64,000 nucleotides of DNA, taken from NCBI RefSeq assembly GCF_000316685.1, contig NC_019680.1:2047501-2111500 (forward strand), in the 5' to 3' direction. A model generated the notes under the pieces. The model worked only from the letters and a program-made list of their open reading frames with translations. It made no database searches and was not told the DNA's origin. This DNA comes from Synechococcus sp. PCC 6312 (lineage in GTDB: Bacteria > Cyanobacteriota > Cyanobacteriia > Thermosynechococcales > Thermosynechococcaceae). The position numbers were made by a program, and so were the translations under genes. Shown here piece by piece: positions 1 through 64,000 of the stretch (positions are counted from its first letter, which is position 1; each line of letters begins with the position of its first letter).

Positions 1-1088
1 TCTTCGCTCAGAGTATCAACATCAAATCCTCCGACCGCTTCCAATGCTGCCCGCCGCACTACAAACGCACTCCCATAGCAAATGGCAGACTCGACGGCAT
101 CCCGCAAAACTTGATAATGGCGGGAAAATATTTCCACTTCCTGGGGCAGAGTATCAGTTAAGCCAAGGTTACGGGCTACAGGATCATGGTTATAAAAGCT
201 CTGATAGGTTTGCAAAAGGCCAACGGTTGCATCCGCAAAAAAGCCGACTGTCCGGGTTAAAAAATTACGGGTTGGCACAAAGTCAGCATCAAAGACCACC
301 ACCAGTTCCCCCTGGCAAAACTCCAGGCCATGATTGAGATTTCCAGCTTTGGCATGGAGATTATTAGGGCGCGTCAAATAATGACAGCCGAGAATGGCAG
401 CCAGTTCTCTCACCTCAGGGCGGCGGGTATCGTCTAGCAAAAAGATTTCAACGTTTTCATAATCCAAAGCCTGACACCCGACAATCGTTCGCTTGAGAAT
501 ATTCAGGGGTTCATCGTAGGTAGGAATTAAGATATCAACCTTGGGGGCATAAACCGCGGTCTGGATTGGGGCTAAGGATTGTTGGGACTGGAGATGAGGA
601 TCGGAGACCGGGTCAACCTTGGGGCGTTCATAAAGCAGCCAATTTAACTGCCAGGCTTGCCCGGCCAAAACCAACAATTCCAGGCCTAAGAAACCCACAC
701 TCACCACCGCAGCAGAGGGAGAGTCAAAGTTTAAGGTCGTCAGCACCCGCCACAAAACATAACGCACCAATAGAGCCAGGAGAATTGCCACCATCACTGC
801 CCGTGACCACAATTGGGGTTTGGGACACAATCGGGTCAAGCCCCAGGCCAGGCCCCAACATGAGAGGGGAATCAACCATAGATAAATCTCTGGTAGGCCG
901 GTAGTATCCAGCCAAACGAGAGGGACTTGGGCCTGAATAGTCCGACTGTGCAGGGGAGCTAAGAAACTAGCATCTGACCACCATTTCCACCAGAGCACCG
1001 CCAGGCCGCAGCCAATCGCCATTAGGCACCAAAGCCTTAGGGAAAAAAAAGGAATTGTCAGAGACCGGCGAGGAGAAGGAACAGTCAT
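1..1088 (-). CDS. Cellulose-synthase-like GT2 glycosyltransferase (3' end cut by window)
   Basis: Reading from ATG at 1088 towards the window edge gives about 362 residues without a stop; the C-terminal part lies outside the window. Four hydrophobic segments (about residues 16-35, 68-85, 97-116, 128-150) precede a cytoplasmic GT2 domain starting near DILIPTYDEP. The RYVLWR motif before the domain, the LLDDTRRPE segment, the metal-binding FDADFVP (DxD) and QTYQSFYNH fit the BcsA/CesA class of processive UDP-sugar transferases. The family makes beta-glucans such as cellulose at the plasma membrane. Another processive GT2 substrate is possible because the QxxRW motif lies outside the window. No SD is obvious before the start. 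A CRP-like site lies about 110 bp upstream. Confidence 0.85.
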   Translation of the reverse strand, partial: MTVPSPRRSLTIPFFSLRLWCLMAIGCGLAVLWWKWWSDASFLAPLHSRTIQAQVPLVWLDTTGLPEIYLWLIPLSCWGLAWGLTRLCPKPQLWSRAVMVAILLALLVRYVLWRVLTTLNFDSPSAAVVSVGFLGLELLVLAGQAWQLNWLLYERPKVDPVSDPHLQSQQSLAPIQTAVYAPKVDILIPTYDEPLNILKRTIVGCQALDYENVEIFLLDDTRRPEVRELAAILGCHYLTRPNNLHAKAGNLNHGLEFCQGELVVVFDADFVPTRNFLTRTVGFFADATVGLLQTYQSFYNHDPVARNLGLTDTLPQEVEIFSRHYQVLRDAVESAICYGSAFVVRRAALEAVGGFDVDTLSE

Positions 1089-1197
1089 GGAGTTAAATAT
1101 CTCAAACAAACCAGCAGCCAGGTCAAACCCTACCAAACCTGTGGCATTTATGAGGCTGACGTTAGCTTCATTAGACCCCAAGCACTGAGGCGATAAC

Positions 1198-1213
1198 CAT
1201 GATAGTGATCACA
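1198..1213 (-). promoter_or_regulatory. Possible CRP/SyCRP1-like site upstream of the glycosyltransferase
   Basis: On the minus strand the sequence reads TGTGA-N6-TCATG, matching 8 of the 10 fixed positions of TGTGA-N6-TCACA. It sits about 110 bp upstream of the GT2 start. Short degenerate sites arise by chance, so this is only a candidate. Confidence 0.25.
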
Positions 1214-1315
1214 GGTTGATAGATTTGCACTTCATCAGGGCCAGGGTAACCCCCTCCTGGAATGACGTAAGAACTGTTCCGATGTTTCCTAGCCTAGGAG
1301 CATGGTGGAGATAGC

Positions 1316-1825
1316 CTAGAGTTGAAACTCTCCTTTAAGTTGGCTCACCCAGGCCTGGATGCGGGAGTCAGTTAGTTCCGCTTGATTATCCTCATCCAAA
1401 GCTAGACCCACAAACTTGCCATTTTTAACCGCCTTAGATTCATTAAAGTCATACCCCTCTGTGGGCCAATATCCCACCGTCTTGCCCCCCAAACGAGAGA
1501 TTTCTGCCTCTAAAATCCCCAGGGCATCCATAAAGTTGTCAGCATAGCCCACCTGATCCCCAGGCCCAAAGTAAGCCACCTGTTTGCCTGCAAAGTCAAG
1601 GTCAGCCAAGTCCAGGAAAAAAGCCTCCCAATCACTTTGGAGTTCGCCAATATTCCAAGTTGGACAGCCAATAATTAAGCAAGGGTAGTTGGCTAAATCA
1701 TCGGGGCTGGCCTGGGCAATATCCTGCACCTCCACCACATCCCCACCCCAGGCCTGGGCAATTCTCTCGGCAATATCGGCCGTGTTTCCCATCTGAGAGC
1801 CATAAAACAAACCAATTTTCGTCAT
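1316..1825 (-). CDS. isiB: Flavodoxin IsiB
   Basis: This 169-residue protein is a long-chain flavodoxin that replaces ferredoxin as an FMN electron carrier from photosystem I under iron starvation. The phosphate-binding loop is near the N terminus (LFYGSQMGNT, residues 7-16); the usual Thr of the loop (TGNT) is Met here. The FMN-flanking PTWNIGELQSDW segment and the long-chain insertion are present. The start has a good SD (GGAG, about 9 nt upstream). It lies 106 bp downstream of isiA on the same strand, the classic isiAB order, so it is probably co-transcribed and Fur-controlled. Confidence 0.95.
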   Translation of the reverse strand: MTKIGLFYGSQMGNTADIAERIAQAWGGDVVEVQDIAQASPDDLANYPCLIIGCPTWNIGELQSDWEAFFLDLADLDFAGKQVAYFGPGDQVGYADNFMDALGILEAEISRLGGKTVGYWPTEGYDFNESKAVKNGKFVGLALDEDNQAELTDSRIQAWVSQLKGEFQL

Positions 1826-1931
1826 CTAAATTTCTCCAAATACAACTCATTGATCAGGCAAAAGTTAAAAGCAAAATCTAAACCTGAAAATCTAGAGATT
1901 TACTTCTAGCTTCTGCCTCATTCCTGGCTAC

Positions 1932-3032
1932 CTAAACATCGCTAATGGCATCAATGGCCTGGGAGATGCGCCGAAAATCAAACCCCATCGCCCGTAAAGC
2001 GTGCCAGAGATGACCTTGAAGGAAAAAGAATGCCAAGAAGAAATGGGCATTAGCCAACCAGGCCCGGGCCGTGTGTACGCCATAGGGTAAATCCGTCGCA
2101 GTGTCAGCAAAGTAGGGACAAATCCCCAGCCGAATTTCTAAGGGCGGGCCGTAAAACTCCGCAGGATAGGCCAGGGTGTTGACCGCACAAAAATAAGCTG
2201 CTACAAAACCAGCCAAGGCAATCCCCCCCAAGGAATAGGACAGAATTGCTTCTCCCGAAAAAATAAGCACTTTGCGGGCCCAGGGTAAGGGGGGAACTAA
2301 GATATGCCAAACTCCGCCCCCAATGAGCAACAAGCCCACATAAATATGTCCACCAACTAAATCTTCAAGGCTACTAATGCTCGCAAAGTGGGTTTGATAA
2401 CTGTAGATCACTAGGGGGTCAAGGGTCGGTTGGCTAATGATGCGGACGGTTTCCGTGGTGGCATCGTAGAGTCCGCCCCAATACATGGCCTTAGCCACGA
2501 GCAATAAAGCTCCAGCCCCCAAAAAGAGCAGATGATGGCCGAGAATAATCCCTAACTGCTTGGGATCATCCCAGGCAAAATGAAAGCGGCGGGCCTGGCC
2601 TTTAGCAGTTTCAAGACTTTCAGGTGCTCGCAGAAGATGGAACAGTGCCCCCGCCCCCAAGACCGCCGAAGCAATCAGATGCACAACCCCAACCACAAAA
2701 TAGGGATAGGTATCTGTGACTTGTCCACCATCGCCCAGCCCCAGGCCCAGGGTGGCCAAATGCGGTAGCAGAATCAGGCCCTGCTCCCCCATCGGTTGAC
2801 TGGCATCAAACAGGGAAATTTCATAGAGGGTAAACGCCCCGGCCCAAAAAACCGTGAGTGCCGCTTGGGCCACATGGGCCGAAATAAACAACCCAGACTT
2901 TTCCGCAAAGCGCGCATTACCGGCCCACCAGTCATAGTTAACGGTTGCCTGGCCATAGGTCTGCATCCCAGCACTAGCAGTTATGGGTCTGGGTGGGGAT
3001 GATCCAGGTAAGGGATCCGTTGCCATAGTCAT
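1932..3032 (-). CDS. isiA: Iron-stress chlorophyll-binding protein IsiA (CP43')
   Basis: A six-helix chlorophyll a antenna protein of the CP43/Pcb family. It forms rings around photosystem I under iron limitation and also dissipates energy. The conserved blocks [56 protein letters not shown], and [17 protein letters not shown] are all present, as is the C-terminal [13 protein letters not shown]. The large lumenal loop of true CP43 is missing, as expected. ATG at 3032 is preceded by GAGGTG, so it is preferred to the GTG at 3047. This start gives about 22 extra residues before the MQTYG at which typical IsiA begins (internal ATG at 2966). Confidence 0.96.
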
Positions 3033-3254
3033 AGAGATACACCTCACTAATGAGAATAGTTTTGATCAATTTTGGGAAGCCGCTCAAATCCGTTTTGACA
3101 AAGAAGGATAACTGACAATTCCGTCCCCCTTGGACAGCCCTGAAAATAATCGAGATCAAGGCACAAAATGAAACCCCTCGGTGTGAACCCAGGCTTTTCG
3201 ATGTAATTCAGTCTTAGGAGACGCGAATTTAGGAGAGAACAATTATCCTTCTAT

Positions 3255-3269
3255 TGAAATAGATTCTCA
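3255..3269. promoter_or_regulatory. Fur-box-like palindrome upstream of isiA (proximal)
   Basis: TGAAATAGATTCTCA matches 11 of 15 positions of the 7-1-7 Fur consensus TGATAATGATTATCA. It is flanked by ATTGA/TCAAT symmetry at 3253-3271. It sits about 220 bp upstream of the isiA start in an AT-rich promoter region, where Fur repression of isiAB is expected from other cyanobacteria. Confidence 0.5.
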
Positions 3270-3301
3270 ATAACTTCTAGGCAATATCCTAAGACATTAA
3301 A

Positions 3302-3316
3302 TGCGATTAATTATCA
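3302..3316. promoter_or_regulatory. Fur-box-like site upstream of isiA (distal)
   Basis: TGCGATTAATTATCA also matches 11 of 15 positions of the 7-1-7 Fur consensus. Its centre is 47 bp from that of the proximal site. The rest of the 3033-3561 spacer is AT-rich and holds no gene that I can support. Confidence 0.4.
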
Positions 3317-3561
3317 ATAAAGATGTAACTTTTTATTAAGAATGTGGTAATAAGACCGGCCAAGACAGAAGTTGGGGGATTGGTGGTGCGCTTAATAATT
3401 CTTCATCTCTCAGGTTAAGAATTACCCCGAAAGCAGGATTGACAACTGTCCAGGTGATAAGTTTAGGCCATAAAGTTCTACTTAAAACTTCCGCACGAAC
3501 CAAGGTTGGGTTTTAAGTCAGAAAAGGTTCTCAAACGTTGAGGTACTGGAGGCAAACTGTT

Positions 3562-3771
3562 ATGGCTGGTCAACTCCCGGTCTTAAGTCGCACAGCCCGG
3601 CTAACACAACCCGTTGTTGGCAATCGAAAACTGTTGCTCTTAATCACCGTCAACACCCTAATTGTTTTTCTGGGCTATTTTGCCTATCGGACTGGCCTAG
3701 AACGGGCCCAACATCCTGCTTTTCGGGATGCCCCTAATGTGACCCATCCTTACCAAGAGTTTAAGCCTTAG
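3562..3771 (+). CDS. Small single-pass membrane protein, unknown
   Basis: A 69-residue protein starting at ATG 3562 with a strong SD (GGAGG, about 10 nt upstream); the upstream TTG at 3538 lacks such support. A polar, basic N terminus is followed by one hydrophobic helix (about residues 24-41, KLLLLITVNTLIVFLGYF). A short polar tail contains NVTHPYQEF. It resembles the small membrane proteins attached to thylakoid complexes in size and layout, but I do not recognise the family. It lies 91 bp upstream of pheS on the same strand and could share its transcript. Confidence 0.7.
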   Translation: MAGQLPVLSRTARLTQPVVGNRKLLLLITVNTLIVFLGYFAYRTGLERAQHPAFRDAPNVTHPYQEFKP

Positions 3772-3862
3772 GCTACCCCGACCTGCTTGACCAAGAAGCT
3801 CGCTCCAATGCAGTCGAGAGAGACCAGTGCGGTAGAGTAGAAACAGTGATTGCCGCAAACCG

Positions 3863-4873
3863 ATGACCTCCCCTGTAATTGACTTGGCTGCCTTAGAAAA
3901 ACAACTCAATGATCTACAAACTACGGCCATTGCTGGTATTAAGGCGGCCCAGGCCCTAGGGGAACTTGAGCAACTGCGGATTGGCTATCTCGGCAAAAAG
4001 GGGCAACTCTCCATCATTTTGGGGGCAATGGGTAAACTTCCCCCTGCTGATCGGCCCCGTCTAGGCGCGTTGGCTAACATTCTCAAAGATGAGGTTCAGG
4101 CCAGTCTTGAGCAAAAAAAAGCAGCCCTCCAAACGGCCCAAATCGAAGCTCAACTCGCCGCCGAAACCCTTGATGTCACGATGCCAGGTTGTTACCGTCC
4201 CCAAGGACGAATTCATCCCCTCAATGCCACCATGGATCGAATTATTGATATTTTCATTGGCCTGGGCTACATGGTGGATGAAGGGCCGGAAATGGAAACA
4301 GACTATTACAACTTCCAAGCCCTGAACACCCCCCCAGATCATCCGGCCCGGGATATGCAGGATACCTTTTATTTACCCGATGGGAACCTCCTCAGGACTC
4401 ACACCTCATCGATCCAAATTCGCCACATGGAGTTAAATGATCCTCCCATCCGTCTGATTGCCCCTGGCCGGTGTTTTCGTCGTGATACCGAAGATGCGAC
4501 CCATGCCGCCGTGTTTCATCAGTTGGAAATTTTGGCCATTGATGAGGGGTTAACGTTTACGGACTTGAAGGGAACGGTGAAGTCTTTCTTGATGGAAATT
4601 TTTGGTGATGTTCCAATTCGTTTCCGGGCCAGTTACTTCCCCTTTACCGAGCCTTCTGCTGAGGTGGATGTGGAATGGAATGGTCGTTGGCTGGAGGTGA
4701 TGGGGTGCGGCATGGTGGATCCCAATGTCCTCAAAAATGTCGGCTACGATCCGGAAATATATAGCGGTTTTGCGGCTGGCCTGGGAATTGAGCGGTTTAC
4801 GATGGTTCTGCACCAAATTGATGACATTCGCCGCCTCTATAGCAGTGATCTCCGTTTTCTTCAACAATTTTAA
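3863..4873 (+). CDS. pheS: Phenylalanine--tRNA ligase alpha subunit
   Basis: This is the catalytic subunit of the alpha2-beta2 PheRS, which charges tRNA-Phe in the cytoplasm. The 336-residue length is typical. The N-terminal coiled coil (about residues 1-90) is followed by the class II core. The core shows [10 protein letters not shown], motif 2 around [13 protein letters not shown] and motif 3 around [11 protein letters not shown]. No pheT is adjacent; separated pheS and pheT are common in cyanobacteria. No obvious SD precedes the ATG. Confidence 0.97.
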
Positions 4874-5551
4874 TGATAATGGAAACCCAAGAAATTAAAA
4901 TCTGAGTTGACGCAGCATTGGCAGATTGGGTTAAGGCGGCAACTCTTAAAATAAGTCATGCAAGAACGGAGTTAAAGTGCCGAGGCCGATAACCTAACGT
5001 AGAAACTAATCACTAAGATTTTGAGCGACTCATAACCTATGTTTATTTTCAGAGGCTAGCATCATTATCAATGCATTTATCTTGGCAAGAAGTACAGTGA
5101 CTCAAGCCCCACAATAGCCTTTATTATTAGCCTTACTGGAACTATCGTCAAAACTTAATTCAGTCCTATAGTACGAAAAAATTTAAGCTATTGCTGTGGC
5201 CAAATAAGAGAATTTTCTGCAAGTTTTTATCGAGATCTAAAAATTATCAAAGTTAATTTAGTAAAGCTTGTAGTGATTGAGTCAATATTGGCAATTGCAG
5301 AAAAACTGATAAGTCTCGTGTAGAGGCTTACATTAAAAATAGAGATATTTTATGAGCCTTGTAAAATATCAGAAACCTGCTGTATCGATTCTTCAGACTG
5401 TCTCTCTCATCAACAATTCACCCTCGCCAGATCAGTTCAGAAAAGTTTGTCTAACGCTAGGAATCTAAGCGATGAACAGTGTGGTACTCTTGCCATAATC
5501 CCCAGGCGATGGGCAGGAGTTAATCCAAGTTACGTTAAGGATGAGAGTCTT
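4874..5551. other. AT-rich intergenic region without a recognisable gene
   Basis: About 680 bp between pheS and the ParA gene, visibly richer in A+T than its neighbours. It has stop codons in all frames. I saw no tRNA, no hairpin followed by a T run and no convincing short gene. It probably carries the ParA promoter. Confidence 0.5.
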
Positions 5552-6193
5552 GTGAGTACGCCACGTCTATTGGTTGTTTTGAATGGGAAGGGCGGAGTCG
5601 GGAAAACCACAACAGCCATCAATTTAGCCGCCACCTTTGCTGAAACCCAGAAAGTTCTTTTGGTAGATGCAGATCCGCAGGCCTCGGCCACTTGGTGGTT
5701 TCAACGGCATGGCTTACCCATGGATTTTGATTTGGCTCAGGAACAAGACCCCAAGCTCCTGGGTAAAGTGCGGCAACTCCCCAACTATGACTTGGTTGTG
5801 GTAGATACCCCCCCCTCCCTATCTGCCAACTCCCTGGCCGCCGTTGTTCCCATCGCCGATTATCTCCTCCTGCCCACCCAACCCGCCCCCATTGACCTTG
5901 CGGCCCTGATTGAGACGATTAAAGCCATTGTTCAGCCTAGTCACGTCCCCCATCGCGTTCTATTAACCCAAGTAGATCCCCGCAGCATTCCCGAAGCCCT
6001 AGAAGCCCAAAATACGCTCCTCCAACTGGGTATTGCCACCTGTCATGCTTTTATTCGTTCCTACAAAGCCCACCAACGGGCGGCCCTGGATGGAGTCCCC
6101 ATTACCCAGTGGAAAGGTAATCATGCCAAAGAAGCCACTGCCGATTATCGCCGCGTTGCCGATGAAATCCAAAGAGATTGGCGCACAGCTTAA
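5552..6193 (+). CDS. Orphan ParA/MinD-family ATPase
   Basis: A 213-residue deviant Walker A ATPase. The P loop KGGVGKTT lies near residue 12, the switch region includes [14 protein letters not shown], and Walker B is VVVDTPPS. The family moves cargo (plasmids, chromosomes, carboxysomes, chemoreceptors) over the nucleoid by ATP-driven dimerisation. GTG at 5552 is preferred because it falls just before the P loop, as in the family, and follows a purine-rich stretch. The upstream TTG would add 35 residues unlike ParA. No parB or cargo adaptor lies next to it, so the cargo is unknown. A McdA-like role is possible but unsupported here. Confidence 0.85.
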
Positions 6194-6350
6194 CAACTGA
6201 AAGCCGTCAACATTCATAAAACAGCAACCAAAGTTAAATCATTGTTGCGTAACTCTGAGGCTTCCTAAGCTTTAGCGATAAACTGATCAAATAGGCAGAC
6301 AGTTTCCGCTGCCCTCTGCCCCTAAACTATTGCCACCTGATTTCTAAACC

Positions 6351-7523
6351 ATGCTCAATCCCAACCTGGATGCTATTCAACTAGAAAAAGACGAGTACGA
6401 ACGCTATTCTCGACATTTGATTTTGCCGGAAGTAGGCTTAGATGGCCAAAAACGCTTGAAGGCGGCGCGAGTGCTCTGTATTGGGACAGGGGGCCTGGGT
6501 TCACCCCTCCTCCTCTACCTAGCAGCGGCTGGCATTGGGCATCTGGGGATTGTTGATTTTGACATTGTGGATAGCTCCAACCTGCAACGCCAGGTCATTC
6601 ACGGCACATCCTGGGTCGGTAAACCAAAGATTGAGTCTGCTAAAAATCGGATTTTAGAAATTAATCCCCGTTGTCAAGTCGAGCTTTACCCAACCCGCCT
6701 AAGTGCCGCCAATGCGCTGCAAATTGTTGAACAATACGACATTGTGGTGGATGGGACAGATAATTTTCCAACTCGGTACCTCGTTAACGATGCCTGTGTC
6801 CTCCTGAACAAACCGAATGTCTATGGCTCGATTTTTCGGTTTGAGGGCCAGGCCACCGTCTTTAACTATGAAGATGGCCCCAATTATCGGGATCTCTATC
6901 CAGAGCCACCGCCCCCAGGCCTGGTTCCCTCCTGCGCCGAAGGTGGGGTTTTGGGGATTCTCCCAGGCATTATTGGGGTGATTCAAGCCACCGAAACCAT
7001 CAAGATCATTCTTGGGCAGGGGACAACCCTGAGTGGCCGTTTGCTGTTATTTAATGCTTTGGATATGAAATTCCGGGAATTACGACTGCGGCCTAACCCC
7101 GTCCGCCCCGTCATTAAGGAGTTGATTGACTACGAAGAGTTTTGTGGAATTTCCCAGGCCAAGGCAGAAGAGGCTAAACAAATGGCAGAGATGCAGGAAA
7201 TAACGGTCACCGAATTAAAACAACTCTTGGATAGCGATGTCGATGACTATCTCTTAATTGATGTCCGTAATCCCAATGAGTACGAAATTGCCCGCATCCC
7301 CGGTGCTGTGCTGATCCCGCTGCCAGAGATTGAAAATGGAGCGGGAGTCGCCAAGGTTAAAGAGCTGCTGAACGGTCATCGCCTGATTGCCCACTGTAAG
7401 ATGGGAGGACGTTCTGCCAAAGCCTTGGGAATTCTCAACCAGGCCGGCATCCCTGGAACAAATGTCAAAGGCGGGATCAATGCCTGGAGTCAGGACGTTG
7501 ACCCTTCTGTCCCCACTTACTAA
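6351..7523 (+). CDS. moeB: MoeB/MoeZ-type adenylyltransferase with rhodanese domain
   Basis: Residues 1-250 form a ThiF/E1-like domain that adenylates the C terminus of a ubiquitin-like sulfur carrier (MoaD or ThiS type). It has RYSRHLILPEVG, the nucleotide loop GTGGLGSP and GTDNFPTRYLVND. Residues 285-390 form a rhodanese domain with the active-site loop CKMGGRS, which carries the persulfide. The 390-residue two-domain protein is the usual cyanobacterial form for molybdopterin and possibly thiamine or thiouridine sulfur transfer. The E1 CxxC zinc motifs of E. coli MoeB are not evident. Confidence 0.93.
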   Translation: MLNPNLDAIQLEKDEYERYSRHLILPEVGLDGQKRLKAARVLCIGTGGLGSPLLLYLAAAGIGHLGIVDFDIVDSSNLQRQVIHGTSWVGKPKIESAKNRILEINPRCQVELYPTRLSAANALQIVEQYDIVVDGTDNFPTRYLVNDACVLLNKPNVYGSIFRFEGQATVFNYEDGPNYRDLYPEPPPPGLVPSCAEGGVLGILPGIIGVIQATETIKIILGQGTTLSGRLLLFNALDMKFRELRLRPNPVRPVIKELIDYEEFCGISQAKAEEAKQMAEMQEITVTELKQLLDSDVDDYLLIDVRNPNEYEIARIPGAVLIPLPEIENGAGVAKVKELLNGHRLIAHCKMGGRSAKALGILNQAGIPGTNVKGGINAWSQDVDPSVPTY

Positions 7524-7583
7524 AACCTTTGTTCCCATTGCCCTTGTAACTGGTCGCCCCACTTACCCCCGTAGTTCTTAACT

Positions 7584-10529
7584 ATGCCTAATCCAGCCAC
7601 TGGCCCAGTACCTGACCGGGGGGGGACAACCGTTAGCCGCTCTTCAGGGGACATGGCTGTGGCTTTGCTGGCCACCACGCTGGATCAATTACGGCAGCAA
7701 ACAGAACTGGCGGCTTTGTGGCCCTTGGTGATTGATTTTCTCTGCCAATTATCTGGAGTCCATCTAGTTTGGCTAGCCACCTATCAAAGTGCTGATAAAT
7801 CTCTCCAAGGGCAGGGGGGACAGACCGCTGTGGGTGCTCCGAATTTCTTGAAGCAACGCTTTCCCGCCATGGCAGGGGGGCTGTTGGATCAGGTGATTAT
7901 GCAGAAACATCTGGTCTCTGTGCCAGATTTACAAGCGGAACCGCGAGCGGGGGAATGGTGTCGGGTTGCCAAAAAACTGCGAATTCAGGGCACCGTTGTT
8001 TATCCCATTAGTCTCAGAGATGATTGTCTGGGGCTGGTCTTGATTGGCTCTAACCACTGGGGGGAAATTCTGCGGGGTCAAGAACACCATTTCGTCTCGA
8101 TTTTGCTCTCTGGCCTAGCCCAAGAAATGCACCGTTTAATCACTCCCCTCTCCCGCTCAACTCCAGCTCCTATCCCCCAGCCGTCCCCAGCCCCCCATCT
8201 GCCAAAACTTAGTGATCTACCGCCCCCCATTGAGGTTACCCCCACCCCCCTTGATGCCACCCTAGCCAGCCAATTACTACAAGAGGTGAGTCAAGCACCT
8301 ACCCTAACAGCCCGAATTGATGGACTCCTCCAACGAGTACAGCAGGCCATTCAGCCCGCCCATACCAGCCTGTTTACTTGGCAAGCTGAAACCCAGGATT
8401 ATCTCCGCCGCCGTACTACCGCTAACAAGCCCCTCCCACGGGAAAATGAACGCAAGAATGTCCTAATTCCAGCCCAAGTGATTCCGGCGTTTTGCCAGAC
8501 TCTCCGCAGTGGTCAGGTTGTGGCCATTAGTGATGCCCATGGCCTAGTCAGTTCCCAATCGCCCATTCCCCTCCTCCAATTGCTAAAAGCCACGGCAATC
8601 CTGGCTGCTCCTGTGATGATGGGGGAGCAACTCTGGGGGTTCTTAATCGCCGATATGCCCCAATCCCGGATTTGGTCAGAGGCCGACCGGCAAATGTTAC
8701 GAGTTGCAGCGCAATTTCTAGCACTGTTCACCCCGGTAGAGGCTGCTGAATCCCAGTTGGAAAAAGCCGAACAAGCCCGAATATTCGCCAGTGGTCTCAC
8801 CCAGGCCATTTGTTCGGATCAAGATTGGCAAGGGGTATTACGCCAGGCCTGTGAGCAATTAGTGAATCACCTCCAAGCCCAAGCCATTCTTCTGGTTCGC
8901 CACGACCCCGATACGGGTGCTTTTACCGTTGCACATCAACACCCACTCCCCAGGGGCCGGGCGGGCCTGGTCAAATTAGCGGCCTTGAGTAGTTTAGATT
9001 GGCGAAACCTATCCAATAAGTCTGATCCAGAAGTCATTAATGATCTGGCCCAGGATTTACGGTTGATCAGTTGGCATCAAGCGTTATTAAGCCTCCATTG
9101 TCCGGCTTGGCTTGTCATTCCCACCCAGGCCACGGGCACACCCAGTCATTTTCTGTTGATGGGTCGCAACAATGGGGCCGCTTGGTTAGAGCAGGACTTA
9201 CAACTAGCCCAAATGATTGCCCGCCAGTTGGGAGTGTTAACCCAGCAATGGCAACTTCAACAACAAACACAGCAACAGCAACACCTTTACAATGCCCTCC
9301 AACGGGGCTTAGTGGCCATCCAAAAAACCCAAAATTTAGAGCGACTGGAGTTGGCCAGCATTCAAAATTTGATGGAACTGCTCCAGGCCCCCCTTGCGGC
9401 TCTGATTACCTGGCAGCCCGGCCAAACCCAAGGTTGGATTATTGCCCCAGCCCAAGTTCTCCCTAAGTTTAGTATTCGCGCCAACTATGAAATTGACATC
9501 AACCGCGATCCCCTGATCCAGGCCGCCTTGGAAATGTCCCAGGCCGATGAATCTACGTTCCTCAACCATCCCCACCCCTATCCAGAGGTGATTCAACTCA
9601 GCCCCACTGATCTCGCTCCAGAAACCCGGGAATGGCTCACAGGTCAAGACATTGGTCAAGTTTTAGCGATGGCCCTGCGTACCGATCCGGAATATCAACC
9701 CTCTGGGGTCGTGATTGTCGCTGATCGCCAAGATCGCAGCTGGCCCCCGGCCTATTTGGAAGCCCTGATTACCCTCGTCAATCACTTGGCGTATGCCCAC
9801 CGGAGTATTTCCTTATCCAACGTTCTGATTGAGGGCTGGCAGCGGTTAGAGATGCTCAATTGGTATAAACACCGGCGAATTGAAAATCTCTACCGGGATC
9901 TCGGCGGTACTTATCAGCAACTCTATCAGGGGTTAACCAGTAATCCTCCCGTTGCTCTCTCCCAACTAGCTCGCACCGGCCAGCAGTTTCAAAGCCAACT
10001 CACCAGCTTAGTTCCCCTGCTGCAACAAGAGGCCTGGGAGCTAAAACCAGCGATGGGACAACAGCAAGAATCCCTGGGCCTCTCGACATTGTTGAGACGT
10101 TCCCTCGAGCGAATTGAGTCCCTCGTCAAACAGAAGCAACTGTGGACACAGGTACATAATCCAGAAATGCTGTCGGTCACGGGGGATATTGCCAAGATTG
10201 ATTTAGTTTTGCAGGAACTCTTGTTGTGCGCGGCCCAACGCTCCCAGGCCCAGGGACGGATTGATATTTGGTGTCAGGCCATTGATAGCCAGTGGCTTGA
10301 ACTTTCGATTACAGACGATGGCCAGATTGACCCCCGCCTGCTCATTGATCTCCACCATCGGCAACACCTGGATTGGTTAGCCCCCTCAACCCTCGATCAA
10401 CCGCCTGGGCGACATCTGCGGGCCTGTTTTGGGATTGTGGAGCAACTAGGCGCAACCCTAGACCTGTATAAACTAGAGGATGGTCGTGTCCTGAGTCGAT
10501 TGATTTTACCCTTACAGGTTTCGGCCTAA
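7584..10529 (+). CDS. Multi-GAF protein with degenerate histidine-kinase C terminus
   Basis: A 981-residue soluble protein. GAF-like modules occupy about residues 20-175, 230-390, 400-560 and 570-740. A Pro-rich linker (about 190-230) separates the first two. The last 240 residues resemble a kinase core: a helical segment containing WYKHRRIENLYR, then a HATPase-like fold. The N box lacks its Asn (VLQELLLCAAQRS), the G1 box is TDDGQI instead of DxGxG, and the end (GIVEQLGATLDL) keeps the fold. Catalysis is therefore doubtful and a ligand-binding scaffold role is plausible. It starts 60 bp after moeB and ends 26 bp before queA. Confidence 0.85.
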   Translation: MPNPATGPVPDRGGTTVSRSSGDMAVALLATTLDQLRQQTELAALWPLVIDFLCQLSGVHLVWLATYQSADKSLQGQGGQTAVGAPNFLKQRFPAMAGGLLDQVIMQKHLVSVPDLQAEPRAGEWCRVAKKLRIQGTVVYPISLRDDCLGLVLIGSNHWGEILRGQEHHFVSILLSGLAQEMHRLITPLSRSTPAPIPQPSPAPHLPKLSDLPPPIEVTPTPLDATLASQLLQEVSQAPTLTARIDGLLQRVQQAIQPAHTSLFTWQAETQDYLRRRTTANKPLPRENERKNVLIPAQVIPAFCQTLRSGQVVAISDAHGLVSSQSPIPLLQLLKATAILAAPVMMGEQLWGFLIADMPQSRIWSEADRQMLRVAAQFLALFTPVEAAESQLEKAEQARIFASGLTQAICSDQDWQGVLRQACEQLVNHLQAQAILLVRHDPDTGAFTVAHQHPLPRGRAGLVKLAALSSLDWRNLSNKSDPEVINDLAQDLRLISWHQALLSLHCPAWLVIPTQATGTPSHFLLMGRNNGAAWLEQDLQLAQMIARQLGVLTQQWQLQQQTQQQQHLYNALQRGLVAIQKTQNLERLELASIQNLMELLQAPLAALITWQPGQTQGWIIAPAQVLPKFSIRANYEIDINRDPLIQAALEMSQADESTFLNHPHPYPEVIQLSPTDLAPETREWLTGQDIGQVLAMALRTDPEYQPSGVVIVADRQDRSWPPAYLEALITLVNHLAYAHRSISLSNVLIEGWQRLEMLNWYKHRRIENLYRDLGGTYQQLYQGLTSNPPVALSQLARTGQQFQSQLTSLVPLLQQEAWELKPAMGQQQESLGLSTLLRRSLERIESLVKQKQLWTQVHNPEMLSVTGDIAKIDLVLQELLLCAAQRSQAQGRIDIWCQAIDSQWLELSITDDGQIDPRLLIDLHHRQHLDWLAPSTLDQPPGRHLRACFGIVEQLGATLDLYKLEDGRVLSRLILPLQVSA

Positions 10530-10555
10530 GTTGCCAATATCCCTCATTTGCACCC

Positions 10556-11620
10556 GTGACTATCCCCACAGATCTCCAACTCAGCAGTTACGATTACGAG
10601 TTACCCCCTGAACTGATTGCCCAGGCCCCTGCCGAACCCCGCGATAGTTCCCGGCTGCTCGTGTTTAGCCCTACGGGGATTGCCCATCATCAGTTTCGAG
10701 ATCTTCCCCAGTGCTTGCGGCCAGGCGACCTCTTAGTCCTCAATAACACGCGGGTGATTCCGGCCCGGTTGCGGGGGCAAAAAATCGGTCAAATTCCTGT
10801 CCCGGTGGAAGTCTTGCTTCTGGCTGAAAAAACACCGCGCCAATGGCTGGGCCTGGTAAAACCCGGCAGACGAATCCGCCCTGGGCATATCCTGGAGTTT
10901 CTGGATCGGACGGACAAGGAAAGGATTTATCGGGCCGAAATCCTCGCCTATGACCCCAAAACCCGTGGCCGCCTGATTGAGTTTGATTTACCCCCTGGCG
11001 AACGACTTTTAGATCATCTAGACAACTTCGGGGAAATGCCTCTGCCGCCCTATATTGATGGCCAGCCGGCCCGCCCTGAGCAATATCAAACGGTTTATGG
11101 ACAAATTCCCGGTGCAGTGGCGGCCCCAACGGCAGGTTTACACTTTACCCCCGGCCTGTTAATCACCCTCAAACATCACGGCATTAACCATTGTTTTGTG
11201 ACCCTCCATGTCGGCCTAGGCACGTTTCGCCCGCTTGAACTTGAAGATGTCACCCAACATGAACTCCACCAAGAATGGATCGAAGTTGGCCTTGAAACCG
11301 TTGAGCAAATCCAGAAAACCCAGGCCAGCGGGGGACGAATCATTGCTGTGGGGACAACCGTTGTTCGCTCTTTAGAAACAGCCGCCCAAGGCGGAATACT
11401 GGCTCCATTTTGTGGAGAATCTAACCTGTTTATCTATCCGGGTTATCAATGGCAAGTGGTCGAGGGTTTAATCACCAACTTTCATTTACCCCGCTCCAGT
11501 TTATTGCTTCTCGTCAGTGCCTTAATTGGGCGAAACGCCTTACTCAACCTCTATAACTTGGCGATCCAGGCCCGCTATCGGTTTTACTCCTTTGGTGATG
11601 CCATGCTCCTGTTACCCTAG
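10556..11620 (+). CDS. queA: S-adenosylmethionine:tRNA ribosyltransferase-isomerase
   Basis: QueA transfers and isomerises the ribosyl moiety of SAM onto preQ1-modified tRNA to give epoxyqueuosine at wobble position 34. The 354-residue protein starts at GTG 10556. It has the family blocks SSYDYELPPELIAQ.P, PRDSSRLLV, GDLLVLNNTRVIPARL, AAPTAGLHFT, FVTLHVGLGTFRP and GLITNFHLPRSSLLLLVSA. queD lies elsewhere in this window (46252). Confidence 0.96.
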   Translation: MTIPTDLQLSSYDYELPPELIAQAPAEPRDSSRLLVFSPTGIAHHQFRDLPQCLRPGDLLVLNNTRVIPARLRGQKIGQIPVPVEVLLLAEKTPRQWLGLVKPGRRIRPGHILEFLDRTDKERIYRAEILAYDPKTRGRLIEFDLPPGERLLDHLDNFGEMPLPPYIDGQPARPEQYQTVYGQIPGAVAAPTAGLHFTPGLLITLKHHGINHCFVTLHVGLGTFRPLELEDVTQHELHQEWIEVGLETVEQIQKTQASGGRIIAVGTTVVRSLETAAQGGILAPFCGESNLFIYPGYQWQVVEGLITNFHLPRSSLLLLVSALIGRNALLNLYNLAIQARYRFYSFGDAMLLLP

Positions 11621-11767
11621 AGACTGTCCCAGCACTTGCTTGGTTTTCCCTTGGTTGGGGGGCTGTCTTTACCCAGGCCTGGGGGTGGAGGGGATAGACA
11701 AGGGGGCTGAGAGTGCCTATACTGAAGTTCTAAATTTTCTGTTGAGATTCCGCCACAGGAGGCCAGC

Positions 11768-12151
11768 ATTTCTGAACCACTCTCCCTCACGGTAAGTTTA
11801 CGAGGCACCCGCGAGATTAGGGACAATTTGCAACTGTTTCGCCTCACTGGTTTAATTGATGCTTTTTCAGAGCCTGCCTTTCGGAAAGTTTTGACCAAGT
11901 GCATCGAGGAAGGGCCGCAGCATTTGATCTTAGACTTGTCGAAAATTGAGTTTATTGATAGCTCTGGCCTGGGGGTTTTGGTGCAATTGGCCAAAAAAGT
12001 TCAAGATGGCGGTGGCACCTTGCAAATTGTCAGTAATCCTCGTGTTACCCAAACCGTTAAGTTGGTGCGGTTGGAAAAATTCCTCTCCCTGCAACCGGAC
12101 TTGAGCACGGCTCTGGCCAACATAGAAACCGCAGACTCGGCCGGCAAATAA
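11768..12151 (+). CDS. STAS-domain anti-anti-sigma factor, probable ATT start
   Basis: A single STAS domain of the SpoIIAA/RsbV type, the phosphorylatable antagonist in a partner switch. The phosphoacceptor region is FIDSSGLGVLVQL. The conserved N-terminal strand (LTVSLRGTREIRDN) lies upstream of the first ordinary start, a TTG at 11828, which would delete it. An ATT at 11768 follows a perfect AGGAGG with 5 nt spacing, and the frame stays open back to a TGA at 11723. I therefore choose ATT, giving 127 residues; a sequence error or a non-canonical start cannot be told apart here. It differs clearly from the two STAS proteins at 31187 and 33676. Confidence 0.75.
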   Translation: MSEPLSLTVSLRGTREIRDNLQLFRLTGLIDAFSEPAFRKVLTKCIEEGPQHLILDLSKIEFIDSSGLGVLVQLAKKVQDGGGTLQIVSNPRVTQTVKLVRLEKFLSLQPDLSTALANIETADSAGK

Positions 12152-12174
12152 GATCTCGTTCTTCCTCTCCCGTA

Positions 12175-12627
12175 ATGTCCCAGGCCATGGCAGCATCAGG
12201 TTATCCATTGTTGATTCCGGGGCCTGGTCGTCAGTCTGCTCCCCATCAATATCCACCCGCAGCCTGGGCCTATTTGGGCGATAGCATTTATGAATTGTTT
12301 ATTCGCTCCCTTTGCTTAAACCCACCCCGGAGAATGGGAGATTATCATCGCCGTGTTGTTGAGCACGTCAAAGCCGAAAGCCAGGCCAAGTACCTACACA
12401 ATATTTTGATGCATCTCACCCCCCAAGAACTGGAGATTATCCGCCAGGGACGGAATGCTGCCACTGCCGGGCCAAAGCGAGTGTCTGCCCAAATCTATCA
12501 ACAGGCCACGAGCCTCGAAGCCCTTTTAGGCTATTTATACATTTCCCAGCCCAATCGGTTAACAGAAATTCTGACCCTTCTCCAGGCCGAGATATTGCTG
12601 ACCGATCCAGCGACTCCTGCCCCGTGA
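12175..12627 (+). CDS. mrnC: Mini-ribonuclease III
   Basis: A 150-residue RNase III catalytic domain without the double-stranded RNA-binding domain. This is the Mini-III family that trims 23S rRNA precursors. The signature AYLGDSIYELFIR carries the catalytic Asp/Glu region, and the second acidic patch is ATSLEALLGYLY. It starts 24 bp after the STAS gene and may share its transcript. Confidence 0.92.
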   Translation: MSQAMAASGYPLLIPGPGRQSAPHQYPPAAWAYLGDSIYELFIRSLCLNPPRRMGDYHRRVVEHVKAESQAKYLHNILMHLTPQELEIIRQGRNAATAGPKRVSAQIYQQATSLEALLGYLYISQPNRLTEILTLLQAEILLTDPATPAP

Positions 12628-12762
12628 TCCCAAATTAAATCTGAAATTTCAGGAAGTCATTGGGGTTTACCGAGTTAATCATTGTTGCAAGGGCGATCAA
12701 ATTCGGCCGGAATTAGAACGCAACGACTAGATTGTAAGAGACGACTGGGAGAACCGCATCCT

Positions 12763-13938
12763 ATGAATTTATTGGATCAACTGCGCCAAATGACCGTTGT
12801 GGTGGCTGATACCGGCGATATCCAGGCCATTGAACAATTTACGCCGCGGGATGCAACCACCAACCCCTCCCTGATTACGGCCGCTGCCCAAATGTCGGAA
12901 TACCAGGCCATTGTGGACGAAACCTTACTCAAAGCCAAAGCCGATTTAGGAACTGGTGCAACGGAAAAAGACATTACCTCCCTCGCCTTTGATCGGTTAG
13001 CCGTGGCCTTTGGCTTAAAGATTTTACAAATTATTCCCGGTCGTGTTTCCACAGAAGTCGATGCGCGCCTCTCCTATGACACCGAAGCCACAATTAAAAA
13101 AGCCCGTGAATTGATTGCCCAATATGCGGTAGCCGGAGTTGGCCCAGATCGGGTCTTGATTAAAATTGCCTCAACCTGGGAAGGCATTAAAGCTGCTGAG
13201 GTGCTGGAGAAAGAGGGAATCCATTGCAATTTAACCCTACTCTTTGGCTTACACCAGGCCATTGCTTGTGCGGAAGCGGGCGTGACCCTGATTTCTCCCT
13301 TTGTCGGGCGGATTTTGGATTGGCATAAAAAAAGTACCGGTCGCGCAAGCTATGAACCCCATGAAGATCCGGGCGTAGTTTCCGTCACCACTATTTACAA
13401 CTATTATAAAAAATTTGGCTATCACACCGAAGTCATGGGGGCTAGCTTCCGCAACATTGGCGAAATTACCGAGTTGGCCGGGTGCGACCTGTTGACCATT
13501 TCCCCAGCCCTGCTGGCCCAACTCAAATCCACAGAGGCCGAACTGCCCCGCAAACTGGATCCCTCGAAAGCCCCTGGCCTGGAGATTGAGCGCATTTCCC
13601 TAGATCGGGCCACCTTTGACCAAATGCACGCCGCTGATCCGATGGCCTCCGAAAAACTGGATGAAGGCATCAAAGGATTTACCAAAGCCCTAGAAACCCT
13701 AGAAGACCTCTTAGCCCGGCGTTTAGCCCGTCTGGAAGGGGAAGCCACCCTCACCCATGCCACGGAAGATATTTTTCATGTCTATGACCTAGATGGGGAT
13801 GGGATTATTACGCGGGAGGAGTGGCTTGGTTCGGATGCTGTCTTTGATGCCTTAGACACCAATCAAGATGGCAAAGTCACCCCAGAAGAGATTGGGGCAG
13901 GCCTGGGGGTTGTTTTGCATCTGGCCAAAGTGGGTTAG
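12763..13938 (+). CDS. tal: Transaldolase with C-terminal EF-hand pair
   Basis: A 391-residue enzyme of the non-oxidative pentose phosphate pathway, exchanging a dihydroxyacetone unit between sugar phosphates. The TalB-type barrel includes [12 protein letters not shown], the Schiff-base lysine segment [12 protein letters not shown], and [11 protein letters not shown]. The last 60 residues hold two EF-hand calcium loops, [12 protein letters not shown] and [12 protein letters not shown], a fusion known from cyanobacterial transaldolases. ATG 12763 is chosen over the upstream start at 12682 because it has GGGAG upstream and matches the TalB N terminus. Calcium control is an inference from the intact loops. 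Confidence 0.96.
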
Positions 13939-13987
13939 GGTTCAGAGGATCAGCCTCGGCGTTTTCAGCCCATCCAGGAACCATGAG

Positions 13988-14860
13988 CTACGGCCTTACT
14001 TTTCCTTTAAGGCCCTTGGGGATTGAGGTGCTGGAGGATTCCTCTAGGCTTGTTCTCAGGGCTTGTAGGGCCTGGTGCAGTTGCTCCCTGGCAATTAGGG
14101 AAATGTTGTTATGACTACCACCGGAAACCCAAAGGTGAAATTTGGGCGCGTTGGCCCCTTCGTAGAGAGCTTGTCCGTGGGCAAAAGGGATGACTTCATC
14201 CGCCTCACCGTGAATGATCAAAACCGGTATCTGGATGTGCCCGAGTTTGGTGATATTGGTAAATTTATCAAAGGGAAAGATTGGGATGGGTGAGGCAACC
14301 TGAAAGGCAGAAGTAAAGGTACTTTCTAAAACCAAAGCCGCTGCCTCTACTTCTGTCGCGAGATGAGTGGCCACACCACCTCCAAGGGATCGGCCATAGA
14401 GAATGATCTGATTTGGCGGAATCTTCAGGGTTTGGGTTAGGTAGGTATAAGCCACTAGGGCATCGGTATAGGCATTCGCTTCTCCAGGAACGCCAGAGCT
14501 TTGACCATAGCCCCGATAATCATAGGCAAAAATGTTAAATCCCCAGTCCCGCAGTTGGTTTAAAAAGGGGCGGATATCGCCGAGGTCTTCAGCATTACCG
14601 TGACTGTAAAAAATAGTCCACTTGGCCTGGGGATTGGGTAAATAGAGGGCGGTAATAAACTCTTGGTCTGTAATCGGTATTTGGATAAATTCAGGGGTGA
14701 TTTCATAACTGGGGCCCTGGGGCTGAAAGATCATCTGATCTGCCCGAAAGAAAAGATAAATGGCTACAGTCACATAGACAAAGAGAATTGACTTGAGGAG
14801 TCGCCACCCACTGAATTCTCCAATCAACCATTTTTGGGCCATCGGGATCCCCAGCCTCAT
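13988..14860 (-). CDS. Membrane-anchored alpha/beta hydrolase (BEM46/ABHD-like)
   Basis: A 290-residue serine hydrolase with an N-terminal membrane helix (about residues 22-40). The fold follows with the oxyanion segment YSHGNAEDLGD, the nucleophile elbow GRSLGGG, an Asp in HGEADEVIPF and a catalytic His in SGGSHNNI. Members of this group act on lipid or peptide esters; the substrate is unknown. An alternative ATG at 14842 (residue 7) has a better-placed purine-rich stretch. It points towards the downstream tal gene (convergent). Confidence 0.85.
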   Translation of the reverse strand: MRLGIPMAQKWLIGEFSGWRLLKSILFVYVTVAIYLFFRADQMIFQPQGPSYEITPEFIQIPITDQEFITALYLPNPQAKWTIFYSHGNAEDLGDIRPFLNQLRDWGFNIFAYDYRGYGQSSGVPGEANAYTDALVAYTYLTQTLKIPPNQIILYGRSLGGGVATHLATEVEAAALVLESTFTSAFQVASPIPIFPFDKFTNITKLGHIQIPVLIIHGEADEVIPFAHGQALYEGANAPKFHLWVSGGSHNNISLIAREQLHQALQALRTSLEESSSTSIPKGLKGKVRP

Positions 14861-15104
14861 TCCTAATGTATAGCGTTATGCAGACTGTTCTGAGAGAGTA
14901 GAAATCTTAAAATAAAAAACTGCCCATAAAGCATTTTCTGACTTGTCCCAATAACAGCCCTAAGTGAGTAATGCGATAGAAGGATTAAACCTTTCCAGCC
15001 AGAACCGTGGAGAGGTCAAAAGGATTACCCTAGGGAACCACAGCCCCATTGAGCTTCAATAGACCGATTCTAGCCAATTGATAACCTCACTCAGCCTACC
15101 CCCC

Positions 15105-16886
15105 CTAGGAATAGTGCTCCTTAAGGCTATTGACAGAACCTGAATAGACCAGGCCCCGCTGTACATCCAACGTCAAAATTGTCCCTTCTCGAATAATATC
15201 TGTAGCATTTTTAACCCCAACAATAACGGGAATACCCAAGCGTAGGCCCAACACCGCGGCGTGACTGGTCAGACTTTCTTCTTCAGTAATAATTCCAGCA
15301 GCTTTGCGAATCACGTCCACATAGTCGGCGTTAGTCCGGGATGTGACCAAAATCTCTCCCGGATTAAAAGAGCTAATCCGCGCCCCCTCCGGAATCACTC
15401 GGGCTGGCCCACTCACAGAACCATGCCCAATTCCCGCCCCCCGCCCCATAATCGAGGTGACAATTTCCACCTTAATCATGTCCGTTGAGCCAGAAACTCC
15501 CTGTAATGTTCCGGCTGTCATTACGACCAAATCCCGTTCAGCAAGCAGGCCCCGCTCTTGGGCAGTATTAATTGCAACTTGGAAGGATTGCCGAATTGAG
15601 CCTTGATTGAGGGTGAGTAAAGGCTCCACACCCCACACCAATTGCAGTCGCCGGGCAATATCGAGTTGGGGCGTTGCGGCCAAAATTGGAATCTGGGGCC
15701 GAAACTTAGACACATTCCGAGCTGTGGCCCCAGTTTTTGTTTGGGTAATAATCGCTTTGGCATTGAGTTGGGCCGCCACCTGACCCACGGCCTGACTGAT
15801 AGCGTTGGGAATGGATTGGCCGGGGACTGAGGCAGGGGGAGACCGATGCAGTTGGGCCTGGTCATCCATCCGCATGGCAATCCGGGCCATGGTTGCCACC
15901 GCCTCCACGGGGTATTGGCCCATTGCCGTTTCGTTAGACAGCATCACCGCATCGGTTCCGTCCAAAATTGCGTTGGCCACATCAGAGATTTCTGCTCTTG
16001 TTGGCCGCGGGGAATTGACCATACTATCGAGCATTTGGGTGGCAGTAATGACTGGAATGCCCAACCGATTGGCCGCCGCAATCAGCCGTTTCTGCAAAAT
16101 TGGGACATCTTCCGCCGGGAGCTCTACGCCCAAATCCCCCCGAGCCACCATGACCCCATCACAGACCGAGAGCACTGCCTCCATTTGTTCAATGGCTTCG
16201 TGTTTTTCAATCTTGGCAATCACAGGGACAGATTTCCCAGCGGCTGAGATCAGTTCCTTAATTTCCAACATATCCTGGGGATTGCGGACAAAGCTGAGGG
16301 CAATCCAATCTACCCCTTGGTTTAAGCCAAACATGAGGTCGGCCCGGTCTTTTTCGGTTAAGGCTTTAATGGATAGGTAAACACCAGGGAAATTAACCCC
16401 TTTGGCATTGGATAACTGCCCCCCGACCACAACTCGGCAATAGAGTTCCTCTTTGATTTTGTCTATATTCTCAACAACCATCTCCACCCGCCCATCATCA
16501 AGGAGGATTGTTGCTCCGGGGGGCACTTCTTTAGCGAGGGGAGGATAGGTAATGGTGCTGATGGTTTCATTACCCAAGAGAATGCGACTGGTGAGGGTAA
16601 ACTTATCCCCAGGCCGGAGACTGATCTTGCCATTTTCAAATTTACCCAGACGAATTTTCGGCCCCTGCAAGTCTTGGAGGATACCTACGGGCTGGTTTAG
16701 CTCATAGGAAATTTGGCGAATTAAACGAATACTCCGTTGATGATCCTCATGGCTGCCGTGGGAAAAGTTGAGGCGTAGGGTTGTTGCTCCGGCTTCAATA
16801 ATTGCCCTTAACAGTTCTGGACTACTGACGGCAGGGCCAACGGTGGCAACAATTTTGGTTCGACGTTTGAGGAAGCGACTGGGCAT
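15105..16886 (-). CDS. pyk: Pyruvate kinase with C-terminal PEP-utiliser-like domain
   Basis: This enzyme makes pyruvate and ATP from phosphoenolpyruvate and ADP. Residues 1-475 are the standard core: RRTKIVATVGPA, TLRLNFSHG, the catalytic MVARGDLGVELP and ITATQMLDSM. Residues about 485-590 add a domain like the PEP-utiliser mobile (phosphohistidine) domain. It has the GGVVT..THAA-type segment LTSHAAVLGLRLGIPVIVG, in which the active-site TH is SH. This extra domain is common in cyanobacterial and Bacillus Pyk. The 593-residue length fits. Confidence 0.97.
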   Translation of the reverse strand: MPSRFLKRRTKIVATVGPAVSSPELLRAIIEAGATTLRLNFSHGSHEDHQRSIRLIRQISYELNQPVGILQDLQGPKIRLGKFENGKISLRPGDKFTLTSRILLGNETISTITYPPLAKEVPPGATILLDDGRVEMVVENIDKIKEELYCRVVVGGQLSNAKGVNFPGVYLSIKALTEKDRADLMFGLNQGVDWIALSFVRNPQDMLEIKELISAAGKSVPVIAKIEKHEAIEQMEAVLSVCDGVMVARGDLGVELPAEDVPILQKRLIAAANRLGIPVITATQMLDSMVNSPRPTRAEISDVANAILDGTDAVMLSNETAMGQYPVEAVATMARIAMRMDDQAQLHRSPPASVPGQSIPNAISQAVGQVAAQLNAKAIITQTKTGATARNVSKFRPQIPILAATPQLDIARRLQLVWGVEPLLTLNQGSIRQSFQVAINTAQERGLLAERDLVVMTAGTLQGVSGSTDMIKVEIVTSIMGRGAGIGHGSVSGPARVIPEGARISSFNPGEILVTSRTNADYVDVIRKAAGIITEEESLTSHAAVLGLRLGIPVIVGVKNATDIIREGTILTLDVQRGLVYSGSVNSLKEHYS

Positions 16887-17396
16887 TGAAAAGGAATCGG
16901 GGACTAGAGATAACTTCAGATTAGAGCATATAGCGTGACACAGGCTGATCGATCGGGTGCAGAGATGCCAAATTTAGGGCGGGTTAATTTTTCTATTGGC
17001 CCTAAGTCAAGGGGGGTCGGACTATAGAAAGTATCCTGTGATAGGGCAACTGAGAGGTGAGGGTGTCAAGGGCTGGCCTGGATTCACAAAAAGAACTGAA
17101 GAAATAAATTAAACTTCTCCGACCAAAGAGCGAGATTCCTTAAATTTAAACAACCGTTTTGTGACAAATCATCCAGGCCGGGTGGCTCACGCCTCAATTC
17201 ACTTTACAGACTTCCTCGAACTCATATCACCTGCAAAATAAAGGCTCCAGGGTGACTCAGCTTAAGATTTAGACCGACAAGGGCTAAGCGCAGAGAGACT
17301 TTGCTGAGGAATTTGTCCAGATAGTTGTCAAGTTTTGTAAAGAATGTTAACTTCTGTAAAGAAGCTAAAAAGTAAAGCTAAATAACGGAGCGAAAT
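16887..17396. other. Divergent spacer between pyk and hli
   Basis: About 510 bp carrying the divergent promoters of pyk and hli. It contains an HLR1-like repeat just upstream of hli, described separately. I saw no gene in it. Confidence 0.5.
17333..17360 (+). promoter_or_regulatory. HLR1-like (RpaB) repeat upstream of hli
   Basis: Three TGTAA-like units (TGTAAAG, TGTTAAC, TGTAAAG) recur with a 9-10 bp period. This is the spacing of the HLR1 element bound by the response regulator RpaB at high-light genes, here in inverse orientation. The middle unit is degenerate. The repeat ends about 37 bp before the start codon. Confidence 0.45.
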
Positions 17397-17606
17397 ATGA
17401 GAAGCGGTTCTATTGTTGACGACCAAGGTAAGATGAACAACTTTGCGATTGAGCCGGAAATGTACGTCATGAACGAGTCTCAGTCAGGATTTACCCCCTA
17501 CGCTGAATTGTTCAATGGTCGTTTAGCCATGGTTGGCTTTATCTCATTGTTGGCCTTGGAAGTTTTCACCGGCCAGGGTCTCATCGGCTTTCTGACTAGC
17601 CTCTAA
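17397..17606 (+). CDS. High-light-inducible protein (Hli/Scp, one-helix)
   Basis: A 69-residue single-helix member of the chlorophyll a/b-binding superfamily. The helix holds the pigment-binding motif ELFNGRLAMVGF (ExxxxR with N and G), followed by hydrophobic ISLLALEVFTGQGLIGFL. These thylakoid proteins bind chlorophyll and carotenoid and protect photosystem II assembly under stress. GGAG lies 6 nt before the ATG. Confidence 0.94.
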   Translation: MRSGSIVDDQGKMNNFAIEPEMYVMNESQSGFTPYAELFNGRLAMVGFISLLALEVFTGQGLIGFLTSL

Positions 17607-17895
17607 GTTTTATGCCTCTGGCAGGCTAAGCCAACAGGGTCAGGGTTGTGACGAGGCCCGAGCCTGATGACATAAACTTCGTCAAAAAAATGTCTCTTAA
17701 TCTCTCTCTTTAGACATAGCTTTTCAGGTTTCTAGAGGTCGTTGATTCGGCTGGGGAACCTGGGAGGCTATTTTTTTGAATCTAGAATCTTGGGCTTCTC
17801 CGGCTCTATCCTTGCTAGTCTGGAAAATGGGTGTTTGCCGATGCTTGGCTCCCAGGCCTGGTGACCTTAGCTTGTTTTTAGAGGAAAAAGCAGTA

Positions 17896-18420
17896 ATGGA
17901 GACTAATTTACCCGCACTGTATTTGGGTGTCCTCCTCATTTTGTTGGCGGCCGTGGGCTGGTTTGTATTTCGGCAAATTTTACGGACTCGCCGGATCGAA
18001 ACCGCCTTATCTCGTCTCCAGGCCAAATTAAAACAAGAAAAAGGGACAGCCCAAGAGTATTTTGAATTGGGTAGTATTTATCTGAATAAAAAACTGACAA
18101 CCCAAGCCATTCCTCTCCTCCAAAAAGCCCTGAAAACAGCGGAAACCGATCCCACGGCTATTACTGCCCCCATCTACAACGCGCTCGGTTATGCTTACTT
18201 TGTTCAGGATCAATACGATTTAGCCATTCGCAACTACAAAGAAGCCCTTAACCAAGACCCAGCCTATGTAACAGCGGCCAACAATCTCGGCCATGCCTAC
18301 GAGCGGAAAAGCTTAGTCACCCAGGCCCTCGAAGCCTACGAGCAAGCCTTAGGGGCTGATCCCAACAATGCCGTTGCCAAACGTCGCGCCAATTCCCTCA
18401 AGAAACGCATCCCCGCCTAG
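17896..18420 (+). CDS. Membrane-anchored TPR protein
   Basis: A 174-residue protein: short N terminus, one membrane helix (about residues 8-28, GVLLILLAAVGWFVF), a basic and helical stretch, then about three TPR repeats. One is LGYAYFVQDQYDLAIRNYKE and another starts NLGHAYERKS. TPRs are protein-docking solenoids; the partner is unknown. ATG 17896 has GAGG upstream and lies directly before the helix, so it is preferred over the TTG at 17776. Confidence 0.8.
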   Translation: METNLPALYLGVLLILLAAVGWFVFRQILRTRRIETALSRLQAKLKQEKGTAQEYFELGSIYLNKKLTTQAIPLLQKALKTAETDPTAITAPIYNALGYAYFVQDQYDLAIRNYKEALNQDPAYVTAANNLGHAYERKSLVTQALEAYEQALGADPNNAVAKRRANSLKKRIPA

Positions 18421-18667
18421 ACATTTTTTACTCTTCTAGACTGGCTGAAGCATCCGTCTAAATTCAGTCATCTCAGGGGTTAATACCACAGGAGTAGGGA
18501 CTGGGAATGCGGAATAGAGACTCATTTTGGCTGGTAAACGGGGCAAGCTGGAGAACGTGATGATCCGAGAGTCTCTGCGTCATCCTGATTCCCAAACCCA
18601 TCAAAAGTTGTTGGCGCAAAGACAAATTAAATCTAAAAAAATCTAGCTTTTGCCTTTCCCCGCTTAG

Positions 18668-19732
<1,065 letters not shown>

Positions 19733-19813
19733 ATTGGTGCTTTGGCATAATTGGCCCCCAATGATTCGATATTCTGGAAAAGCGATACCTTCAAGATTGG
19801 AGTAGGACAACCC

Positions 19814-20692
19814 GTGAATTTCCAGGCCGTGATTGGAACCTTGCATCAATTTTGGGGAGAGCGGGGTTGCTTGATTGCCCAGGCCTATGACATTGAAAAA
19901 GGCGCGGGTACGAAAAGTCCTCATACCTTTTTGCGAGCCTTGGGGCCGGAACCTTGGGCCGTGGCCTATGTTGAACCCTGTCGGCGGCCGGGAGATGGAC
20001 GGTATGGCGAAAATCCGAATCGGTATCAGTACTACTACCAATATCAAGTCCTGATTAAGCCCTCACCGGATAACATTCAGGAGGTTTATTTAGATTCACT
20101 GCGGGCCTTGGGCATTAAACCCGAAGATCATGATATTCGTTTTGTCGAAGATAATTGGGAAGATGCGGCGGTGGGGGCCTGGGGGACGGGTTGGGAAGTC
20201 TGGCTCGATGGGATGGAAGTGACCCAATTTACCTATTTTCAACAATGTGGGGGCCTGGATTGTCGCCCGGTATCCATTGAAATCACCTATGGCCTGGAAC
20301 GCTTAACCATGTATTTGCAAGAGGTGGATGCCATGGCCAAAATTCAGTGGAATCAGCAGTTAACCTATGGGGATGTGCATTTACAGGGAGAAATTGAGCA
20401 ATCAACCTATAACTTTGAAGCCTCAAATCCAGAAATGCTGTTTACTCTGTTTAACCTATACCAAGCAGAAGCGGAACAACTCATTGACCGCAAGCTAGTC
20501 CTACCCGGCCTGGATTATGTCCTTAAATGCTCCCATACCTTTAATTTGCTTGATGCCCGTGGGGTTATTTCTGTGGCGGAACGGACTCGCTACATTGGCA
20601 AAATTCGTCATCTAGCCCGGCAGGTGGCCCAACTGTACCTAGAGCAACGCCAAGAATTAGGTTTTCCCCTCCTAACTCCTGCCTCAACCTGA
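19814..20692 (+). CDS. glyQ: Glycine--tRNA ligase alpha subunit
   Basis: This is the catalytic subunit of the bacterial alpha2-beta2 GlyRS. GTG 19814 opens the family N terminus [14 protein letters not shown] and follows GGAG/AGGA, so the TTG at 19751 is rejected. The signature runs through [33 protein letters not shown] and [16 protein letters not shown]. The 292-residue length is normal. glyS is not adjacent, but a tRNA-Gly gene lies 110 bp downstream. Confidence 0.97.
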
Positions 20693-20802
20693 GCCGGATA
20701 GAAAATTGCTGCCCAATGATTTTTCTACATTTCCAGGCCTGAGAATGTGAAAATAATAGGCTAATATAGACAATGCTGATTAATCTAGGCTCTTTGCCAG
20801 AC

Positions 20803-20873
20803 GCGGGCATAGTTTAGTGGTAAAACCGCAGCCTTCCAAGCTACTGATCGGGGTTCGATTCCCCGTGCCCGCT
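20803..20873 (+). tRNA. trnG: tRNA-Gly (anticodon TCC)
   Basis: The sequence folds as a 71-nt cloverleaf: 7-bp acceptor stem GCGGGCA/TGCCCGC, D stem GTTT/AAAC, anticodon loop CTTCCAA and T stem CGGGG/CCCCG with loop TTCGATT. CCA is not encoded. The anticodon stem GCAGC/GCTAC has one C-A mismatch (28-42), unusual for this tRNA. Confidence 0.95.
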
Positions 20874-20891
20874 TCGTTGAATCCTTGTATC

Positions 20892-21836
20892 TTACAGGCC
20901 AGAAATTTTGTACATGGCTTGGAGTTTTGCCAGGGGCATTGATGTGACCACCCAAAAATCCCAGGCCGGGTCAAACAGATCTATGGCGGTATCATTACCA
21001 AGAGCCCAGGCCTGCCAAAATTCTTTTGGATGTAATGCTCCTTGGGCAGATCCGGCTACATCATTAAAAGCAATCCCTAAATGCCAACTGTAAATCACTG
21101 GCAAAATATGGCCGCCCATGGGTTTTTGGCGGTGCATGGCGGCCGTAAAGGTGGAAACCAAGATTTCTCCGGCGGGTGAGGTGTCATATCCTGCGAAGAG
21201 GTGGGTACAGTCGTGGGGAATTGCAAATTTGGCATTCAAGCCACTGGACTCTCCTGGAAAGGCATAGCCTTGGGCTTGATAGAATTCCCAAAATTGGTAA
21301 CCAAGGGTGTCAGTAGGTAGTGTGGCAAGGGCCTGGAAACGAGCAACCAAGGTTGGGGCAGTTGTCTGTTGATAGGGCAATAACCAATCCGTGATGTCGC
21401 CGCCTGCCCAAGGTTGTCCCATAATACTCTCAATGTTTCGCTGACTCATGTCCGCTAAAATCCAGGCCCAGTGGCGGCGGGTTGTAGCAACTAAATCCTG
21501 GATGTAGTCCGCATGAACGTTGAGCGCATCAGCATAGGTGAGAACAAGATTAATTTTGGCTTCATCAACAACACCATCCACAAAGGCCATGACTGTCAGC
21601 AGTTGCAGGGCTAATTCCCGTTGGTGTGGATCGGGTAAACGCTGGGCTAACTGTTGGGGCAAAATTGGGGGTAGCTGATGCCAATCTGGAAGTTCAGTTT
21701 GAAAAAGATAGTGGCTACAGGCCTGGAGACTGGAGATGTCGGCTGGGGTTAATGTCCGGGTTCCCCCCAACAGCGCAATTTGGGCCATCCCGCTAAGAAT
21801 CCCCTCTCGTTCTCTAGCAATGGCTGTAATTTCCAT
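20892..21836 (-). CDS. TerB-like domain fused to Coq4-like domain
   Basis: A 314-residue soluble protein. Residues about 70-140 look like a TerB helical domain (RELALQLLTVMAFVDG then VVDEAKINLVLTYADAL). Residues about 170-310 resemble Coq4. HDCTHLFAGYDTSPAGE is an exact HDxxH-x11-E metal motif (H208, D209, H212, E224), and a hydrophobic stretch follows. Coq4 acts in ubiquinone synthesis as a C1 oxidative decarboxylase/scaffold in eukaryotes and proteobacteria. Cyanobacteria make plastoquinone, so the substrate here is unclear. Downstream of an AT-rich spacer; not in an operon. Confidence 0.75.
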   Translation of the reverse strand: MEITAIAREREGILSGMAQIALLGGTRTLTPADISSLQACSHYLFQTELPDWHQLPPILPQQLAQRLPDPHQRELALQLLTVMAFVDGVVDEAKINLVLTYADALNVHADYIQDLVATTRRHWAWILADMSQRNIESIMGQPWAGGDITDWLLPYQQTTAPTLVARFQALATLPTDTLGYQFWEFYQAQGYAFPGESSGLNAKFAIPHDCTHLFAGYDTSPAGEILVSTFTAAMHRQKPMGGHILPVIYSWHLGIAFNDVAGSAQGALHPKEFWQAWALGNDTAIDLFDPAWDFWVVTSMPLAKLQAMYKISGL

Positions 21837-22164
21837 AGTTGTGTTCGTTTGGACTGTAATGATTAAGTTGATATAGCAAACACAAATTGTTCACGAGAAG
21901 ATACCATACATATTACGTTGCCGAGAATGCAGTATAGAATGATTGATAAACCATTCAAATAACCACCCAGCAGCCTTAGATGTTTGACATAGATACCAGA
22001 CTCGTTTCAGTTCTCTTCCATCAGGATTAGAACGAATAAATTCATATAGGCTATTGACTATTCATTTTTTATTGACTAATTTATTATAATCAGTTTATTA
22101 TTAGAATCTCAAATGAGGTTGCTATATATTTATAGTGCTAGGTTAAGAGTTCAAGCCATGAAGT
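21837..22164. other. AT-rich spacer, no gene seen
   Basis: About 330 bp between the 3' end of the deacetylase operon and the start of the TerB-Coq4 gene. It has long A/T runs and stops in all frames. It probably holds the TerB-Coq4 promoter and the operon terminator. I saw no clear hairpin plus T run. Confidence 0.4.
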
Positions 22165-23175
22165 TTAGGTGGTTTTCTTTTCAAAGTTAGGGACATTGGG
22201 ATAGACATCCGCAATATTTTCCCGAATCGTATTGGGATCGCTATTGGCAAAGTTAGCAATGTCAATTTTCTTCATGAAGGTCACGCCTGGTTTTTTAATG
22301 ATGTACTCCAGAAATTCGTTAAAGGTTTGGACGTGTTCCGGGCGTTGGAGGCGATCATGCATTGTCACGGCCATCATCCGGCGGCGGTAAGCAGATTCTT
22401 CATAGAGGCGGTCAAAGGAGTTTTTCAGTTCAATTAAATATTGTTCTGATGAGAAAAACCGCGCTTCATAGGCCCGAATGTCATTCATATAGACCGCATA
22501 GGGAACAACAACAATCGTTTTCCCGTTGAGCAATTTGACAATAAAGGGTTCATCCCGGCTGACATCATCAATGTGATAGACAAATCCAAGTTCATTCAAG
22601 ACATTCAGCACATTCACGGATCCCCGCAGGCCGGGAGCGTTATATCCCACAGCCCGTTGTCCCGTCACCTTGAGGATCATATCCACATTGCGCTGAATGA
22701 AGGCTTTTTCCTGCTCATAGGACATATTAAATTCGTTGTCCCAGTTCCAGCCGTGGGCCGCCGCTTCATGACCCCGTTGGACAATTTCCCTCGCCCGATC
22801 CGGATACATTTCGACAGTGCGGCCGGACATATGGGAGGTGATTTTAATCTTGTACTTGTCCAAAACATCTAAAATCCTTGGCACGCCTTCCGTGTAGCCA
22901 TAGCGGTACCAGGTAATGGTCGGCATATCGTAATAGCCAGGGGGAGGGGTGAAGTTACCAAAGGGAGTCGGGGCCCCGGTGGCAGGTTGTGCGCCCGTTT
23001 CAAACATTAAGGACAAAGACATCGGCATCCGAATCCCATCGGGCCAAAACTGTCCGGGTTTAACCGTATTAGAACGCGACTGGGCCTGGGCGGGACGAGG
23101 TTGCATGAAGCTATAGGTGGCCAAGGCTCCGGCTCCAGCAGCTAATCCCTGTTTGAATAAATCACGACGGTGCAT
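22165..23175 (-). CDS. Tat-exported NodB/PuuE-like polysaccharide deacetylase
   Basis: A 336-residue protein with a twin-arginine signal (HRRDLFKQGLAAGAGALA, cleavage near AQA). The mature part is a NodB-type barrel of the PuuE/allantoinase-like branch: ITSHMSGRTVEMYPDRA, RGHEAAAHGWNWDNE (metal His region), GYNAPGLRGSVNV and TMHDRLQRPEH. The family removes acetyl or amide groups from sugars or cyclic amides. The first NodB metal Asp is not obvious, so the chemistry is uncertain. It is the last gene of a seven-gene minus-strand operon, 15 bp after the hydrolase. Confidence 0.85.
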   Translation of the reverse strand: MHRRDLFKQGLAAGAGALATYSFMQPRPAQAQSRSNTVKPGQFWPDGIRMPMSLSLMFETGAQPATGAPTPFGNFTPPPGYYDMPTITWYRYGYTEGVPRILDVLDKYKIKITSHMSGRTVEMYPDRAREIVQRGHEAAAHGWNWDNEFNMSYEQEKAFIQRNVDMILKVTGQRAVGYNAPGLRGSVNVLNVLNELGFVYHIDDVSRDEPFIVKLLNGKTIVVVPYAVYMNDIRAYEARFFSSEQYLIELKNSFDRLYEESAYRRRMMAVTMHDRLQRPEHVQTFNEFLEYIIKKPGVTFMKKIDIANFANSDPNTIRENIADVYPNVPNFEKKTT

Positions 23176-23190
23176 GGTGAACTCTCTCCT

Positions 23191-24066
23191 TTAAACGCTG
23201 AACGTGTCTGAGATAGCCTGAAAAATTTCTTCCGGGGCTTCTTCCGGGATGTAATGACCACATTGCTCAATGAGATAACTGGTCAGATTTTCACAGTAGG
23301 GAGTCATGCCGTTGTAGATTAGGGTTTTCGTGGCAAATTCACCCCCCATGGCAAAAATCGGCTGGGTAAACTTGGTTTCTGGAGCGAGGGTATTGGCGGC
23401 CATGGTTTCTTCGAGGGCGGCGTACCAGAGAAATCCAGCTTTCATCGCTCCCGGCTGACTGTAGTATTTAGCGTAATAATCCATCACCTCTGGGGTTAGG
23501 TTTTGTTTACGCTTAGATTTATTGGTGAAATACCAACTGAGATACTCCAGTTCTTTCCCCGCAACTAAACTATCGGCTAAATCCGGGACTTTGTGGAAAT
23601 AGAACTGCCAGACTTTGGCCGCATTCACCACCCCAAAAAAGTCAGGACTGACCAGGCCAGGAATTGCGGCATCAATCAACCCGGCCCCGAGAATCGACTC
23701 AGGAAAGGTTTTCAGCACCGTAAACGCGACCCAGGCCCCGACATCATGGCCTACCAAGTAAAACTGATTAATTTGCTTCAATGCAAGGAAATCTTTAATC
23801 TCTTGGGCCGCCGTGCCACAGTCATAGGGGCCAGCCGGAATATCAGAGTCGCCTTGCCCACGCATATCGAGGGAAATAACCCGGAATTTTTCGCCCAACT
23901 GTTGCCAAAGTAATCGCCAGACATAACAGGTTTGGGGCCAGCCACCGAGGAGCAAGAGGGTCGGGCCTTGGCCGCCTTCAATGGCATGGAGGGTGACATC
24001 GCCAACGGTCGTAAACGTATGCTCAAAGCCAGGGGGCAAATCAATCGGAATAAACGGGTCTCTCAT
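23191..24066 (-). CDS. Alpha/beta hydrolase, epoxide hydrolase/dehalogenase type
   Basis: A 291-residue cytoplasmic hydrolase. The nucleophile elbow is GHDVGAW, with Asp as nucleophile, as in epoxide hydrolases and haloalkane dehalogenases. The oxyanion segment LLLGGWPQTCYVWR and the C-terminal His in EQCGHYIPEEAPEE complete the site. The natural substrate is unknown. Its ATG overlaps the stop of the upstream isomerase gene by four bases (ATGA), which indicates translational coupling inside the operon. Confidence 0.9.
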   Translation of the reverse strand: MRDPFIPIDLPPGFEHTFTTVGDVTLHAIEGGQGPTLLLLGGWPQTCYVWRLLWQQLGEKFRVISLDMRGQGDSDIPAGPYDCGTAAQEIKDFLALKQINQFYLVGHDVGAWVAFTVLKTFPESILGAGLIDAAIPGLVSPDFFGVVNAAKVWQFYFHKVPDLADSLVAGKELEYLSWYFTNKSKRKQNLTPEVMDYYAKYYSQPGAMKAGFLWYAALEETMAANTLAPETKFTQPIFAMGGEFATKTLIYNGMTPYCENLTSYLIEQCGHYIPEEAPEEIFQAISDTFSV

Positions 24067-24923
24067 CGGGTTGCCTGATAGGTGTGCTGTAAAAATTGGA
24101 GGCCGTCACGGGCAATTTGTTCACTGCTGTCTGCCAAGGGTCGCCAAACGCGGGCTGCGGTGGCCAGGGCTTGATCCTCACGATTAAAACTTTCAATCAC
24201 AATCCAGCCATTGAAGTTAAGGGTATCCAAGGCTTGAAATAAACCAGGCCAGGGCATGGTATCACTTCCTGGAATTCCCCGATCACAGGCACAGGCATGG
24301 ACATGGAAGCATTTGTCACCGGCCGCCAAGAATGCCTTCACAATATCTTTTTCTTCAATATTCATGTGGAAGAGATCCAGCAATAGGCCCAGTTGGGGGG
24401 AACCAATATGATTCAGTAACTCTAACCCTTGGGCAACGGTATTTAGGGCATAACCTTGGAAACGGTTTAGAGGTTCGATGGCCAGTTTGATGTTGGTCTG
24501 ACTTAAGGCATCCGCAATTTGAGTCAAGGCCTGGTGGAGTCGGGGCGTTTCTTCCGGTTGCAGGGGTTTGCCAGTTAAGTAACTCACAGGATGAATCAGT
24601 GGGCCAGAGAGTTGCGTAATGTCACAGGCCTGGGCAAAGGTAATCGCATCTTTGACGTACTGCACTGACTTTTGCCAACATTCTGGATCATCGCTGGTTA
24701 AAGACAATCCCGTCGGCATACTCGTACAAAGGGTGATTTCAATCCCATAGCGATCTCGATAAGCTTTAATCGTGTCTGGGGAAATATCAGCGAAATAATG
24801 GGTCGAAATTTCTACGCCATCAAATCCCCAGGCCTGGGCTTGCTCAAAAATATAACTCTCGTTCCCGAAAAACTCCTGTTTCCAGATGAACGAATGCACA
24901 CCAAAACGAATTGCAGCGACCAT
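24063..24923 (-). CDS. Sugar phosphate isomerase/epimerase family TIM-barrel protein
   Basis: A 286-residue xylose-isomerase-like/AP-endonuclease-2 barrel. Metal-binding positions of the family appear in LAIEPLNRFQGYALNT (Glu), LLLDLFHMNIEEKD (Asp, His) and the late WIVIESFNRED (Glu). This matches tagatose/psicose 3-epimerase-like and hydroxypyruvate-isomerase-like enzymes; the exact sugar cannot be read from sequence. It starts 2 bp after the upstream cupin stop and overlaps the downstream hydrolase start by 4 bp. Confidence 0.88.
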   Translation of the reverse strand: MVAAIRFGVHSFIWKQEFFGNESYIFEQAQAWGFDGVEISTHYFADISPDTIKAYRDRYGIEITLCTSMPTGLSLTSDDPECWQKSVQYVKDAITFAQACDITQLSGPLIHPVSYLTGKPLQPEETPRLHQALTQIADALSQTNIKLAIEPLNRFQGYALNTVAQGLELLNHIGSPQLGLLLDLFHMNIEEKDIVKAFLAAGDKCFHVHACACDRGIPGSDTMPWPGLFQALDTLNFNGWIVIESFNREDQALATAARVWRPLADSSEQIARDGLQFLQHTYQATR

Positions 24924-24925
24924 GC

Positions 24926-25726
24926 TTACCCACAGGTTACGGATTTGTCACCGTTGTTAAAGGCATTGATCGTTTCAATTACCTTGGACAGGGTTTGCTC
25001 ATTCTGAAGCTTAGCCAAATTCTTTGGGAACTTATCACTAATACTGGTAACGTACTGCATCATAAACGAACTTTGATTAATCCCAAATTTCGGGGCCTGG
25101 CTGACAAAAGCATTGCGTTGTTCTTGGGTGACTGTCGGCAAATTGTTGATGTCCGTAATATGGGCCCCCACGGCTGAGAAATATTCTCGCATTCCACCAT
25201 CGTGATATTCAAAGTCTGGAGCGATCTCATCCCGCACCCAAATCATCACCATCGGCAAGGTTTCATTAGTCGGGTTCACAAAGCCATGCATATAGGTGTG
25301 GGGTGAGTAAACGACTTGCTTCGGTTTCATTTCAAGACTGTAGAGGGGAGCCCGGCCGGCCGCTTCAATAGTGGGTGGCTTACTCATATCGGGAAACTTG
25401 CGCTCACTATGGAAAATTTCCATGCCTCCTTTTTGGGGCCAGAAAAATTCATTGATGTAGTAGTGGACATGGGGCATTGGGCCGCCGCCGGGGGGAATTT
25501 GGGCCGTCGTAATCGCAAAACCAAAGTCTTTTGTGGAGCAGGAAGCAATTTCAAAGATTTCGTTAGCTGGGGTCAGAATTCGCAAGGGATCGTCTAACTT
25601 TGGCATCGGAATATTGTCAATCGAATAGGGAGCCTTAGCCCAACTGGCCTGGGTCTGGAACAGAATCACTCCAGCAATAACAACCACAAAAACCAGTGAT
25701 GCAACCCAAGTTCTAATTTTCAACAT
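24926..25726 (-). CDS. Exported cupin protein (paralogue 1)
   Basis: A 266-residue protein with a signal peptide (MLKIRTWVASLVFVVVIAGV, cleavage near AKA). The cupin barrel has its metal ligands in PHVHYYINEFFW (H, H, E) and a later His in YMHGFVN. Cysteines in the segments IASCSTKD and SVTCG are conserved with the paralogue at 25931 and may form a disulfide. ATG 25726 is preferred over TTG 25735. Function unknown; extracytoplasmic metal-dependent isomerase or oxygenase activity is possible. It follows the XapX gene by 9 bp. Confidence 0.85.
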   Translation of the reverse strand: MLKIRTWVASLVFVVVIAGVILFQTQASWAKAPYSIDNIPMPKLDDPLRILTPANEIFEIASCSTKDFGFAITTAQIPPGGGPMPHVHYYINEFFWPQKGGMEIFHSERKFPDMSKPPTIEAAGRAPLYSLEMKPKQVVYSPHTYMHGFVNPTNETLPMVMIWVRDEIAPDFEYHDGGMREYFSAVGAHITDINNLPTVTQEQRNAFVSQAPKFGINQSSFMMQYVTSISDKFPKNLAKLQNEQTLSKVIETINAFNNGDKSVTCG

Positions 25727-25735
25727 GATCCACAA

Positions 25736-25912
25736 TTATCCTTGTCCGAGTTTTTGTTTAATAAATGTGTAGGTAACTTGTCCCAATAAACAGGCGGCAG
25801 CGGCGACTAATCCTTCAAAGGGAGGAACTGGCAACGGTAGGCGGAAAAAACCAAAAATTACCCCTAATATCCAGCCGCCTAAGATTGCATAGCCCAACTG
25901 TGGATTAAACAT
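25736..25912 (-). CDS. XapX-domain small membrane protein
   Basis: A 58-residue gene starting at ATG 25912 with GGGAGAG about 10 nt upstream. The product has two hydrophobic helices, ILGGWILGVIFGFF and EGLVAAAACLLGQVTY. The loop RLPLPVPPFEG between them carries the Pro-Pro typical of XapX-domain (DUF1427) miniproteins. Function is unknown in this family. It sits between two paralogous cupin genes (18 bp after one, 9 bp before the other), so it is surely co-transcribed. It may be a membrane partner of the cupins. Confidence 0.85.
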   Translation of the reverse strand: MFNPQLGYAILGGWILGVIFGFFRLPLPVPPFEGLVAAAACLLGQVTYTFIKQKLGQG

Positions 25913-25930
25913 GCTAAATCTTGCTCTCCC

Positions 25931-26731
25931 TTAAAAACAACTTACCGAAGTATCGCCCTGATTAAAGGCCTGGATCGTATCAATGATTGCCATTAGGTCG
26001 GAATCATTACTGCCTTTAGCCAAAATTAGGGGCGGATGACTATCCACCTGGGAGACATATTTTAAGAAATAGTCACTTTGGTTAATGCCATACTGGGGCG
26101 CGTGGGTGACAAATTCTTCCTTGGACTCATCTGTAATCGCAGGCAAGTGATTAATATCAGGAATTGGAACTCCCACATCTTGAAAATACTCCCGAATCCC
26201 ACCATCGTTAAAGGGATAGTCAGGGGACGTTAGATCCTGTAGCCAAATAAATGTTAGTGGGCGTGTTTCATTGGTAATGTTCGTAAACCCATGCACCCGA
26301 TTTTTCGGCCCATAAACAATCTGGTTGGGAACGGTATCAACGGTATAGACTTTGGCTCGACCAGCATCTTCATCGGTAGCGGGATGGCTTAGGTCTGGAT
26401 ATTCCTGCACACTTTGAAACAACTCCAAGCCTCCTTTCGGTGTCCAAAACCATTCATTAGTATGGTGATGAATATGAGGCAGTGGCCCCGCTCCGGCAGG
26501 AATTTGAGCATCAGCCAAGGTAAAGCCCTGGGTTCCCCGATTACAAGTGGCAAACGTGAATATCTCTCCAGCGGGGCCTAAAATTTGCTCCGGTTTTTCG
26601 ACTTTAGGAAATGGCAGATCGGTAATAGAATCAATCGCCCAGGCCGGGGAATTATCAAAACCCATGATCCCCAACATTAAAATGATAGTTATAAGCAAAG
26701 ATAAACTAGTTCTAAACCAGTGCTTGAGCAT
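25931..26731 (-). CDS. Exported cupin protein (paralogue 2)
   Basis: A 266-residue relative of the 24926 cupin, similar along its whole length. It has a signal peptide (LLITIILMLGIMGF, cleavage near AWA) and cupin ligands in PHIHHHTNEWFW and RVHGFTN. The two cysteines (FATCNRGT, SVSCF) are kept. SD GAGGTG lies about 12 nt before the ATG. The pair probably arose by tandem duplication with the XapX gene left between. A heteromeric complex in the periplasm is possible. Confidence 0.85.
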   Translation of the reverse strand: MLKHWFRTSLSLLITIILMLGIMGFDNSPAWAIDSITDLPFPKVEKPEQILGPAGEIFTFATCNRGTQGFTLADAQIPAGAGPLPHIHHHTNEWFWTPKGGLELFQSVQEYPDLSHPATDEDAGRAKVYTVDTVPNQIVYGPKNRVHGFTNITNETRPLTFIWLQDLTSPDYPFNDGGIREYFQDVGVPIPDINHLPAITDESKEEFVTHAPQYGINQSDYFLKYVSQVDSHPPLILAKGSNDSDLMAIIDTIQAFNQGDTSVSCF

Positions 26732-26784
26732 AGCAGGAAATCACCTCAAAAATGCTGTAATCAAGTCGAGTATGAGCATATCAA

Positions 26785-27222
26785 CTATAGGGTTTTAGTC
26801 TCAGCCACACTGTAAACCTTAATCTCTGGCGTACCATTAAATAACGGCCCGGCTTTCTCCATAAATTCCTGAAAGTAGGGAGTTTGAAAATGATGATCTA
26901 AGGCCGCCTGATTCCGCCACTCTTCAAAATATAAAATGGTGTTAGGAGCGGTTTGATCTTCATAAAAACTATAGGAAACTGAGCCAGGTTCTTGGCGGGA
27001 GAGGATCAGACACTTTTCGGCCAACTGTGTAAATTCTTCCTTTGTCCCTGGTTTGATTTTGATTTTTCCGGCAACCACAACTAAAGAGGGAGCTTCACGA
27101 ACTGTGGCCTGAGCCGGACTGGGCAAAACTAAGACGGTACTGAGACCAATCACCAGAGCCAACAAAAGCCCAACCATAATTGAGAGCAGCCTAGGCCAGC
27201 CATGTCTTTGAGCATTATTCAT
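26785..27222 (-). CDS. Exported antibiotic-biosynthesis-monooxygenase (ABM) domain protein
   Basis: First gene of the seven-gene operon. From ATG 27222 it encodes 145 residues: a signal peptide (LLSIMVGLLLALVIGL, cleavage near AQA) and a ferredoxin-like ABM domain of about 95 residues. The domain includes VVAGKIKIKPGTKEEF, CLILSRQEPGSVSYSFYED and LYFEEWRNQAALDHHF. Cytoplasmic relatives (YgiN, LsrG) act on quinones or autoinducers without cofactor. Export of such a domain is less usual. GGGAG precedes 27222; the ATG at 27273 is an alternative. Confidence 0.8.
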   Translation of the reverse strand: MNNAQRHGWPRLLSIMVGLLLALVIGLSTVLVLPSPAQATVREAPSLVVVAGKIKIKPGTKEEFTQLAEKCLILSRQEPGSVSYSFYEDQTAPNTILYFEEWRNQAALDHHFQTPYFQEFMEKAGPLFNGTPEIKVYSVAETKTL

Positions 27223-27762
27223 TATGATATTTACTCCCAAGAGCCTTGCCAGAGTCAGTATAACCTTCAACATATGTAATGCTCATAGCCTAAGTTACGC
27301 CCTCTCGATATTAATACTGACTGTGGAGATCATTATAAAGATTTACCACTGGCTTTAACGGACACAATTCACAAAAATTAAAGTCTCCATTTCCTTAGAA
27401 TGATCGCCTACTCAACAAGATTAAGTAAAAGTTAATTTTTGGTCATTATCCGAGGAGTTTCGGGACTTCATGGTATGCTTAGCATTAAATTGTTGGTTTA
27501 ACCACTTTGGAGTATTTTGAGGCAGGTTAAAATTGACTATATTCACTTATAAAGTGTTAACAATATTCATGATGTTTAACCTTGCCCTGCGGAGGCTTTT
27601 AGAATCTTAACAATTACTTGTTATTTATTTATATTCTTGGTTCTCATTACAAGCCGGATCATAAATTAATCGCAAGTTTATTGAGAAAACCTAAAGCTGT
27701 TCCCATTTTTCCAGAATCTAGATTTGACTTGTGACTGCACTCTTAAAAGGACGCTGTTCTCT
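27223..27762. other. Divergent regulatory spacer between exported-cupin and icfG operons
   Basis: About 540 bp, AT-rich, between two outward-facing operons. It holds a cluster of symmetric elements (27495-27586, described separately) and no gene that I could support. It must carry both promoters. Confidence 0.6.
27495..27586. promoter_or_regulatory. Operator-like cluster of GGTTAAA/TTTAACC elements
   Basis: GGTTTAACC at 27495-27503 is itself a palindrome apart from its central base. GGCAGGTTAAA (27521-27531) and TTTAACCTTGCC (27575-27586) form an inverted repeat with one base inserted. Inside the repeat lie CACTT/AAGTG and TGTTAACA dyads. The arrangement suggests a regulator binding site shared by both operons. 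Confidence 0.45.
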
Positions 27763-28326
27763 ATGGCCCGTACCAATTATTACGCCAATCTAAAAGCCAA
27801 TTACTCCCAACCCGGCCTGGTTCCCGATACCCAGAAAGCCGAACTGATTGCCGAGGGATTACGGATTGTTGGCCTGAAAGAAGCTACCTTGCCCACCATT
27901 GGCCCTGACTACACCCTGGAGCAAATTGAGCAGGAAAACAAAGACTGGTGGCCAACCCACTGTGAAGCCCTGCGCCAAGGCCGGGGAGATATTTTAACCG
28001 GCGAATACCGGGATGATCTCGTTTATTTCTGTCAGGATGGCCCCTACTCTGGCCTGGAGCAACAAAAAGAGCGGGAACAACATTGGTGGGCCCTAATTGC
28101 ACAGCCGGGCGTGACCATGGTTTGGCCAATTGTCATGTTTTGGGGTGAGCACACCTTTTTTGAATGGAAATGTATTGATGATGTCACCCATGAAACCATT
28201 GCTAAGGGGAATGTCACCTGGGTTCGGCGCGGGCATCGGGGCGGCTGTTACTTAAAAACCGAACAACTCACCTTCTACAGGGATGTCTTTGCGCCCGAAA
28301 GCTTGCTCAAATTAATCACGACCTAA
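27763..28326 (+). CDS. SnoaL/NTF2-like protein (slr1852-like), first gene of icfG-type operon
   Basis: A 187-residue protein starting at ATG 27763 after AAAAGG; the TTG at 27724 is less likely. The C-terminal half (MFWGEHTFFEWKCIDD, VTWVRRGHRGGC) has the strand pattern of NTF2-like barrels. By position and gene order it corresponds to slr1852 of the Synechocystis icfG cluster, as I recall that locus. No catalytic function is known. It is 23 bp before the CMD gene. Confidence 0.75.
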   Translation: MARTNYYANLKANYSQPGLVPDTQKAELIAEGLRIVGLKEATLPTIGPDYTLEQIEQENKDWWPTHCEALRQGRGDILTGEYRDDLVYFCQDGPYSGLEQQKEREQHWWALIAQPGVTMVWPIVMFWGEHTFFEWKCIDDVTHETIAKGNVTWVRRGHRGGCYLKTEQLTFYRDVFAPESLLKLITT

Positions 28327-28349
28327 AAATTTGCCAGGAGAATCAGTCC

Positions 28350-28691
28350 ATGAGTCCATTTGCCAATGCGGTGCTCGATGACCAGGCCCTGCAAGACGGG
28401 TTAAATAGTATCAATCCCAAGTTTGGTGACTTTTGTACCAGGGTGGCCGGCGAGGCCTGGGGATTGCCGCTGATTGATCAAAAAACCAAAGCCTTGATCA
28501 CCATTGCTGTGGATGTGGTCAACCAAGATCAAACCGGGCCGGGGAACCCCTTCAAAGCCCATGTGACGATGGCGATGCAGCAGGGAGCCACTCGGGAAGA
28601 AATCGAAGAACTCCTGCTGTTTATGTGTGTTTATGCTGGGTTTAATAAAGCGGCGGGCTGTTTTGGCACCCTAAAGGAAATGTTCGAGTAA
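28350..28691 (+). CDS. Carboxymuconolactone decarboxylase family protein (slr1853-like)
   Basis: A 113-residue all-helical CMD/AhpD-like protein. GEAWGLPLIDQKTKALITIAV and the HVTMAMQQGATREEIEELL helices are diagnostic. The redox CxxC of AhpD is absent (only C-V-Y-A), so it is probably decarboxylase- or scaffold-like and not a peroxidase. The SD AGGAG lies 10 nt before the ATG. It is followed by the DJ-1 gene after 36 bp. Confidence 0.88.
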   Translation: MSPFANAVLDDQALQDGLNSINPKFGDFCTRVAGEAWGLPLIDQKTKALITIAVDVVNQDQTGPGNPFKAHVTMAMQQGATREEIEELLLFMCVYAGFNKAAGCFGTLKEMFE

Positions 28692-28727
28692 TCCATTCAC
28701 CTCATAACGTTCTAAAAAAAGGCAACT

Positions 28728-29327
28728 ATGACCGCAACTAAGGGCAAAATCGGGGTTCTGATCGAAGAACATTTTGATGCCACCGAGTACAAATGGTTTA
28801 ACGAATATTTCCCCGCCCACGGCTATGAAGTGGAATATCTCAGCCATCTTTGGGGACAGCCGCAACTCACCTTTGGCTCTAACCCTGAAAATGATGTGAT
28901 TGAATTTCATGCCACCGTCACCACCGAAGTCAATGATGTTGAACCCAGCGACTACAAGGGGATCATTGCCATTGGGGCTTATGCCATGGATCGGTTGCGC
29001 TATCAGGTGAAGGTGAAAAAAGGCGGTAAAAATGAAGCGCCAGCGGTGGAGTTTCTCCGGAAAGCCATGGCCACTGAAGGGGTAAAACTGGGAACGATTT
29101 GCCATAGCCTCTGGTTATTTTGTGCCGATCCCGACTTGCTCAAAGACCGGAAAGTCACCTGCGCCCATAATATTGTCTGTGATGTCGAAAATGCCGGAGC
29201 CGATGTTGTGATCGAAAACGATGAAACCGTGGATCTCGTCATTGATGGCAACTTAATTACAGGCAAACATCCCGGCATGATTGAAGAATTTGTCAAAGTC
29301 TTTGTCGAGCAACTCGATGCCGCTTAG
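28728..29327 (+). CDS. DJ-1/PfpI family protein (slr1854-like)
   Basis: A 199-residue class I glutamine-amidotransferase-like fold. The nucleophile elbow cysteine is in GTICHSLWLF, with the family Glu near LIEEHFDATEY. Relatives act as glyoxalases, deglycases or chaperones under carbonyl stress. The neighbouring sugar epimerase and glycogen debranching genes would fit sugar damage control, but that is inference. Confidence 0.9.
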   Translation: MTATKGKIGVLIEEHFDATEYKWFNEYFPAHGYEVEYLSHLWGQPQLTFGSNPENDVIEFHATVTTEVNDVEPSDYKGIIAIGAYAMDRLRYQVKVKKGGKNEAPAVEFLRKAMATEGVKLGTICHSLWLFCADPDLLKDRKVTCAHNIVCDVENAGADVVIENDETVDLVIDGNLITGKHPGMIEEFVKVFVEQLDAA

Positions 29328-29358
29328 TCCCGCTTAGTCCTCCTTTGATTCCAACCCT

Positions 29359-31182
29359 ATGGCACCCCAAATTAACTTCCCCTTTTCCGACTTGATTGCG
29401 GGCTATGTAACCAGCTACGACACCGAAACCGACATTTTTGGCCTGAAAACCTCTGATGGCCGGGAATTTCCGGTCAAACTGAGTCCAATGGCCTATGCCA
29501 AGGTGATTCAAAACTTTGATGAAGGCTATCCCGATGCCACGAGTACGATGCGGGCCTGGTTAACACCGGGACGGTTTCTCTTTGTCTATGGGGTGTTTTA
29601 TCCCGATACCGATGTTTTTGATGCCAAGCAAGTCGTCTTTGCCGGTAAAAAAGAAGATGATTATGTCTTTGAAAAGCAGGACTGGTGGATTCAGCAGATC
29701 AACGCCCTCGGTAAGTTCTACGTCAAGGCCCAATTTGGCCAAGAGGAAATTGATTACCGCAACTATCGGACGGATTTGTCAGTGAGCGGGGAACGCTCCT
29801 CAGTCAAATTTCGCCAAGAAACCGATACTATTTCCCGTCTGGTTTACGGCTTTGCCACGGCTTTTATGATGACCGGGGATGAAGTGTTCCTAGAAGCAGC
29901 AGAAAAAGGCACCGAATATCTCCGGGATCATATGCGCTTTGTGGACCGGGATGAGGACATTATTTACTGGTATCACGGCATTGATGTCCAAGGGGAAAAA
30001 GAACTCAAAATCTTTGCCTCTGAGTTTGGCGACGATTACGATGCGATTCCGGCCTACGAACAGATCTATGCCTTAGCCGGGCCAATCCAAACCTATCGCT
30101 GCACTGGAGACCCCCGGATTCTGTCGGATGCCGAACAAACCATCAAGCTGTTTGATAAGTTCTTTCTCGACCAGTCTGAATACGGTGGCTATTTCTCCCA
30201 CATTGACCCCTTGATGTTGGATCCTCGCAGTGACTCCCTCGGTCGCAACAAAGCTCGGAAAAACTGGAACTCCGTTGGGGATCATGCACCGGCCTATTTG
30301 ATCAATCTTTGGTTGGCTACGGGTGAGCAGAAATACGCCGATATGTTGGAGTACACCTTCGACACGATTGAAAAGTATTTTCCCGACTATGAAAACAGTC
30401 CCTTTGTTCAAGAGCGGTTCTATGAAGACTGGTCCCACGATACAACCTGGGGCTGGCAGCAAAATCGGGCAGTGGTGGGCCATAACCTAAAAATTGCTTG
30501 GAACCTGATGCGGATGCAGAGCCTCAAACCTAAGGAACAGTATGTGGGCCTGGCTCAGAAAATTGCGGATCTGATGCCCTCGGTGGGAAGTGATCAACAA
30601 CGGGGCGGCTGGTCAGATACGGTCGAGCGGTTACTCACCAATAATAGTAAATTCCATCAGTTTGTCTGGCATGATCGCAAGGCCTGGTGGCAACAGGAAC
30701 AAGCCATTCTCGCCTATTTGATTTTGGGGGGTATCCTTGAGCATGATGATTATCACCGTCTAGGTCGAGAAGCTGCGGCCTTCTATAACGCCTGGTTCTT
30801 AGACTTGGAGGATGGCGGTGTTTACTTTAATGTCCTAGCTAATGGGATTTCCTATCTGGCTAGGGGGAATGAGCGGGCCAAGGGCAGCCACTCCATGAGC
30901 GGCTATCACTCCTTTGAACTCTGTTATTTGGCGGCGGTTTATACCAACTTCCTGATCACCAAGCACCCAATGGACTTTTACTTTAAGCCCCTACCCAATG
31001 GCTTCCCAGATCGGATTTTGCGCGTTTCACCGGATATTTTGCCACCGGGATCGATCTTGCTTGAGTCTGTGGAAATTGACGGCAAAGCCTACACTGATTT
31101 TGATTCCCAGGCCCTGACGGTGAAATTGCCCGAGACAAAAGAACGGGTCAAGGTGAAAGTTCGTTTAGCCCCCAAGTCCTGA
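29359..31182 (+). CDS. AGE-family epimerase/isomerase (slr1855-like)
   Basis: A 607-residue protein with an alpha6/alpha6 barrel like N-acylglucosamine 2-epimerase. The barrel spans about residues 130-530, with KFRQETDTISRLVYGFA, GDHAPAYLINLWLATGE, and HNLKIAWNLMRMQ. The last segments include KGSHSMSGYHSFELCYLA. It is longer than the usual 400 residues because of an N-terminal beta-rich domain of about 110 residues and a C-terminal strand-rich tail. The sugar is unknown. It ends 4 bp before the STAS gene, so it is tightly coupled. Confidence 0.85.
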   Translation: MAPQINFPFSDLIAGYVTSYDTETDIFGLKTSDGREFPVKLSPMAYAKVIQNFDEGYPDATSTMRAWLTPGRFLFVYGVFYPDTDVFDAKQVVFAGKKEDDYVFEKQDWWIQQINALGKFYVKAQFGQEEIDYRNYRTDLSVSGERSSVKFRQETDTISRLVYGFATAFMMTGDEVFLEAAEKGTEYLRDHMRFVDRDEDIIYWYHGIDVQGEKELKIFASEFGDDYDAIPAYEQIYALAGPIQTYRCTGDPRILSDAEQTIKLFDKFFLDQSEYGGYFSHIDPLMLDPRSDSLGRNKARKNWNSVGDHAPAYLINLWLATGEQKYADMLEYTFDTIEKYFPDYENSPFVQERFYEDWSHDTTWGWQQNRAVVGHNLKIAWNLMRMQSLKPKEQYVGLAQKIADLMPSVGSDQQRGGWSDTVERLLTNNSKFHQFVWHDRKAWWQQEQAILAYLILGGILEHDDYHRLGREAAAFYNAWFLDLEDGGVYFNVLANGISYLARGNERAKGSHSMSGYHSFELCYLAAVYTNFLITKHPMDFYFKPLPNGFPDRILRVSPDILPPGSILLESVEIDGKAYTDFDSQALTVKLPETKERVKVKVRLAPKS

Positions 31183-31186
31183 GTCT

Positions 31187-31516
31187 ATGAACATTGACAT
31201 CAAAGCCGAGGATGGATTTCAGTTAGTCACCCTAGAGGGGGAAGTGGATGCCAATACTGCACCCCAAGTCCACCAGGCCATCATGCCCCTCGCTGTACCG
31301 GATACCAAAATCATCTTGGATATGACCGAGGTTCCCTATATGTCCAGTGCCGGGTTACGGTTACTCCTGTTTCTCTATCGTCAAACCACAGCCAATTCAG
31401 CCCAACTCGTCTTGGTCGGCCTCTCTGAGGAACTGATTGATACCATGTCTGTCACAGGATTTTTGGAGTTTTTTACGATTCGCGACACCCTAGACGCAGG
31501 CAAGGCGGCCTTGTAA
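31187..31516 (+). CDS. STAS anti-sigma factor antagonist (slr1856-like)
   Basis: A 109-residue STAS protein. The phosphoacceptor region is VPYMSSAGLRLLLFL, where a Ser is expected to be phosphorylated by the HATPase kinase and dephosphorylated by the PP2C enzyme of the operon. In Synechocystis the equivalent Slr1856 is a substrate of the Slr1861 kinase and IcfG (recalled). It sits 3 bp before glgX. Confidence 0.93.
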   Translation: MNIDIKAEDGFQLVTLEGEVDANTAPQVHQAIMPLAVPDTKIILDMTEVPYMSSAGLRLLLFLYRQTTANSAQLVLVGLSEELIDTMSVTGFLEFFTIRDTLDAGKAAL

Positions 31517-31519
31517 ATC

Positions 31520-33649
31520 ATGTCCATTGAACGGATTGATATTCACCCTACCCATCAGATCAACGGCCGCAAACTCCGCTGTGGTCAACCCTTTCCCTTT
31601 GGGGCCATGCTCGTTCCCGGTGGGGTCAATTTTGCGATCTATTCCAGTCATGCCACGACCTGTACCTTAGTCCTCTTTAACAAAAAAGAACCTCAACCCT
31701 TTGCCGAGATACCCTTTCCTGAGGCCTTTCGGATTGGCAATGTCTTTTGCATGACCGTGTTTGACCTGGATTACGAAAATCTGGAATACGGCTATCGGAT
31801 GGATGGTCCCAATAATTTCCAGGCCGGGCATTGGTTTGATACGAGCAAAATTCTGTTAGATCCCTACGCCAAAATTGTCAGTGGTCGGGATGTCTGGGGT
31901 GTCCAACCAGATTGGAACGATATTTACCAACACCGGGGCCGAATTAGTTTTGATGACTTTGACTGGCAGGATGATCGTCCCTTAGATATTCCCCTCGAGG
32001 ACATGATCATCTATGAAATGCACGCCCGCGGCTTTACCAAAGATGAATCTTCCGGGATCAAAGAAAGTCATCGGGGTACCTTTGCTGGGATTCGGGACAA
32101 AATTCCCTACCTGCAAGAACTAGGTGTGAATACCATCGAGTTAATGCCAATCTTTGAGTTTGATGAGTTTGAAAACAGTCGGCGGCATCCCGAAACTGGC
32201 GAACTCCTGCTCAATTATTGGGGCTACAGCACGGTTAACTTTTTTGCGCCCAAGGCAGGCTATGCAGCTACTGGCAAATTTGGGATGCAAACCGATGAAC
32301 TCAAAACCCTGATCAAAGAACTCCACAAGGTGGGAATTGCCGTTATTTTAGACGTGGTTTTTAATCACACGGCTGAGGGGAATGAGCGCGGGCCCACGAT
32401 CTCGTTCCGGGGGATTGATAACAAAACCTATTACATGCTTACCCCAGAGGGATATTACTTTAACTTCAGCGGCACCGGCAACACCCTGAATTGTAATAAT
32501 CCAATTGTCCGGGGCATGGTGCTGGATTGTTTGCGCTACTGGACAGCAGAGTTTCATATCGATGGCTTTCGCTTTGATTTAGCTTCTATCTTGGGCCGCG
32601 ATCCCTGGGGTTTTCCGTTGGCCAATCCACCACTGCTGGAAACCTTAGCCTTTGATCCAATTTTGGCCCGCTCGAAACTAATTGCCGAGGCCTGGGATGC
32701 CGGGGGACTCTATCAAGTGGGATCTTTTCCTAATTACGGGCGTTGGGCGGAATGGAACGGTAAATATCGGGATTCGGTGCGTCAATTCATTAAAGGCGAT
32801 CTGGGCCTGGTCGGGGAAATGGCCCAACGGATACAGGGATCTCCGGATCTCTATCAAGCCGCTGGCCGTCCCCCTTCGACTTCGATTAATTTCATCACGG
32901 CCCACGATGGGTTTACCCTAGCTGATTTGGTTTCCTATAACGGTAAACATAATGAGGCCAATGGCGAACACAACAATGATGGAGCGAATGATAATTACAG
33001 TTGGAATTGCGGTATTGAAGGCCCCACGGATAATATTTATGTCCAGGCCCTGCGCCATAAACTAATGCGAAATGCGATGGCGATTCTGATGGTGAGTCAG
33101 GGTGTGCCGATGATCCTAATGGGGGATGAATTTGGTCGGACGCAATACGGAAATAACAACACCTATTGCCATGATTCCCCGTTGAATTGGTTGAACTGGA
33201 ACTTACTCGAAAAAGAAAAAGACTGGTTTCGCTTTGTTCAATGCTGTATTGCCTTTCGCCAGTCCCATCCAGTGTTACGAAACCCTGAACATTACCAAAA
33301 CCGTGACTATTTAGGGACAGGGTTGCCAGATATTAGTTGGCATGGAGTTAGGGCCTGGCATGCGGATTGGTCTAATGAAAGTCGGGTGCTGGCTTTTATG
33401 CTCTGTGGTCACCACGCCAAAGGGGGCAAAGTTAAAGATAATCAAATCTATGTGGCGATGAATATGCACCATGAAAGCCTCTGGTTTGAATTACCTGCCA
33501 CATCTGTGGGTAAAGCTTGGTATGTGTTTGCCAATACAGGTGCTCATCCACCTGAGGATATTCACTGGCCTGGGTCAGAACCGCGTTTAGACTCGCAATC
33601 TGGATTATTAGTTGGGGATCGGAGCCTAGTCATTTTATTGGCAAAATAA
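31520..33649 (+). CDS. glgX: Glycogen debranching enzyme GlgX (isoamylase type)
   Basis: A 709-residue GH13 enzyme that cleaves alpha-1,6 branches of phosphorylase-trimmed glycogen. An N-terminal CBM48 (about residues 15-130) precedes the barrel. The conserved regions are VVFNHTAEG, nucleophile GFRFDLAS, acid/base LIAEAWDAGG and transition-state Asp AHDGFTLADLV. Residues NDNYSWNCGIEG and MGDEFGRTQYGNNN are typical for GlgX. Placement between two STAS genes links glycogen breakdown to a sigma-factor partner switch, as in the icfG cluster (slr1857). Confidence 0.96.
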   Translation: MSIERIDIHPTHQINGRKLRCGQPFPFGAMLVPGGVNFAIYSSHATTCTLVLFNKKEPQPFAEIPFPEAFRIGNVFCMTVFDLDYENLEYGYRMDGPNNFQAGHWFDTSKILLDPYAKIVSGRDVWGVQPDWNDIYQHRGRISFDDFDWQDDRPLDIPLEDMIIYEMHARGFTKDESSGIKESHRGTFAGIRDKIPYLQELGVNTIELMPIFEFDEFENSRRHPETGELLLNYWGYSTVNFFAPKAGYAATGKFGMQTDELKTLIKELHKVGIAVILDVVFNHTAEGNERGPTISFRGIDNKTYYMLTPEGYYFNFSGTGNTLNCNNPIVRGMVLDCLRYWTAEFHIDGFRFDLASILGRDPWGFPLANPPLLETLAFDPILARSKLIAEAWDAGGLYQVGSFPNYGRWAEWNGKYRDSVRQFIKGDLGLVGEMAQRIQGSPDLYQAAGRPPSTSINFITAHDGFTLADLVSYNGKHNEANGEHNNDGANDNYSWNCGIEGPTDNIYVQALRHKLMRNAMAILMVSQGVPMILMGDEFGRTQYGNNNTYCHDSPLNWLNWNLLEKEKDWFRFVQCCIAFRQSHPVLRNPEHYQNRDYLGTGLPDISWHGVRAWHADWSNESRVLAFMLCGHHAKGGKVKDNQIYVAMNMHHESLWFELPATSVGKAWYVFANTGAHPPEDIHWPGSEPRLDSQSGLLVGDRSLVILLAK

Positions 33650-33675
33650 CTGCACACATATTATTGAGAGGAACT

Positions 33676-34002
33676 ATGGCATTTACAATTGCAGCAGAAG
33701 TTTTAGGGGACTTGGGTAAGGTTACATTGATCGGTGAGTTAGATGGCAGCACAGCGCCCCTATTCAAGGAGAAAATTGAAGAGATCGCCAAGGCAGAAAT
33801 TAAACGCTTAGTTTTACTGATGGCAGAACTGGAATATATGTCGAGTGCTGGGTTACGGGTTTTGATTTTTGCCAAACAAAAAATGGGCACTAGTGTCAAT
33901 ATCTATATTGTTGGGGCCCAAGAAATGGTGCAGGATACAATTGATCAAACAGGTTTGCACCAAAGCTTTTATTTAGTGGATACCTTTGACTTTGCTAGTT
34001 AA
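33676..34002 (+). CDS. STAS anti-sigma factor antagonist (slr1859-like)
   Basis: A 108-residue STAS protein starting at ATG 33676 with GAGAGGA just upstream. Phosphoacceptor region LEYMSSAGLRVLIFA. It is a close relative of the STAS protein at 31187, and the two MSSAGLR motifs are identical. It ends before a possible terminator, with icfG beginning 143 bp later. Confidence 0.92.
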   Translation: MAFTIAAEVLGDLGKVTLIGELDGSTAPLFKEKIEEIAKAEIKRLVLLMAELEYMSSAGLRVLIFAKQKMGTSVNIYIVGAQEMVQDTIDQTGLHQSFYLVDTFDFAS

Positions 34003-34010
34003 ATTAGGCC

Positions 34011-34033
34011 TAGGCATTCAATACCTATTTTTT
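34011..34033 (+). terminator. Possible intrinsic terminator between STAS and icfG
   Basis: TAGGCAT-TCA-ATACCTA makes a short stem with one mismatch and is followed by six T. The stem is weak, so it may only attenuate transcription into icfG. Confidence 0.4.
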
Positions 34034-34145
34034 GCTGCTTATTTAACTTTAGATGTCATATCTTTAGATTAATGAATAGCCGATACCTTCAACTGTCATT
34101 GAAATTAGCCCTTCAGCCAGGCCTGGATACTAGGGTTAATGGCCT

Positions 34146-36119
34146 ATGACTATTTCTCAAGATGCGAAGCCGATTAAAAGTCAAATTCAAACATTTCGGC
34201 AAGGCGTGCTTAAAAAATTAACCCAGATCAAGCACAACAACCCCATTGCCCGCTCAATTCAGTTACGAATTGTCTTTTTACTGCTCATTTGCCTCATTCC
34301 AGTGTCCTTAGGTGGAATTTATTGGCTTGATCTCTACACAGAGGAGCGGTTAATTAAGTTGGCTGAACTAGACCTCGTCAGTCGGGGCAAGTTACTGGCC
34401 GAACTGATGGGCAGACTCGATCGTGAGCGCCGCCTTGATACCGAGTTTTTAGCCTCTCATCCAGCCGTTATCCAGTTTAATCAAAAAGAATCTGGGGTTC
34501 TCCTCCAGCATTTTGCTCAGTTTCATCACTGGGAAGGGAATTTTAGCGTATTTAATATGCAAGGAAAGTTAATTGCCGAGAGTCCCAAAAATTCTTTCCA
34601 GGCTTTTGACAAGATTCCAACATGGCTTTCAGAATCTCAAGCTCGCGGCGGGCCTATGAACCGCCTGACAAGAAACACCACTATTGAAGACAGCAAAGAT
34701 TGCTTGATTATGCCAATAGTATCTCCAGAAAGCCAGAAACAAGTAGGAGTATTATTGGAGTGTATTCCGCTCAGTGCCATTTCAAGGTTTGTTAATGATA
34801 TCGGTAAATCAATTGATGTTGATCGGATTATTTTTGTCAATTATCAGGGTTGGATTTATGCGGATACTGGCAACATCGCCTATAGTCAATTAGAAAATCG
34901 TCAGAATTTGCCAGCAGAAAAACGAGTTCTGTCTGGGGAACAGCGCGTCACCTATACTGACGGAAAGTTTATCTTTACAATGCCGATTAAATATCGAAAT
35001 AATCGAACATGGGGATTGATTTTAATTAATACTGAAGAAACAATTCAGTCAGCCATTGCCGATGTTAATCGGGTGGGTTTAATTCTAGTGGCCTTCATTG
35101 GGATCATTGTTGCCTATAGTTCCTGGAAGATTATTCATCATAGCACCGTCCCGATTACTGCTCTAACCCAGGCCACCAGCGCGATTGCCGATGGAAATTT
35201 GGACTATGTGATTGATATTCACCGCCAAGACGAGATTGGGACATTGGCGCAAAGCTTTATGAATATGCAGTCCCGACTTAAAAATCTGATTGATCAAGAG
35301 GTTAAAGATGCTGTTTACCGCTTGGAATTAGAAAAAGGACGGCAAATTCAGCAAGATTTTCTCCCCGAGCATCTACCGGAAGCAGCGGGTTGGGATATTG
35401 CGGGTTTATTTGAACCAGCCCGCTCTGTGTCTGGAGATTTTTACGATGCGTTTACGTTAGATGACAATTACCTTGGCCTGGTGATTGGCGATGTTTGCGA
35501 TAAAGGTGTCGGTGCAGCGATGTTTATGGGCCTCTTTCGGAGCCTCTTGCGGGTCTTCTCTGGGGCGGGGATGTCATCAGAAATTTACATTGATAATCGA
35601 GGCTTAAATGATGATCCTACAGATATTTTGGACGGAATGGATCCGCTCGTGCATCAGTTTCTCAAGGCAGTTTACTTAACTAATGACTACATTACAACTG
35701 AACATTCCAGCATGGCGATGTTTGCGACCCTATTTTTCGGCGTTCTTGATATTAAAACTGGAACGTTAACCTACATCAATGCTGGCCATGAGCCAGTTTA
35801 TGTCCTCAACCAGGCCGGCATTAAACACCAACTAAAGTCCTCGGGGCCAGCAGTGGGGATGATGCCGAAATCTACGTTCCCCAGCCATCACATTAATCTT
35901 GAGTTAGGTGATCTTTTAGTGGGTTATACCGATGGTGTGACGGATGCCCGTTGCCCCAATGGGAAGTTTTTTGGGCGTAAGCGACTTGAACAATTACTCA
36001 TTCAGCATTATGAGGATCATGTCAATATTCTTGAATGTGTGCGCTCAGAGTTGTTAGACCATATTGCTGATGCAGTTCAGTTCGATGATATTACGATGTT
36101 GGTAGTTTATCGGAATTAA
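34146..36119 (+). CDS. icfG: IcfG-like membrane PP2C (SpoIIE/RsbU) phosphatase
   Basis: A 657-residue sensor phosphatase. Two membrane helices (about residues 40-62 and 308-328) bracket an extracytoplasmic sensor. A HAMP domain follows (VPITALTQATSAIADG to QSRL). The C-terminal PP2C domain has RSVSGDFYDAF, VIGDVCDKGVGAAMFM, GYTDGVTDARCPNG and the final FDDITMLVV, supplying the metal-binding Asp residues. It should dephosphorylate the two STAS proteins of this locus. In Synechocystis icfG (slr1860) is needed to balance inorganic carbon and glucose use. Confidence 0.93.
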   Translation: MTISQDAKPIKSQIQTFRQGVLKKLTQIKHNNPIARSIQLRIVFLLLICLIPVSLGGIYWLDLYTEERLIKLAELDLVSRGKLLAELMGRLDRERRLDTEFLASHPAVIQFNQKESGVLLQHFAQFHHWEGNFSVFNMQGKLIAESPKNSFQAFDKIPTWLSESQARGGPMNRLTRNTTIEDSKDCLIMPIVSPESQKQVGVLLECIPLSAISRFVNDIGKSIDVDRIIFVNYQGWIYADTGNIAYSQLENRQNLPAEKRVLSGEQRVTYTDGKFIFTMPIKYRNNRTWGLILINTEETIQSAIADVNRVGLILVAFIGIIVAYSSWKIIHHSTVPITALTQATSAIADGNLDYVIDIHRQDEIGTLAQSFMNMQSRLKNLIDQEVKDAVYRLELEKGRQIQQDFLPEHLPEAAGWDIAGLFEPARSVSGDFYDAFTLDDNYLGLVIGDVCDKGVGAAMFMGLFRSLLRVFSGAGMSSEIYIDNRGLNDDPTDILDGMDPLVHQFLKAVYLTNDYITTEHSSMAMFATLFFGVLDIKTGTLTYINAGHEPVYVLNQAGIKHQLKSSGPAVGMMPKSTFPSHHINLELGDLLVGYTDGVTDARCPNGKFFGRKRLEQLLIQHYEDHVNILECVRSELLDHIADAVQFDDITMLVVYRN

Positions 36120-36123
36120 TCCT

Positions 36124-36540
36124 ATGGAAACCCTGGTTTTGCCCGCCGAGTTAGACTCTTTGGAACCAATTGGTAAATATGTCCTGAATGTGGCCAAAGT
36201 TGCTGGACTTTCCCAAAAGAAAGCCTATCGCTTAAGGTTAGCAGTGGACGAGTTAGCGACAAACATTATTAACTATGGTTATGCGAATCAATCCTCCCCC
36301 GTTGGTCTGGAAGTCAGTGCTGAACTTGCGCCAACGTTTTTGAAAATTATTTTAATTGACTCTGGTCTGGCCTATGATCCACGGGAGCGTAACTTTGATG
36401 AATCTATTTTAGAAGAACCCATTGAAGAACGTCCTATTGGTGGTTTGGGCATTTTTCTAGCCCTACAAAATGTGGATGAATTCAGTTACCAGGTTCAGAG
36501 TGATAAGAACATTAGCTCCTTTTTAGTTCATATCGAATAG
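36124..36540 (+). CDS. RsbW/SpoIIAB-like anti-sigma serine kinase (slr1861-like)
   Basis: A 138-residue GHKL ATPase. N box AVDELATNIINYGY, G1 region LIDSGLAYDPRE, G2 region IGGLGIFLA. It phosphorylates STAS antagonists and binds a sigma factor in the partner-switch scheme. It lies 4 bp after icfG. No sigma factor gene is in the window, so the target must be elsewhere. Confidence 0.92.
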   Translation: METLVLPAELDSLEPIGKYVLNVAKVAGLSQKKAYRLRLAVDELATNIINYGYANQSSPVGLEVSAELAPTFLKIILIDSGLAYDPRERNFDESILEEPIEERPIGGLGIFLALQNVDEFSYQVQSDKNISSFLVHIE

Positions 36541-36555
36541 AAAACAAATCAAAAG

Positions 36556-37845
36556 TTACTGACCAGGCCGGGGAAGGGGAGGTTCTTCATGGCTCTGCCA
36601 GGGGGCAAAAAAGGGCAACAGGGCCAAGGCGGGTAAGGCAGCCCCTAAGGTAAAGAGAAAAAATAAGGGCCAACCCATCATCTCTGCCAGTCGGCCAGCG
36701 GGGGCGGTAAAAATATCTCGACTAACGGCAAATAAACTGGACAAGAGGGCATATTGAGTGGCGGAAAAGCGGGGATTACATAAACTCATTAGAAAGGCTG
36801 TCAAGGCTGCTACTCCCAGGCCGCCACAAAAGTTATCCACATTAATCGCTAAAATCATCAGCCCATAACTCTGTCCCGCTTGAGCCAAGGCAAAATAAGT
36901 AAGATTACTCAAGGCCTGGAGAAAGCCCAATATCCACAGGGCCCGATGAATCCCAATCCGACTAATAATCGCCCCTCCCGCCAAGACCCCGACAATGGTT
37001 GCCACCAGGCCCAGGCCCCCTTGCCAGGCCCCAATTTCTGTTTGACTAAACCCAGTTTTTAATAAAAAGGGAGTCACCATATTCCCAATCAGAGCATCCC
37101 CATAGCGATAGAAACAGACAAAGAGCAAAATAATCAGGGCCTTGCCCCAGCCAAACCGTTGGAAAAACTCACCAAAGGGCAAAATAATCGCATCCTTCAA
37201 AGAGGGGGGCGCAGGGACATCTGTTGCCGGTTCCTCTCCCCAAAAGGTGGTTAATATCCCGACAATCATCAGCCCAGAAATTAATAGATAAACCAAGGGC
37301 CAAGGCATTTGATCCGCCAAAATCAACGCTGCCGACCCCGTTACCAGGAGCGCAATCCGATAGCCCAAAACATAAACCCCAGCCCCGGCCCCCATTTCTA
37401 ACTCTTCTAAAATGTCTGTCCGGTAGGCATCCACGGCAATATCTTGGCTGGCACTGAAAAAGGCAATGAGTAAGGCATTAATGGCCAACAGCCGCAATCC
37501 CACCGCTGGATTTTGTAATGCCATGGCCGCAATTGCCAGCAGCAAACCGATTTGGGTCACAACCAACCAGCCTCGCCGCCGGCCTAAAAAGGGGGGAACA
37601 TAGCGATCTAATAGGGGCGACCAGAGGAACTTGAGGGAATAGGGCAGCGCGACCAAACTAAACAACCCAATGGCCGTTAAATCTACGTTCGCTTGGGTCA
37701 TCCAGGCCTGGAGGGTGCGGCTGGTCAAGAAAAAAGGCAATCCAGAGGAAAAACCCATCAAGAGCACAACTGCCATTTTTTTGCTTTCAAATACTTTGAT
37801 GGCGGCCGCGAGGGACTGGAGGGGATTAAAGCCAAGTTTTGCCAT
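36556..37845 (-). CDS. AmpG-like MFS permease
   Basis: A 429-residue, 12-helix major facilitator of the PAT/AmpG type. MGFSSGLPFFLTSRTLQAWM, WSPLLDRYVPPFLGRRRGW and SASQDIAVDAYRTDIL (the Asp-rich motif of AmpG and acetyl-CoA transporters) are conserved. AmpG imports anhydro-muropeptides for cell-wall recycling. It is convergent with the anti-sigma kinase gene, the ends being 15 bp apart. Confidence 0.9.
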   Translation of the reverse strand: MAKLGFNPLQSLAAAIKVFESKKMAVVLLMGFSSGLPFFLTSRTLQAWMTQANVDLTAIGLFSLVALPYSLKFLWSPLLDRYVPPFLGRRRGWLVVTQIGLLLAIAAMALQNPAVGLRLLAINALLIAFFSASQDIAVDAYRTDILEELEMGAGAGVYVLGYRIALLVTGSAALILADQMPWPLVYLLISGLMIVGILTTFWGEEPATDVPAPPSLKDAIILPFGEFFQRFGWGKALIILLFVCFYRYGDALIGNMVTPFLLKTGFSQTEIGAWQGGLGLVATIVGVLAGGAIISRIGIHRALWILGFLQALSNLTYFALAQAGQSYGLMILAINVDNFCGGLGVAALTAFLMSLCNPRFSATQYALLSSLFAVSRDIFTAPAGRLAEMMGWPLFFLFTLGAALPALALLPFFAPWQSHEEPPLPRPGQ

Positions 37846-37987
37846 AAATGTGGTAGATATTGCCAGATTGCGCTTCTATAGCACTATACAGGGGGTGAGA
37901 GACCGCTGGCAGACCGACTAAAGACTTTTCAGGAGTCCCGGCCTGGCATAGACTAGAGTATGTACTGAATTTCAAGGAATTAAAAAC

Positions 37988-39037
37988 GTGGGGACAACGA
38001 CCTCGGTACTCCCGCATCTGTTGCGCGTCGCTCAAGGGGAAACCCTAGATCGTCCCCCGATTTGGTTAATGCGCCAGGCCGGCCGGTATATGAAGGTCTA
38101 TCGAGACTTGCGGGATCGTTACCCCTCTTTTCGTGATCGCTCCGAAATTCCCGACTTAGCCATTGATATTTCCCTCCAACCGTTTCGGGCCTTTGCTCCC
38201 GATGGGGTCATTCTTTTTTCAGATATTTTAACGCCCTTACCCGGCCTGGGGATTCCCTTTGACATCATCGAAAGTAAAGGGCCAATCATTGATCCGCCGA
38301 TCCGCAGCCAGGCCCAGGTGGATGCCTTAACCCCCCTTGAACCAGAAGTTGCCTGCCCATTCATCCGCCCCATCTTAACGACCCTGAGAAAAGAAGTGGG
38401 AGATAGAGCCACCGTTTTAGGATTTGCTGGGGCACCTTGGACATTAGCGGCCTATGCGGTGGAGGGAAAAAGCTCTAAGGATTATATTGTCATCAAGACT
38501 ATGGCGTATCAGGAGCCGGATCTCTTACATCAATTCCTCGGAAAACTGGCCGATGCCATTGCCGCCTATCTTTGCTATCAGATTGATTGTGGTGCTCAGG
38601 TGGTGCAATTATTTGATTCCTGGGCCGGTCAACTCAGCCAGCGGGACTATGCCAATTTTGCTCTACCCTACCAACAACGGGTCGTCCGGGGTGTGAAAGC
38701 GATTTACCCCCATGTGCCGGTAATTCTTTACATCAATGGCAGTGGCGCAATCCTTGATAAAATGCCCGCCAGTGGGGTGGATATTGTCAGTTTGGATTGG
38801 ACGGTGGATATTGGCCCAGTCCGGCAACGCTTCGGCCCCAACATTGGCATTCAAGGCAATCTCGACCCTGTGACTCTATTTGCCAGTCCCGATGTGATTA
38901 AAGAACGGGTAGCCGATATTATTCGCCAGGCCGGGGACTCTCGCTATATTTTTAACTTAGGTCATGGTGTTCTCCAAAAGACTCCCGAAGAAAACGTGGC
39001 CTACTTGTTTGATTTGGTCAAATCGGGGAGCTATTAA
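37988..39037 (+). CDS. hemE: Uroporphyrinogen decarboxylase
   Basis: HemE converts uroporphyrinogen III to coproporphyrinogen III in the common heme and chlorophyll branch. The 349-residue protein starts at GTG 37988. It has the signature [41 protein letters not shown], and [15 protein letters not shown]. The downstream SDR gene starts 4 bp later, so the two are probably co-transcribed. Confidence 0.98.
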
Positions 39038-39040
39038 CCC

Positions 39041-39994
39041 TTGCGGATCTTAGTTACGGGAGCCAGTGGGTGCATTGGTCACTACATTTCCGAAAGTTTG
39101 ATTCAGCAGACTGATCATGAATTATTTCTCATGGTGCGGAATCCGGCGAAGTTAAACCTGGATGTGACGGCCCGGCCTGGGATTACGGTGATTCAGGGGG
39201 ATATGCTCAATCTAGAACCCCTGGCGGATTTGCTCCCAACGCTAAACATTGCCATTCTGACTGCAACCATGTGGGGCGGCCCAGAAATTTTCCAGGTGAA
39301 TGTCACGCAAACCTTGGCCTTAATGGCAGCGTTAAATCCAGACGTTTGCCAAAAAGTCTTTTACTTTTCTACTGCAAGTGTTCTAGATCGTCAACTTAAT
39401 CCTCTTGCCGAAGCGGGCACAATTGGCACTGATTACATTCGCTCCAAGTATCAATGTCTCCATGAATTGGAAAGTTTACCCATTGCGGATCGGATTGTGG
39501 AGCTTTTTCCCACTTTGGTTTTTGGGGGTGGCGGCGATGGCAAACCGACCTCTCATGTTACGGGGGGCCTGGGGGAAGCGCTCAAATGGCTCTGGTTGGC
39601 CAAATGTTTTGATGTGGATGGGAGTTTTCACATTGTCCACGGTCGTGACATTGCCCAGGTGATCACCTATCTCATTCAGCACCCGGAAGTGGCCCTAGGC
39701 CCGCGCTTAGTGTTGGGAAATCCGGCTTTAACAGTTAGTCAAATGTTGCAAGAAATGTGTGACTTTACTGGACAGAGAATTTATTTTCAACTCCCGCTCC
39801 GATTGTGGTTGGTGAATATTTTAATCAGGGTTTTTGGCCTCCAGATGGCGGCCTGGGATTATTTTTGTCTCCAGTATCGGCACTTTAGCTATGACGAAGT
39901 TATCAACCCCCAGAGCTTAGGCTTGAGTCCCTATTGTGGTACGTTGACGGATTTACTGCGGATGACTCAATCAGCGGGATTGGCGAGTCGGTAA
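39041..39994 (+). CDS. NAD-dependent epimerase/dehydratase family protein
   Basis: A 317-residue extended SDR. TTG start at 39041 with GGGGAG upstream. The Rossmann loop is VTGASGCIGHYI. The YxxxK pair appears as DYIRSKYQ, where Tyr and Lys are four apart. Substrate unknown. Its last 24 bp overlap the end of the convergent pentapeptide gene. Confidence 0.85.
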   Translation: MRILVTGASGCIGHYISESLIQQTDHELFLMVRNPAKLNLDVTARPGITVIQGDMLNLEPLADLLPTLNIAILTATMWGGPEIFQVNVTQTLALMAALNPDVCQKVFYFSTASVLDRQLNPLAEAGTIGTDYIRSKYQCLHELESLPIADRIVELFPTLVFGGGGDGKPTSHVTGGLGEALKWLWLAKCFDVDGSFHIVHGRDIAQVITYLIQHPEVALGPRLVLGNPALTVSQMLQEMCDFTGQRIYFQLPLRLWLVNILIRVFGLQMAAWDYFCLQYRHFSYDEVINPQSLGLSPYCGTLTDLLRMTQSAGLASR

Positions 39995-40465
39995 AGCAAA
40001 GAACGCAGGCTGACTGTTGGGCAGTGTTGCACCCGTTAAATCCAAAGCCCCAGCCAGTTTACTTCCGCCTAAAATTGCCCCCGTCAAGTTCGCCTGATCA
40101 AACCGCACCCGCTCAACTCGGGCCCAGGCCAAGCTGGCATTGGTTAAATTCGCACCACTAAAGCGCGCCCCCCGCAAATCGGCATTGGTCAGGGTGGCTC
40201 CGGTCAAATTTGCTCCCGTCAGATTCGCCCCTCTGAGAGTTGCCGCATTTAGATTTGCGCCTTGCAGATCAGCCCCTTTGAAATTCCGGCCATTGAGGTT
40301 GGCATAGCTCAGATCACAGTTGGGGCAGTTACCGGTGCGGTTGAGTTGTTGGAGGTCTTCCGGTTTGGCAGCCAGGCCTGGGGTTACAAAGTTGACCAAG
40401 ATGCCCAGGATACAGCACCCGGTTAACCAGTTCGTTTTAGTAACATTTTTGCAGAAACTTGCCAT
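39971..40465 (-). CDS. Exported pentapeptide-repeat protein
   Basis: A 164-residue protein with a signal peptide (cleavage near GLAA). About fourteen A(D/N)LxG-type pentapeptides follow (GADLQGANLNAATLRGANLT and onward), making a right-handed quadrilateral helix. Two cysteines (NCPNCDLS) precede the repeats. Such thylakoid-lumen or periplasmic proteins are common in cyanobacteria, but their job is mostly unknown. Confidence 0.9.
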   Translation of the reverse strand: MASFCKNVTKTNWLTGCCILGILVNFVTPGLAAKPEDLQQLNRTGNCPNCDLSYANLNGRNFKGADLQGANLNAATLRGANLTGANLTGATLTNADLRGARFSGANLTNASLAWARVERVRFDQANLTGAILGGSKLAGALDLTGATLPNSQPAFFALPTRQSR

Positions 40466-40586
40466 AACCCATCCCAGACCGGAGCAATAACTATCCTTAG
40501 ATTACCCATCATTATGCCCTAGGGAGTTTGAATTTCCCAGGCCTGGAGCGGAATGTTCAGAGAGTTATGCCCACTCATCCAGCAAC

Positions 40587-40850
40587 TTAGGCTCGCTCTA
40601 AAAGCTTTGTAACTGCCCCAATCAAAGCATCCGCATTTTGGAGTAAGCTGCCAAAAATCACCACCGAAGCCGCCGCCACAATCACCGTCCGGGCAATGAT
40701 GAGGTTATCGCGCGAGAGTTGAAAAAAGCGTTCTTCCCATTTATCCATCCGCTGGGTAGAGGCCGCCAAATCAGCTTCTAAGTGATCGAGGCGTTGATTG
40801 ATGCTGCGTAATTCAGTTAAGACTTGGGTTTGAAATTCTGGCTCACTCAT
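40587..40850 (-). CDS. Small coiled-coil membrane protein, unknown
   Basis: An 87-residue protein. Residues 10-48 form an amphipathic coiled coil (ELRSINQRLDHLEADLA) and residues about 52-71 a membrane helix. The pattern resembles short cyanobacterial and phage proteins that pair a coil with a helix. No specific family recognised. Confidence 0.7.
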   Translation of the reverse strand: MSEPEFQTQVLTELRSINQRLDHLEADLAASTQRMDKWEERFFQLSRDNLIIARTVIVAAASVVIFGSLLQNADALIGAVTKLLERA

Positions 40851-40967
40851 GGGGATTTTGTCAGCAAGAGTAATACAATCATAGCAAACATTGTCCAGAG
40901 CCTGTTACAGGATCAACATCTGGGATAGGTCGTCACCTCTATTGAGGATTTTACTGTCTTGGTTCTT

Positions 40968-43142
40968 ATGTCTAACCCAAAGGGATATTCTCTCAATAGC
41001 AATGTTAAGAGAGTCTTTTGGAGTATCTTTTTTGGTATTTTACTTTGGATAGGTTTAACCCGGCCAGGCCTAGCCGATGAACATCCTTTATTGACCCTTG
41101 AGACACTTCAACAACGGCTCCAAAATCCAATGACTTTAGATGGCAAACCCACTATAGATCTAAGACAATTTCAAATTGATTTACGTCCCGAAAATGCCCC
41201 CTTTCGCGACCAATTCTATTCCTTGCTGGCAACCCAATTACAACGCGCGGGCAAGGCCTGGGGCCTGGATTTAAGTGATGCGGTGATCCGTGGTGATTGG
41301 CAGTTTGGGGCCTTGGGAGTGCGCTTACCCTTAACAGGCCAGGCCCTAGCTCCTAATTTTTCTGCTGCTGAACAAGCTCAATTTAATCAGGATCGGCAAC
41401 GATTATTCCAGTTGAGTCGCTTATCCCGATCACTGTTAAGTCAAGATTACCGTGAAGATGATTTACAACTGCGCTTATGGCGGGGAGCCGTCTATCTCAA
41501 CCGAACCCAATTCCAGGGCCTAGTTTCTGGACGAAATACCTTCTTTCTCGGAGCAATCCAAGGGCAGAATGCAGATTTTTTCGGCAAGTCCGACTGGTCT
41601 GGGAGTCGCTTCAGCCAGGCCTGTAATTGGAGTGGGAGTCAATTTCATCAGGCCAGTAATTGGCGCGGCACGATCTTTTTTCGGAAAATCAACTTGACCC
41701 AAACTCGCTGGCAGCAATCCGTTGACTTTAGTAATAGTGAATTTCGTGACAGTGCTAATTTTAGTCGCGTCATTTTCGAGCAGTCCGCCACCTTTTCCCG
41801 TTCACAATGGCAAGGTAATGCAGATTTTAGTCAAACCCGCTGGTTAGGAACGGTTAATTTTAATCGTAGTCAGTGGCAGAAATCGGTATTTTTTCCAGAG
41901 GCCAGCTTTAACCAGATGATCAGTTTTCGGGGGATGCAACTCCAAGAAAAAATGAATCTGCGGGCTGCGACCATTCTCAACCAACTTGATCTCAGTGATG
42001 CCAGCTTTAGTCCCCAGGCCAAAATTAATATTCCTGACCTGGAGTTTGATGCCAAAACTGCCCAAATATTGGGAACTCCGGGCAAAATCGGGGCCATCTT
42101 CACCCTGCCTAGCTACCGCAACAATCAAACCGTTATTCGTAATCTAGTCCGTAACTTCCGCCAGTTGGAACAAATTCAAGATGCCAATGCCATTGAACTC
42201 ATGGGCCAACTCCGCCACTGGCAAGAACTCAGCCGCACCCTTTGGCAACGGAATTTGAATCAACTCTCTGAGTCTCAATTACAGCAGCTAGGATTTACAC
42301 CATCGCAGACCGCGCAAGTTCTCGCCCAGCGGGCCCAAAAACCCTTTACGGATCTCAGTGACTTACTTAACCGGAATGTGATTGATCTGGCCACCTATGT
42401 CAAACTCCAGGCCAAGGTAAATGTTGTTCCGGCGCTCTCCTTAACTGCCTATTGGGGGTATCTCTGGCAATGGTTGGGCTTGAGTTTACTGTTAGCTTTT
42501 ACGGCCTACGGGAGTCGGTTTGGATTAATCTTTGGGGTGGGCTTGGTCGCGATTGCCTATTTTGCCTTGGTCTTTTGGGCCGTGGATCGGATTAGACGGT
42601 GGCGGCCAACTCCCATCCTGCCAGGCCTGGTGGAAACAATGGTCATGATTTTAGGCGGGATCAGCTTGGGGTTAGTCGGGAGTAGTTTAGTCATGCGTTC
42701 TGCCGTCAATCCGGGGTTAACGTGGCTTTGTTTAGTCATGTTTCTTGTGCCAATTCCCCTCGTTTTAACGCTGATTATCTATCTCAAAGGTCGCTATCAT
42801 GACCTGATGACCATTAGTTATTTCGTGGAAGATGGCAGTCAGCGGCAGTTTCGCCTCCTCATTGGTCGCTTACCGATTATGCCGAGATTTCCATTTTTTC
42901 GGGAACGCTATGAGCCAATTCTCTGGGGTCGCCGCTGGACAGGACTAAACTATTTCGACCTCAGTTTAATTAACTTTCTCAAATTTGGCTTTAATGATGT
43001 GCGCTTGCGAGATCAACAGTTACCTGGCCTGGTCGGAAGTTTGGTTTGGTATCAGTGGGGCCTGGGTTTACCCTACATTGGCCTGCTGTTCTGGACCTTA
43101 TCCCGCACCATTCCCGGCCTGAATTTATTTATTTATTTTTAA
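40968..43142 (+). CDS. Large membrane protein with degenerate pentapeptide and HhH-like regions
   Basis: A 724-residue protein: N-terminal signal or anchor (IFFGILLWIGLTRPGLA), an all-purpose extracytoplasmic part, and degenerate pentapeptide-like repeats (about residues 190-330, such as VDFSNSEFRDSANFSRVIF). A helix-hairpin-helix-like segment follows (ESQLQQLGFTPSQTAQVLAQ). Four to six membrane helices end the protein. ATG 40968 is chosen; a TTG at 40959 with GAGG upstream is also possible. I do not know the function. Confidence 0.8.
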   Translation: MSNPKGYSLNSNVKRVFWSIFFGILLWIGLTRPGLADEHPLLTLETLQQRLQNPMTLDGKPTIDLRQFQIDLRPENAPFRDQFYSLLATQLQRAGKAWGLDLSDAVIRGDWQFGALGVRLPLTGQALAPNFSAAEQAQFNQDRQRLFQLSRLSRSLLSQDYREDDLQLRLWRGAVYLNRTQFQGLVSGRNTFFLGAIQGQNADFFGKSDWSGSRFSQACNWSGSQFHQASNWRGTIFFRKINLTQTRWQQSVDFSNSEFRDSANFSRVIFEQSATFSRSQWQGNADFSQTRWLGTVNFNRSQWQKSVFFPEASFNQMISFRGMQLQEKMNLRAATILNQLDLSDASFSPQAKINIPDLEFDAKTAQILGTPGKIGAIFTLPSYRNNQTVIRNLVRNFRQLEQIQDANAIELMGQLRHWQELSRTLWQRNLNQLSESQLQQLGFTPSQTAQVLAQRAQKPFTDLSDLLNRNVIDLATYVKLQAKVNVVPALSLTAYWGYLWQWLGLSLLLAFTAYGSRFGLIFGVGLVAIAYFALVFWAVDRIRRWRPTPILPGLVETMVMILGGISLGLVGSSLVMRSAVNPGLTWLCLVMFLVPIPLVLTLIIYLKGRYHDLMTISYFVEDGSQRQFRLLIGRLPIMPRFPFFRERYEPILWGRRWTGLNYFDLSLINFLKFGFNDVRLRDQQLPGLVGSLVWYQWGLGLPYIGLLFWTLSRTIPGLNLFIYF

Positions 43143-43328
43143 CGGCGACTTTATCTTGATGAAACTTGAAGAATATTCATCATCTGCTGATGCGTCAATC
43201 CTTCTAGGGTCATCTTTACCGCTAAGGCGGGCTGAGTCTGTCTTGATCTAGATAAGCATCAATACATGGGTTGAGTTCATCCATAAGACCATCCAAATCA
43301 TGCTCTAACCATCTCATATCTAAAAACG

Positions 43329-43407
43329 AATTACTATCCGGTCATGTTGGCTGATTTACCGGGATGTATTTCCCAAGGCGATCCTCTCAAAGAAGCTGTT
43401 GCTAAAA
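43329..43407 (+). pseudogene. Remnant of a HicB-like antitoxin gene
   Basis: In one plus frame the bases encode YYPVMLADLPGCISQGDP and KEAVAK, close to the HicB consensus (PDLPGCxSQGDTLEEAL). The reading then runs straight into the tRNA-Thr gene, losing the rest of the domain. No intact hicA is nearby. A decayed 31-codon minus ORF (43222-43317) lies on the other strand. It looks like a fossil toxin-antitoxin module. Confidence 0.5.
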
Positions 43408-43479
43408 AGCCGATGATGAGATTTGAACTCACGGCCGCTCGATTACGAATCGAGTGCTCTACCACTGAGCTACATCGGC
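43408..43479 (-). tRNA. trnT: tRNA-Thr (anticodon CGT)
   Basis: On the minus strand the 72 nt form a cloverleaf: acceptor stem GCCGATG/CATCGGC, D stem GCTC/GAGC, anticodon stem CTCGA/TCGAG with loop TTCGTAA, T stem GTGAG/CTCAT with loop TTCAAAT. CCA is not encoded. Confidence 0.96.
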
Positions 43480-43608
43480 AACCAGGCCCCCCATTTTAGC
43501 ATCAAGATTTTGTAAGTTTGCTGGCTCAGACTCAATCTCGTTGAAATTTAATTACACTTAGGCTCCATCCAACTTGGTTAATGCAGAGAAAATACCTTTC
43601 TACTCGCT

Positions 43609-46047
43609 TCAGGCCTGGGTCAAGGCTGTTAAAAAGGGGCTGGGAGCTTTCTTACTTCTATCATCCTGCTCATGGGTTGAGAGATAAAGTTGCTGCTGAG
43701 CCCGCGTCAAGGCAACATAAAACAGGCGTTTTTCCTCTTCAAGCCGGCCCTCTTGGACACTGCGAAAACTCGGAAATTCTCCATCCGCCAGGCCTGCCAC
43801 AAAAACCCGATCAAACTCCAACCCCTTGGCCTGGTGAACTGTAATTAAAGGGACAAGATTCTCGGCCTGGGTGAGCCGGTCAACATTCCGAGTCAGGGCT
43901 GTAAATTCGATGATCTCTCGGAGGGCTGTGTGGGGATGGAGTTGAGCTTGATCCCGCTCTGTAAAGACATCAATGAGTTGATCCAAGTTCTCTAGGCGTT
44001 CCGGCTGACTACTGTAATGGCGATATAATCCAGAGTCTTGGATGATTTGGCGGATTAACTCTCCCGGCCGGAGTTGGTCACTTGCTTGTCGCCATTGGTA
44101 GAGTTGTCGGGCAAACGGAAAAAACTGCCGTTGATAGCGTTGAATCAGAGCTTGACGTTGGGGCCGGCCAGGAATGGTCAGGGGTAATAAACAATTCAGT
44201 AGTTCAACCGTTGTGCGGACATCATCATCGGCTTTGTGGGTGGGGGTTTGTTTCAGTTGAAAATGCTTGGCCAGGGTGGCGAGTTTGTAATTGGGGGCCT
44301 GGACAAAGCGGTGGGCTAAATTGAGGGTATCTCCCCAGCGGGAAATATTGAACTCTAGACCAACCCGGCGGGCGTGGGCGGTGATCATCTTGATATCAAA
44401 ACCCAGGTTGTGGCCAATCCAATAGGCTCCTTGGGCAAAGCGTTGAAACTCCCGAAACACTTCCTTGGCTGGCCGACCCCGAATCATTAAAAACTGATCG
44501 CTATATCCGTGAATGGCTTCGGTTTCCCCGACTGGCTTGAGGTTTGTAATAAAGCGTTGGAAGCTGAGGGTATGTTCCCCGCCGTCATACCGTTGGGCCG
44601 CAATTTCAATCACTTCCGATTCCGCCACCGACAAGCCCGTCGTTTCGACATCAAACACAATGATCTTGCCCGACTGCTGGGCCTGGAGAATCCCCTGAAA
44701 GGGATCACCGTCTTCTAGGGTGGGTAAATCAATTAAATCTGTTAACCACAACCCACAGGCCTGGCCCTGTTTTTGAATTGTATTAATCGTCCCCAGGCCA
44801 ATTTGCGGCACTAATTGTAGTAACAGTCGCCGTAAGGCCGTCGCATCAAAGGGATTTAACAATAAGCGTATTAAGGCGAGAGCATCCTTGACCTCTTGAC
44901 GTTGGAAAAATTCAAATTGCTCCACCGTTAGGCAGGGAATCCCCATCGCTTTCAGGCTGGTACTAATCTCGGCCAGACGGAAATGATTGCGGGCTAAAAC
45001 AGTCGTGCGGCTATAGCTAAAATTTGGGGACTTACGGGCCATCTCTTGAATTTGTTGGCCAATCCAATCGGCTTCAGCCTGGGCAGTCGGGGCCTGGTGG
45101 ATGATCGGGGGTGGGCCAGCCGGGCAACTGGGAGCAGCCGTAATCTGGGTGTGGCGATGGGCAAAGTTTTGGGCAAATTGATCCGCTGTGGCTAAGAGAG
45201 ATTGGGTCGCCCGATAATTCCAGGCCAATTCATAAACCTGGGGCTGAAACTCTTGGCGAAACTGGGACAAAATTAAATCTGGTTCTGAACCGCGCCACTC
45301 AAAAATCGTCTGATCCAGGTCTCCAATCATGGCCATATTGCCGGAACCTCGTCCCAAATGGGCGACAATTTCATACTCAGAACTGTGGGTATCTTGAACT
45401 TCATCAATTTGTAAGAGCTTAAACCGTTGCTGCCAGCGTTGGGCAATTTCCGGATCAGTCCGTAGCATCCGGCGCACATAGTAAATTAAATCAGCAAAAT
45501 CGAGGGCATGGCGTTTTTGAAGGGCCAGTTGGTATTTAACCCCCTGTGGTGCATAGTCCCCCAGGCCCCGGAATACCCCTAACCAGCCGTCACCATCCTG
45601 CCAATACCCGCGACTTTTAGTCGTCATCAACTCACGGGTATACTTTTTAACATCTCGGGCATCACTCAGGTTAAAAATCTGTTGGACTAATTCTTGGCAA
45701 TCACTATCATCAAAAATCGTAAAATCGGCCGGTAAACCCATCGCAGTGGCTTCTTGCCGTAACATCCAAGCACACAGACCATGAAAGGTTTTAATCGTCA
45801 GATGCTCGGCCTGGTCAGGAATCGCTTGGCGAACGCGGGTCTTCATTTCCTGCGCGGCTCGATTGGTAAAGGTGAGACAGAGAATATCCTGAGCCTGAAA
45901 CCCTGCCTTGAGGGCTTGAATTAAACGGGCGGTCAATACTCTCGTTTTACCAGTCCCAGCCGGAGCCAAGACTAAAATTGCACCCTGGAGATGCTGGGCA
46001 ATGGCGGCCTGTGCGGGGTTGAGTTCCATAGAGATTGGGTCGGACAC
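43609..46047 (-). CDS. UvrD/PcrA-type helicase with inserted DnaQ-like exonuclease
   Basis: An 812-residue SF1A helicase. Motif I APAGTGKT (about residue 28), motif Ia LTFTNRAAQEM, motif II LLQIDEVQDT (about 211), motif III GDLDQTIFEWRGS, motif IV NYRATQSL, motif V HQAKGLEFDRVFVAGL and motif VI YVALTRAQQQLYLS are all there. Between about residues 462 and 620 sits a DEDDh exonuclease: D466 and E468 in VFDVETTGL, D551 in GHNLGFDIKM, H604 and D608 in HKADDD. All catalytic residues of both parts look intact. Likely role: DNA repair or unwinding coupled to 3' end trimming. Confidence 0.93.
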   Translation of the reverse strand: MSDPISMELNPAQAAIAQHLQGAILVLAPAGTGKTRVLTARLIQALKAGFQAQDILCLTFTNRAAQEMKTRVRQAIPDQAEHLTIKTFHGLCAWMLRQEATAMGLPADFTIFDDSDCQELVQQIFNLSDARDVKKYTRELMTTKSRGYWQDGDGWLGVFRGLGDYAPQGVKYQLALQKRHALDFADLIYYVRRMLRTDPEIAQRWQQRFKLLQIDEVQDTHSSEYEIVAHLGRGSGNMAMIGDLDQTIFEWRGSEPDLILSQFRQEFQPQVYELAWNYRATQSLLATADQFAQNFAHRHTQITAAPSCPAGPPPIIHQAPTAQAEADWIGQQIQEMARKSPNFSYSRTTVLARNHFRLAEISTSLKAMGIPCLTVEQFEFFQRQEVKDALALIRLLLNPFDATALRRLLLQLVPQIGLGTINTIQKQGQACGLWLTDLIDLPTLEDGDPFQGILQAQQSGKIIVFDVETTGLSVAESEVIEIAAQRYDGGEHTLSFQRFITNLKPVGETEAIHGYSDQFLMIRGRPAKEVFREFQRFAQGAYWIGHNLGFDIKMITAHARRVGLEFNISRWGDTLNLAHRFVQAPNYKLATLAKHFQLKQTPTHKADDDVRTTVELLNCLLPLTIPGRPQRQALIQRYQRQFFPFARQLYQWRQASDQLRPGELIRQIIQDSGLYRHYSSQPERLENLDQLIDVFTERDQAQLHPHTALREIIEFTALTRNVDRLTQAENLVPLITVHQAKGLEFDRVFVAGLADGEFPSFRSVQEGRLEEEKRLFYVALTRAQQQLYLSTHEQDDRSKKAPSPFLTALTQA

Positions 46048-46251
46048 AATGATATCAATAACCCGACAATTAATATTCCTGTATAATATATTAGGGCAAA
46101 CCTATTGGCTGTCAAGGTATACACATCCTAATCCCCAGCAACTCATCTCCATTGTTAAGCGGATCACAAACCTCAATAGGTCAATATCCCAGGTCCCAAA
46201 CGGCTCCGTAGCGATAGATTAGACTAGGAAGCGAGTGACTGTTTTGATTTC

Positions 46252-46689
46252 ATGTTTCGCTTGGAAATTCGCCACAACTTAGAAATGGCCCATCGTTTTT
46301 GGCAGGCCGAGAACTCCCCTAAGTGCCGGAGTATTCATGGGCATAGTTGGCAAATTATTTTGACGTTACACTCTCCACAGTTAGATCAGCAGGGCATGGT
46401 CATTGAGTTCGGGCAATTAAAGCTCGTCTGGCGGGCCTGGTTAGATCAATATTTAGATCATGCCTTGGTTTTGTGTGAGGCAGATCCCTTCGTTAAACTA
46501 CTCCAGGCCAGTGATCCAGATTTACGCCTGTTTACCCTTGCGACCGACCCGACAACAGAATGTTTAGCTGAGTTTTTATATCACCAGGCCAGTCACATCT
46601 TAAGGGACGTAAACGCTGATCCACGGATTCAAGTTGAACGCATCCGCATTGAAGAAACAGCGGTTAATTCTGCTGAATATTGGGGTTAA
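46252..46689 (+). CDS. queD: 6-carboxy-tetrahydropterin synthase-like protein
   Basis: A 145-residue T-fold enzyme of the PTPS/QueD family. Zinc ligands are in MAHRFW (first His) and IHGHSW (two His). The catalytic Cys fits KCRSIHGH, and the later His and Glu lie in LDHALVL and IEETAVNSAEYW. QueD makes the preQ0 precursor for queuosine; queA is at 10556. A PTPS role in pterin synthesis is the alternative. Confidence 0.88.
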   Translation: MFRLEIRHNLEMAHRFWQAENSPKCRSIHGHSWQIILTLHSPQLDQQGMVIEFGQLKLVWRAWLDQYLDHALVLCEADPFVKLLQASDPDLRLFTLATDPTTECLAEFLYHQASHILRDVNADPRIQVERIRIEETAVNSAEYWG

Positions 46690-46718
46690 AGCGCGACGGA
46701 AAATCCCAGCCACTATTT

Positions 46719-47486
46719 TTAGAAATCACGCCGTGAAAAAATCCATGTAGCCAGGGAGAGTAACAACGCCGTATAGACCAGGCCATAAATTCCATTGACA
46801 ATTAACGGTTGAGAACCTGGCAAAATTCCATAGACTGCATCATTTTTCAGATCAAGGCGGGACAGATCTGGGACAACTAAATAGATCGTGTTAATTAAAG
46901 ATTTGACAAACCCATCTTCCATCCGTTGCTGTAATGTAATCAGGTTTTGGCTGAAATGGCCCATAAAATAGAGGGCTAGGGTCAATAATGTCCCAATCAA
47001 AGAACTAGTTAAGACCCCAAATAAAATTGCTGCGGCCGCCAAGAGGGCCAACTCTAAAATGATGTAAATTGCCGCAATGGTAATCGCCCCGGCTGGATAG
47101 CTAAAACCCTTAAAACTCATCAGGGCAAAGAAAATCACCGTCATCAAGGCCACTAACACCGCCAAAACCGCCGCCAGGCCCAGATGTTTGCCAATAATAA
47201 ACTCGGCTCGACTAATGGGTTTAGCCATCATCACGAGGGCGGTGCGTTGGTCAATTTCCCGATTGATCAGGCCACTCCCGACAAAAGCGGTCACCACCAG
47301 GCCAAAGAGACTAATCGCCCCTATCCCCACATCAAGGGTAATTTTATTTTCTGTACCCGCCGAGACTTCACTGAGTAACACCACGGCCAAGGTGAGGGCG
47401 ATGGCAAACAGGGCCGTGATGTAGAGCACCCGTTCCCGAAAGGTGGCCTGGAAAACATTACGCCCAAGAACCCAAATCCGATCCAT
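46719..47486 (-). CDS. ABC-2 type transporter permease
   Basis: A 255-residue permease with six membrane helices. The start is WVLGRNVFQATFRERVLY, and REIDQRTALVMMAKPISRAEFIIGKHLG is typical of ABC-2 permeases that act with a separate ATPase. No ATPase gene is adjacent, so its partner must be encoded elsewhere. Cargo unknown. Confidence 0.85.
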   Translation of the reverse strand: MDRIWVLGRNVFQATFRERVLYITALFAIALTLAVVLLSEVSAGTENKITLDVGIGAISLFGLVVTAFVGSGLINREIDQRTALVMMAKPISRAEFIIGKHLGLAAVLAVLVALMTVIFFALMSFKGFSYPAGAITIAAIYIILELALLAAAAILFGVLTSSLIGTLLTLALYFMGHFSQNLITLQQRMEDGFVKSLINTIYLVVPDLSRLDLKNDAVYGILPGSQPLIVNGIYGLVYTALLLSLATWIFSRRDF

Positions 47487-47619
47487 AGCTCTAACGCAAA
47501 GAATTATCTTTAGTGGTAATAATTGAGTTGGTTTTCGGTCTCGGAATGAATCTCTACCTTGACTTGCTCTGTATTTTACCCCGCTTGGGACAGGTAGCCT
47601 TCTTGGGGCCGCTAAAACC

Positions 47620-48492
47620 TTAGGCCTGGACTGACTCTTGAATTAGTTTTAGGCGACCTTGGACATAAACATCATCAGGAACGACCCCTAACCAGGCCTG
47701 GTAATGCTGAATGGCTGATTCAATCTCGCGCAACTCTTCCGCCAACCAGCCCAAATTGCGATGGTGGTAATGGTTTTCTGGCATGAGTTTGAGGGCATTA
47801 TTTAAGGACAAAACTGCCAGGGTGAGATGATTCAGCAAGTAGGACACCATCCCCAGCTTTTCCCAGAGATCGGCCCGTTGGGGTTGATTCATCAGGGCCC
47901 GCTCTAATTTTTGACCCGTTGTAATTAAGGTTTGGCGTTGGCGGTTACTCAGGCCCAGGCGTTGGCTAGCCAAGTCCCAATAGGGCTTTGGGTCAAGAGT
48001 CGGAGTTGGGGAGGGTATCGCAAAATTCTGTCTCATGGGAGGTCTCCTAGTTGGAAATTGACCGAGATGCAGTAGTTTTTCCAGGTGTGCCAGCAAAGTA
48101 TCGGGGGCAATGGGTTTACATAAAAAATCCTCAGCACCAACACCGCGGGCCCGAATCCGAAAAATGGGGTGATCCACAGCCGTCAGCATCAAAATGGGGA
48201 TCTCAGCCAGGGCGGGAGTCCGGTGAATTTGCCGACAAAGCTCATACCCATCTACCTCAGGCATGACGATATCTAACAAAATCAGTGCCGGGGGAGTGGC
48301 CAGGAGTTGGGCCTTGGCCTGGGTGGGACTCATAATTGGCAAGACTTTATACCCGGCGGCCGTGAGGGTTAGGGAAATCTGCCGCTGCACCGTCCTACTA
48401 TCGTCAATACAAGCAATTAAGGGAGCCGCAACTTGGTTTTGGGGAATGGGTTTAGCTATTAAGGAAGCAGGACTCATCGGTGGGTAATCCAT
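47620..48492 (-). CDS. Response regulator with C-terminal TPR-like repeats
   Basis: A 290-residue protein. Residues about 25-150 form a CheY-like receiver: acidic IDDSRTVQR, phosphoacceptor LILLDIVMPEVDGYE and LCKPI lysine. A Pro-rich linker is followed by about 110 residues of TPR-like helices (LWEKLGMVSYLLNHLT). There is no DNA-binding domain, so it resembles the PatA/PilG-type output of cyanobacterial chemotaxis or motility systems. No kinase is adjacent. Confidence 0.88.
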   Translation of the reverse strand: MDYPPMSPASLIAKPIPQNQVAAPLIACIDDSRTVQRQISLTLTAAGYKVLPIMSPTQAKAQLLATPPALILLDIVMPEVDGYELCRQIHRTPALAEIPILMLTAVDHPIFRIRARGVGAEDFLCKPIAPDTLLAHLEKLLHLGQFPTRRPPMRQNFAIPSPTPTLDPKPYWDLASQRLGLSNRQRQTLITTGQKLERALMNQPQRADLWEKLGMVSYLLNHLTLAVLSLNNALKLMPENHYHHRNLGWLAEELREIESAIQHYQAWLGVVPDDVYVQGRLKLIQESVQA

Positions 48493-48593
48493 CACATAGG
48501 ATTGATTCTCCCAGGCCTACCCGTAAGGAACAGTGATCAATCTATGCCCAGCCTGTGATCCTAGGCACGTTGGCCAGATAGTGACCATCCATC

Positions 48594-48633
48594 AAAAAAT
48601 CCCTGTCCCACTAAAAGCTGCGAGACAAGGGAT
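48594..48633 (-). terminator. Intrinsic terminator, minus strand
   Basis: Read on the minus strand, ATCCCTTGTC and GACAGGGAT pair with a single bulge and are followed by six T. It closes the transcript that runs from nfu towards the response regulator gene. Confidence 0.7.
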
Positions 48634-48760
48634 CAATAGGTTTCTGGAGGCGCGGCTGTAGTCTTTCCCAGATGGGTCTGGGTCTGTAGCCAGGCTCTGA
48701 AAAACGTTGAAAAAGCTGCTAACGGATTGAACCAAAGCCCTCGCTAGCCCGTCTAAAGCA
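48634..48760 (-). ncRNA. Structured leader or small RNA candidate upstream of terminator
   Basis: Between nfu and the terminator the minus strand has a perfect 6-bp hairpin (CCCAGA-CCCA-TCTGGG, at 48667-48682). It also has a 7-bp stem GCTAGCG/CGTTAGC (48718-48748, one G-U). With the terminator this makes three hairpins in about 160 nt. It may be a stand-alone sRNA or a long nfu 3' UTR. No known RNA family was recognised. Confidence 0.3.
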
Positions 48761-48792
48761 ATAGGTGTTTTTGAAATATCCGATGAATCTGC

Positions 48793-49035
48793 TTAGAAAA
48801 CCTGTTCAACCTCAGCAATTTCGGGGATGGACTCTTTTAATTTCCGCTCAATGCCCATTCGTAACGTCATGGTTGAACTCGGACAAGAGCCACAGGCCCC
48901 TTGCAACCGCAACCGGACAATGGGCCCTTCCACTTCAACCACCTCGACATTCCCGCCATCAGCCATGAGATACGGGCGGAGTTCATCCAAGACTTTTTCA
49001 ATGTTTTCGTGGGTGAGTTCTAACGTTGCAGCCAT
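48793..49035 (-). CDS. nfu: Nfu-type Fe-S scaffold protein
   Basis: An 80-residue protein equal to the C-terminal domain of NifU. The cluster-binding CGSC lies in [15 protein letters not shown], and [16 protein letters not shown] is the family opening. In cyanobacteria this short protein is the main [4Fe-4S]/[2Fe-2S] carrier for proteins such as photosystem I. It stands alone; no suf genes are adjacent. Confidence 0.95.
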
Positions 49036-49425
49036 AGATACCTCAAGGGGAGATGAATGAGTTTGTCTTTATCGCGTTGTTCAGAATAGCGTTGTACAGA
49101 CCGATGTGAGCAAGTCAAAATCTGAGGAATAGGGTCTGAAAATTCTCTGGCTTGCTCCTGTTGAGACTGATATGGGTAACGCTGTAGCTTTGCATCTGTC
49201 ACGTTCTAGTTTAACATTCAACTTTCGTCAGGAAAATTCAAGCTCTCAGGAATTCACCTCCCCAGGCCTGGGCCAGTCCCTGTTTGAGCCGTCTGACCCA
49301 AGGCAATGTTCGCAATTAAAAAAGGCAATGGTTAGCATTGGGATGGATCACAAGCGAACTGACAATGACAAGAGGCCCAAAGCATTCATTAATAGTGGGA
49401 TGTCGCCGTGGGGAGAATTTTGGCC
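49036..49425. other. Divergent spacer without a supported gene
   Basis: About 390 bp between nfu and the RND adaptor gene. It has one CCAGGCCTGG copy (49262-49271). One open frame there (49172 to 49429) has no SD and no recognisable protein. Confidence 0.4.
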
Positions 49426-50670
49426 ATGAACCGGATGACCGTTTTTACACAAGGGATATTATTAGTCGCTCTGGCCTGGGGGAGCGCGGGATGTCAGACT
49501 TCACTCTCTCCTAATGCGACGGCCAGGCCGGTTTCTTCTGAAATCCCTGTGGATTTGGCAGTGGCTAAACCTGGAACCTTAGGCAGCAGGGTGACATTTA
49601 CGGGGACAACACGCCCCAATCAGGATGTGGTCTTGCGGGCCCAGGTGGAGGGACAGGTGCTCAGCTTAGGGGTAGATGTGGGAGATCGGGTTGTCCGGGG
49701 ACAGATCTTAGCTCGCTTGGATGCCGCCCTGTTACGCGCCGCCGTCATTGAAGCCGAATCCGAATTAGCCGCCCGCCGCAGTGAGGTCGTCCAGGCCCAG
49801 GCCCAAGTTAATAATGCCCGAATTGCCGTTGAACAAGCCCGCCTTAATCTACAGCAATCCCAGTCCGATGCCGCCCGCTTAAAACAGTTGTTAGCCAGTG
49901 GAGCCATTGCAGCCCAGGCCGCCGAACAGGCCGAAACCACCGCCCGAACCCAACGCCAAGTCCTCGCCTCCACCCAGGCCCAAGTGCGGACAGCCCAAGA
50001 GGGGGTCGCTATTGCCCAAGGTCGTGTCCAAGCCCAAGCGGCCATCGTCAAACAAACCCAAGCCCGCCTCCAATATGCCCTGATTCGGTCGCCCCTCAAT
50101 GGGGTGGTTTTAGAGCGCTTGACGGAAACGGGGAATCTCGTGCAACCGGGGGGTGAGTTACTGCGCCTGGGCAATTTGAACCAATTAAAAGTTGTTGTCG
50201 AGCTATCGGAACGGGAAATTGCCGATCTTAGAGTGGGTCAACAAGCCATAATTACCCTTGATACCGCCCAAACCGAAAGATTAACGGGTCGAATTAGCCG
50301 CATTTCCCCAGCGGCCGATGCCATAGCCCGACTGGTTCCGGTTGAAATCCTCCTCAATAATCCCCAACAAAGGTTTGGTTCTGGCCTACTAGCGCGGGTC
50401 ACCTTTGCAGAAGAAATTCAAGAGCGAGTTGTTATTTCCCAAGCTGCCTTGGCGGGTGAAGAGGAGGGCAATGTCTCTGCCAAAGAAGGAAAAATTTATG
50501 TAGTTAAAAATAATCAGGTTGAGTTGCGCTCTGTGCAGTTGGGTAATCGTCGCAATGGGCAGGTAGAAATTGTCGCTGGCCTGGCACCAGGGGAACGCTA
50601 TGTGGTTCGGAGTGGGCGTCCCTTAAAATCTGGGGATACAGTCCGAGCCAGCGTCCTCTCAGAAAGTTAA
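49426..50670 (+). CDS. RND efflux periplasmic adaptor lipoprotein
   Basis: A 414-residue membrane fusion protein. The lipobox GSAGC ends the signal peptide. The lipoyl half-motifs VEGQVLSLGVDVGDRVVRGQ and SPLNGVVLERL flank a long coiled coil rich in Ala and Gln (about residues 100-215). A beta-barrel and a membrane-proximal domain follow (VEILLNNPQQRFGSGLLARV). It links an inner-membrane RND pump to TolC; the pump gene is not in the window. GTG 49408 is an alternative start. Confidence 0.92.
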   Translation: MNRMTVFTQGILLVALAWGSAGCQTSLSPNATARPVSSEIPVDLAVAKPGTLGSRVTFTGTTRPNQDVVLRAQVEGQVLSLGVDVGDRVVRGQILARLDAALLRAAVIEAESELAARRSEVVQAQAQVNNARIAVEQARLNLQQSQSDAARLKQLLASGAIAAQAAEQAETTARTQRQVLASTQAQVRTAQEGVAIAQGRVQAQAAIVKQTQARLQYALIRSPLNGVVLERLTETGNLVQPGGELLRLGNLNQLKVVVELSEREIADLRVGQQAIITLDTAQTERLTGRISRISPAADAIARLVPVEILLNNPQQRFGSGLLARVTFAEEIQERVVISQAALAGEEEGNVSAKEGKIYVVKNNQVELRSVQLGNRRNGQVEIVAGLAPGERYVVRSGRPLKSGDTVRASVLSES

Positions 50671-50678
50671 ATCCCAAT

Positions 50679-53339
50679 TCAAATGTCTGGAGTTGTAACG
50701 CCAGGCCCAGCACTGACAATCACCATCTGGTCGGGATGAATTAATTCCTGAAGAACCGCCTCCACATCCGCCATCATCACAGCCGCCAAATGGTTGGGAA
50801 AGTCCCGGATTTCGGTGATGGGTAAGCCAATAATTTCCTGAGCCAAAATTGAGCGGGCCAATTGATCTAGATTTGCTAAATCCACGGGATGGCTATTCAT
50901 GAGAGTCCGTTTGGCTGCCATGAGTTCGGCTTCCGTAATGCCAGTTTCTTGAAGTTGTTTTAAGAGGGTCAGGGTGGCCGTAATGGCCTGGGCTGTGTCT
51001 TCCGGGGCTGTTTGCATTTGAATCGCAAAGGGGCCAGGATATTGACCCGCGGCAAAGTAGCTATAAATCCCATAGGTCAGGCCGAGCCGATCGCGAATTT
51101 CCACCCCTAAACGACTGGCCAGGGTATCCCCGCCCAGGATGTGGTTGAGGAGCAGGGCGGCGTAAAAGCGCGCATCTCGGCGTTCAATGCCTTGATGACC
51201 GAGATAGGTAATGGCCTGGGATTTACCGGGTAAAACCGGATTTTGAAATGAATTCTGAGGGGGGAAGTGAACGGGGGGAACCTCTAAGGTTAAGGATTGG
51301 GGATGATTCTCCCAGGCCCCGAACAAACGCTCCATTTCATCCAGAACGTGATCCACTTCAAAATTACCCACCAAGGTAAGAATGGTATTTTCAGGGGTGT
51401 ATTGCTGATGGTAAAAGCGAATTAAATCCTCGCGAGTGATGGCCTGGAGATCCTCTAGGGTGGGAAAGGAATGGAGAGGGTGATTGGCGGGATAAACCCT
51501 TTGCTGGAAGACGCGCCGGGCAACGCGATTCGGATCATCCAAGTCCATTTGTAAATCGGTGATGGCTCGCTGGCGACTCCGGTTAAATTCTGCGTCTGGA
51601 AAGGTGGCATTTTGGAGAATATCTGCCAAGGTTGCTAATAGTAAAGGCAAATCCGGGGCCAGGGCATAACCATCCACATCCACTCCTTCCCGAAAGGCGG
51701 CTAGATCCAGGCCAGCCCCCCGTGATTCTAAAGTTTGGGCCAAGGTCAACGCCGATTTGGTTTTTGTCCCATTGGCTAGGTTTCCGGCCGTCAGACTCGC
51801 GACTCCGGGTCGAGTTTGCAGATCATAGACGGATCCAGCTTGGATATGGCCACTCAGGGTAATAGTGGGGGTGCTGGTATCCCGTAACAGTAAAACTCTC
51901 AGACCATTTTTGAGGGTGAATTTTTCCGGGAGAGCCAGGTGGGACTGGGGCGGCTCATGGGTGGTGGGCGGTAAAAATTGGGCCACTGTGGCCGGGTCAA
52001 CGGGAATCCCTGGGCTGAAGTTTTCACTGGTTTGCATGCCACTGGCTTGGGGCGGCGTGGCCGTGAGTTCGCTGGGAATAAACCGTCCCTCGATGGCGTT
52101 GTCTGGGCTGAGATAGGTTTGGGCCACCCGTTGAATGTCGGCGGCGGTGACTTGGGTGATCCGAGTGAGGAGTTTTTCACTGAAGTGGTAGTCTCCGGTC
52201 ACCACCTGATCGTAGGCTAACTGGCCGGCTTGGCTGTCAATGTCGCGATTGCGCAAAATAAAGTGGGCCTGGAGTTGGGTCTTGGCCTGGTCTAACGCCT
52301 CTTGGGAAACGAACTCGGTTTGGATTTGGCAAATCTCGGCCTGGAGGACAGCCAGAACTTCCTCTAGACTGGTTTCTAGGGTGGCGACTGCATCTAGCTC
52401 ATACCAGCCCCCGGCCTGTAATCCGGCGGCATAGGCACTGACAGAACTGACTAATCCCGTTTCGACCAGGGCTTGATAGAGGCGGGAACTGCGGCCGGCC
52501 GTTAAAATCGCATCCAAGACTTCAATTGCAGCAAAATCTGGGTGGTCACAAGGGGGTAAGGGATAGAGGATTTGCAACAGGGGTGCGCTACCCGGTTCAG
52601 AGAGAATGATCGGAGTGGTTGGGGCCAGGCCGGGGCGGGGTGTTCTCGGTTTATGGGGCAGGAGGGGAAAATCCGGTCGGGAGATTGGGGCAAAAATGTC
52701 TGTCACAAGTTGCAGCGTGGCCTGGGTTTCAATATCCCCAGTAATGACAAGCACGGCATTGTCAGGACGATAAAACTGGCGATAGTAGCTTTGAACGGCT
52801 TCTAAACTAAAGCTTTCCACATCCGCAACTGTTCCCCCCACCGGTAGCCCATAGGGATGATCGGGATAGAGGTAGTTCATTAAAGTCCGACTGAGGCGAT
52901 ATTCCGGGCTGTTTTCATAGCCTTGTAATTCCGAGATCACCACCCGTTTTTCACTGCTGAGATGGCTGGGGGAAAGATCCGTATTCACCATCCGATCCGC
53001 TTCCAAGATTAACAAGGGTTCGAGTTGGCTAGCCCGTACCGTGTGGAAATAGGCCGTCATGTCGTAGCTGGTAAAGGCGTTGGTTTGGCTGCCAATCGCA
53101 CTAAATAACTGCCCAAATTGAATCGGCCGGGCCTGGGTTCCCTTAAACATCAGGTGCTCGAGTTGGTGAGCAATTCCGTTTTGGCCTGGGGCTTCTTGGG
53201 CTGAACCCACCCGATACCACACCTGCAAACTCACCACCGGGGCCGTGGGAATTTCCTTAATTAACACCACCAGGCCATTGTCCAGTTCAGTCTTAATCAC
53301 ATTGACGGTCAGGGACACAGAAGTAAGGGTTGAGGACAT
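50679..53339 (-). CDS. M16-family zinc peptidase, two-domain
   Basis: An 886-residue pitrilysin-type protein made of two M16 halves. The N half has the inverted zinc motif HQLEH (GIAHQLEHLMFKG, about residue 55) and a downstream Glu. The C half (from about residue 455) lacks HxxEH, as usual for the non-catalytic half. Such peptidases degrade peptides or process precursors. No signal peptide seen. It is convergent with the RND adaptor gene, 9 bp apart. Confidence 0.93.
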   Translation of the reverse strand: MSSTLTSVSLTVNVIKTELDNGLVVLIKEIPTAPVVSLQVWYRVGSAQEAPGQNGIAHQLEHLMFKGTQARPIQFGQLFSAIGSQTNAFTSYDMTAYFHTVRASQLEPLLILEADRMVNTDLSPSHLSSEKRVVISELQGYENSPEYRLSRTLMNYLYPDHPYGLPVGGTVADVESFSLEAVQSYYRQFYRPDNAVLVITGDIETQATLQLVTDIFAPISRPDFPLLPHKPRTPRPGLAPTTPIILSEPGSAPLLQILYPLPPCDHPDFAAIEVLDAILTAGRSSRLYQALVETGLVSSVSAYAAGLQAGGWYELDAVATLETSLEEVLAVLQAEICQIQTEFVSQEALDQAKTQLQAHFILRNRDIDSQAGQLAYDQVVTGDYHFSEKLLTRITQVTAADIQRVAQTYLSPDNAIEGRFIPSELTATPPQASGMQTSENFSPGIPVDPATVAQFLPPTTHEPPQSHLALPEKFTLKNGLRVLLLRDTSTPTITLSGHIQAGSVYDLQTRPGVASLTAGNLANGTKTKSALTLAQTLESRGAGLDLAAFREGVDVDGYALAPDLPLLLATLADILQNATFPDAEFNRSRQRAITDLQMDLDDPNRVARRVFQQRVYPANHPLHSFPTLEDLQAITREDLIRFYHQQYTPENTILTLVGNFEVDHVLDEMERLFGAWENHPQSLTLEVPPVHFPPQNSFQNPVLPGKSQAITYLGHQGIERRDARFYAALLLNHILGGDTLASRLGVEIRDRLGLTYGIYSYFAAGQYPGPFAIQMQTAPEDTAQAITATLTLLKQLQETGITEAELMAAKRTLMNSHPVDLANLDQLARSILAQEIIGLPITEIRDFPNHLAAVMMADVEAVLQELIHPDQMVIVSAGPGVTTPDI

Positions 53340-53486
53340 AGGGACAAAAATAGGGGTTTATGTCTTTTGATTATCTCTGAAGTCTCTGCCTCTGGGGACT
53401 TAATGCCAAAAGACTGAAGTTTAGTGCCTGCTTTATGATTATTGGTAGCGACTCCGTTTATTAAAACATCATCCAGGCCAGTCTTT

Positions 53487-53969
53487 ATGACCCTCACCCC
53501 GACTAAAATTTCCCATAAGCTCTATGAACAGGATTTAGTGCTGTGGTATCAAGAGACGCTCACCCGACTCCAGCAGCGCGACTTTAACCAATTAGATATT
53601 GAGAACTTAATTGAGGAAATTGAAAGTTTGGCTAATCGAGAACGCCGGGAGCTAAGAAGTCGCCTTTTTGTTTTGCTTTGCCACTATCTGAAACGTCTTT
53701 ATGTTCCGTCTGAGCCAGATTACCGTGGTTGGGACGCTACAATTCGGAAACAGCAACGACAACTCCGGCAAATTCTGAAAGATTCGCCCAGCTTAAAAAA
53801 CTATGCCCACGAGCAATTTTCTGAAATTTGGCATGATGCCCTAGAAGAAGTCAACGCAGCTTATCCTAATGTGACCTTTCCCCAGGCCTGGAGCTTGACC
53901 CAAACCATTGATGAATTAGTTTCACCGGAATTACTCCTGAAGTTGGGCCCGCAAACGCCGCCAGAGTAA
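53487..53969 (+). CDS. DUF29 family protein
   Basis: A 160-residue protein. LYEQDLVLWYQETLTRLQQ, DIENLIEEIESLANRERREL and FVLLCHYLKRLYV are the hallmark blocks of DUF29. The family is widespread and often multi-copy in cyanobacteria, with no established function. ATG 53487 fits the family N terminus better than the upstream start. Confidence 0.9.
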   Translation: MTLTPTKISHKLYEQDLVLWYQETLTRLQQRDFNQLDIENLIEEIESLANRERRELRSRLFVLLCHYLKRLYVPSEPDYRGWDATIRKQQRQLRQILKDSPSLKNYAHEQFSEIWHDALEEVNAAYPNVTFPQAWSLTQTIDELVSPELLLKLGPQTPPE

Positions 53970-54101
53970 CATACTGCAATAAATATCACCGGAGCCGCTC
54001 AATGCTGCCCCTAAGTTGGCCTAAGACTTTTGCTGAATGGTTAAAAGAAACGTAATTTTCCCAGCCCCATTTCAGACCAGCTAGGGAGGACAGGGTTGTG
54101 C

Positions 54102-55271
54102 TCAATTCCCATGCAAAACTTCCCAGCGTTGGCGGGCTGCGGTGACGGCCTGTTGTTGATCTCGCCGGGTAATCCAACGATGATAGGTACGAGTATGAAT
54201 GCCCACGGAATGGCCCATCATCCGGGCGGAAACCGTATCGGGTAAACCCACATGAATTGTTCGCACGGCCCAAGCATGGCGTAGATCGTAGGGACTAAAG
54301 GGAATTTGATAACGCCGAAATTGTTGGGTGACCCGTTGTCCAATCCGTTGGAGTGTGGTTATCCTCAGGTCGGTATTCACTGGTGGTAAGTTGATGTTCT
54401 GTAAATTAAGCCTTTCCACCCACTCCGGCTGAAAGGGCCAAACCTGATGCCCCCCGGTTTTAGTGGAATCTAGGACTTCAAGCACGGCTTCTGGCTCCTG
54501 ATCCCGCAAGCTGCCATAGTCACAAAAAAAGACCTCATGATTGCGTAACCCATAGGTGGCGATGATGCCATAGACAAACCGCCAGGCCGGGTTGGGAATT
54601 TGCTCGTAGTAATGGAGGATTTCGGTATCACTGGGGAGGTGGCGGCGTTGGGTGCGGCTGGGGCTGTAGTGACCGGCAAAGTGGGTTAAGGGTTTGGGGA
54701 GTTTAAGCTCTAAAAATTGGCTCAAGGCTTGCATCGCGGTACAACAGGCCTGGCGGCTGCGAGAATTGGCGGGTGTGGCCTGGACAGTGGCGTAAATCAA
54801 TTCGGCCAGGGAAAGATTCGTCCGGTTTGCCGCTAAGATTTCGAGCTTACGGAAATAGGGGCGGTAGGCAGTTGACCAAGTGGAGCGTTGCCCAATTGTC
54901 GGCGGTTGGTTAAAAAAATGGGCCTGGAATGCTGAAATTTGATCTACCACAGTTGCCTCAGGCCCCAAATGCTGGATGGGTGAAAGATAGGGCTGCCAAT
55001 CAAACCGGGCTTGCATCACCAGGAGAGCAATTTCCATCGCTTTTTGTTCTGCTTGGTCTAGGCCTGGGGGGGTGGCTGGTAAACCCAAACTGAGGCGTTG
55101 CTGATGGGGGACAAGGCGGTGACTCTCTGGCTTTGGCGGAAAGATACCCCGAAGATTAAGTTTCTGGCCCCGCTGTTCAATTTGAACCCCCAACCGAGCC
55201 ACCTTTAAGCGGGCATTGGCCTGGTCTAGCTGGGTTGAAAATGAAATGTGCTTGCCAGTTTTAGCAGACAT
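54102..55271 (-). CDS. Tyrosine recombinase (phage-integrase family)
   Basis: A 389-residue site-specific recombinase. The catalytic set can be placed: R243 (YGLRNHEV), K271 (DSTKTGG), R331 (PYDLRHAW), H354 (MMGHSVG), and nucleophile Y363 (TRTYHRW). The usual His of the HxxR box is Tyr (YDLR). The N-terminal 240 residues are a SAM-like domain with an unusual long N-terminal part. No phage genes, att repeats or tRNA adjoin it, so a fixed chromosomal role or a lost element are both possible. Confidence 0.9.
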   Translation of the reverse strand: MSAKTGKHISFSTQLDQANARLKVARLGVQIEQRGQKLNLRGIFPPKPESHRLVPHQQRLSLGLPATPPGLDQAEQKAMEIALLVMQARFDWQPYLSPIQHLGPEATVVDQISAFQAHFFNQPPTIGQRSTWSTAYRPYFRKLEILAANRTNLSLAELIYATVQATPANSRSRQACCTAMQALSQFLELKLPKPLTHFAGHYSPSRTQRRHLPSDTEILHYYEQIPNPAWRFVYGIIATYGLRNHEVFFCDYGSLRDQEPEAVLEVLDSTKTGGHQVWPFQPEWVERLNLQNINLPPVNTDLRITTLQRIGQRVTQQFRRYQIPFSPYDLRHAWAVRTIHVGLPDTVSARMMGHSVGIHTRTYHRWITRRDQQQAVTAARQRWEVLHGN

Positions 55272-55313
55272 AATAGATAAAAGGCAGAAAAAATCTCTGG
55301 ATATTCCCTCAGC

Positions 55314-56336
55314 CTAAGTAGGTAATCCCAGTAATTCACCATCCCCAGGCATAACCGTACCCATGACATAATTTTTGAGACCTTGGGCCTGGAAAAACTC
55401 TTGGGTGATTAAGGCTTGCTCCCTCGGCACAATCAGGCAATACCCAATCCCCATATTAAAGGTCTCGTACATGGCCGCTGAACTGACTGATCCTTGAATC
55501 TGTAACCACTCAAACAATTTCGGCACCTCCCAGGCCCCCGGTTCAATGGCAATACTTTGGCCAGGGCTGAGACAGCGGGGTAAATTTTCCGGTAAGCCAC
55601 CCCCTGTAATATGCGCCATCCCATGAATGTCCAGGCCAGCGTTGAGGGCCGCTTGAACTGGAGCCACGTAGAGTTGGGTCGGGGTTAGAAAAATTTCCCC
55701 CAAGGACTGCTCACCCAGTGCGGGGATCTGTTCTGTCCAGGCCCAGCCCTTGCTTTCGATAATCCGCCGTACCAAACTAAAGCCATTACTATGTACGCCA
55801 CTACTGGCCAGGCCTATGACCACATCTCCAAGGTTGACCTTTACCATTAGCCGTTCTTTTTCAACAATCCCAACACAAAAGCCGGCCAGGTCATAGTCCC
55901 CTGGTTGATAAAATCCGGGCATTTCTGCCGTTTCCCCCCCCAACAGGGCACAGCCCACCGCCTGACAGGCACAGGCTATTCCCGCCACCACATCCACCAA
56001 GGCCTGGGGGTCAAGTTTCCCTGTTGCCAAATAGTCCAGAAAAAATAGAGGTTTAGCCCCACAAGTGAGGACATCGTTAACACACATCGCCACTAAATCA
56101 ATGCCAATGGTTTGATGCTGGCCAATGGCCTGGGCAATTTTGAGCTTGGTGCCGACCCCATCGGTTCCTGAGACTAAAACAGGCTGCTGATAGCCACTGG
56201 GCAACTCAAAATATCCAGCAAAGCCCCCCAGCCCTCCTAAAACCTCAGGTCGCAAGGTCTTGGCCACTAGGCCCCGAATCTGTTGGACAAAATCCCGCCC
56301 GGCCTGGACATCTACCCCTGCGTCCCGATAGTCCAT
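55314..56336 (-). CDS. purM: Phosphoribosylformylglycinamidine cyclo-ligase (AIR synthetase)
   Basis: PurM closes the imidazole ring in purine synthesis (FGAM to AIR). The 340-residue protein has [25 protein letters not shown] and the [17 protein letters not shown] block. Typical length. It stands alone here, 43 bp downstream of the recombinase gene start, in the same orientation. Confidence 0.97.
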
Positions 56337-57256
56337 AGTGTCTCTCTAGTCCTGAGTCATTGCGTTAGCAATCATATCGGGGCCCAGGCATTCGTCACAA
56401 TCACCAGAGCAAATATGGGGGTAGCCACCCAGCGGTCTGGAACCTAGATGAGCGTTTTCAACGTCTTAGATCGGGCCTGCTTCTGAGAATTTCCATTGGC
56501 TCAACTCCAACAAAACCGAGAACTGAACGTATATATAAGTGAATCTTTATCTTATTCCAATGGTAAAAAACAATAAGTCCTGAGCAAAAATAATTAATAT
56601 CTAAAATATTTGGCAGCATATAATTCTATGGAGCAAATCCGATGTACCGGCACATAAATTGGCACATATCCCTGGCTCTTTTCCACTCCGGTGCGTAGCT
56701 TGGAATGTAAAGGGAAGCACAATGTTCCAATAGTTGATTCTAAAATTGCTCGCTCAAAGATAAAATACAATTTTCTTCCCTCTGCCTACCTATCCTAATC
56801 ACGGTCAAATTTTATAAAATTTCTTGTAGAGATATAGTGAGATAGGTCAGCTAAAGCCCCTTAGATTTTTTGGGGTGAATCGAAAGAATTTTTACGATCT
56901 CGAAATCGAGGACATCTTTTTGTGATTTTGATCACTGATTCATTTTGGAATTGAAAAAAATTTCCAGATAATGATAAATAATATTAATCATTCTTAAGAG
57001 TTTTGCAGCCCGATAAAAACTTTTTGGGGCCTGGGATTGGGGAAATATACCCATAATTTAATTTTTTAAGATTAAATAAAACTCCGCTGATCAAGCGATC
57101 CCGCCCCTCCAAGGCTTCGTGGTACGTTAAAACAGTCCCGCTTGTTGAGGACAAACTCGGCTCAACTTCGAGTTATCTGCAAAACCAGTTCTAATCTTTC
57201 TCTCTGGTCTCTAAAGCAGTGTTCACCCACAAGCCTATGTTTAACGGACGTAGTGT
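56337..57256. other. Long AT-rich leader upstream of the RlpA gene
   Basis: About 920 bp without a supported gene, much richer in A+T than its neighbours. It has a CRP-like site (56921-56936), several small dyads (CTCGA/TCGAG at 56899-56910; AATGAT...ATCATT near 56970-57000) and long T runs. The size suggests a complex promoter or a long 5' UTR. Confidence 0.6.
56921..56936. promoter_or_regulatory. CRP/SyCRP1-like binding site upstream of RlpA gene
   Basis: TGTGA-TTTTGA-TCACT matches 9 of 10 fixed positions of TGTGA-N6-TCACA, the SyCRP1/CRP consensus. It lies about 320 bp upstream of the RlpA start. The RlpA gene is the nearest downstream gene on the plus strand. Confidence 0.5.
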
Positions 57257-58297
57257 ATGAATCAAAAAAACCTTATTTTGGGGATGGCGACTACGGTTCT
57301 CGCTATCTTGGGCTTCTTACCTTGGAGTGAGGCTACCCCAGAACGCTCTCCTGACTCCCAACCGTCTCAATCTCTTGCTTCCGCCTCAGTTACACCTGCA
57401 GCCAATTCCATTGCAGACTCTGCCCCCACCGCCGCTACAATTTCGGGTCAATCTGCGCCACAAGCTTCTGACAACTCTGCCGCTACAGCTACGACCATCC
57501 GCCCCATTGCTACAACCTTGATCCATGACCTGAATGGCCGAGAAGTTGTCACCCTCTATCTCCGGGGAATTCCGGCTATGACCTTTTTGGGGTCTCAGGC
57601 TTCTCCTCCCAGTGGCGTGCAAGTTGCTTCAGCTGCAAACCTCGGGATTGCTCGCAATGCGGCTCCAATAACCGCAGTTGTCCAGGCCAATCAGTTAGCT
57701 GAACGCCTAAACCAGCTTCACACCAGTGGTGTTGATGCTAAAACAATCCGCTTGGCCTGGAATCCGAACATTAACAGCTATCGCATTTATGCGGGTCAAG
57801 ATCCACGTCAGGATGCCCTCGTCACTGTCAATAGTAGCGTTATCTTTCCTCAAGGTGGCAAAAATCTCTCTAAGGATGCACTCCAAATTACCAACCTGAT
57901 CCGGCGACAATTGGGTAATGCCCCGGCTTTAACCACCGCAGAGGGACGAAATTACCCCACCCAAACTCGAGTGGCAACTAGTAATTTCAACTCTGGGGCC
58001 GTGCGCTCCCTCTTTACCGGGATGGCCTCTTGGTATGGGCCAGGATTTCATGGGGCAAGAACTTCCAGTGGTGAACGGTTTGACCAATATGCCATGACGG
58101 CGGCTCACAAAACCCTACCCTTTGGCACGATGGTCCGGGTCACTAACCTGAACAATGGTCGCTCGGTCTTAGTCCGAATTAATGACCGTGGCCCCTTTAC
58201 CCCGGGCCGAGTGATTGATCTGTCCCGAGGAGCGGCGGAAGTGATTGGCCTGGTCAGTAGTGGGGTTGGTTCAGTCCGCATTGAAGTCATGGAATAA
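57257..58297 (+). CDS. rlpA: RlpA-family septal-ring lytic transglycosylase-like protein
   Basis: A 346-residue protein with a signal peptide (TTVLAILGFLPWSEA) and a low-complexity Ala/Ser/Pro/Thr region (about residues 28-85). The C-terminal double-psi beta-barrel has GMASWYGPGFHGARTSSGE, and the catalytic/structural core VRINDRGPFTPGRVIDLS. RlpA proteins act on denuded peptidoglycan. The SPOR domain found in E. coli RlpA is absent; a middle region of about 150 residues replaces it. Confidence 0.92.
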   Translation: MNQKNLILGMATTVLAILGFLPWSEATPERSPDSQPSQSLASASVTPAANSIADSAPTAATISGQSAPQASDNSAATATTIRPIATTLIHDLNGREVVTLYLRGIPAMTFLGSQASPPSGVQVASAANLGIARNAAPITAVVQANQLAERLNQLHTSGVDAKTIRLAWNPNINSYRIYAGQDPRQDALVTVNSSVIFPQGGKNLSKDALQITNLIRRQLGNAPALTTAEGRNYPTQTRVATSNFNSGAVRSLFTGMASWYGPGFHGARTSSGERFDQYAMTAAHKTLPFGTMVRVTNLNNGRSVLVRINDRGPFTPGRVIDLSRGAAEVIGLVSSGVGSVRIEVME

Positions 58298-58365
58298 AAG
58301 ATTTCTCACCGCCAACTACTGACTAAATCTCCGCTACTAATCATTTACTGTCAAAATAATTCTAA

Positions 58366-58392
58366 CGGTGTCTTCCTCGGCACTGTTTTTTT
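58366..58392 (+). terminator. Intrinsic terminator after the RlpA gene
   Basis: CGGTGTC and GGCACTG form a 7-bp stem (two G-U type pairs) around a TTCCTC loop, followed by seven T. It lies 69 bp after the stop codon. Confidence 0.75.
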
Positions 58393-58475
58393 ATGGCTGT
58401 TTGACTCAGTATCCCGACCCTCCGGGAATAGGCTATTGTTGACTAGACCTCTGTTGCTGATTCTTGGTTAAGTGT

Positions 58476-59207
58476 ATGCCTGCTGAACAACGGATTGAAG
58501 TCTTGCCAGATTTGGAGAGCCTTAGCCAACGGGCCCTCGAAATTACCGTTGAGCAAATGGAGTTGGCCCTAGCGGCGAGGGGTCGGTTTAATATTGTTCT
58601 AGCGGGAGGCAGCACACCCAAAAGCCTCTATGAAAGACTATCTCAAGAGTCCTTACCCTGGTCAGCGTTTCACGTTTTTTGGGGCGATGAGCGTTATGTG
58701 CCCCCGGATCACCCCGATAGTAATGAAGGGATGGCCCGCCAGGCCTGGTTAGATCACATTCCGATTCCCGCCGCGCAGATTTATCCAATGCCGACCTTTT
58801 TACCTGACCCTCACCAGGCCGCAGCGCAGTATCATCAAGAACTTCTAGAGTACTTTCAGTCCTTGGATAAACCAACGCCAGACTTTGATCTGGTTCTGTT
58901 GGGGATGGGCCCGGATGGACACACAGCGTCTTTGTTTCCCCATACACCCGCCCTCGATGTGACTGATCAATTTGTCACTGTTGGAGAGAAAGAGGGACAA
59001 CCCCGCTTAACCCTGACGGTTCCAGTCATTAACCAGGCCCGTTGTGTGTTATTTCTGGTGGCTGGAGCAAACAAGCAAGCAGCCCTTGGACAAGTCTTAA
59101 CGGAAACGGGTGATCCACAGGCCTATCCAGCCCGGCTCATTCAACCGGATGAAACCTTGATTTGGTTGTTGGATCAAGAGGCTGGCCTGGGTTGGAGTGA
59201 CGAATAA
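58476..59207 (+). CDS. pgl: 6-phosphogluconolactonase
   Basis: This 243-residue DevB/Pgl-type enzyme hydrolyses 6-phosphogluconolactone in the oxidative pentose phosphate pathway. GGSTPKSLY, WGDERYVPPDHPDSN and GMGPDGHTASLFP are conserved. ATG 58476 is chosen over the TTG at 58464. tal in the same window is in the same route but not linked. No zwf or gnd is adjacent. Confidence 0.95.
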   Translation: MPAEQRIEVLPDLESLSQRALEITVEQMELALAARGRFNIVLAGGSTPKSLYERLSQESLPWSAFHVFWGDERYVPPDHPDSNEGMARQAWLDHIPIPAAQIYPMPTFLPDPHQAAAQYHQELLEYFQSLDKPTPDFDLVLLGMGPDGHTASLFPHTPALDVTDQFVTVGEKEGQPRLTLTVPVINQARCVLFLVAGANKQAALGQVLTETGDPQAYPARLIQPDETLIWLLDQEAGLGWSDE

Positions 59208-59364
59208 CCTTAGCCGCAAATTTTCGCAAATTTCTCCCTGATTTCTGTATGATTCACTATAAAATAGCCGGATAACTGTCCATAGTGATCAATTCCGAGT
59301 CACCTTTCGGGATAGTTTAGAGGTGGGCTAATTGGCCAAACTTGTTTGGGGCTACGATGTTCCT

Positions 59365-60057
59365 ATGATTATTTGTCCTACTTGCCAACACCCAAACCCT
59401 GACCATGCACTGCAATGTGAGAATTGCTTTTCGGCGTTACCCCAAATGAATACTTGTCCTAATTGCCAAGCTCCTGTCCAGGCCGATGCCAGCTTTTGTG
59501 GCCAGTGTGGCTTTAATCTGCGTCAGATCATGGCTCCCCCCCCAGATATGCCCCCCTTACCGGATTTATCAGTTCCCCTCACCCCTCCTTTCACCGATAT
59601 TCCCGAGTTGAGTGATATTCCCGAGTTAAACGCTCCAGAACCCCTCACCCCTGTCTCTACCTTACCTCGGCCCCCAATTCCACCCCCGCCCTCAGTGTTT
59701 AGTGTCCCTTCCACCCCCTTGGTTGAGATCAAAGCGCAGCTCTACCACATCCAAACCAAAATTCCTGTCCCCATTCCCACCGGCCTGGCTGTTATCCACA
59801 TCGGCAAGCCCAACGACCGCATTCCCCCCAATATTGACCTGTCTGGTTTTCCCAATTCTGAAATTGTCTCCCGGATTCATGCTGATCTCTGCTTAGATGG
59901 AGAAACAATCCTCTTAGAAGATGTGGGTAGTGCCAATGGTACCTATGTGAATAATCAACCCCTACCCCCTGGGAATCGTTACTCCCTTAAGAACGGGGAT
60001 CGAATTGCCTTCGGCAAGGGAGATTTGGTCACGTTTATCTTTCAAATCATGATTTAA
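59365..60057 (+). CDS. Zinc-ribbon FHA-domain protein
   Basis: A 230-residue protein. The N terminus has two zinc ribbons, CPTCQHPNPDHALQCENC and CPNCQAPVQADASFCGQC. A Pro-rich linker follows (about residues 60-115). The C-terminal FHA domain includes SRIHADL and DVGSANGTYVNN, which binds phosphothreonine. Fits a reader for Ser/Thr kinases. It precedes another FHA gene by about 190 bp. Confidence 0.88.
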   Translation: MIICPTCQHPNPDHALQCENCFSALPQMNTCPNCQAPVQADASFCGQCGFNLRQIMAPPPDMPPLPDLSVPLTPPFTDIPELSDIPELNAPEPLTPVSTLPRPPIPPPPSVFSVPSTPLVEIKAQLYHIQTKIPVPIPTGLAVIHIGKPNDRIPPNIDLSGFPNSEIVSRIHADLCLDGETILLEDVGSANGTYVNNQPLPPGNRYSLKNGDRIAFGKGDLVTFIFQIMI

Positions 60058-60243
60058 GCCGGTCTTTTTTCTGTTTTTTTAGCCACTCAATCATGTTTGC
60101 CCCACTCCATGCCCTGATCTATGGCTTAATCTTAGAAATGAGGTTGAGTTTGCTGTCCCTAGGCAAGTATTTTAAGCTCTTGTCTGGCTTGCATCAGAGT
60201 CCCATTTTTAACGTTTTTTCACTATGTCCCCCTGGTTAATATC

Positions 60244-61638
60244 GTGATCACTCTTACTCTTCTCCATCCCGTCCAGGCCACTCCCGTACAAAGCTGGACA
60301 TTCGAGCATGAGTCTGTCGTTCGCATTGGCCGAGCCGTAGATAATCATGTGGTACTGTACAGCGCAGTTGTATCTCGTCACCATGTGGAACTCCGCCGGA
60401 GTGGGTTGCATTGGGAAGTGGTCAATCTGGGCACAAATGGGACCTACTTAGATGGAAAACGGGTTCAGCAAGCCTCCCTAAATGACGGTGGCATCCTCCG
60501 CCTCGCCCGATCGGGCCCCAATATTCAAATTCGGATAGGTGCTTCCAGCCAGCCACCCCCACCCAATGCCCGCATGGATACAATGCCAGAGCGGGGAACA
60601 ATTCCTGAGCAATATGTGGATCCAGCTAAGATGACCATTGGTGGAGTCCAAACCGAGGCTGAAACCCGCCCTCAGGGCATAGGACAGTCCCAGACGGGGG
60701 AAGAGGATGATGAGGAAAGTGACCGAAAATTCCATGTAGCGGGTGATTTGCCCCTAGAGTTTTTGGGGGAGTACCAGGGAAGTGAATGTCAGCATCCCCA
60801 TAAGACAGATACGGATTTGTTTTGTCCTGATTGTGGCTCTCCCTTACAGGTGCAGAAGACTCTCGGCCCCTATAAAGTCGTGTGGGAATTGGCAGAAGAG
60901 GGGAGGTTTTTGGCCTGGCGGGCTGGACGAACGGTTGTCTTGCAAGCTCTATCTTCCCAGGCCAATATGGCCAATCGTTCAACATTTCGCCACCAGGCCC
61001 GGCAATTATGTCAACTTGACCATCCCAGTTTGCCCAAATTCTATGAAGCGTTTGCGGTGGATGGTCAGTCCTATTTATCGGCAGAAATGGTCTATGGCCA
61101 AAACCTAGAGGTCAAGGTTAAAGAGGAAGGTGCTTTAGAATTGGCCGAAGTCTGCCAACGATTACGCCCTATCTGTGAACTCCTAGACCGCAACCACCGT
61201 GAGCATCCCCCCCTTATCCATCAACACATTCAGCCCAGCAACTTCATAAGTGCATTACTCCCCCGGCCTGGGTCTGCCCCCGATAGTGTAGCCGGAGAAT
61301 GGGTTTTAGTGGGGTGGGGGCATGTGGCGGTGACAACGGCTGAAACTGGAACCATGATGAGTAATATGGGCTATCTCCCCCCAGAACAACAGGCCGGACA
61401 AGTGCAACCTGCCTCTGATCTCTATGGCCTGGGGGCAACGTTAGTTTATTTGCTGACGGGGTACGAGCCAGATGCCTATTTCCGCTGGGGAGTTAAAGAG
61501 TATCGCTTGTATGCGGAGGATATTCCCCGACTTAATCCAGCCATTGCCGATGTGATTAATACCTTGACAGACCCAAACCCTGCAGCTCGATTTAGCTCCG
61601 CTACCCAGGCCATTGAGCAACTGATTACCCTAATTTAA
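60244..61638 (+). CDS. FHA domain, zinc ribbon and pseudokinase protein
   Basis: A 464-residue protein starting at GTG 60244. FHA domain at about 20-95 (IGRAVDNHVVL, SRHHVEL, NLGTNGTYLDG). A linker with acidic stretch EEDDEESD follows, then a half zinc ribbon FCPDCGSPL (about 196-204). The rest resembles a Ser/Thr kinase fold. The catalytic loop reads IHQHIQPSNF where HRDLKPxN is expected, and DFG is absent (WGHVAVTT). The lysine-bearing strand is not clear. It probably binds but does not phosphorylate. ASDLYGLGATLVYLLTG is the kinase-like helix F region. Confidence 0.88.
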   Translation: MITLTLLHPVQATPVQSWTFEHESVVRIGRAVDNHVVLYSAVVSRHHVELRRSGLHWEVVNLGTNGTYLDGKRVQQASLNDGGILRLARSGPNIQIRIGASSQPPPPNARMDTMPERGTIPEQYVDPAKMTIGGVQTEAETRPQGIGQSQTGEEDDEESDRKFHVAGDLPLEFLGEYQGSECQHPHKTDTDLFCPDCGSPLQVQKTLGPYKVVWELAEEGRFLAWRAGRTVVLQALSSQANMANRSTFRHQARQLCQLDHPSLPKFYEAFAVDGQSYLSAEMVYGQNLEVKVKEEGALELAEVCQRLRPICELLDRNHREHPPLIHQHIQPSNFISALLPRPGSAPDSVAGEWVLVGWGHVAVTTAETGTMMSNMGYLPPEQQAGQVQPASDLYGLGATLVYLLTGYEPDAYFRWGVKEYRLYAEDIPRLNPAIADVINTLTDPNPAARFSSATQAIEQLITLI

Positions 61639-61750
61639 GAAAAGTGGCTCAATAATTTATATTTTAATGGATAATCTATTTAAAACTTTTCCTCGCTTAG
61701 CGTCATCTAGGGTAAGAACTATCGAATTATCTTGAGGAGCCAGCTTAAAA

Positions 61751-62365
61751 ATGTTAGATCAGGTTTTTTCTGGTGTTGCGCTGTTTAGTCAGATATTAAC
61801 CCAGGCTCAAGATGAAGCCCGCCGCCACCATGAACGAAAAATAAAGGAACTGTCAATTATTGCCGATTCTCAGTTACGGGATCACTTGGCAGCAGAGTTA
61901 TTGATGGATAAGATGTTGGCCCCCATCGAAAAAGCTCAACATCAAATTCAAGACGCAGCAAAACACGCCCAATGGGTAGCAGAGTTGATTAGTTATTACT
62001 ATGCTGATCATGGGCTAACAGAAGAAGAATCAAGAATTATCAGTCAGCAATTTCGTTTATTGGCAATTGAACTTGTTGATGCAAACTCATTGGCTAATCT
62101 CAAATTGGTTTATAGAGCAACAACATTATTTTTAGACCAAATCGCTCAATTTAAGCATCAGGACAGAAAGTATTCTATTTCACGAGAAGTTCGCCATGGG
62201 ATTCTAGATCGCTTAAATTCATGTGTTGGTAGTTATGAAAATTTCCAACGCCGTACTTCACTTTTGACAAATTCAGATATTACTCCTCCTTCACCACAAC
62301 CTCATCTTTTTTCTAGTCGTGAACACAACCCAAGTTTATTAGGTTCTTTAAAGTCCTCAAGTTAG
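61751..62365 (+). CDS. Unknown helical protein
   Basis: A 204-residue protein, AT-rich compared with neighbouring genes. Helical and charged, with QAQDEARRHHERKIKELS and a long central helix region; a Ser/Pro-rich tail. No membrane segment or recognisable motif. ATG follows GAGGAG at about 12 nt. The base composition hints at an acquired gene, but this is weak evidence. Confidence 0.65.
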   Translation: MLDQVFSGVALFSQILTQAQDEARRHHERKIKELSIIADSQLRDHLAAELLMDKMLAPIEKAQHQIQDAAKHAQWVAELISYYYADHGLTEEESRIISQQFRLLAIELVDANSLANLKLVYRATTLFLDQIAQFKHQDRKYSISREVRHGILDRLNSCVGSYENFQRRTSLLTNSDITPPSPQPHLFSSREHNPSLLGSLKSSS

Positions 62366-62436
62366 TTAATACTGACAATCTACCGACTAAACCAAACAAC
62401 TCAAATAATTGACTTTGATCTTCAGTTGCTATCTCA

Positions 62437-63012
62437 ATGTCTAATCCGTTGATGATTTGCCCGGGATTTCATGAGCCGACCTGGACGGGTAAATTTTTGA
62501 TCGGAATGAACCTAGAGACGAGCGAGGTGCGCTGTTTTCCGGCATCAAAACCTGTTTATTCTCCAGCCGCTGTTCTTGAGTTTTACCAGGCCGGGTGTGA
62601 TCCAACTCAACCCTTAATAATGGTCGCCTATAGTGCTGGGGTGGTTGGGGGCCTGGGGGCGGCACAACTCTGGCAAAAACTGGGTGGAATTGTCGGTGGG
62701 GTAGTGGTGATTGATGCTTGGGGAGTACCCTTATGGGGCAATTTCCCACTTGTAACGGTTAGCCATGATTGGATTACAGATGTTTGTGGCCAGGCCTGGG
62801 GAAAACGCAATCACTTTTTGGCCCAACCCGCTGTCACCCATGCCCAACTGTGGCAATCTCCCCAATCGGCCTGGGGCCTGGGAACCTTTGAGGGGCAAAC
62901 CAACCGCCAAACTGCCAAAACATTTATTCAAAAAAACCTGGAGCAGTTCCGCAACAGAAGCGAGGGCCATGAGGAGGACAAAATATCAGTTTGGGCCAGA
63001 GCTAACGGTTGA
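62437..63012 (+). CDS. Putative alpha/beta-hydrolase-like protein
   Basis: A 191-residue protein with ICPGFHEP near the N terminus and AYSAGVVGG as a possible nucleophile elbow. VVVIDAWGVPLWG and VSHDW supply candidate Asp and His positions. This fits a compact alpha/beta hydrolase, but the triad is not proven. It is 71 bp after the 61751 gene in the same direction. Confidence 0.65.
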   Translation: MSNPLMICPGFHEPTWTGKFLIGMNLETSEVRCFPASKPVYSPAAVLEFYQAGCDPTQPLIMVAYSAGVVGGLGAAQLWQKLGGIVGGVVVIDAWGVPLWGNFPLVTVSHDWITDVCGQAWGKRNHFLAQPAVTHAQLWQSPQSAWGLGTFEGQTNRQTAKTFIQKNLEQFRNRSEGHEEDKISVWARANG

Positions 63013-63065
63013 GAGTCTTCACCAGCCCAAAAACTGAACTTAGGAGTCGCATCAATCAGAGAGGA

Positions 63066-64000
63066 TTAAGCATCATCTAAAGCGGCTACACCAGGGAGAA
63101 CTTTCCCTTCCAGAAGCTCTAAGCTGGCCCCGCCCCCGGTTGAGATATGACTCATTTGGTCAGCAACCCCGACTTTTTCCACGGCTGCGACAGAATCCCC
63201 TCCGCCAATGATGGTACAAACTCCCGTGTGGGTCAGTTCCGCTAATGTCCGGGCAATGGCCTCAGTTCCCACGGCAAACTTATCAAACTCAAACACTCCC
63301 ATTGGGCCATTCCAGATCACGGTTTTGCAATCTTTGAGAGCGGCTTGGAAGGTGGCAATGCTGTCGGGGCCAATATCTAAACCCATCCAACCATCGGGAA
63401 TGCTATTAACAGGGACAGTATGGGCATTGGCATCGGCGGCAAAGGCATCGGCCACAACCACATCGGTCGGCAAGAGTAATTTCACCCCCCGTGCTTTGGC
63501 TTTGGCTTCTAGGGCAGTGGCCAGTTCTAACTTGTCAGCTTCCACTAAGGATTTACCGACACTCAAGCCCTGGGCCTGGAAGAAGGTAAAAATCATCCCC
63601 CCACCCAGAATAAGAATGTCCACTTTATCCAGGAGGGTTTCAATCACGCCAATTTTGGAGGACACTTTCGACCCCCCGACAATCGCAGCCAAGGGCCGGC
63701 GGGGATTTTCAATCGCGTTTTGGAGGTATTCCAGTTCTTTCTCCATCAACAGGCCTGTAACGCAGGGACTCAGATATTGGGTGACACCCGCCGTAGAAGC
63801 ATGGGCCCGGTGCGCCGTTCCAAAGGCATCGTTGACATAGACTTCCGCCACAGAGGCTAACTTCTCCGCAAAAGCCGGATCATTTTTTTCTTCTTCTGGG
63901 TAGAACCGGACATTTTCGAGTAGGGTGACAGAACCGGGAGTCATGGCCTGGCAGTGGGCTGTAACCACATCCCCAATGCAATTATCCAGCTTGCTTACGG
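63066..64000 (-). CDS. pgk: Phosphoglycerate kinase (5' end cut by window)
   Basis: The frame is open to the window edge and continues upstream of the GTG at 63968 with [10 protein letters not shown], matching the start of this part of the PGK N domain. [14 protein letters not shown], the [14 protein letters not shown] hinge region, [13 protein letters not shown] and the terminal [14 protein letters not shown] with [13 protein letters not shown] are conserved. It transfers phosphate between 1,3-bisphosphoglycerate and ADP. About 90 N-terminal residues lie outside the window. Confidence 0.96.

Follow-up and report, generated by a model that had tools for sequence, protein, structure and literature searches.

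A seven-gene cupin operon of Synechococcus sp. PCC 6312 is very probably orthologous to the sll1783 operon of Synechocystis and one unit with the divergent icfG genes

Seven tightly packed genes on the minus strand of Synechococcus sp. PCC 6312, at 22165–27222 of the 64,000-nucleotide stretch analysed here (the window), or up to 27273 if the upstream ATG of ABM is used, are almost certainly orthologous to the sll1783 operon of Synechocystis PCC 6803 and make up a single functional unit together with the divergently oriented icfG genes (probability about 0.95). The unity of the two operons is shown by conserved gene order, co-occurrence and published co-regulation. When a biochemical role is added to this identity, the combined claim stands at about even odds. 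The features of the locus are as follows.

22165..23175, minus strand: DEAC, Tat-exported CE4-fold protein of the PuuE (allantoinase) group (PF01522, 91 bits; RRDLFK motif)
23191..24066, minus strand: ABH, cytosolic alpha/beta hydrolase of the Cif/epoxide hydrolase-dehalogenase type (PF00561, 64.8 bits)
24063..24923, minus strand: TIM, cytosolic ketose-3-epimerase-like TIM barrel (PF01261, 149.8 bits)
24926..25735 (ATG alternative 25726), minus strand: CUP2, Sec-type exported CucA orthologue in the Sll1785 position (phmmer to 2xl7, E 4.6e-110)
25736..25912, minus strand: XapX-like 58-residue membrane miniprotein (TIGR03510, 21.4 bits, under the 27.8 cut-off)
25931..26731, minus strand: CUP1, Sec-type exported CucA-family cupin in the Sll1784 position (phmmer to 2xl7, SLL1785, E 8.2e-78)
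26785..27273 (alternative start 27222), minus strand: ABM, exported antibiotic-biosynthesis-monooxygenase-fold protein (PF03992, 65.7 bits; hydrophobic N-terminus)
27274..27765, no strand assigned: divergent intergenic control region between the operons, with the same divergence as in Synechocystis
27724..28326 (TTG; ATG start 27766), plus strand: first gene of the icfG-type operon, slr1852-like (85–86% identical to Synechocystis)
28350..28691, plus strand: CMD, carboxymuconolactone-decarboxylase-family protein, slr1853-like (PF02627, 51.4 bits)
28728..29327, plus strand: DJ1, DJ-1/PfpI protein, slr1854-like (PF01965, 59.4 bits)
29359..31182, plus strand: AGE-family epimerase-like protein, slr1855-like (PF07221, 45.9 bits; 87% to Synechocystis)
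31187..36540, plus strand: open reading frames for a STAS anti-sigma antagonist, GlgX isoamylase, a second STAS-like protein, the IcfG SpoIIE-type phosphatase and a HATPase kinase (slr1856–slr1861-like)

The original prediction that the seven genes act as one unit was supported. The reading frames lie where they had been placed, all on the minus strand, in the transcriptional order ABM, CUP1, XapX-like, CUP2, TIM, ABH, DEAC, and the gaps range from −4 to 53 bp (53 bp after ABM, 18 bp after CUP1, 0 bp between the XapX-like gene and CUP2, 2 bp before TIM, a 4-bp overlap of TIM with ABH and 15 bp before DEAC); the zero gap belongs to the TTG start of CUP2, and the ATG at 25726 gives 9 bp. Export or membrane features had been ascribed to four of the proteins, but five carry them (ABM, CUP1, CUP2, XapX and DEAC). 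In all seven genes non-synonymous change is far below synonymous change, which is near-saturated, and since the gene order also recurs in other genera, the operon is more than a chance arrangement. Scans for promoters and terminators scored no better than shuffles, and alignment of the intergenic region 27274..27765 gave no convincing shared or conserved element.

Comparison with the sll1783 operon (sll1783–sll1785, sll1304–sll1307), which is divergent from icfG (slr1852–slr1862), was made through the Synechocystis loci G076 and G093 and the literature, and revealed the same content, order and divergence. Locus G076 has all seven genes in the order given above, divergent from SNOAL-CMD-DJ1-AGE-GLGX, and G093 has six of them in the same arrangement, without DEAC, again divergent from the icfG-side genes. 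ABM, the counterpart of Sll1783, is 45–54% identical to the Synechocystis genes at the corresponding position, CUP2 aligns with the Sll1785 crystal sequence over its full length, and GlgX is 84% identical to its Synechocystis homologue. For the hydrolase the published numbering is of little help: one paper describes Sll1305 as ketose-3-epimerase-like and another Sll1306 as a deacetylase, thus no obvious number is left between them. On the icfG side, the slr1852-like protein gave no match in the Pfam search, the CMD protein has no CxxC motif, and the slr1856–slr1861-like stretch matched the STAS, SpoIIE plus HAMP and HATPase_c_2 families. The unit extends beyond the seven genes to these divergent slr1852–slr1861-like genes, which span 27724–36540.

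A table in the literature gives sll1783 and slr1852 as divergent neighbours, and the Synechocystis counterparts of the seven genes are reported to be repressed by salt jointly with slr1852–1862 (PMC8670252). Earlier work had already described co-regulation of the sll1783 operon with icfG and a connection to polysaccharide processing, and icfG has been connected with carbon and glucose regulation since 1994. According to the title of a cyabrB1 knockdown study, the sll1783 operon and icfG regulation are reportedly tied to cyAbrB1 in Synechocystis. It had been remarked that no named pathway was known for this set; this is right insofar as no pathway is defined for them, but the operon has been named and partly studied in Synechocystis.

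Outside Synechocystis, Pseudanabaena SR411 keeps six of the seven genes and two further genera keep parts of the operon. The recurrence of the order in other genera and the reported joint salt repression in Synechocystis refute an arrangement restricted to this strain whose members are not co-expressed. The CMD, SNOAL and DJ1 genes of SR411 lie on the operon's own strand, and in genome G274 TIM, ABH, SNOAL, CMD, a cupin, XapX, DJ1, AGE and GLGX all share one strand, which shows both sides to be a single gene set. Among 386 cyanobacterial genomes, TIM and CucA-type cupins have an identical set of seven carriers, all of which fall within the 25 that carry DJ1 orthologues (hypergeometric 2e-9, uncorrected for kinship). 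Fusions of a cupin with ABM were found in icfG clusters that do not have the seven-gene operon. The strict cupin–epimerase co-occurrence and these fusions are new in this analysis.

The conservation also bears on the question whether the genes belong together at all, as they could be independently useful and share the icfG regulatory region without any common pathway. The last gene indeed differs between genomes: the DEAC slot of sister genomes is occupied instead by genes for a Tat DctP-type binding protein and a beta-propeller. G076 has an HbpS-like gene after DEAC, whereas nothing follows DEAC in the window and the HbpS orthologue sits elsewhere in the window's own genome, where DctP, propeller and HbpS genes occupy another site. 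As the DEAC slot is variable, the seven genes need not all be parts of one pathway. The icfG-type genes are, in addition, far from the operon in genome G308. However, all seven carriers, from five genera, have kept TIM, ABH and one or more cupins near each other, even where icfG has moved away, and a merely positional association of the whole set appears very improbable.

The cupins were confirmed to be paralogues (44% identity) on either side of the XapX-like gene. Both show full-length similarity to CucA (Sll1785, PDB 2xl7) and align across the entire mature protein, with all four ligands of the 3-His-1-Glu metal site: H86, H88, E93 and H147 in CUP1 (numbered from the first Met; motifs PHIHHHTNEW and VHGF), with the motifs PHVHYYINEF and MHGF in CUP2. 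A hydrophobic N-terminal stretch with AxA-like sites and no twin Arg predicts Sec export for both. In contrast to 2xl7, there are two copies here, both putatively of the Cu type, that flank the XapX-like gene. The latter is 68–84% conserved across five Synechocystis and Pseudanabaena loci (48% in locus L044), its 84% to Synechocystis being the highest value of any operon protein for that pair, and all seven homologues match TIGR03510 weakly (best E 5.9e-6). Nothing on the role of XapX/DUF1427 was found in the literature. No cupin relatives were detected on viral contigs; plasmids contained four distant cupin relatives and no XapX relatives.

The literature presents CucA as a Cu(II) cupin exported by Sec and a major Cu(II) protein (PMC4192464), and its secretion has been tied to copper efflux (PMC4192464; PMC9764255). 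The literature covered reports no enzymatic activity or substrate for CucA, and it may simply hold copper. The twin cupins with XapX might then serve mainly to keep or deliver periplasmic or lumenal copper, the other genes being passengers. The strict co-occurrence with the TIM-barrel epimerase, the cupin–ABM fusions and the siting beside icfG would be unexpected in that case, and neither gene set has a recognisable copper transporter or chaperone; we consider copper handling improbable as the function of the locus.

TIM has in common with the D-psicose/D-tagatose 3-epimerases (3vni, 2hk0) the metal and catalytic residues E150, D183, H209 and E244, all intact in the alignment to 3vni, but its 165.4 bits against NF051856 (D-psicose 3-epimerase) do not reach the curated cut-off of 300. 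The closest known relatives of ABH are the epoxide hydrolase Cif and similar enzymes (7jqz, 3kd2), with E 1.1e-59 to 7jqz and about 1e-39 to CFTR inhibitory factor chains. Its Asp nucleophile is D108 within GHDVGA, accompanied by H271 and by H158 and Y215 at 7jqz-aligned positions, with putative catalytic roles as in Cif. Unlike Cif-type hydrolases it has no export signal, and it scored below the cut-off of every specific family profile. ABM is close to the YgiN and LsrG structures; a role as LsrG/AI-2 isomerase was rejected, as it reached 29.3 bits against a curated cut-off of 135 and the protein is also exported.

These assignments would also suit the removal of electrophiles, in which the quinol-monooxygenase-like ABM, the Cu cupins, the Cif-type hydrolase, DJ-1 and CMD clear reactive carbonyls, epoxides or quinones arising from carbon overflow. 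Besides the resemblance of ABM to YgiN and LsrG, the Cif-like Asp-nucleophile site of ABH and the DJ-1 and CMD neighbours, this is consistent with the presence of slr1853/slr1854 among ethanol-responsive genes and with a Pantoea plasmid-borne cupin homologue that adjoins FAD monooxygenases, a TetR regulator and an MFS pump. Nevertheless, the CMD protein does not have the CxxC motif, the presence of the ketose-3-epimerase, the AGE epimerase and GlgX suggests sugars, and deletion of the monooxygenase in Synechocystis reportedly led to flocculation and more exopolysaccharide (PMC7690835), which makes detoxification rather unlikely as the common task.

The designation of DEAC as a Tat deacetylase proved misleading, although the Tat motif is there. 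Its active-site motifs are MFET and HGWNW in place of the TFDD and H-x3-H of CE4 enzymes, thus the Asp-His-His metal triad is absent, and a Trp stands where the second His would be, which is also the case in PuuE. For lack of the CE4 metal motif, deacetylation of peptidoglycan or chitin was rejected as a role. The predicted model (pLDDT 78.7) had PuuE, 3cl6, as its top fold match (TM 0.74/0.82), a match favoured by the PuuE-like proteins in the input alignment of the model. DEAC shares with PuuE allantoinase the fold, the HGxxW motif and 26 columns invariant between it and 25 cyanobacterial PuuE-like proteins, but it is Tat-exported, only 23–29% identical to this set, and its 133 bits on TIGR03212 fall short of the curated cut-off of 424.6, a value exceeded by two of the cyanobacterial PuuE-like proteins with 476 and 548 bits. 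A small molecule is a likelier substrate for DEAC than the polysaccharides of CE4 deacetylases, and the reassignment of DEAC to the PuuE group is new in this analysis.

The suggestion of an extracytoplasmic route that modifies sugars or lactones agrees with the exopolysaccharide phenotype and the intact ketose-3-epimerase site, while its substrate is only putative. We tentatively favour, at somewhat less than even odds, a route under the control of carbon status in which a small compound derived from a sugar or glycan is oxidised and hydrolysed outside the cytoplasm and its processing is completed inside. In such a route the two Cu-type CucA cupins and the exported ABM, with the XapX miniprotein in the membrane alongside them, would act outside the cytoplasm to oxidise or rearrange the compound, and the Tat-exported PuuE-type enzyme may cleave a C–N or ring bond of a small molecule. 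The cytosolic Asp-nucleophile hydrolase and the ketose-3-epimerase-type enzyme could then feed the product into sugar metabolism, with the AGE-type epimerase, DJ-1, CMD and GlgX as possible partners from the icfG side, and the IcfG partner-switching proteins, tied in the literature to carbon and glucose regulation, would provide the control. A bolder and distinctly unlikely version would make the extracytoplasmic Cu-cupin pathway for one carbohydrate-derived metabolite the output arm of IcfG partner switching, the regulator sensing the same compound, with XapX as the dedicated membrane partner of CucA and the exported PuuE-type enzyme as a new amidohydrolase activity.

CucA is a classic example of correct metal acquisition by a protein, and the literature covered assigns no defined output to icfG. 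The constant pairing of CucA cupins with a single epimerase, in most cases next to icfG, and the fusion of cupin and ABM domains within other icfG clusters supply a short list of enzymes that would be expected to share one substrate.

All seven ORFs of the predicted operon were found on the − strand at window 22165-27222 (27273 with the upstream ATG) of this cyanobacterial genome, which comprises 3.72 Mb in two contigs. The genes are tightly packed, with gaps of 53 bp (ABM-CUP1), 18 bp (CUP1-XapX), 0 bp (XapX-CUP2), 2 bp (CUP2-TIM), −4 bp (TIM-ABH) and 15 bp (ABH-DEAC). Family searches assigned four of them, the ABM protein, the TIM barrel, the alpha/beta hydrolase ABH and the CE4-fold protein DEAC, while neither the cupins CUP1 and CUP2 nor the 58-residue miniprotein gave a Pfam match at the default threshold; the XapX model was matched weakly by the miniprotein. 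The original prediction counted four exported or membrane products; such signals are indeed present, and five of the seven carry them. Compared with Synechocystis G076, synonymous sites were near saturation and non-synonymous change was low in each gene, indicating that all seven are maintained. Elsewhere in the window (1316-3047), a flavodoxin adjoining an IsiA/Pcb-like chlorophyll-binding protein resembles, as judged by eye from translations, an iron-stress pair.

Strong cupin matches were detected in 7 of the 386 genomes of the phylum, the window's own included, and the gene order was inspected at the other six loci. The order is not restricted to this strain, since all seven genes recur in G076 together with the divergent SNOAL, CMD, DJ1, AGE and GLGX in identical order, demonstrating conservation as a unit. 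The other Synechocystis, G093, has the same arrangement except for another gene in place of DEAC. Pseudanabaena SR411 carries ABM-CUP-XapX-CUP-TIM-ABH followed by a Tat DctP-type binding protein, a beta-propeller, CMD, SNOAL and DJ1, all on one strand; in G274 most of the set shares a single strand, and G308 retains ABM, one cupin, TIM and ABH. The linkage of cupin and epimerase-like TIM is strict, the TIM gene occurring in exactly the same 7/386 genomes. The DJ1 orthologue was found in 25/386 genomes, among them all seven carriers, a co-occurrence whose raw probability is inflated by kinship as the carriers fall into five genera. In the window's own genome, a DctP-type binding protein, beta-propellers and an HbpS-like gene lie outside the window (L088:4501-10352; G000:C1, about 1302500-1308351), about 0.75 Mb from the operon, while other genomes keep these genes inside or beside it.

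The operon is the orthologue of a named operon, the sll1783 operon of Synechocystis. The Synechocystis operon is repressed by salt, like slr1852-1862 (PMC8670252), and sll1783-sll1785 were listed among unknown genes with consistent regulation (PMC2924297); slr1783 is one review's spelling for sll1783. On the + strand beyond the operon, SNOAL, CMD, DJ1, AGE, STAS, GlgX, a second STAS-like ORF, a SpoIIE/HAMP phosphatase and a HATPase kinase were identified, in agreement with the published icfG cluster of isoamylase slr1857, antagonists slr1856/slr1859, phosphatase IcfG slr1860 and kinase slr1861 (PMC12329169). The operon and the icfG cluster form one gene set. In icfG clusters without the operon, a 949-residue protein with a cupin and two ABM domains adjoins CMD and a separate ABM gene, and in G145 and G187 a cupin-ABM protein of 1137-1155 residues adjoins SNOAL and CMD.

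Cupin-ABM fusion proteins (949-1155 aa) inside icfG clusters or beside SNOAL-CMD
L083:3666-6515, fusion in genome G099
L084:3603-6452, fusion in genome G195
L085:5840-9307, fusion in genome G145
L087:4677-8090, fusion in genome G187

Both fusions scanned end in DUF4114. Fused domains, and genes shuffled between the operon and the icfG side, speak for a common function. In G187 the AGE orthologue is in two pieces about 2.3 kb apart (C1:1236292-1240385), as if interrupted by an insertion.

The divergent cluster (window 22165-27273 and 27724-36540) is far closer to Synechocystis than would be expected from the PheS marker: PheS shares 75-78% identity with same-family genomes and 69-70% with Synechocystis, while AGE is 87% identical to Synechocystis. 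AGE was not found in the three same-family genomes tested, nor were cupin, TIM and DJ1 orthologues in the five sampled. Horizontal transfer of the cluster is likely, loss in relatives being a possible alternative.

Judged by sequence, CUP1 and CUP2 are members of the family of CucA, the Synechocystis copper cupin; SLL1785 (2xl7) was the only solved relative with a convincing score, and the His/Glu ligands are intact in both. Copper storage is a live alternative for the operon. CucA-like cupins also occur in other settings: L045:8441-11119 (G191) encodes three exported ones in tandem, then a Tat-signal protein resembling a flavin oxidoreductase, and the conjugative Pantoea plasmid pJZ29-02 (L046:7974-13589) encodes one without an obvious signal peptide, neighboured by two FAD monooxygenases, a TetR regulator and an MFS pump. 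In TIM all four metal/catalytic residues typical of ketose 3-epimerases are present, but its score was under that family's cut-off. ABH belongs with the epoxide hydrolases and dehalogenases that use an Asp nucleophile, and Cif-like enzymes are closest; electrophile detoxification by the operon is likewise a live alternative.

DEAC was originally predicted to be a Tat deacetylase, of which Tat export was supported. A canonical CE4 deacetylase was ruled out, because HGWNW replaces the H-x3-H of CE4 enzymes, and the best-scoring family was that of the allantoinase PuuE. Its invariant columns are common to 25 cyanobacterial PuuE-like proteins, and PuuE was the best structural match of the predicted model, which is supporting, not independent, evidence as the model's alignment included PuuE-like proteins. 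PuuE acts on a small cyclic imide in a reduced cavity and, in contrast to its relative HpPgdA, is reported not to bind the usual metal (PMC3084791). Being Tat-exported and scoring far under the PuuE cut-off, DEAC is regarded as a PuuE-like enzyme, not an established allantoinase.

DctP-type binding proteins often bind carboxylates, and their presence in sister genomes hints that the compound handled by the operon may be an acidic small molecule. With copper storage and detoxification as rivals, we propose a route in which this compound would be oxidized outside the cytoplasm by the Cu cupins and ABM and hydrolysed by the exported PuuE-type enzyme, then hydrolysed and epimerised in the cytosol, and the whole route may be under carbon-status control.
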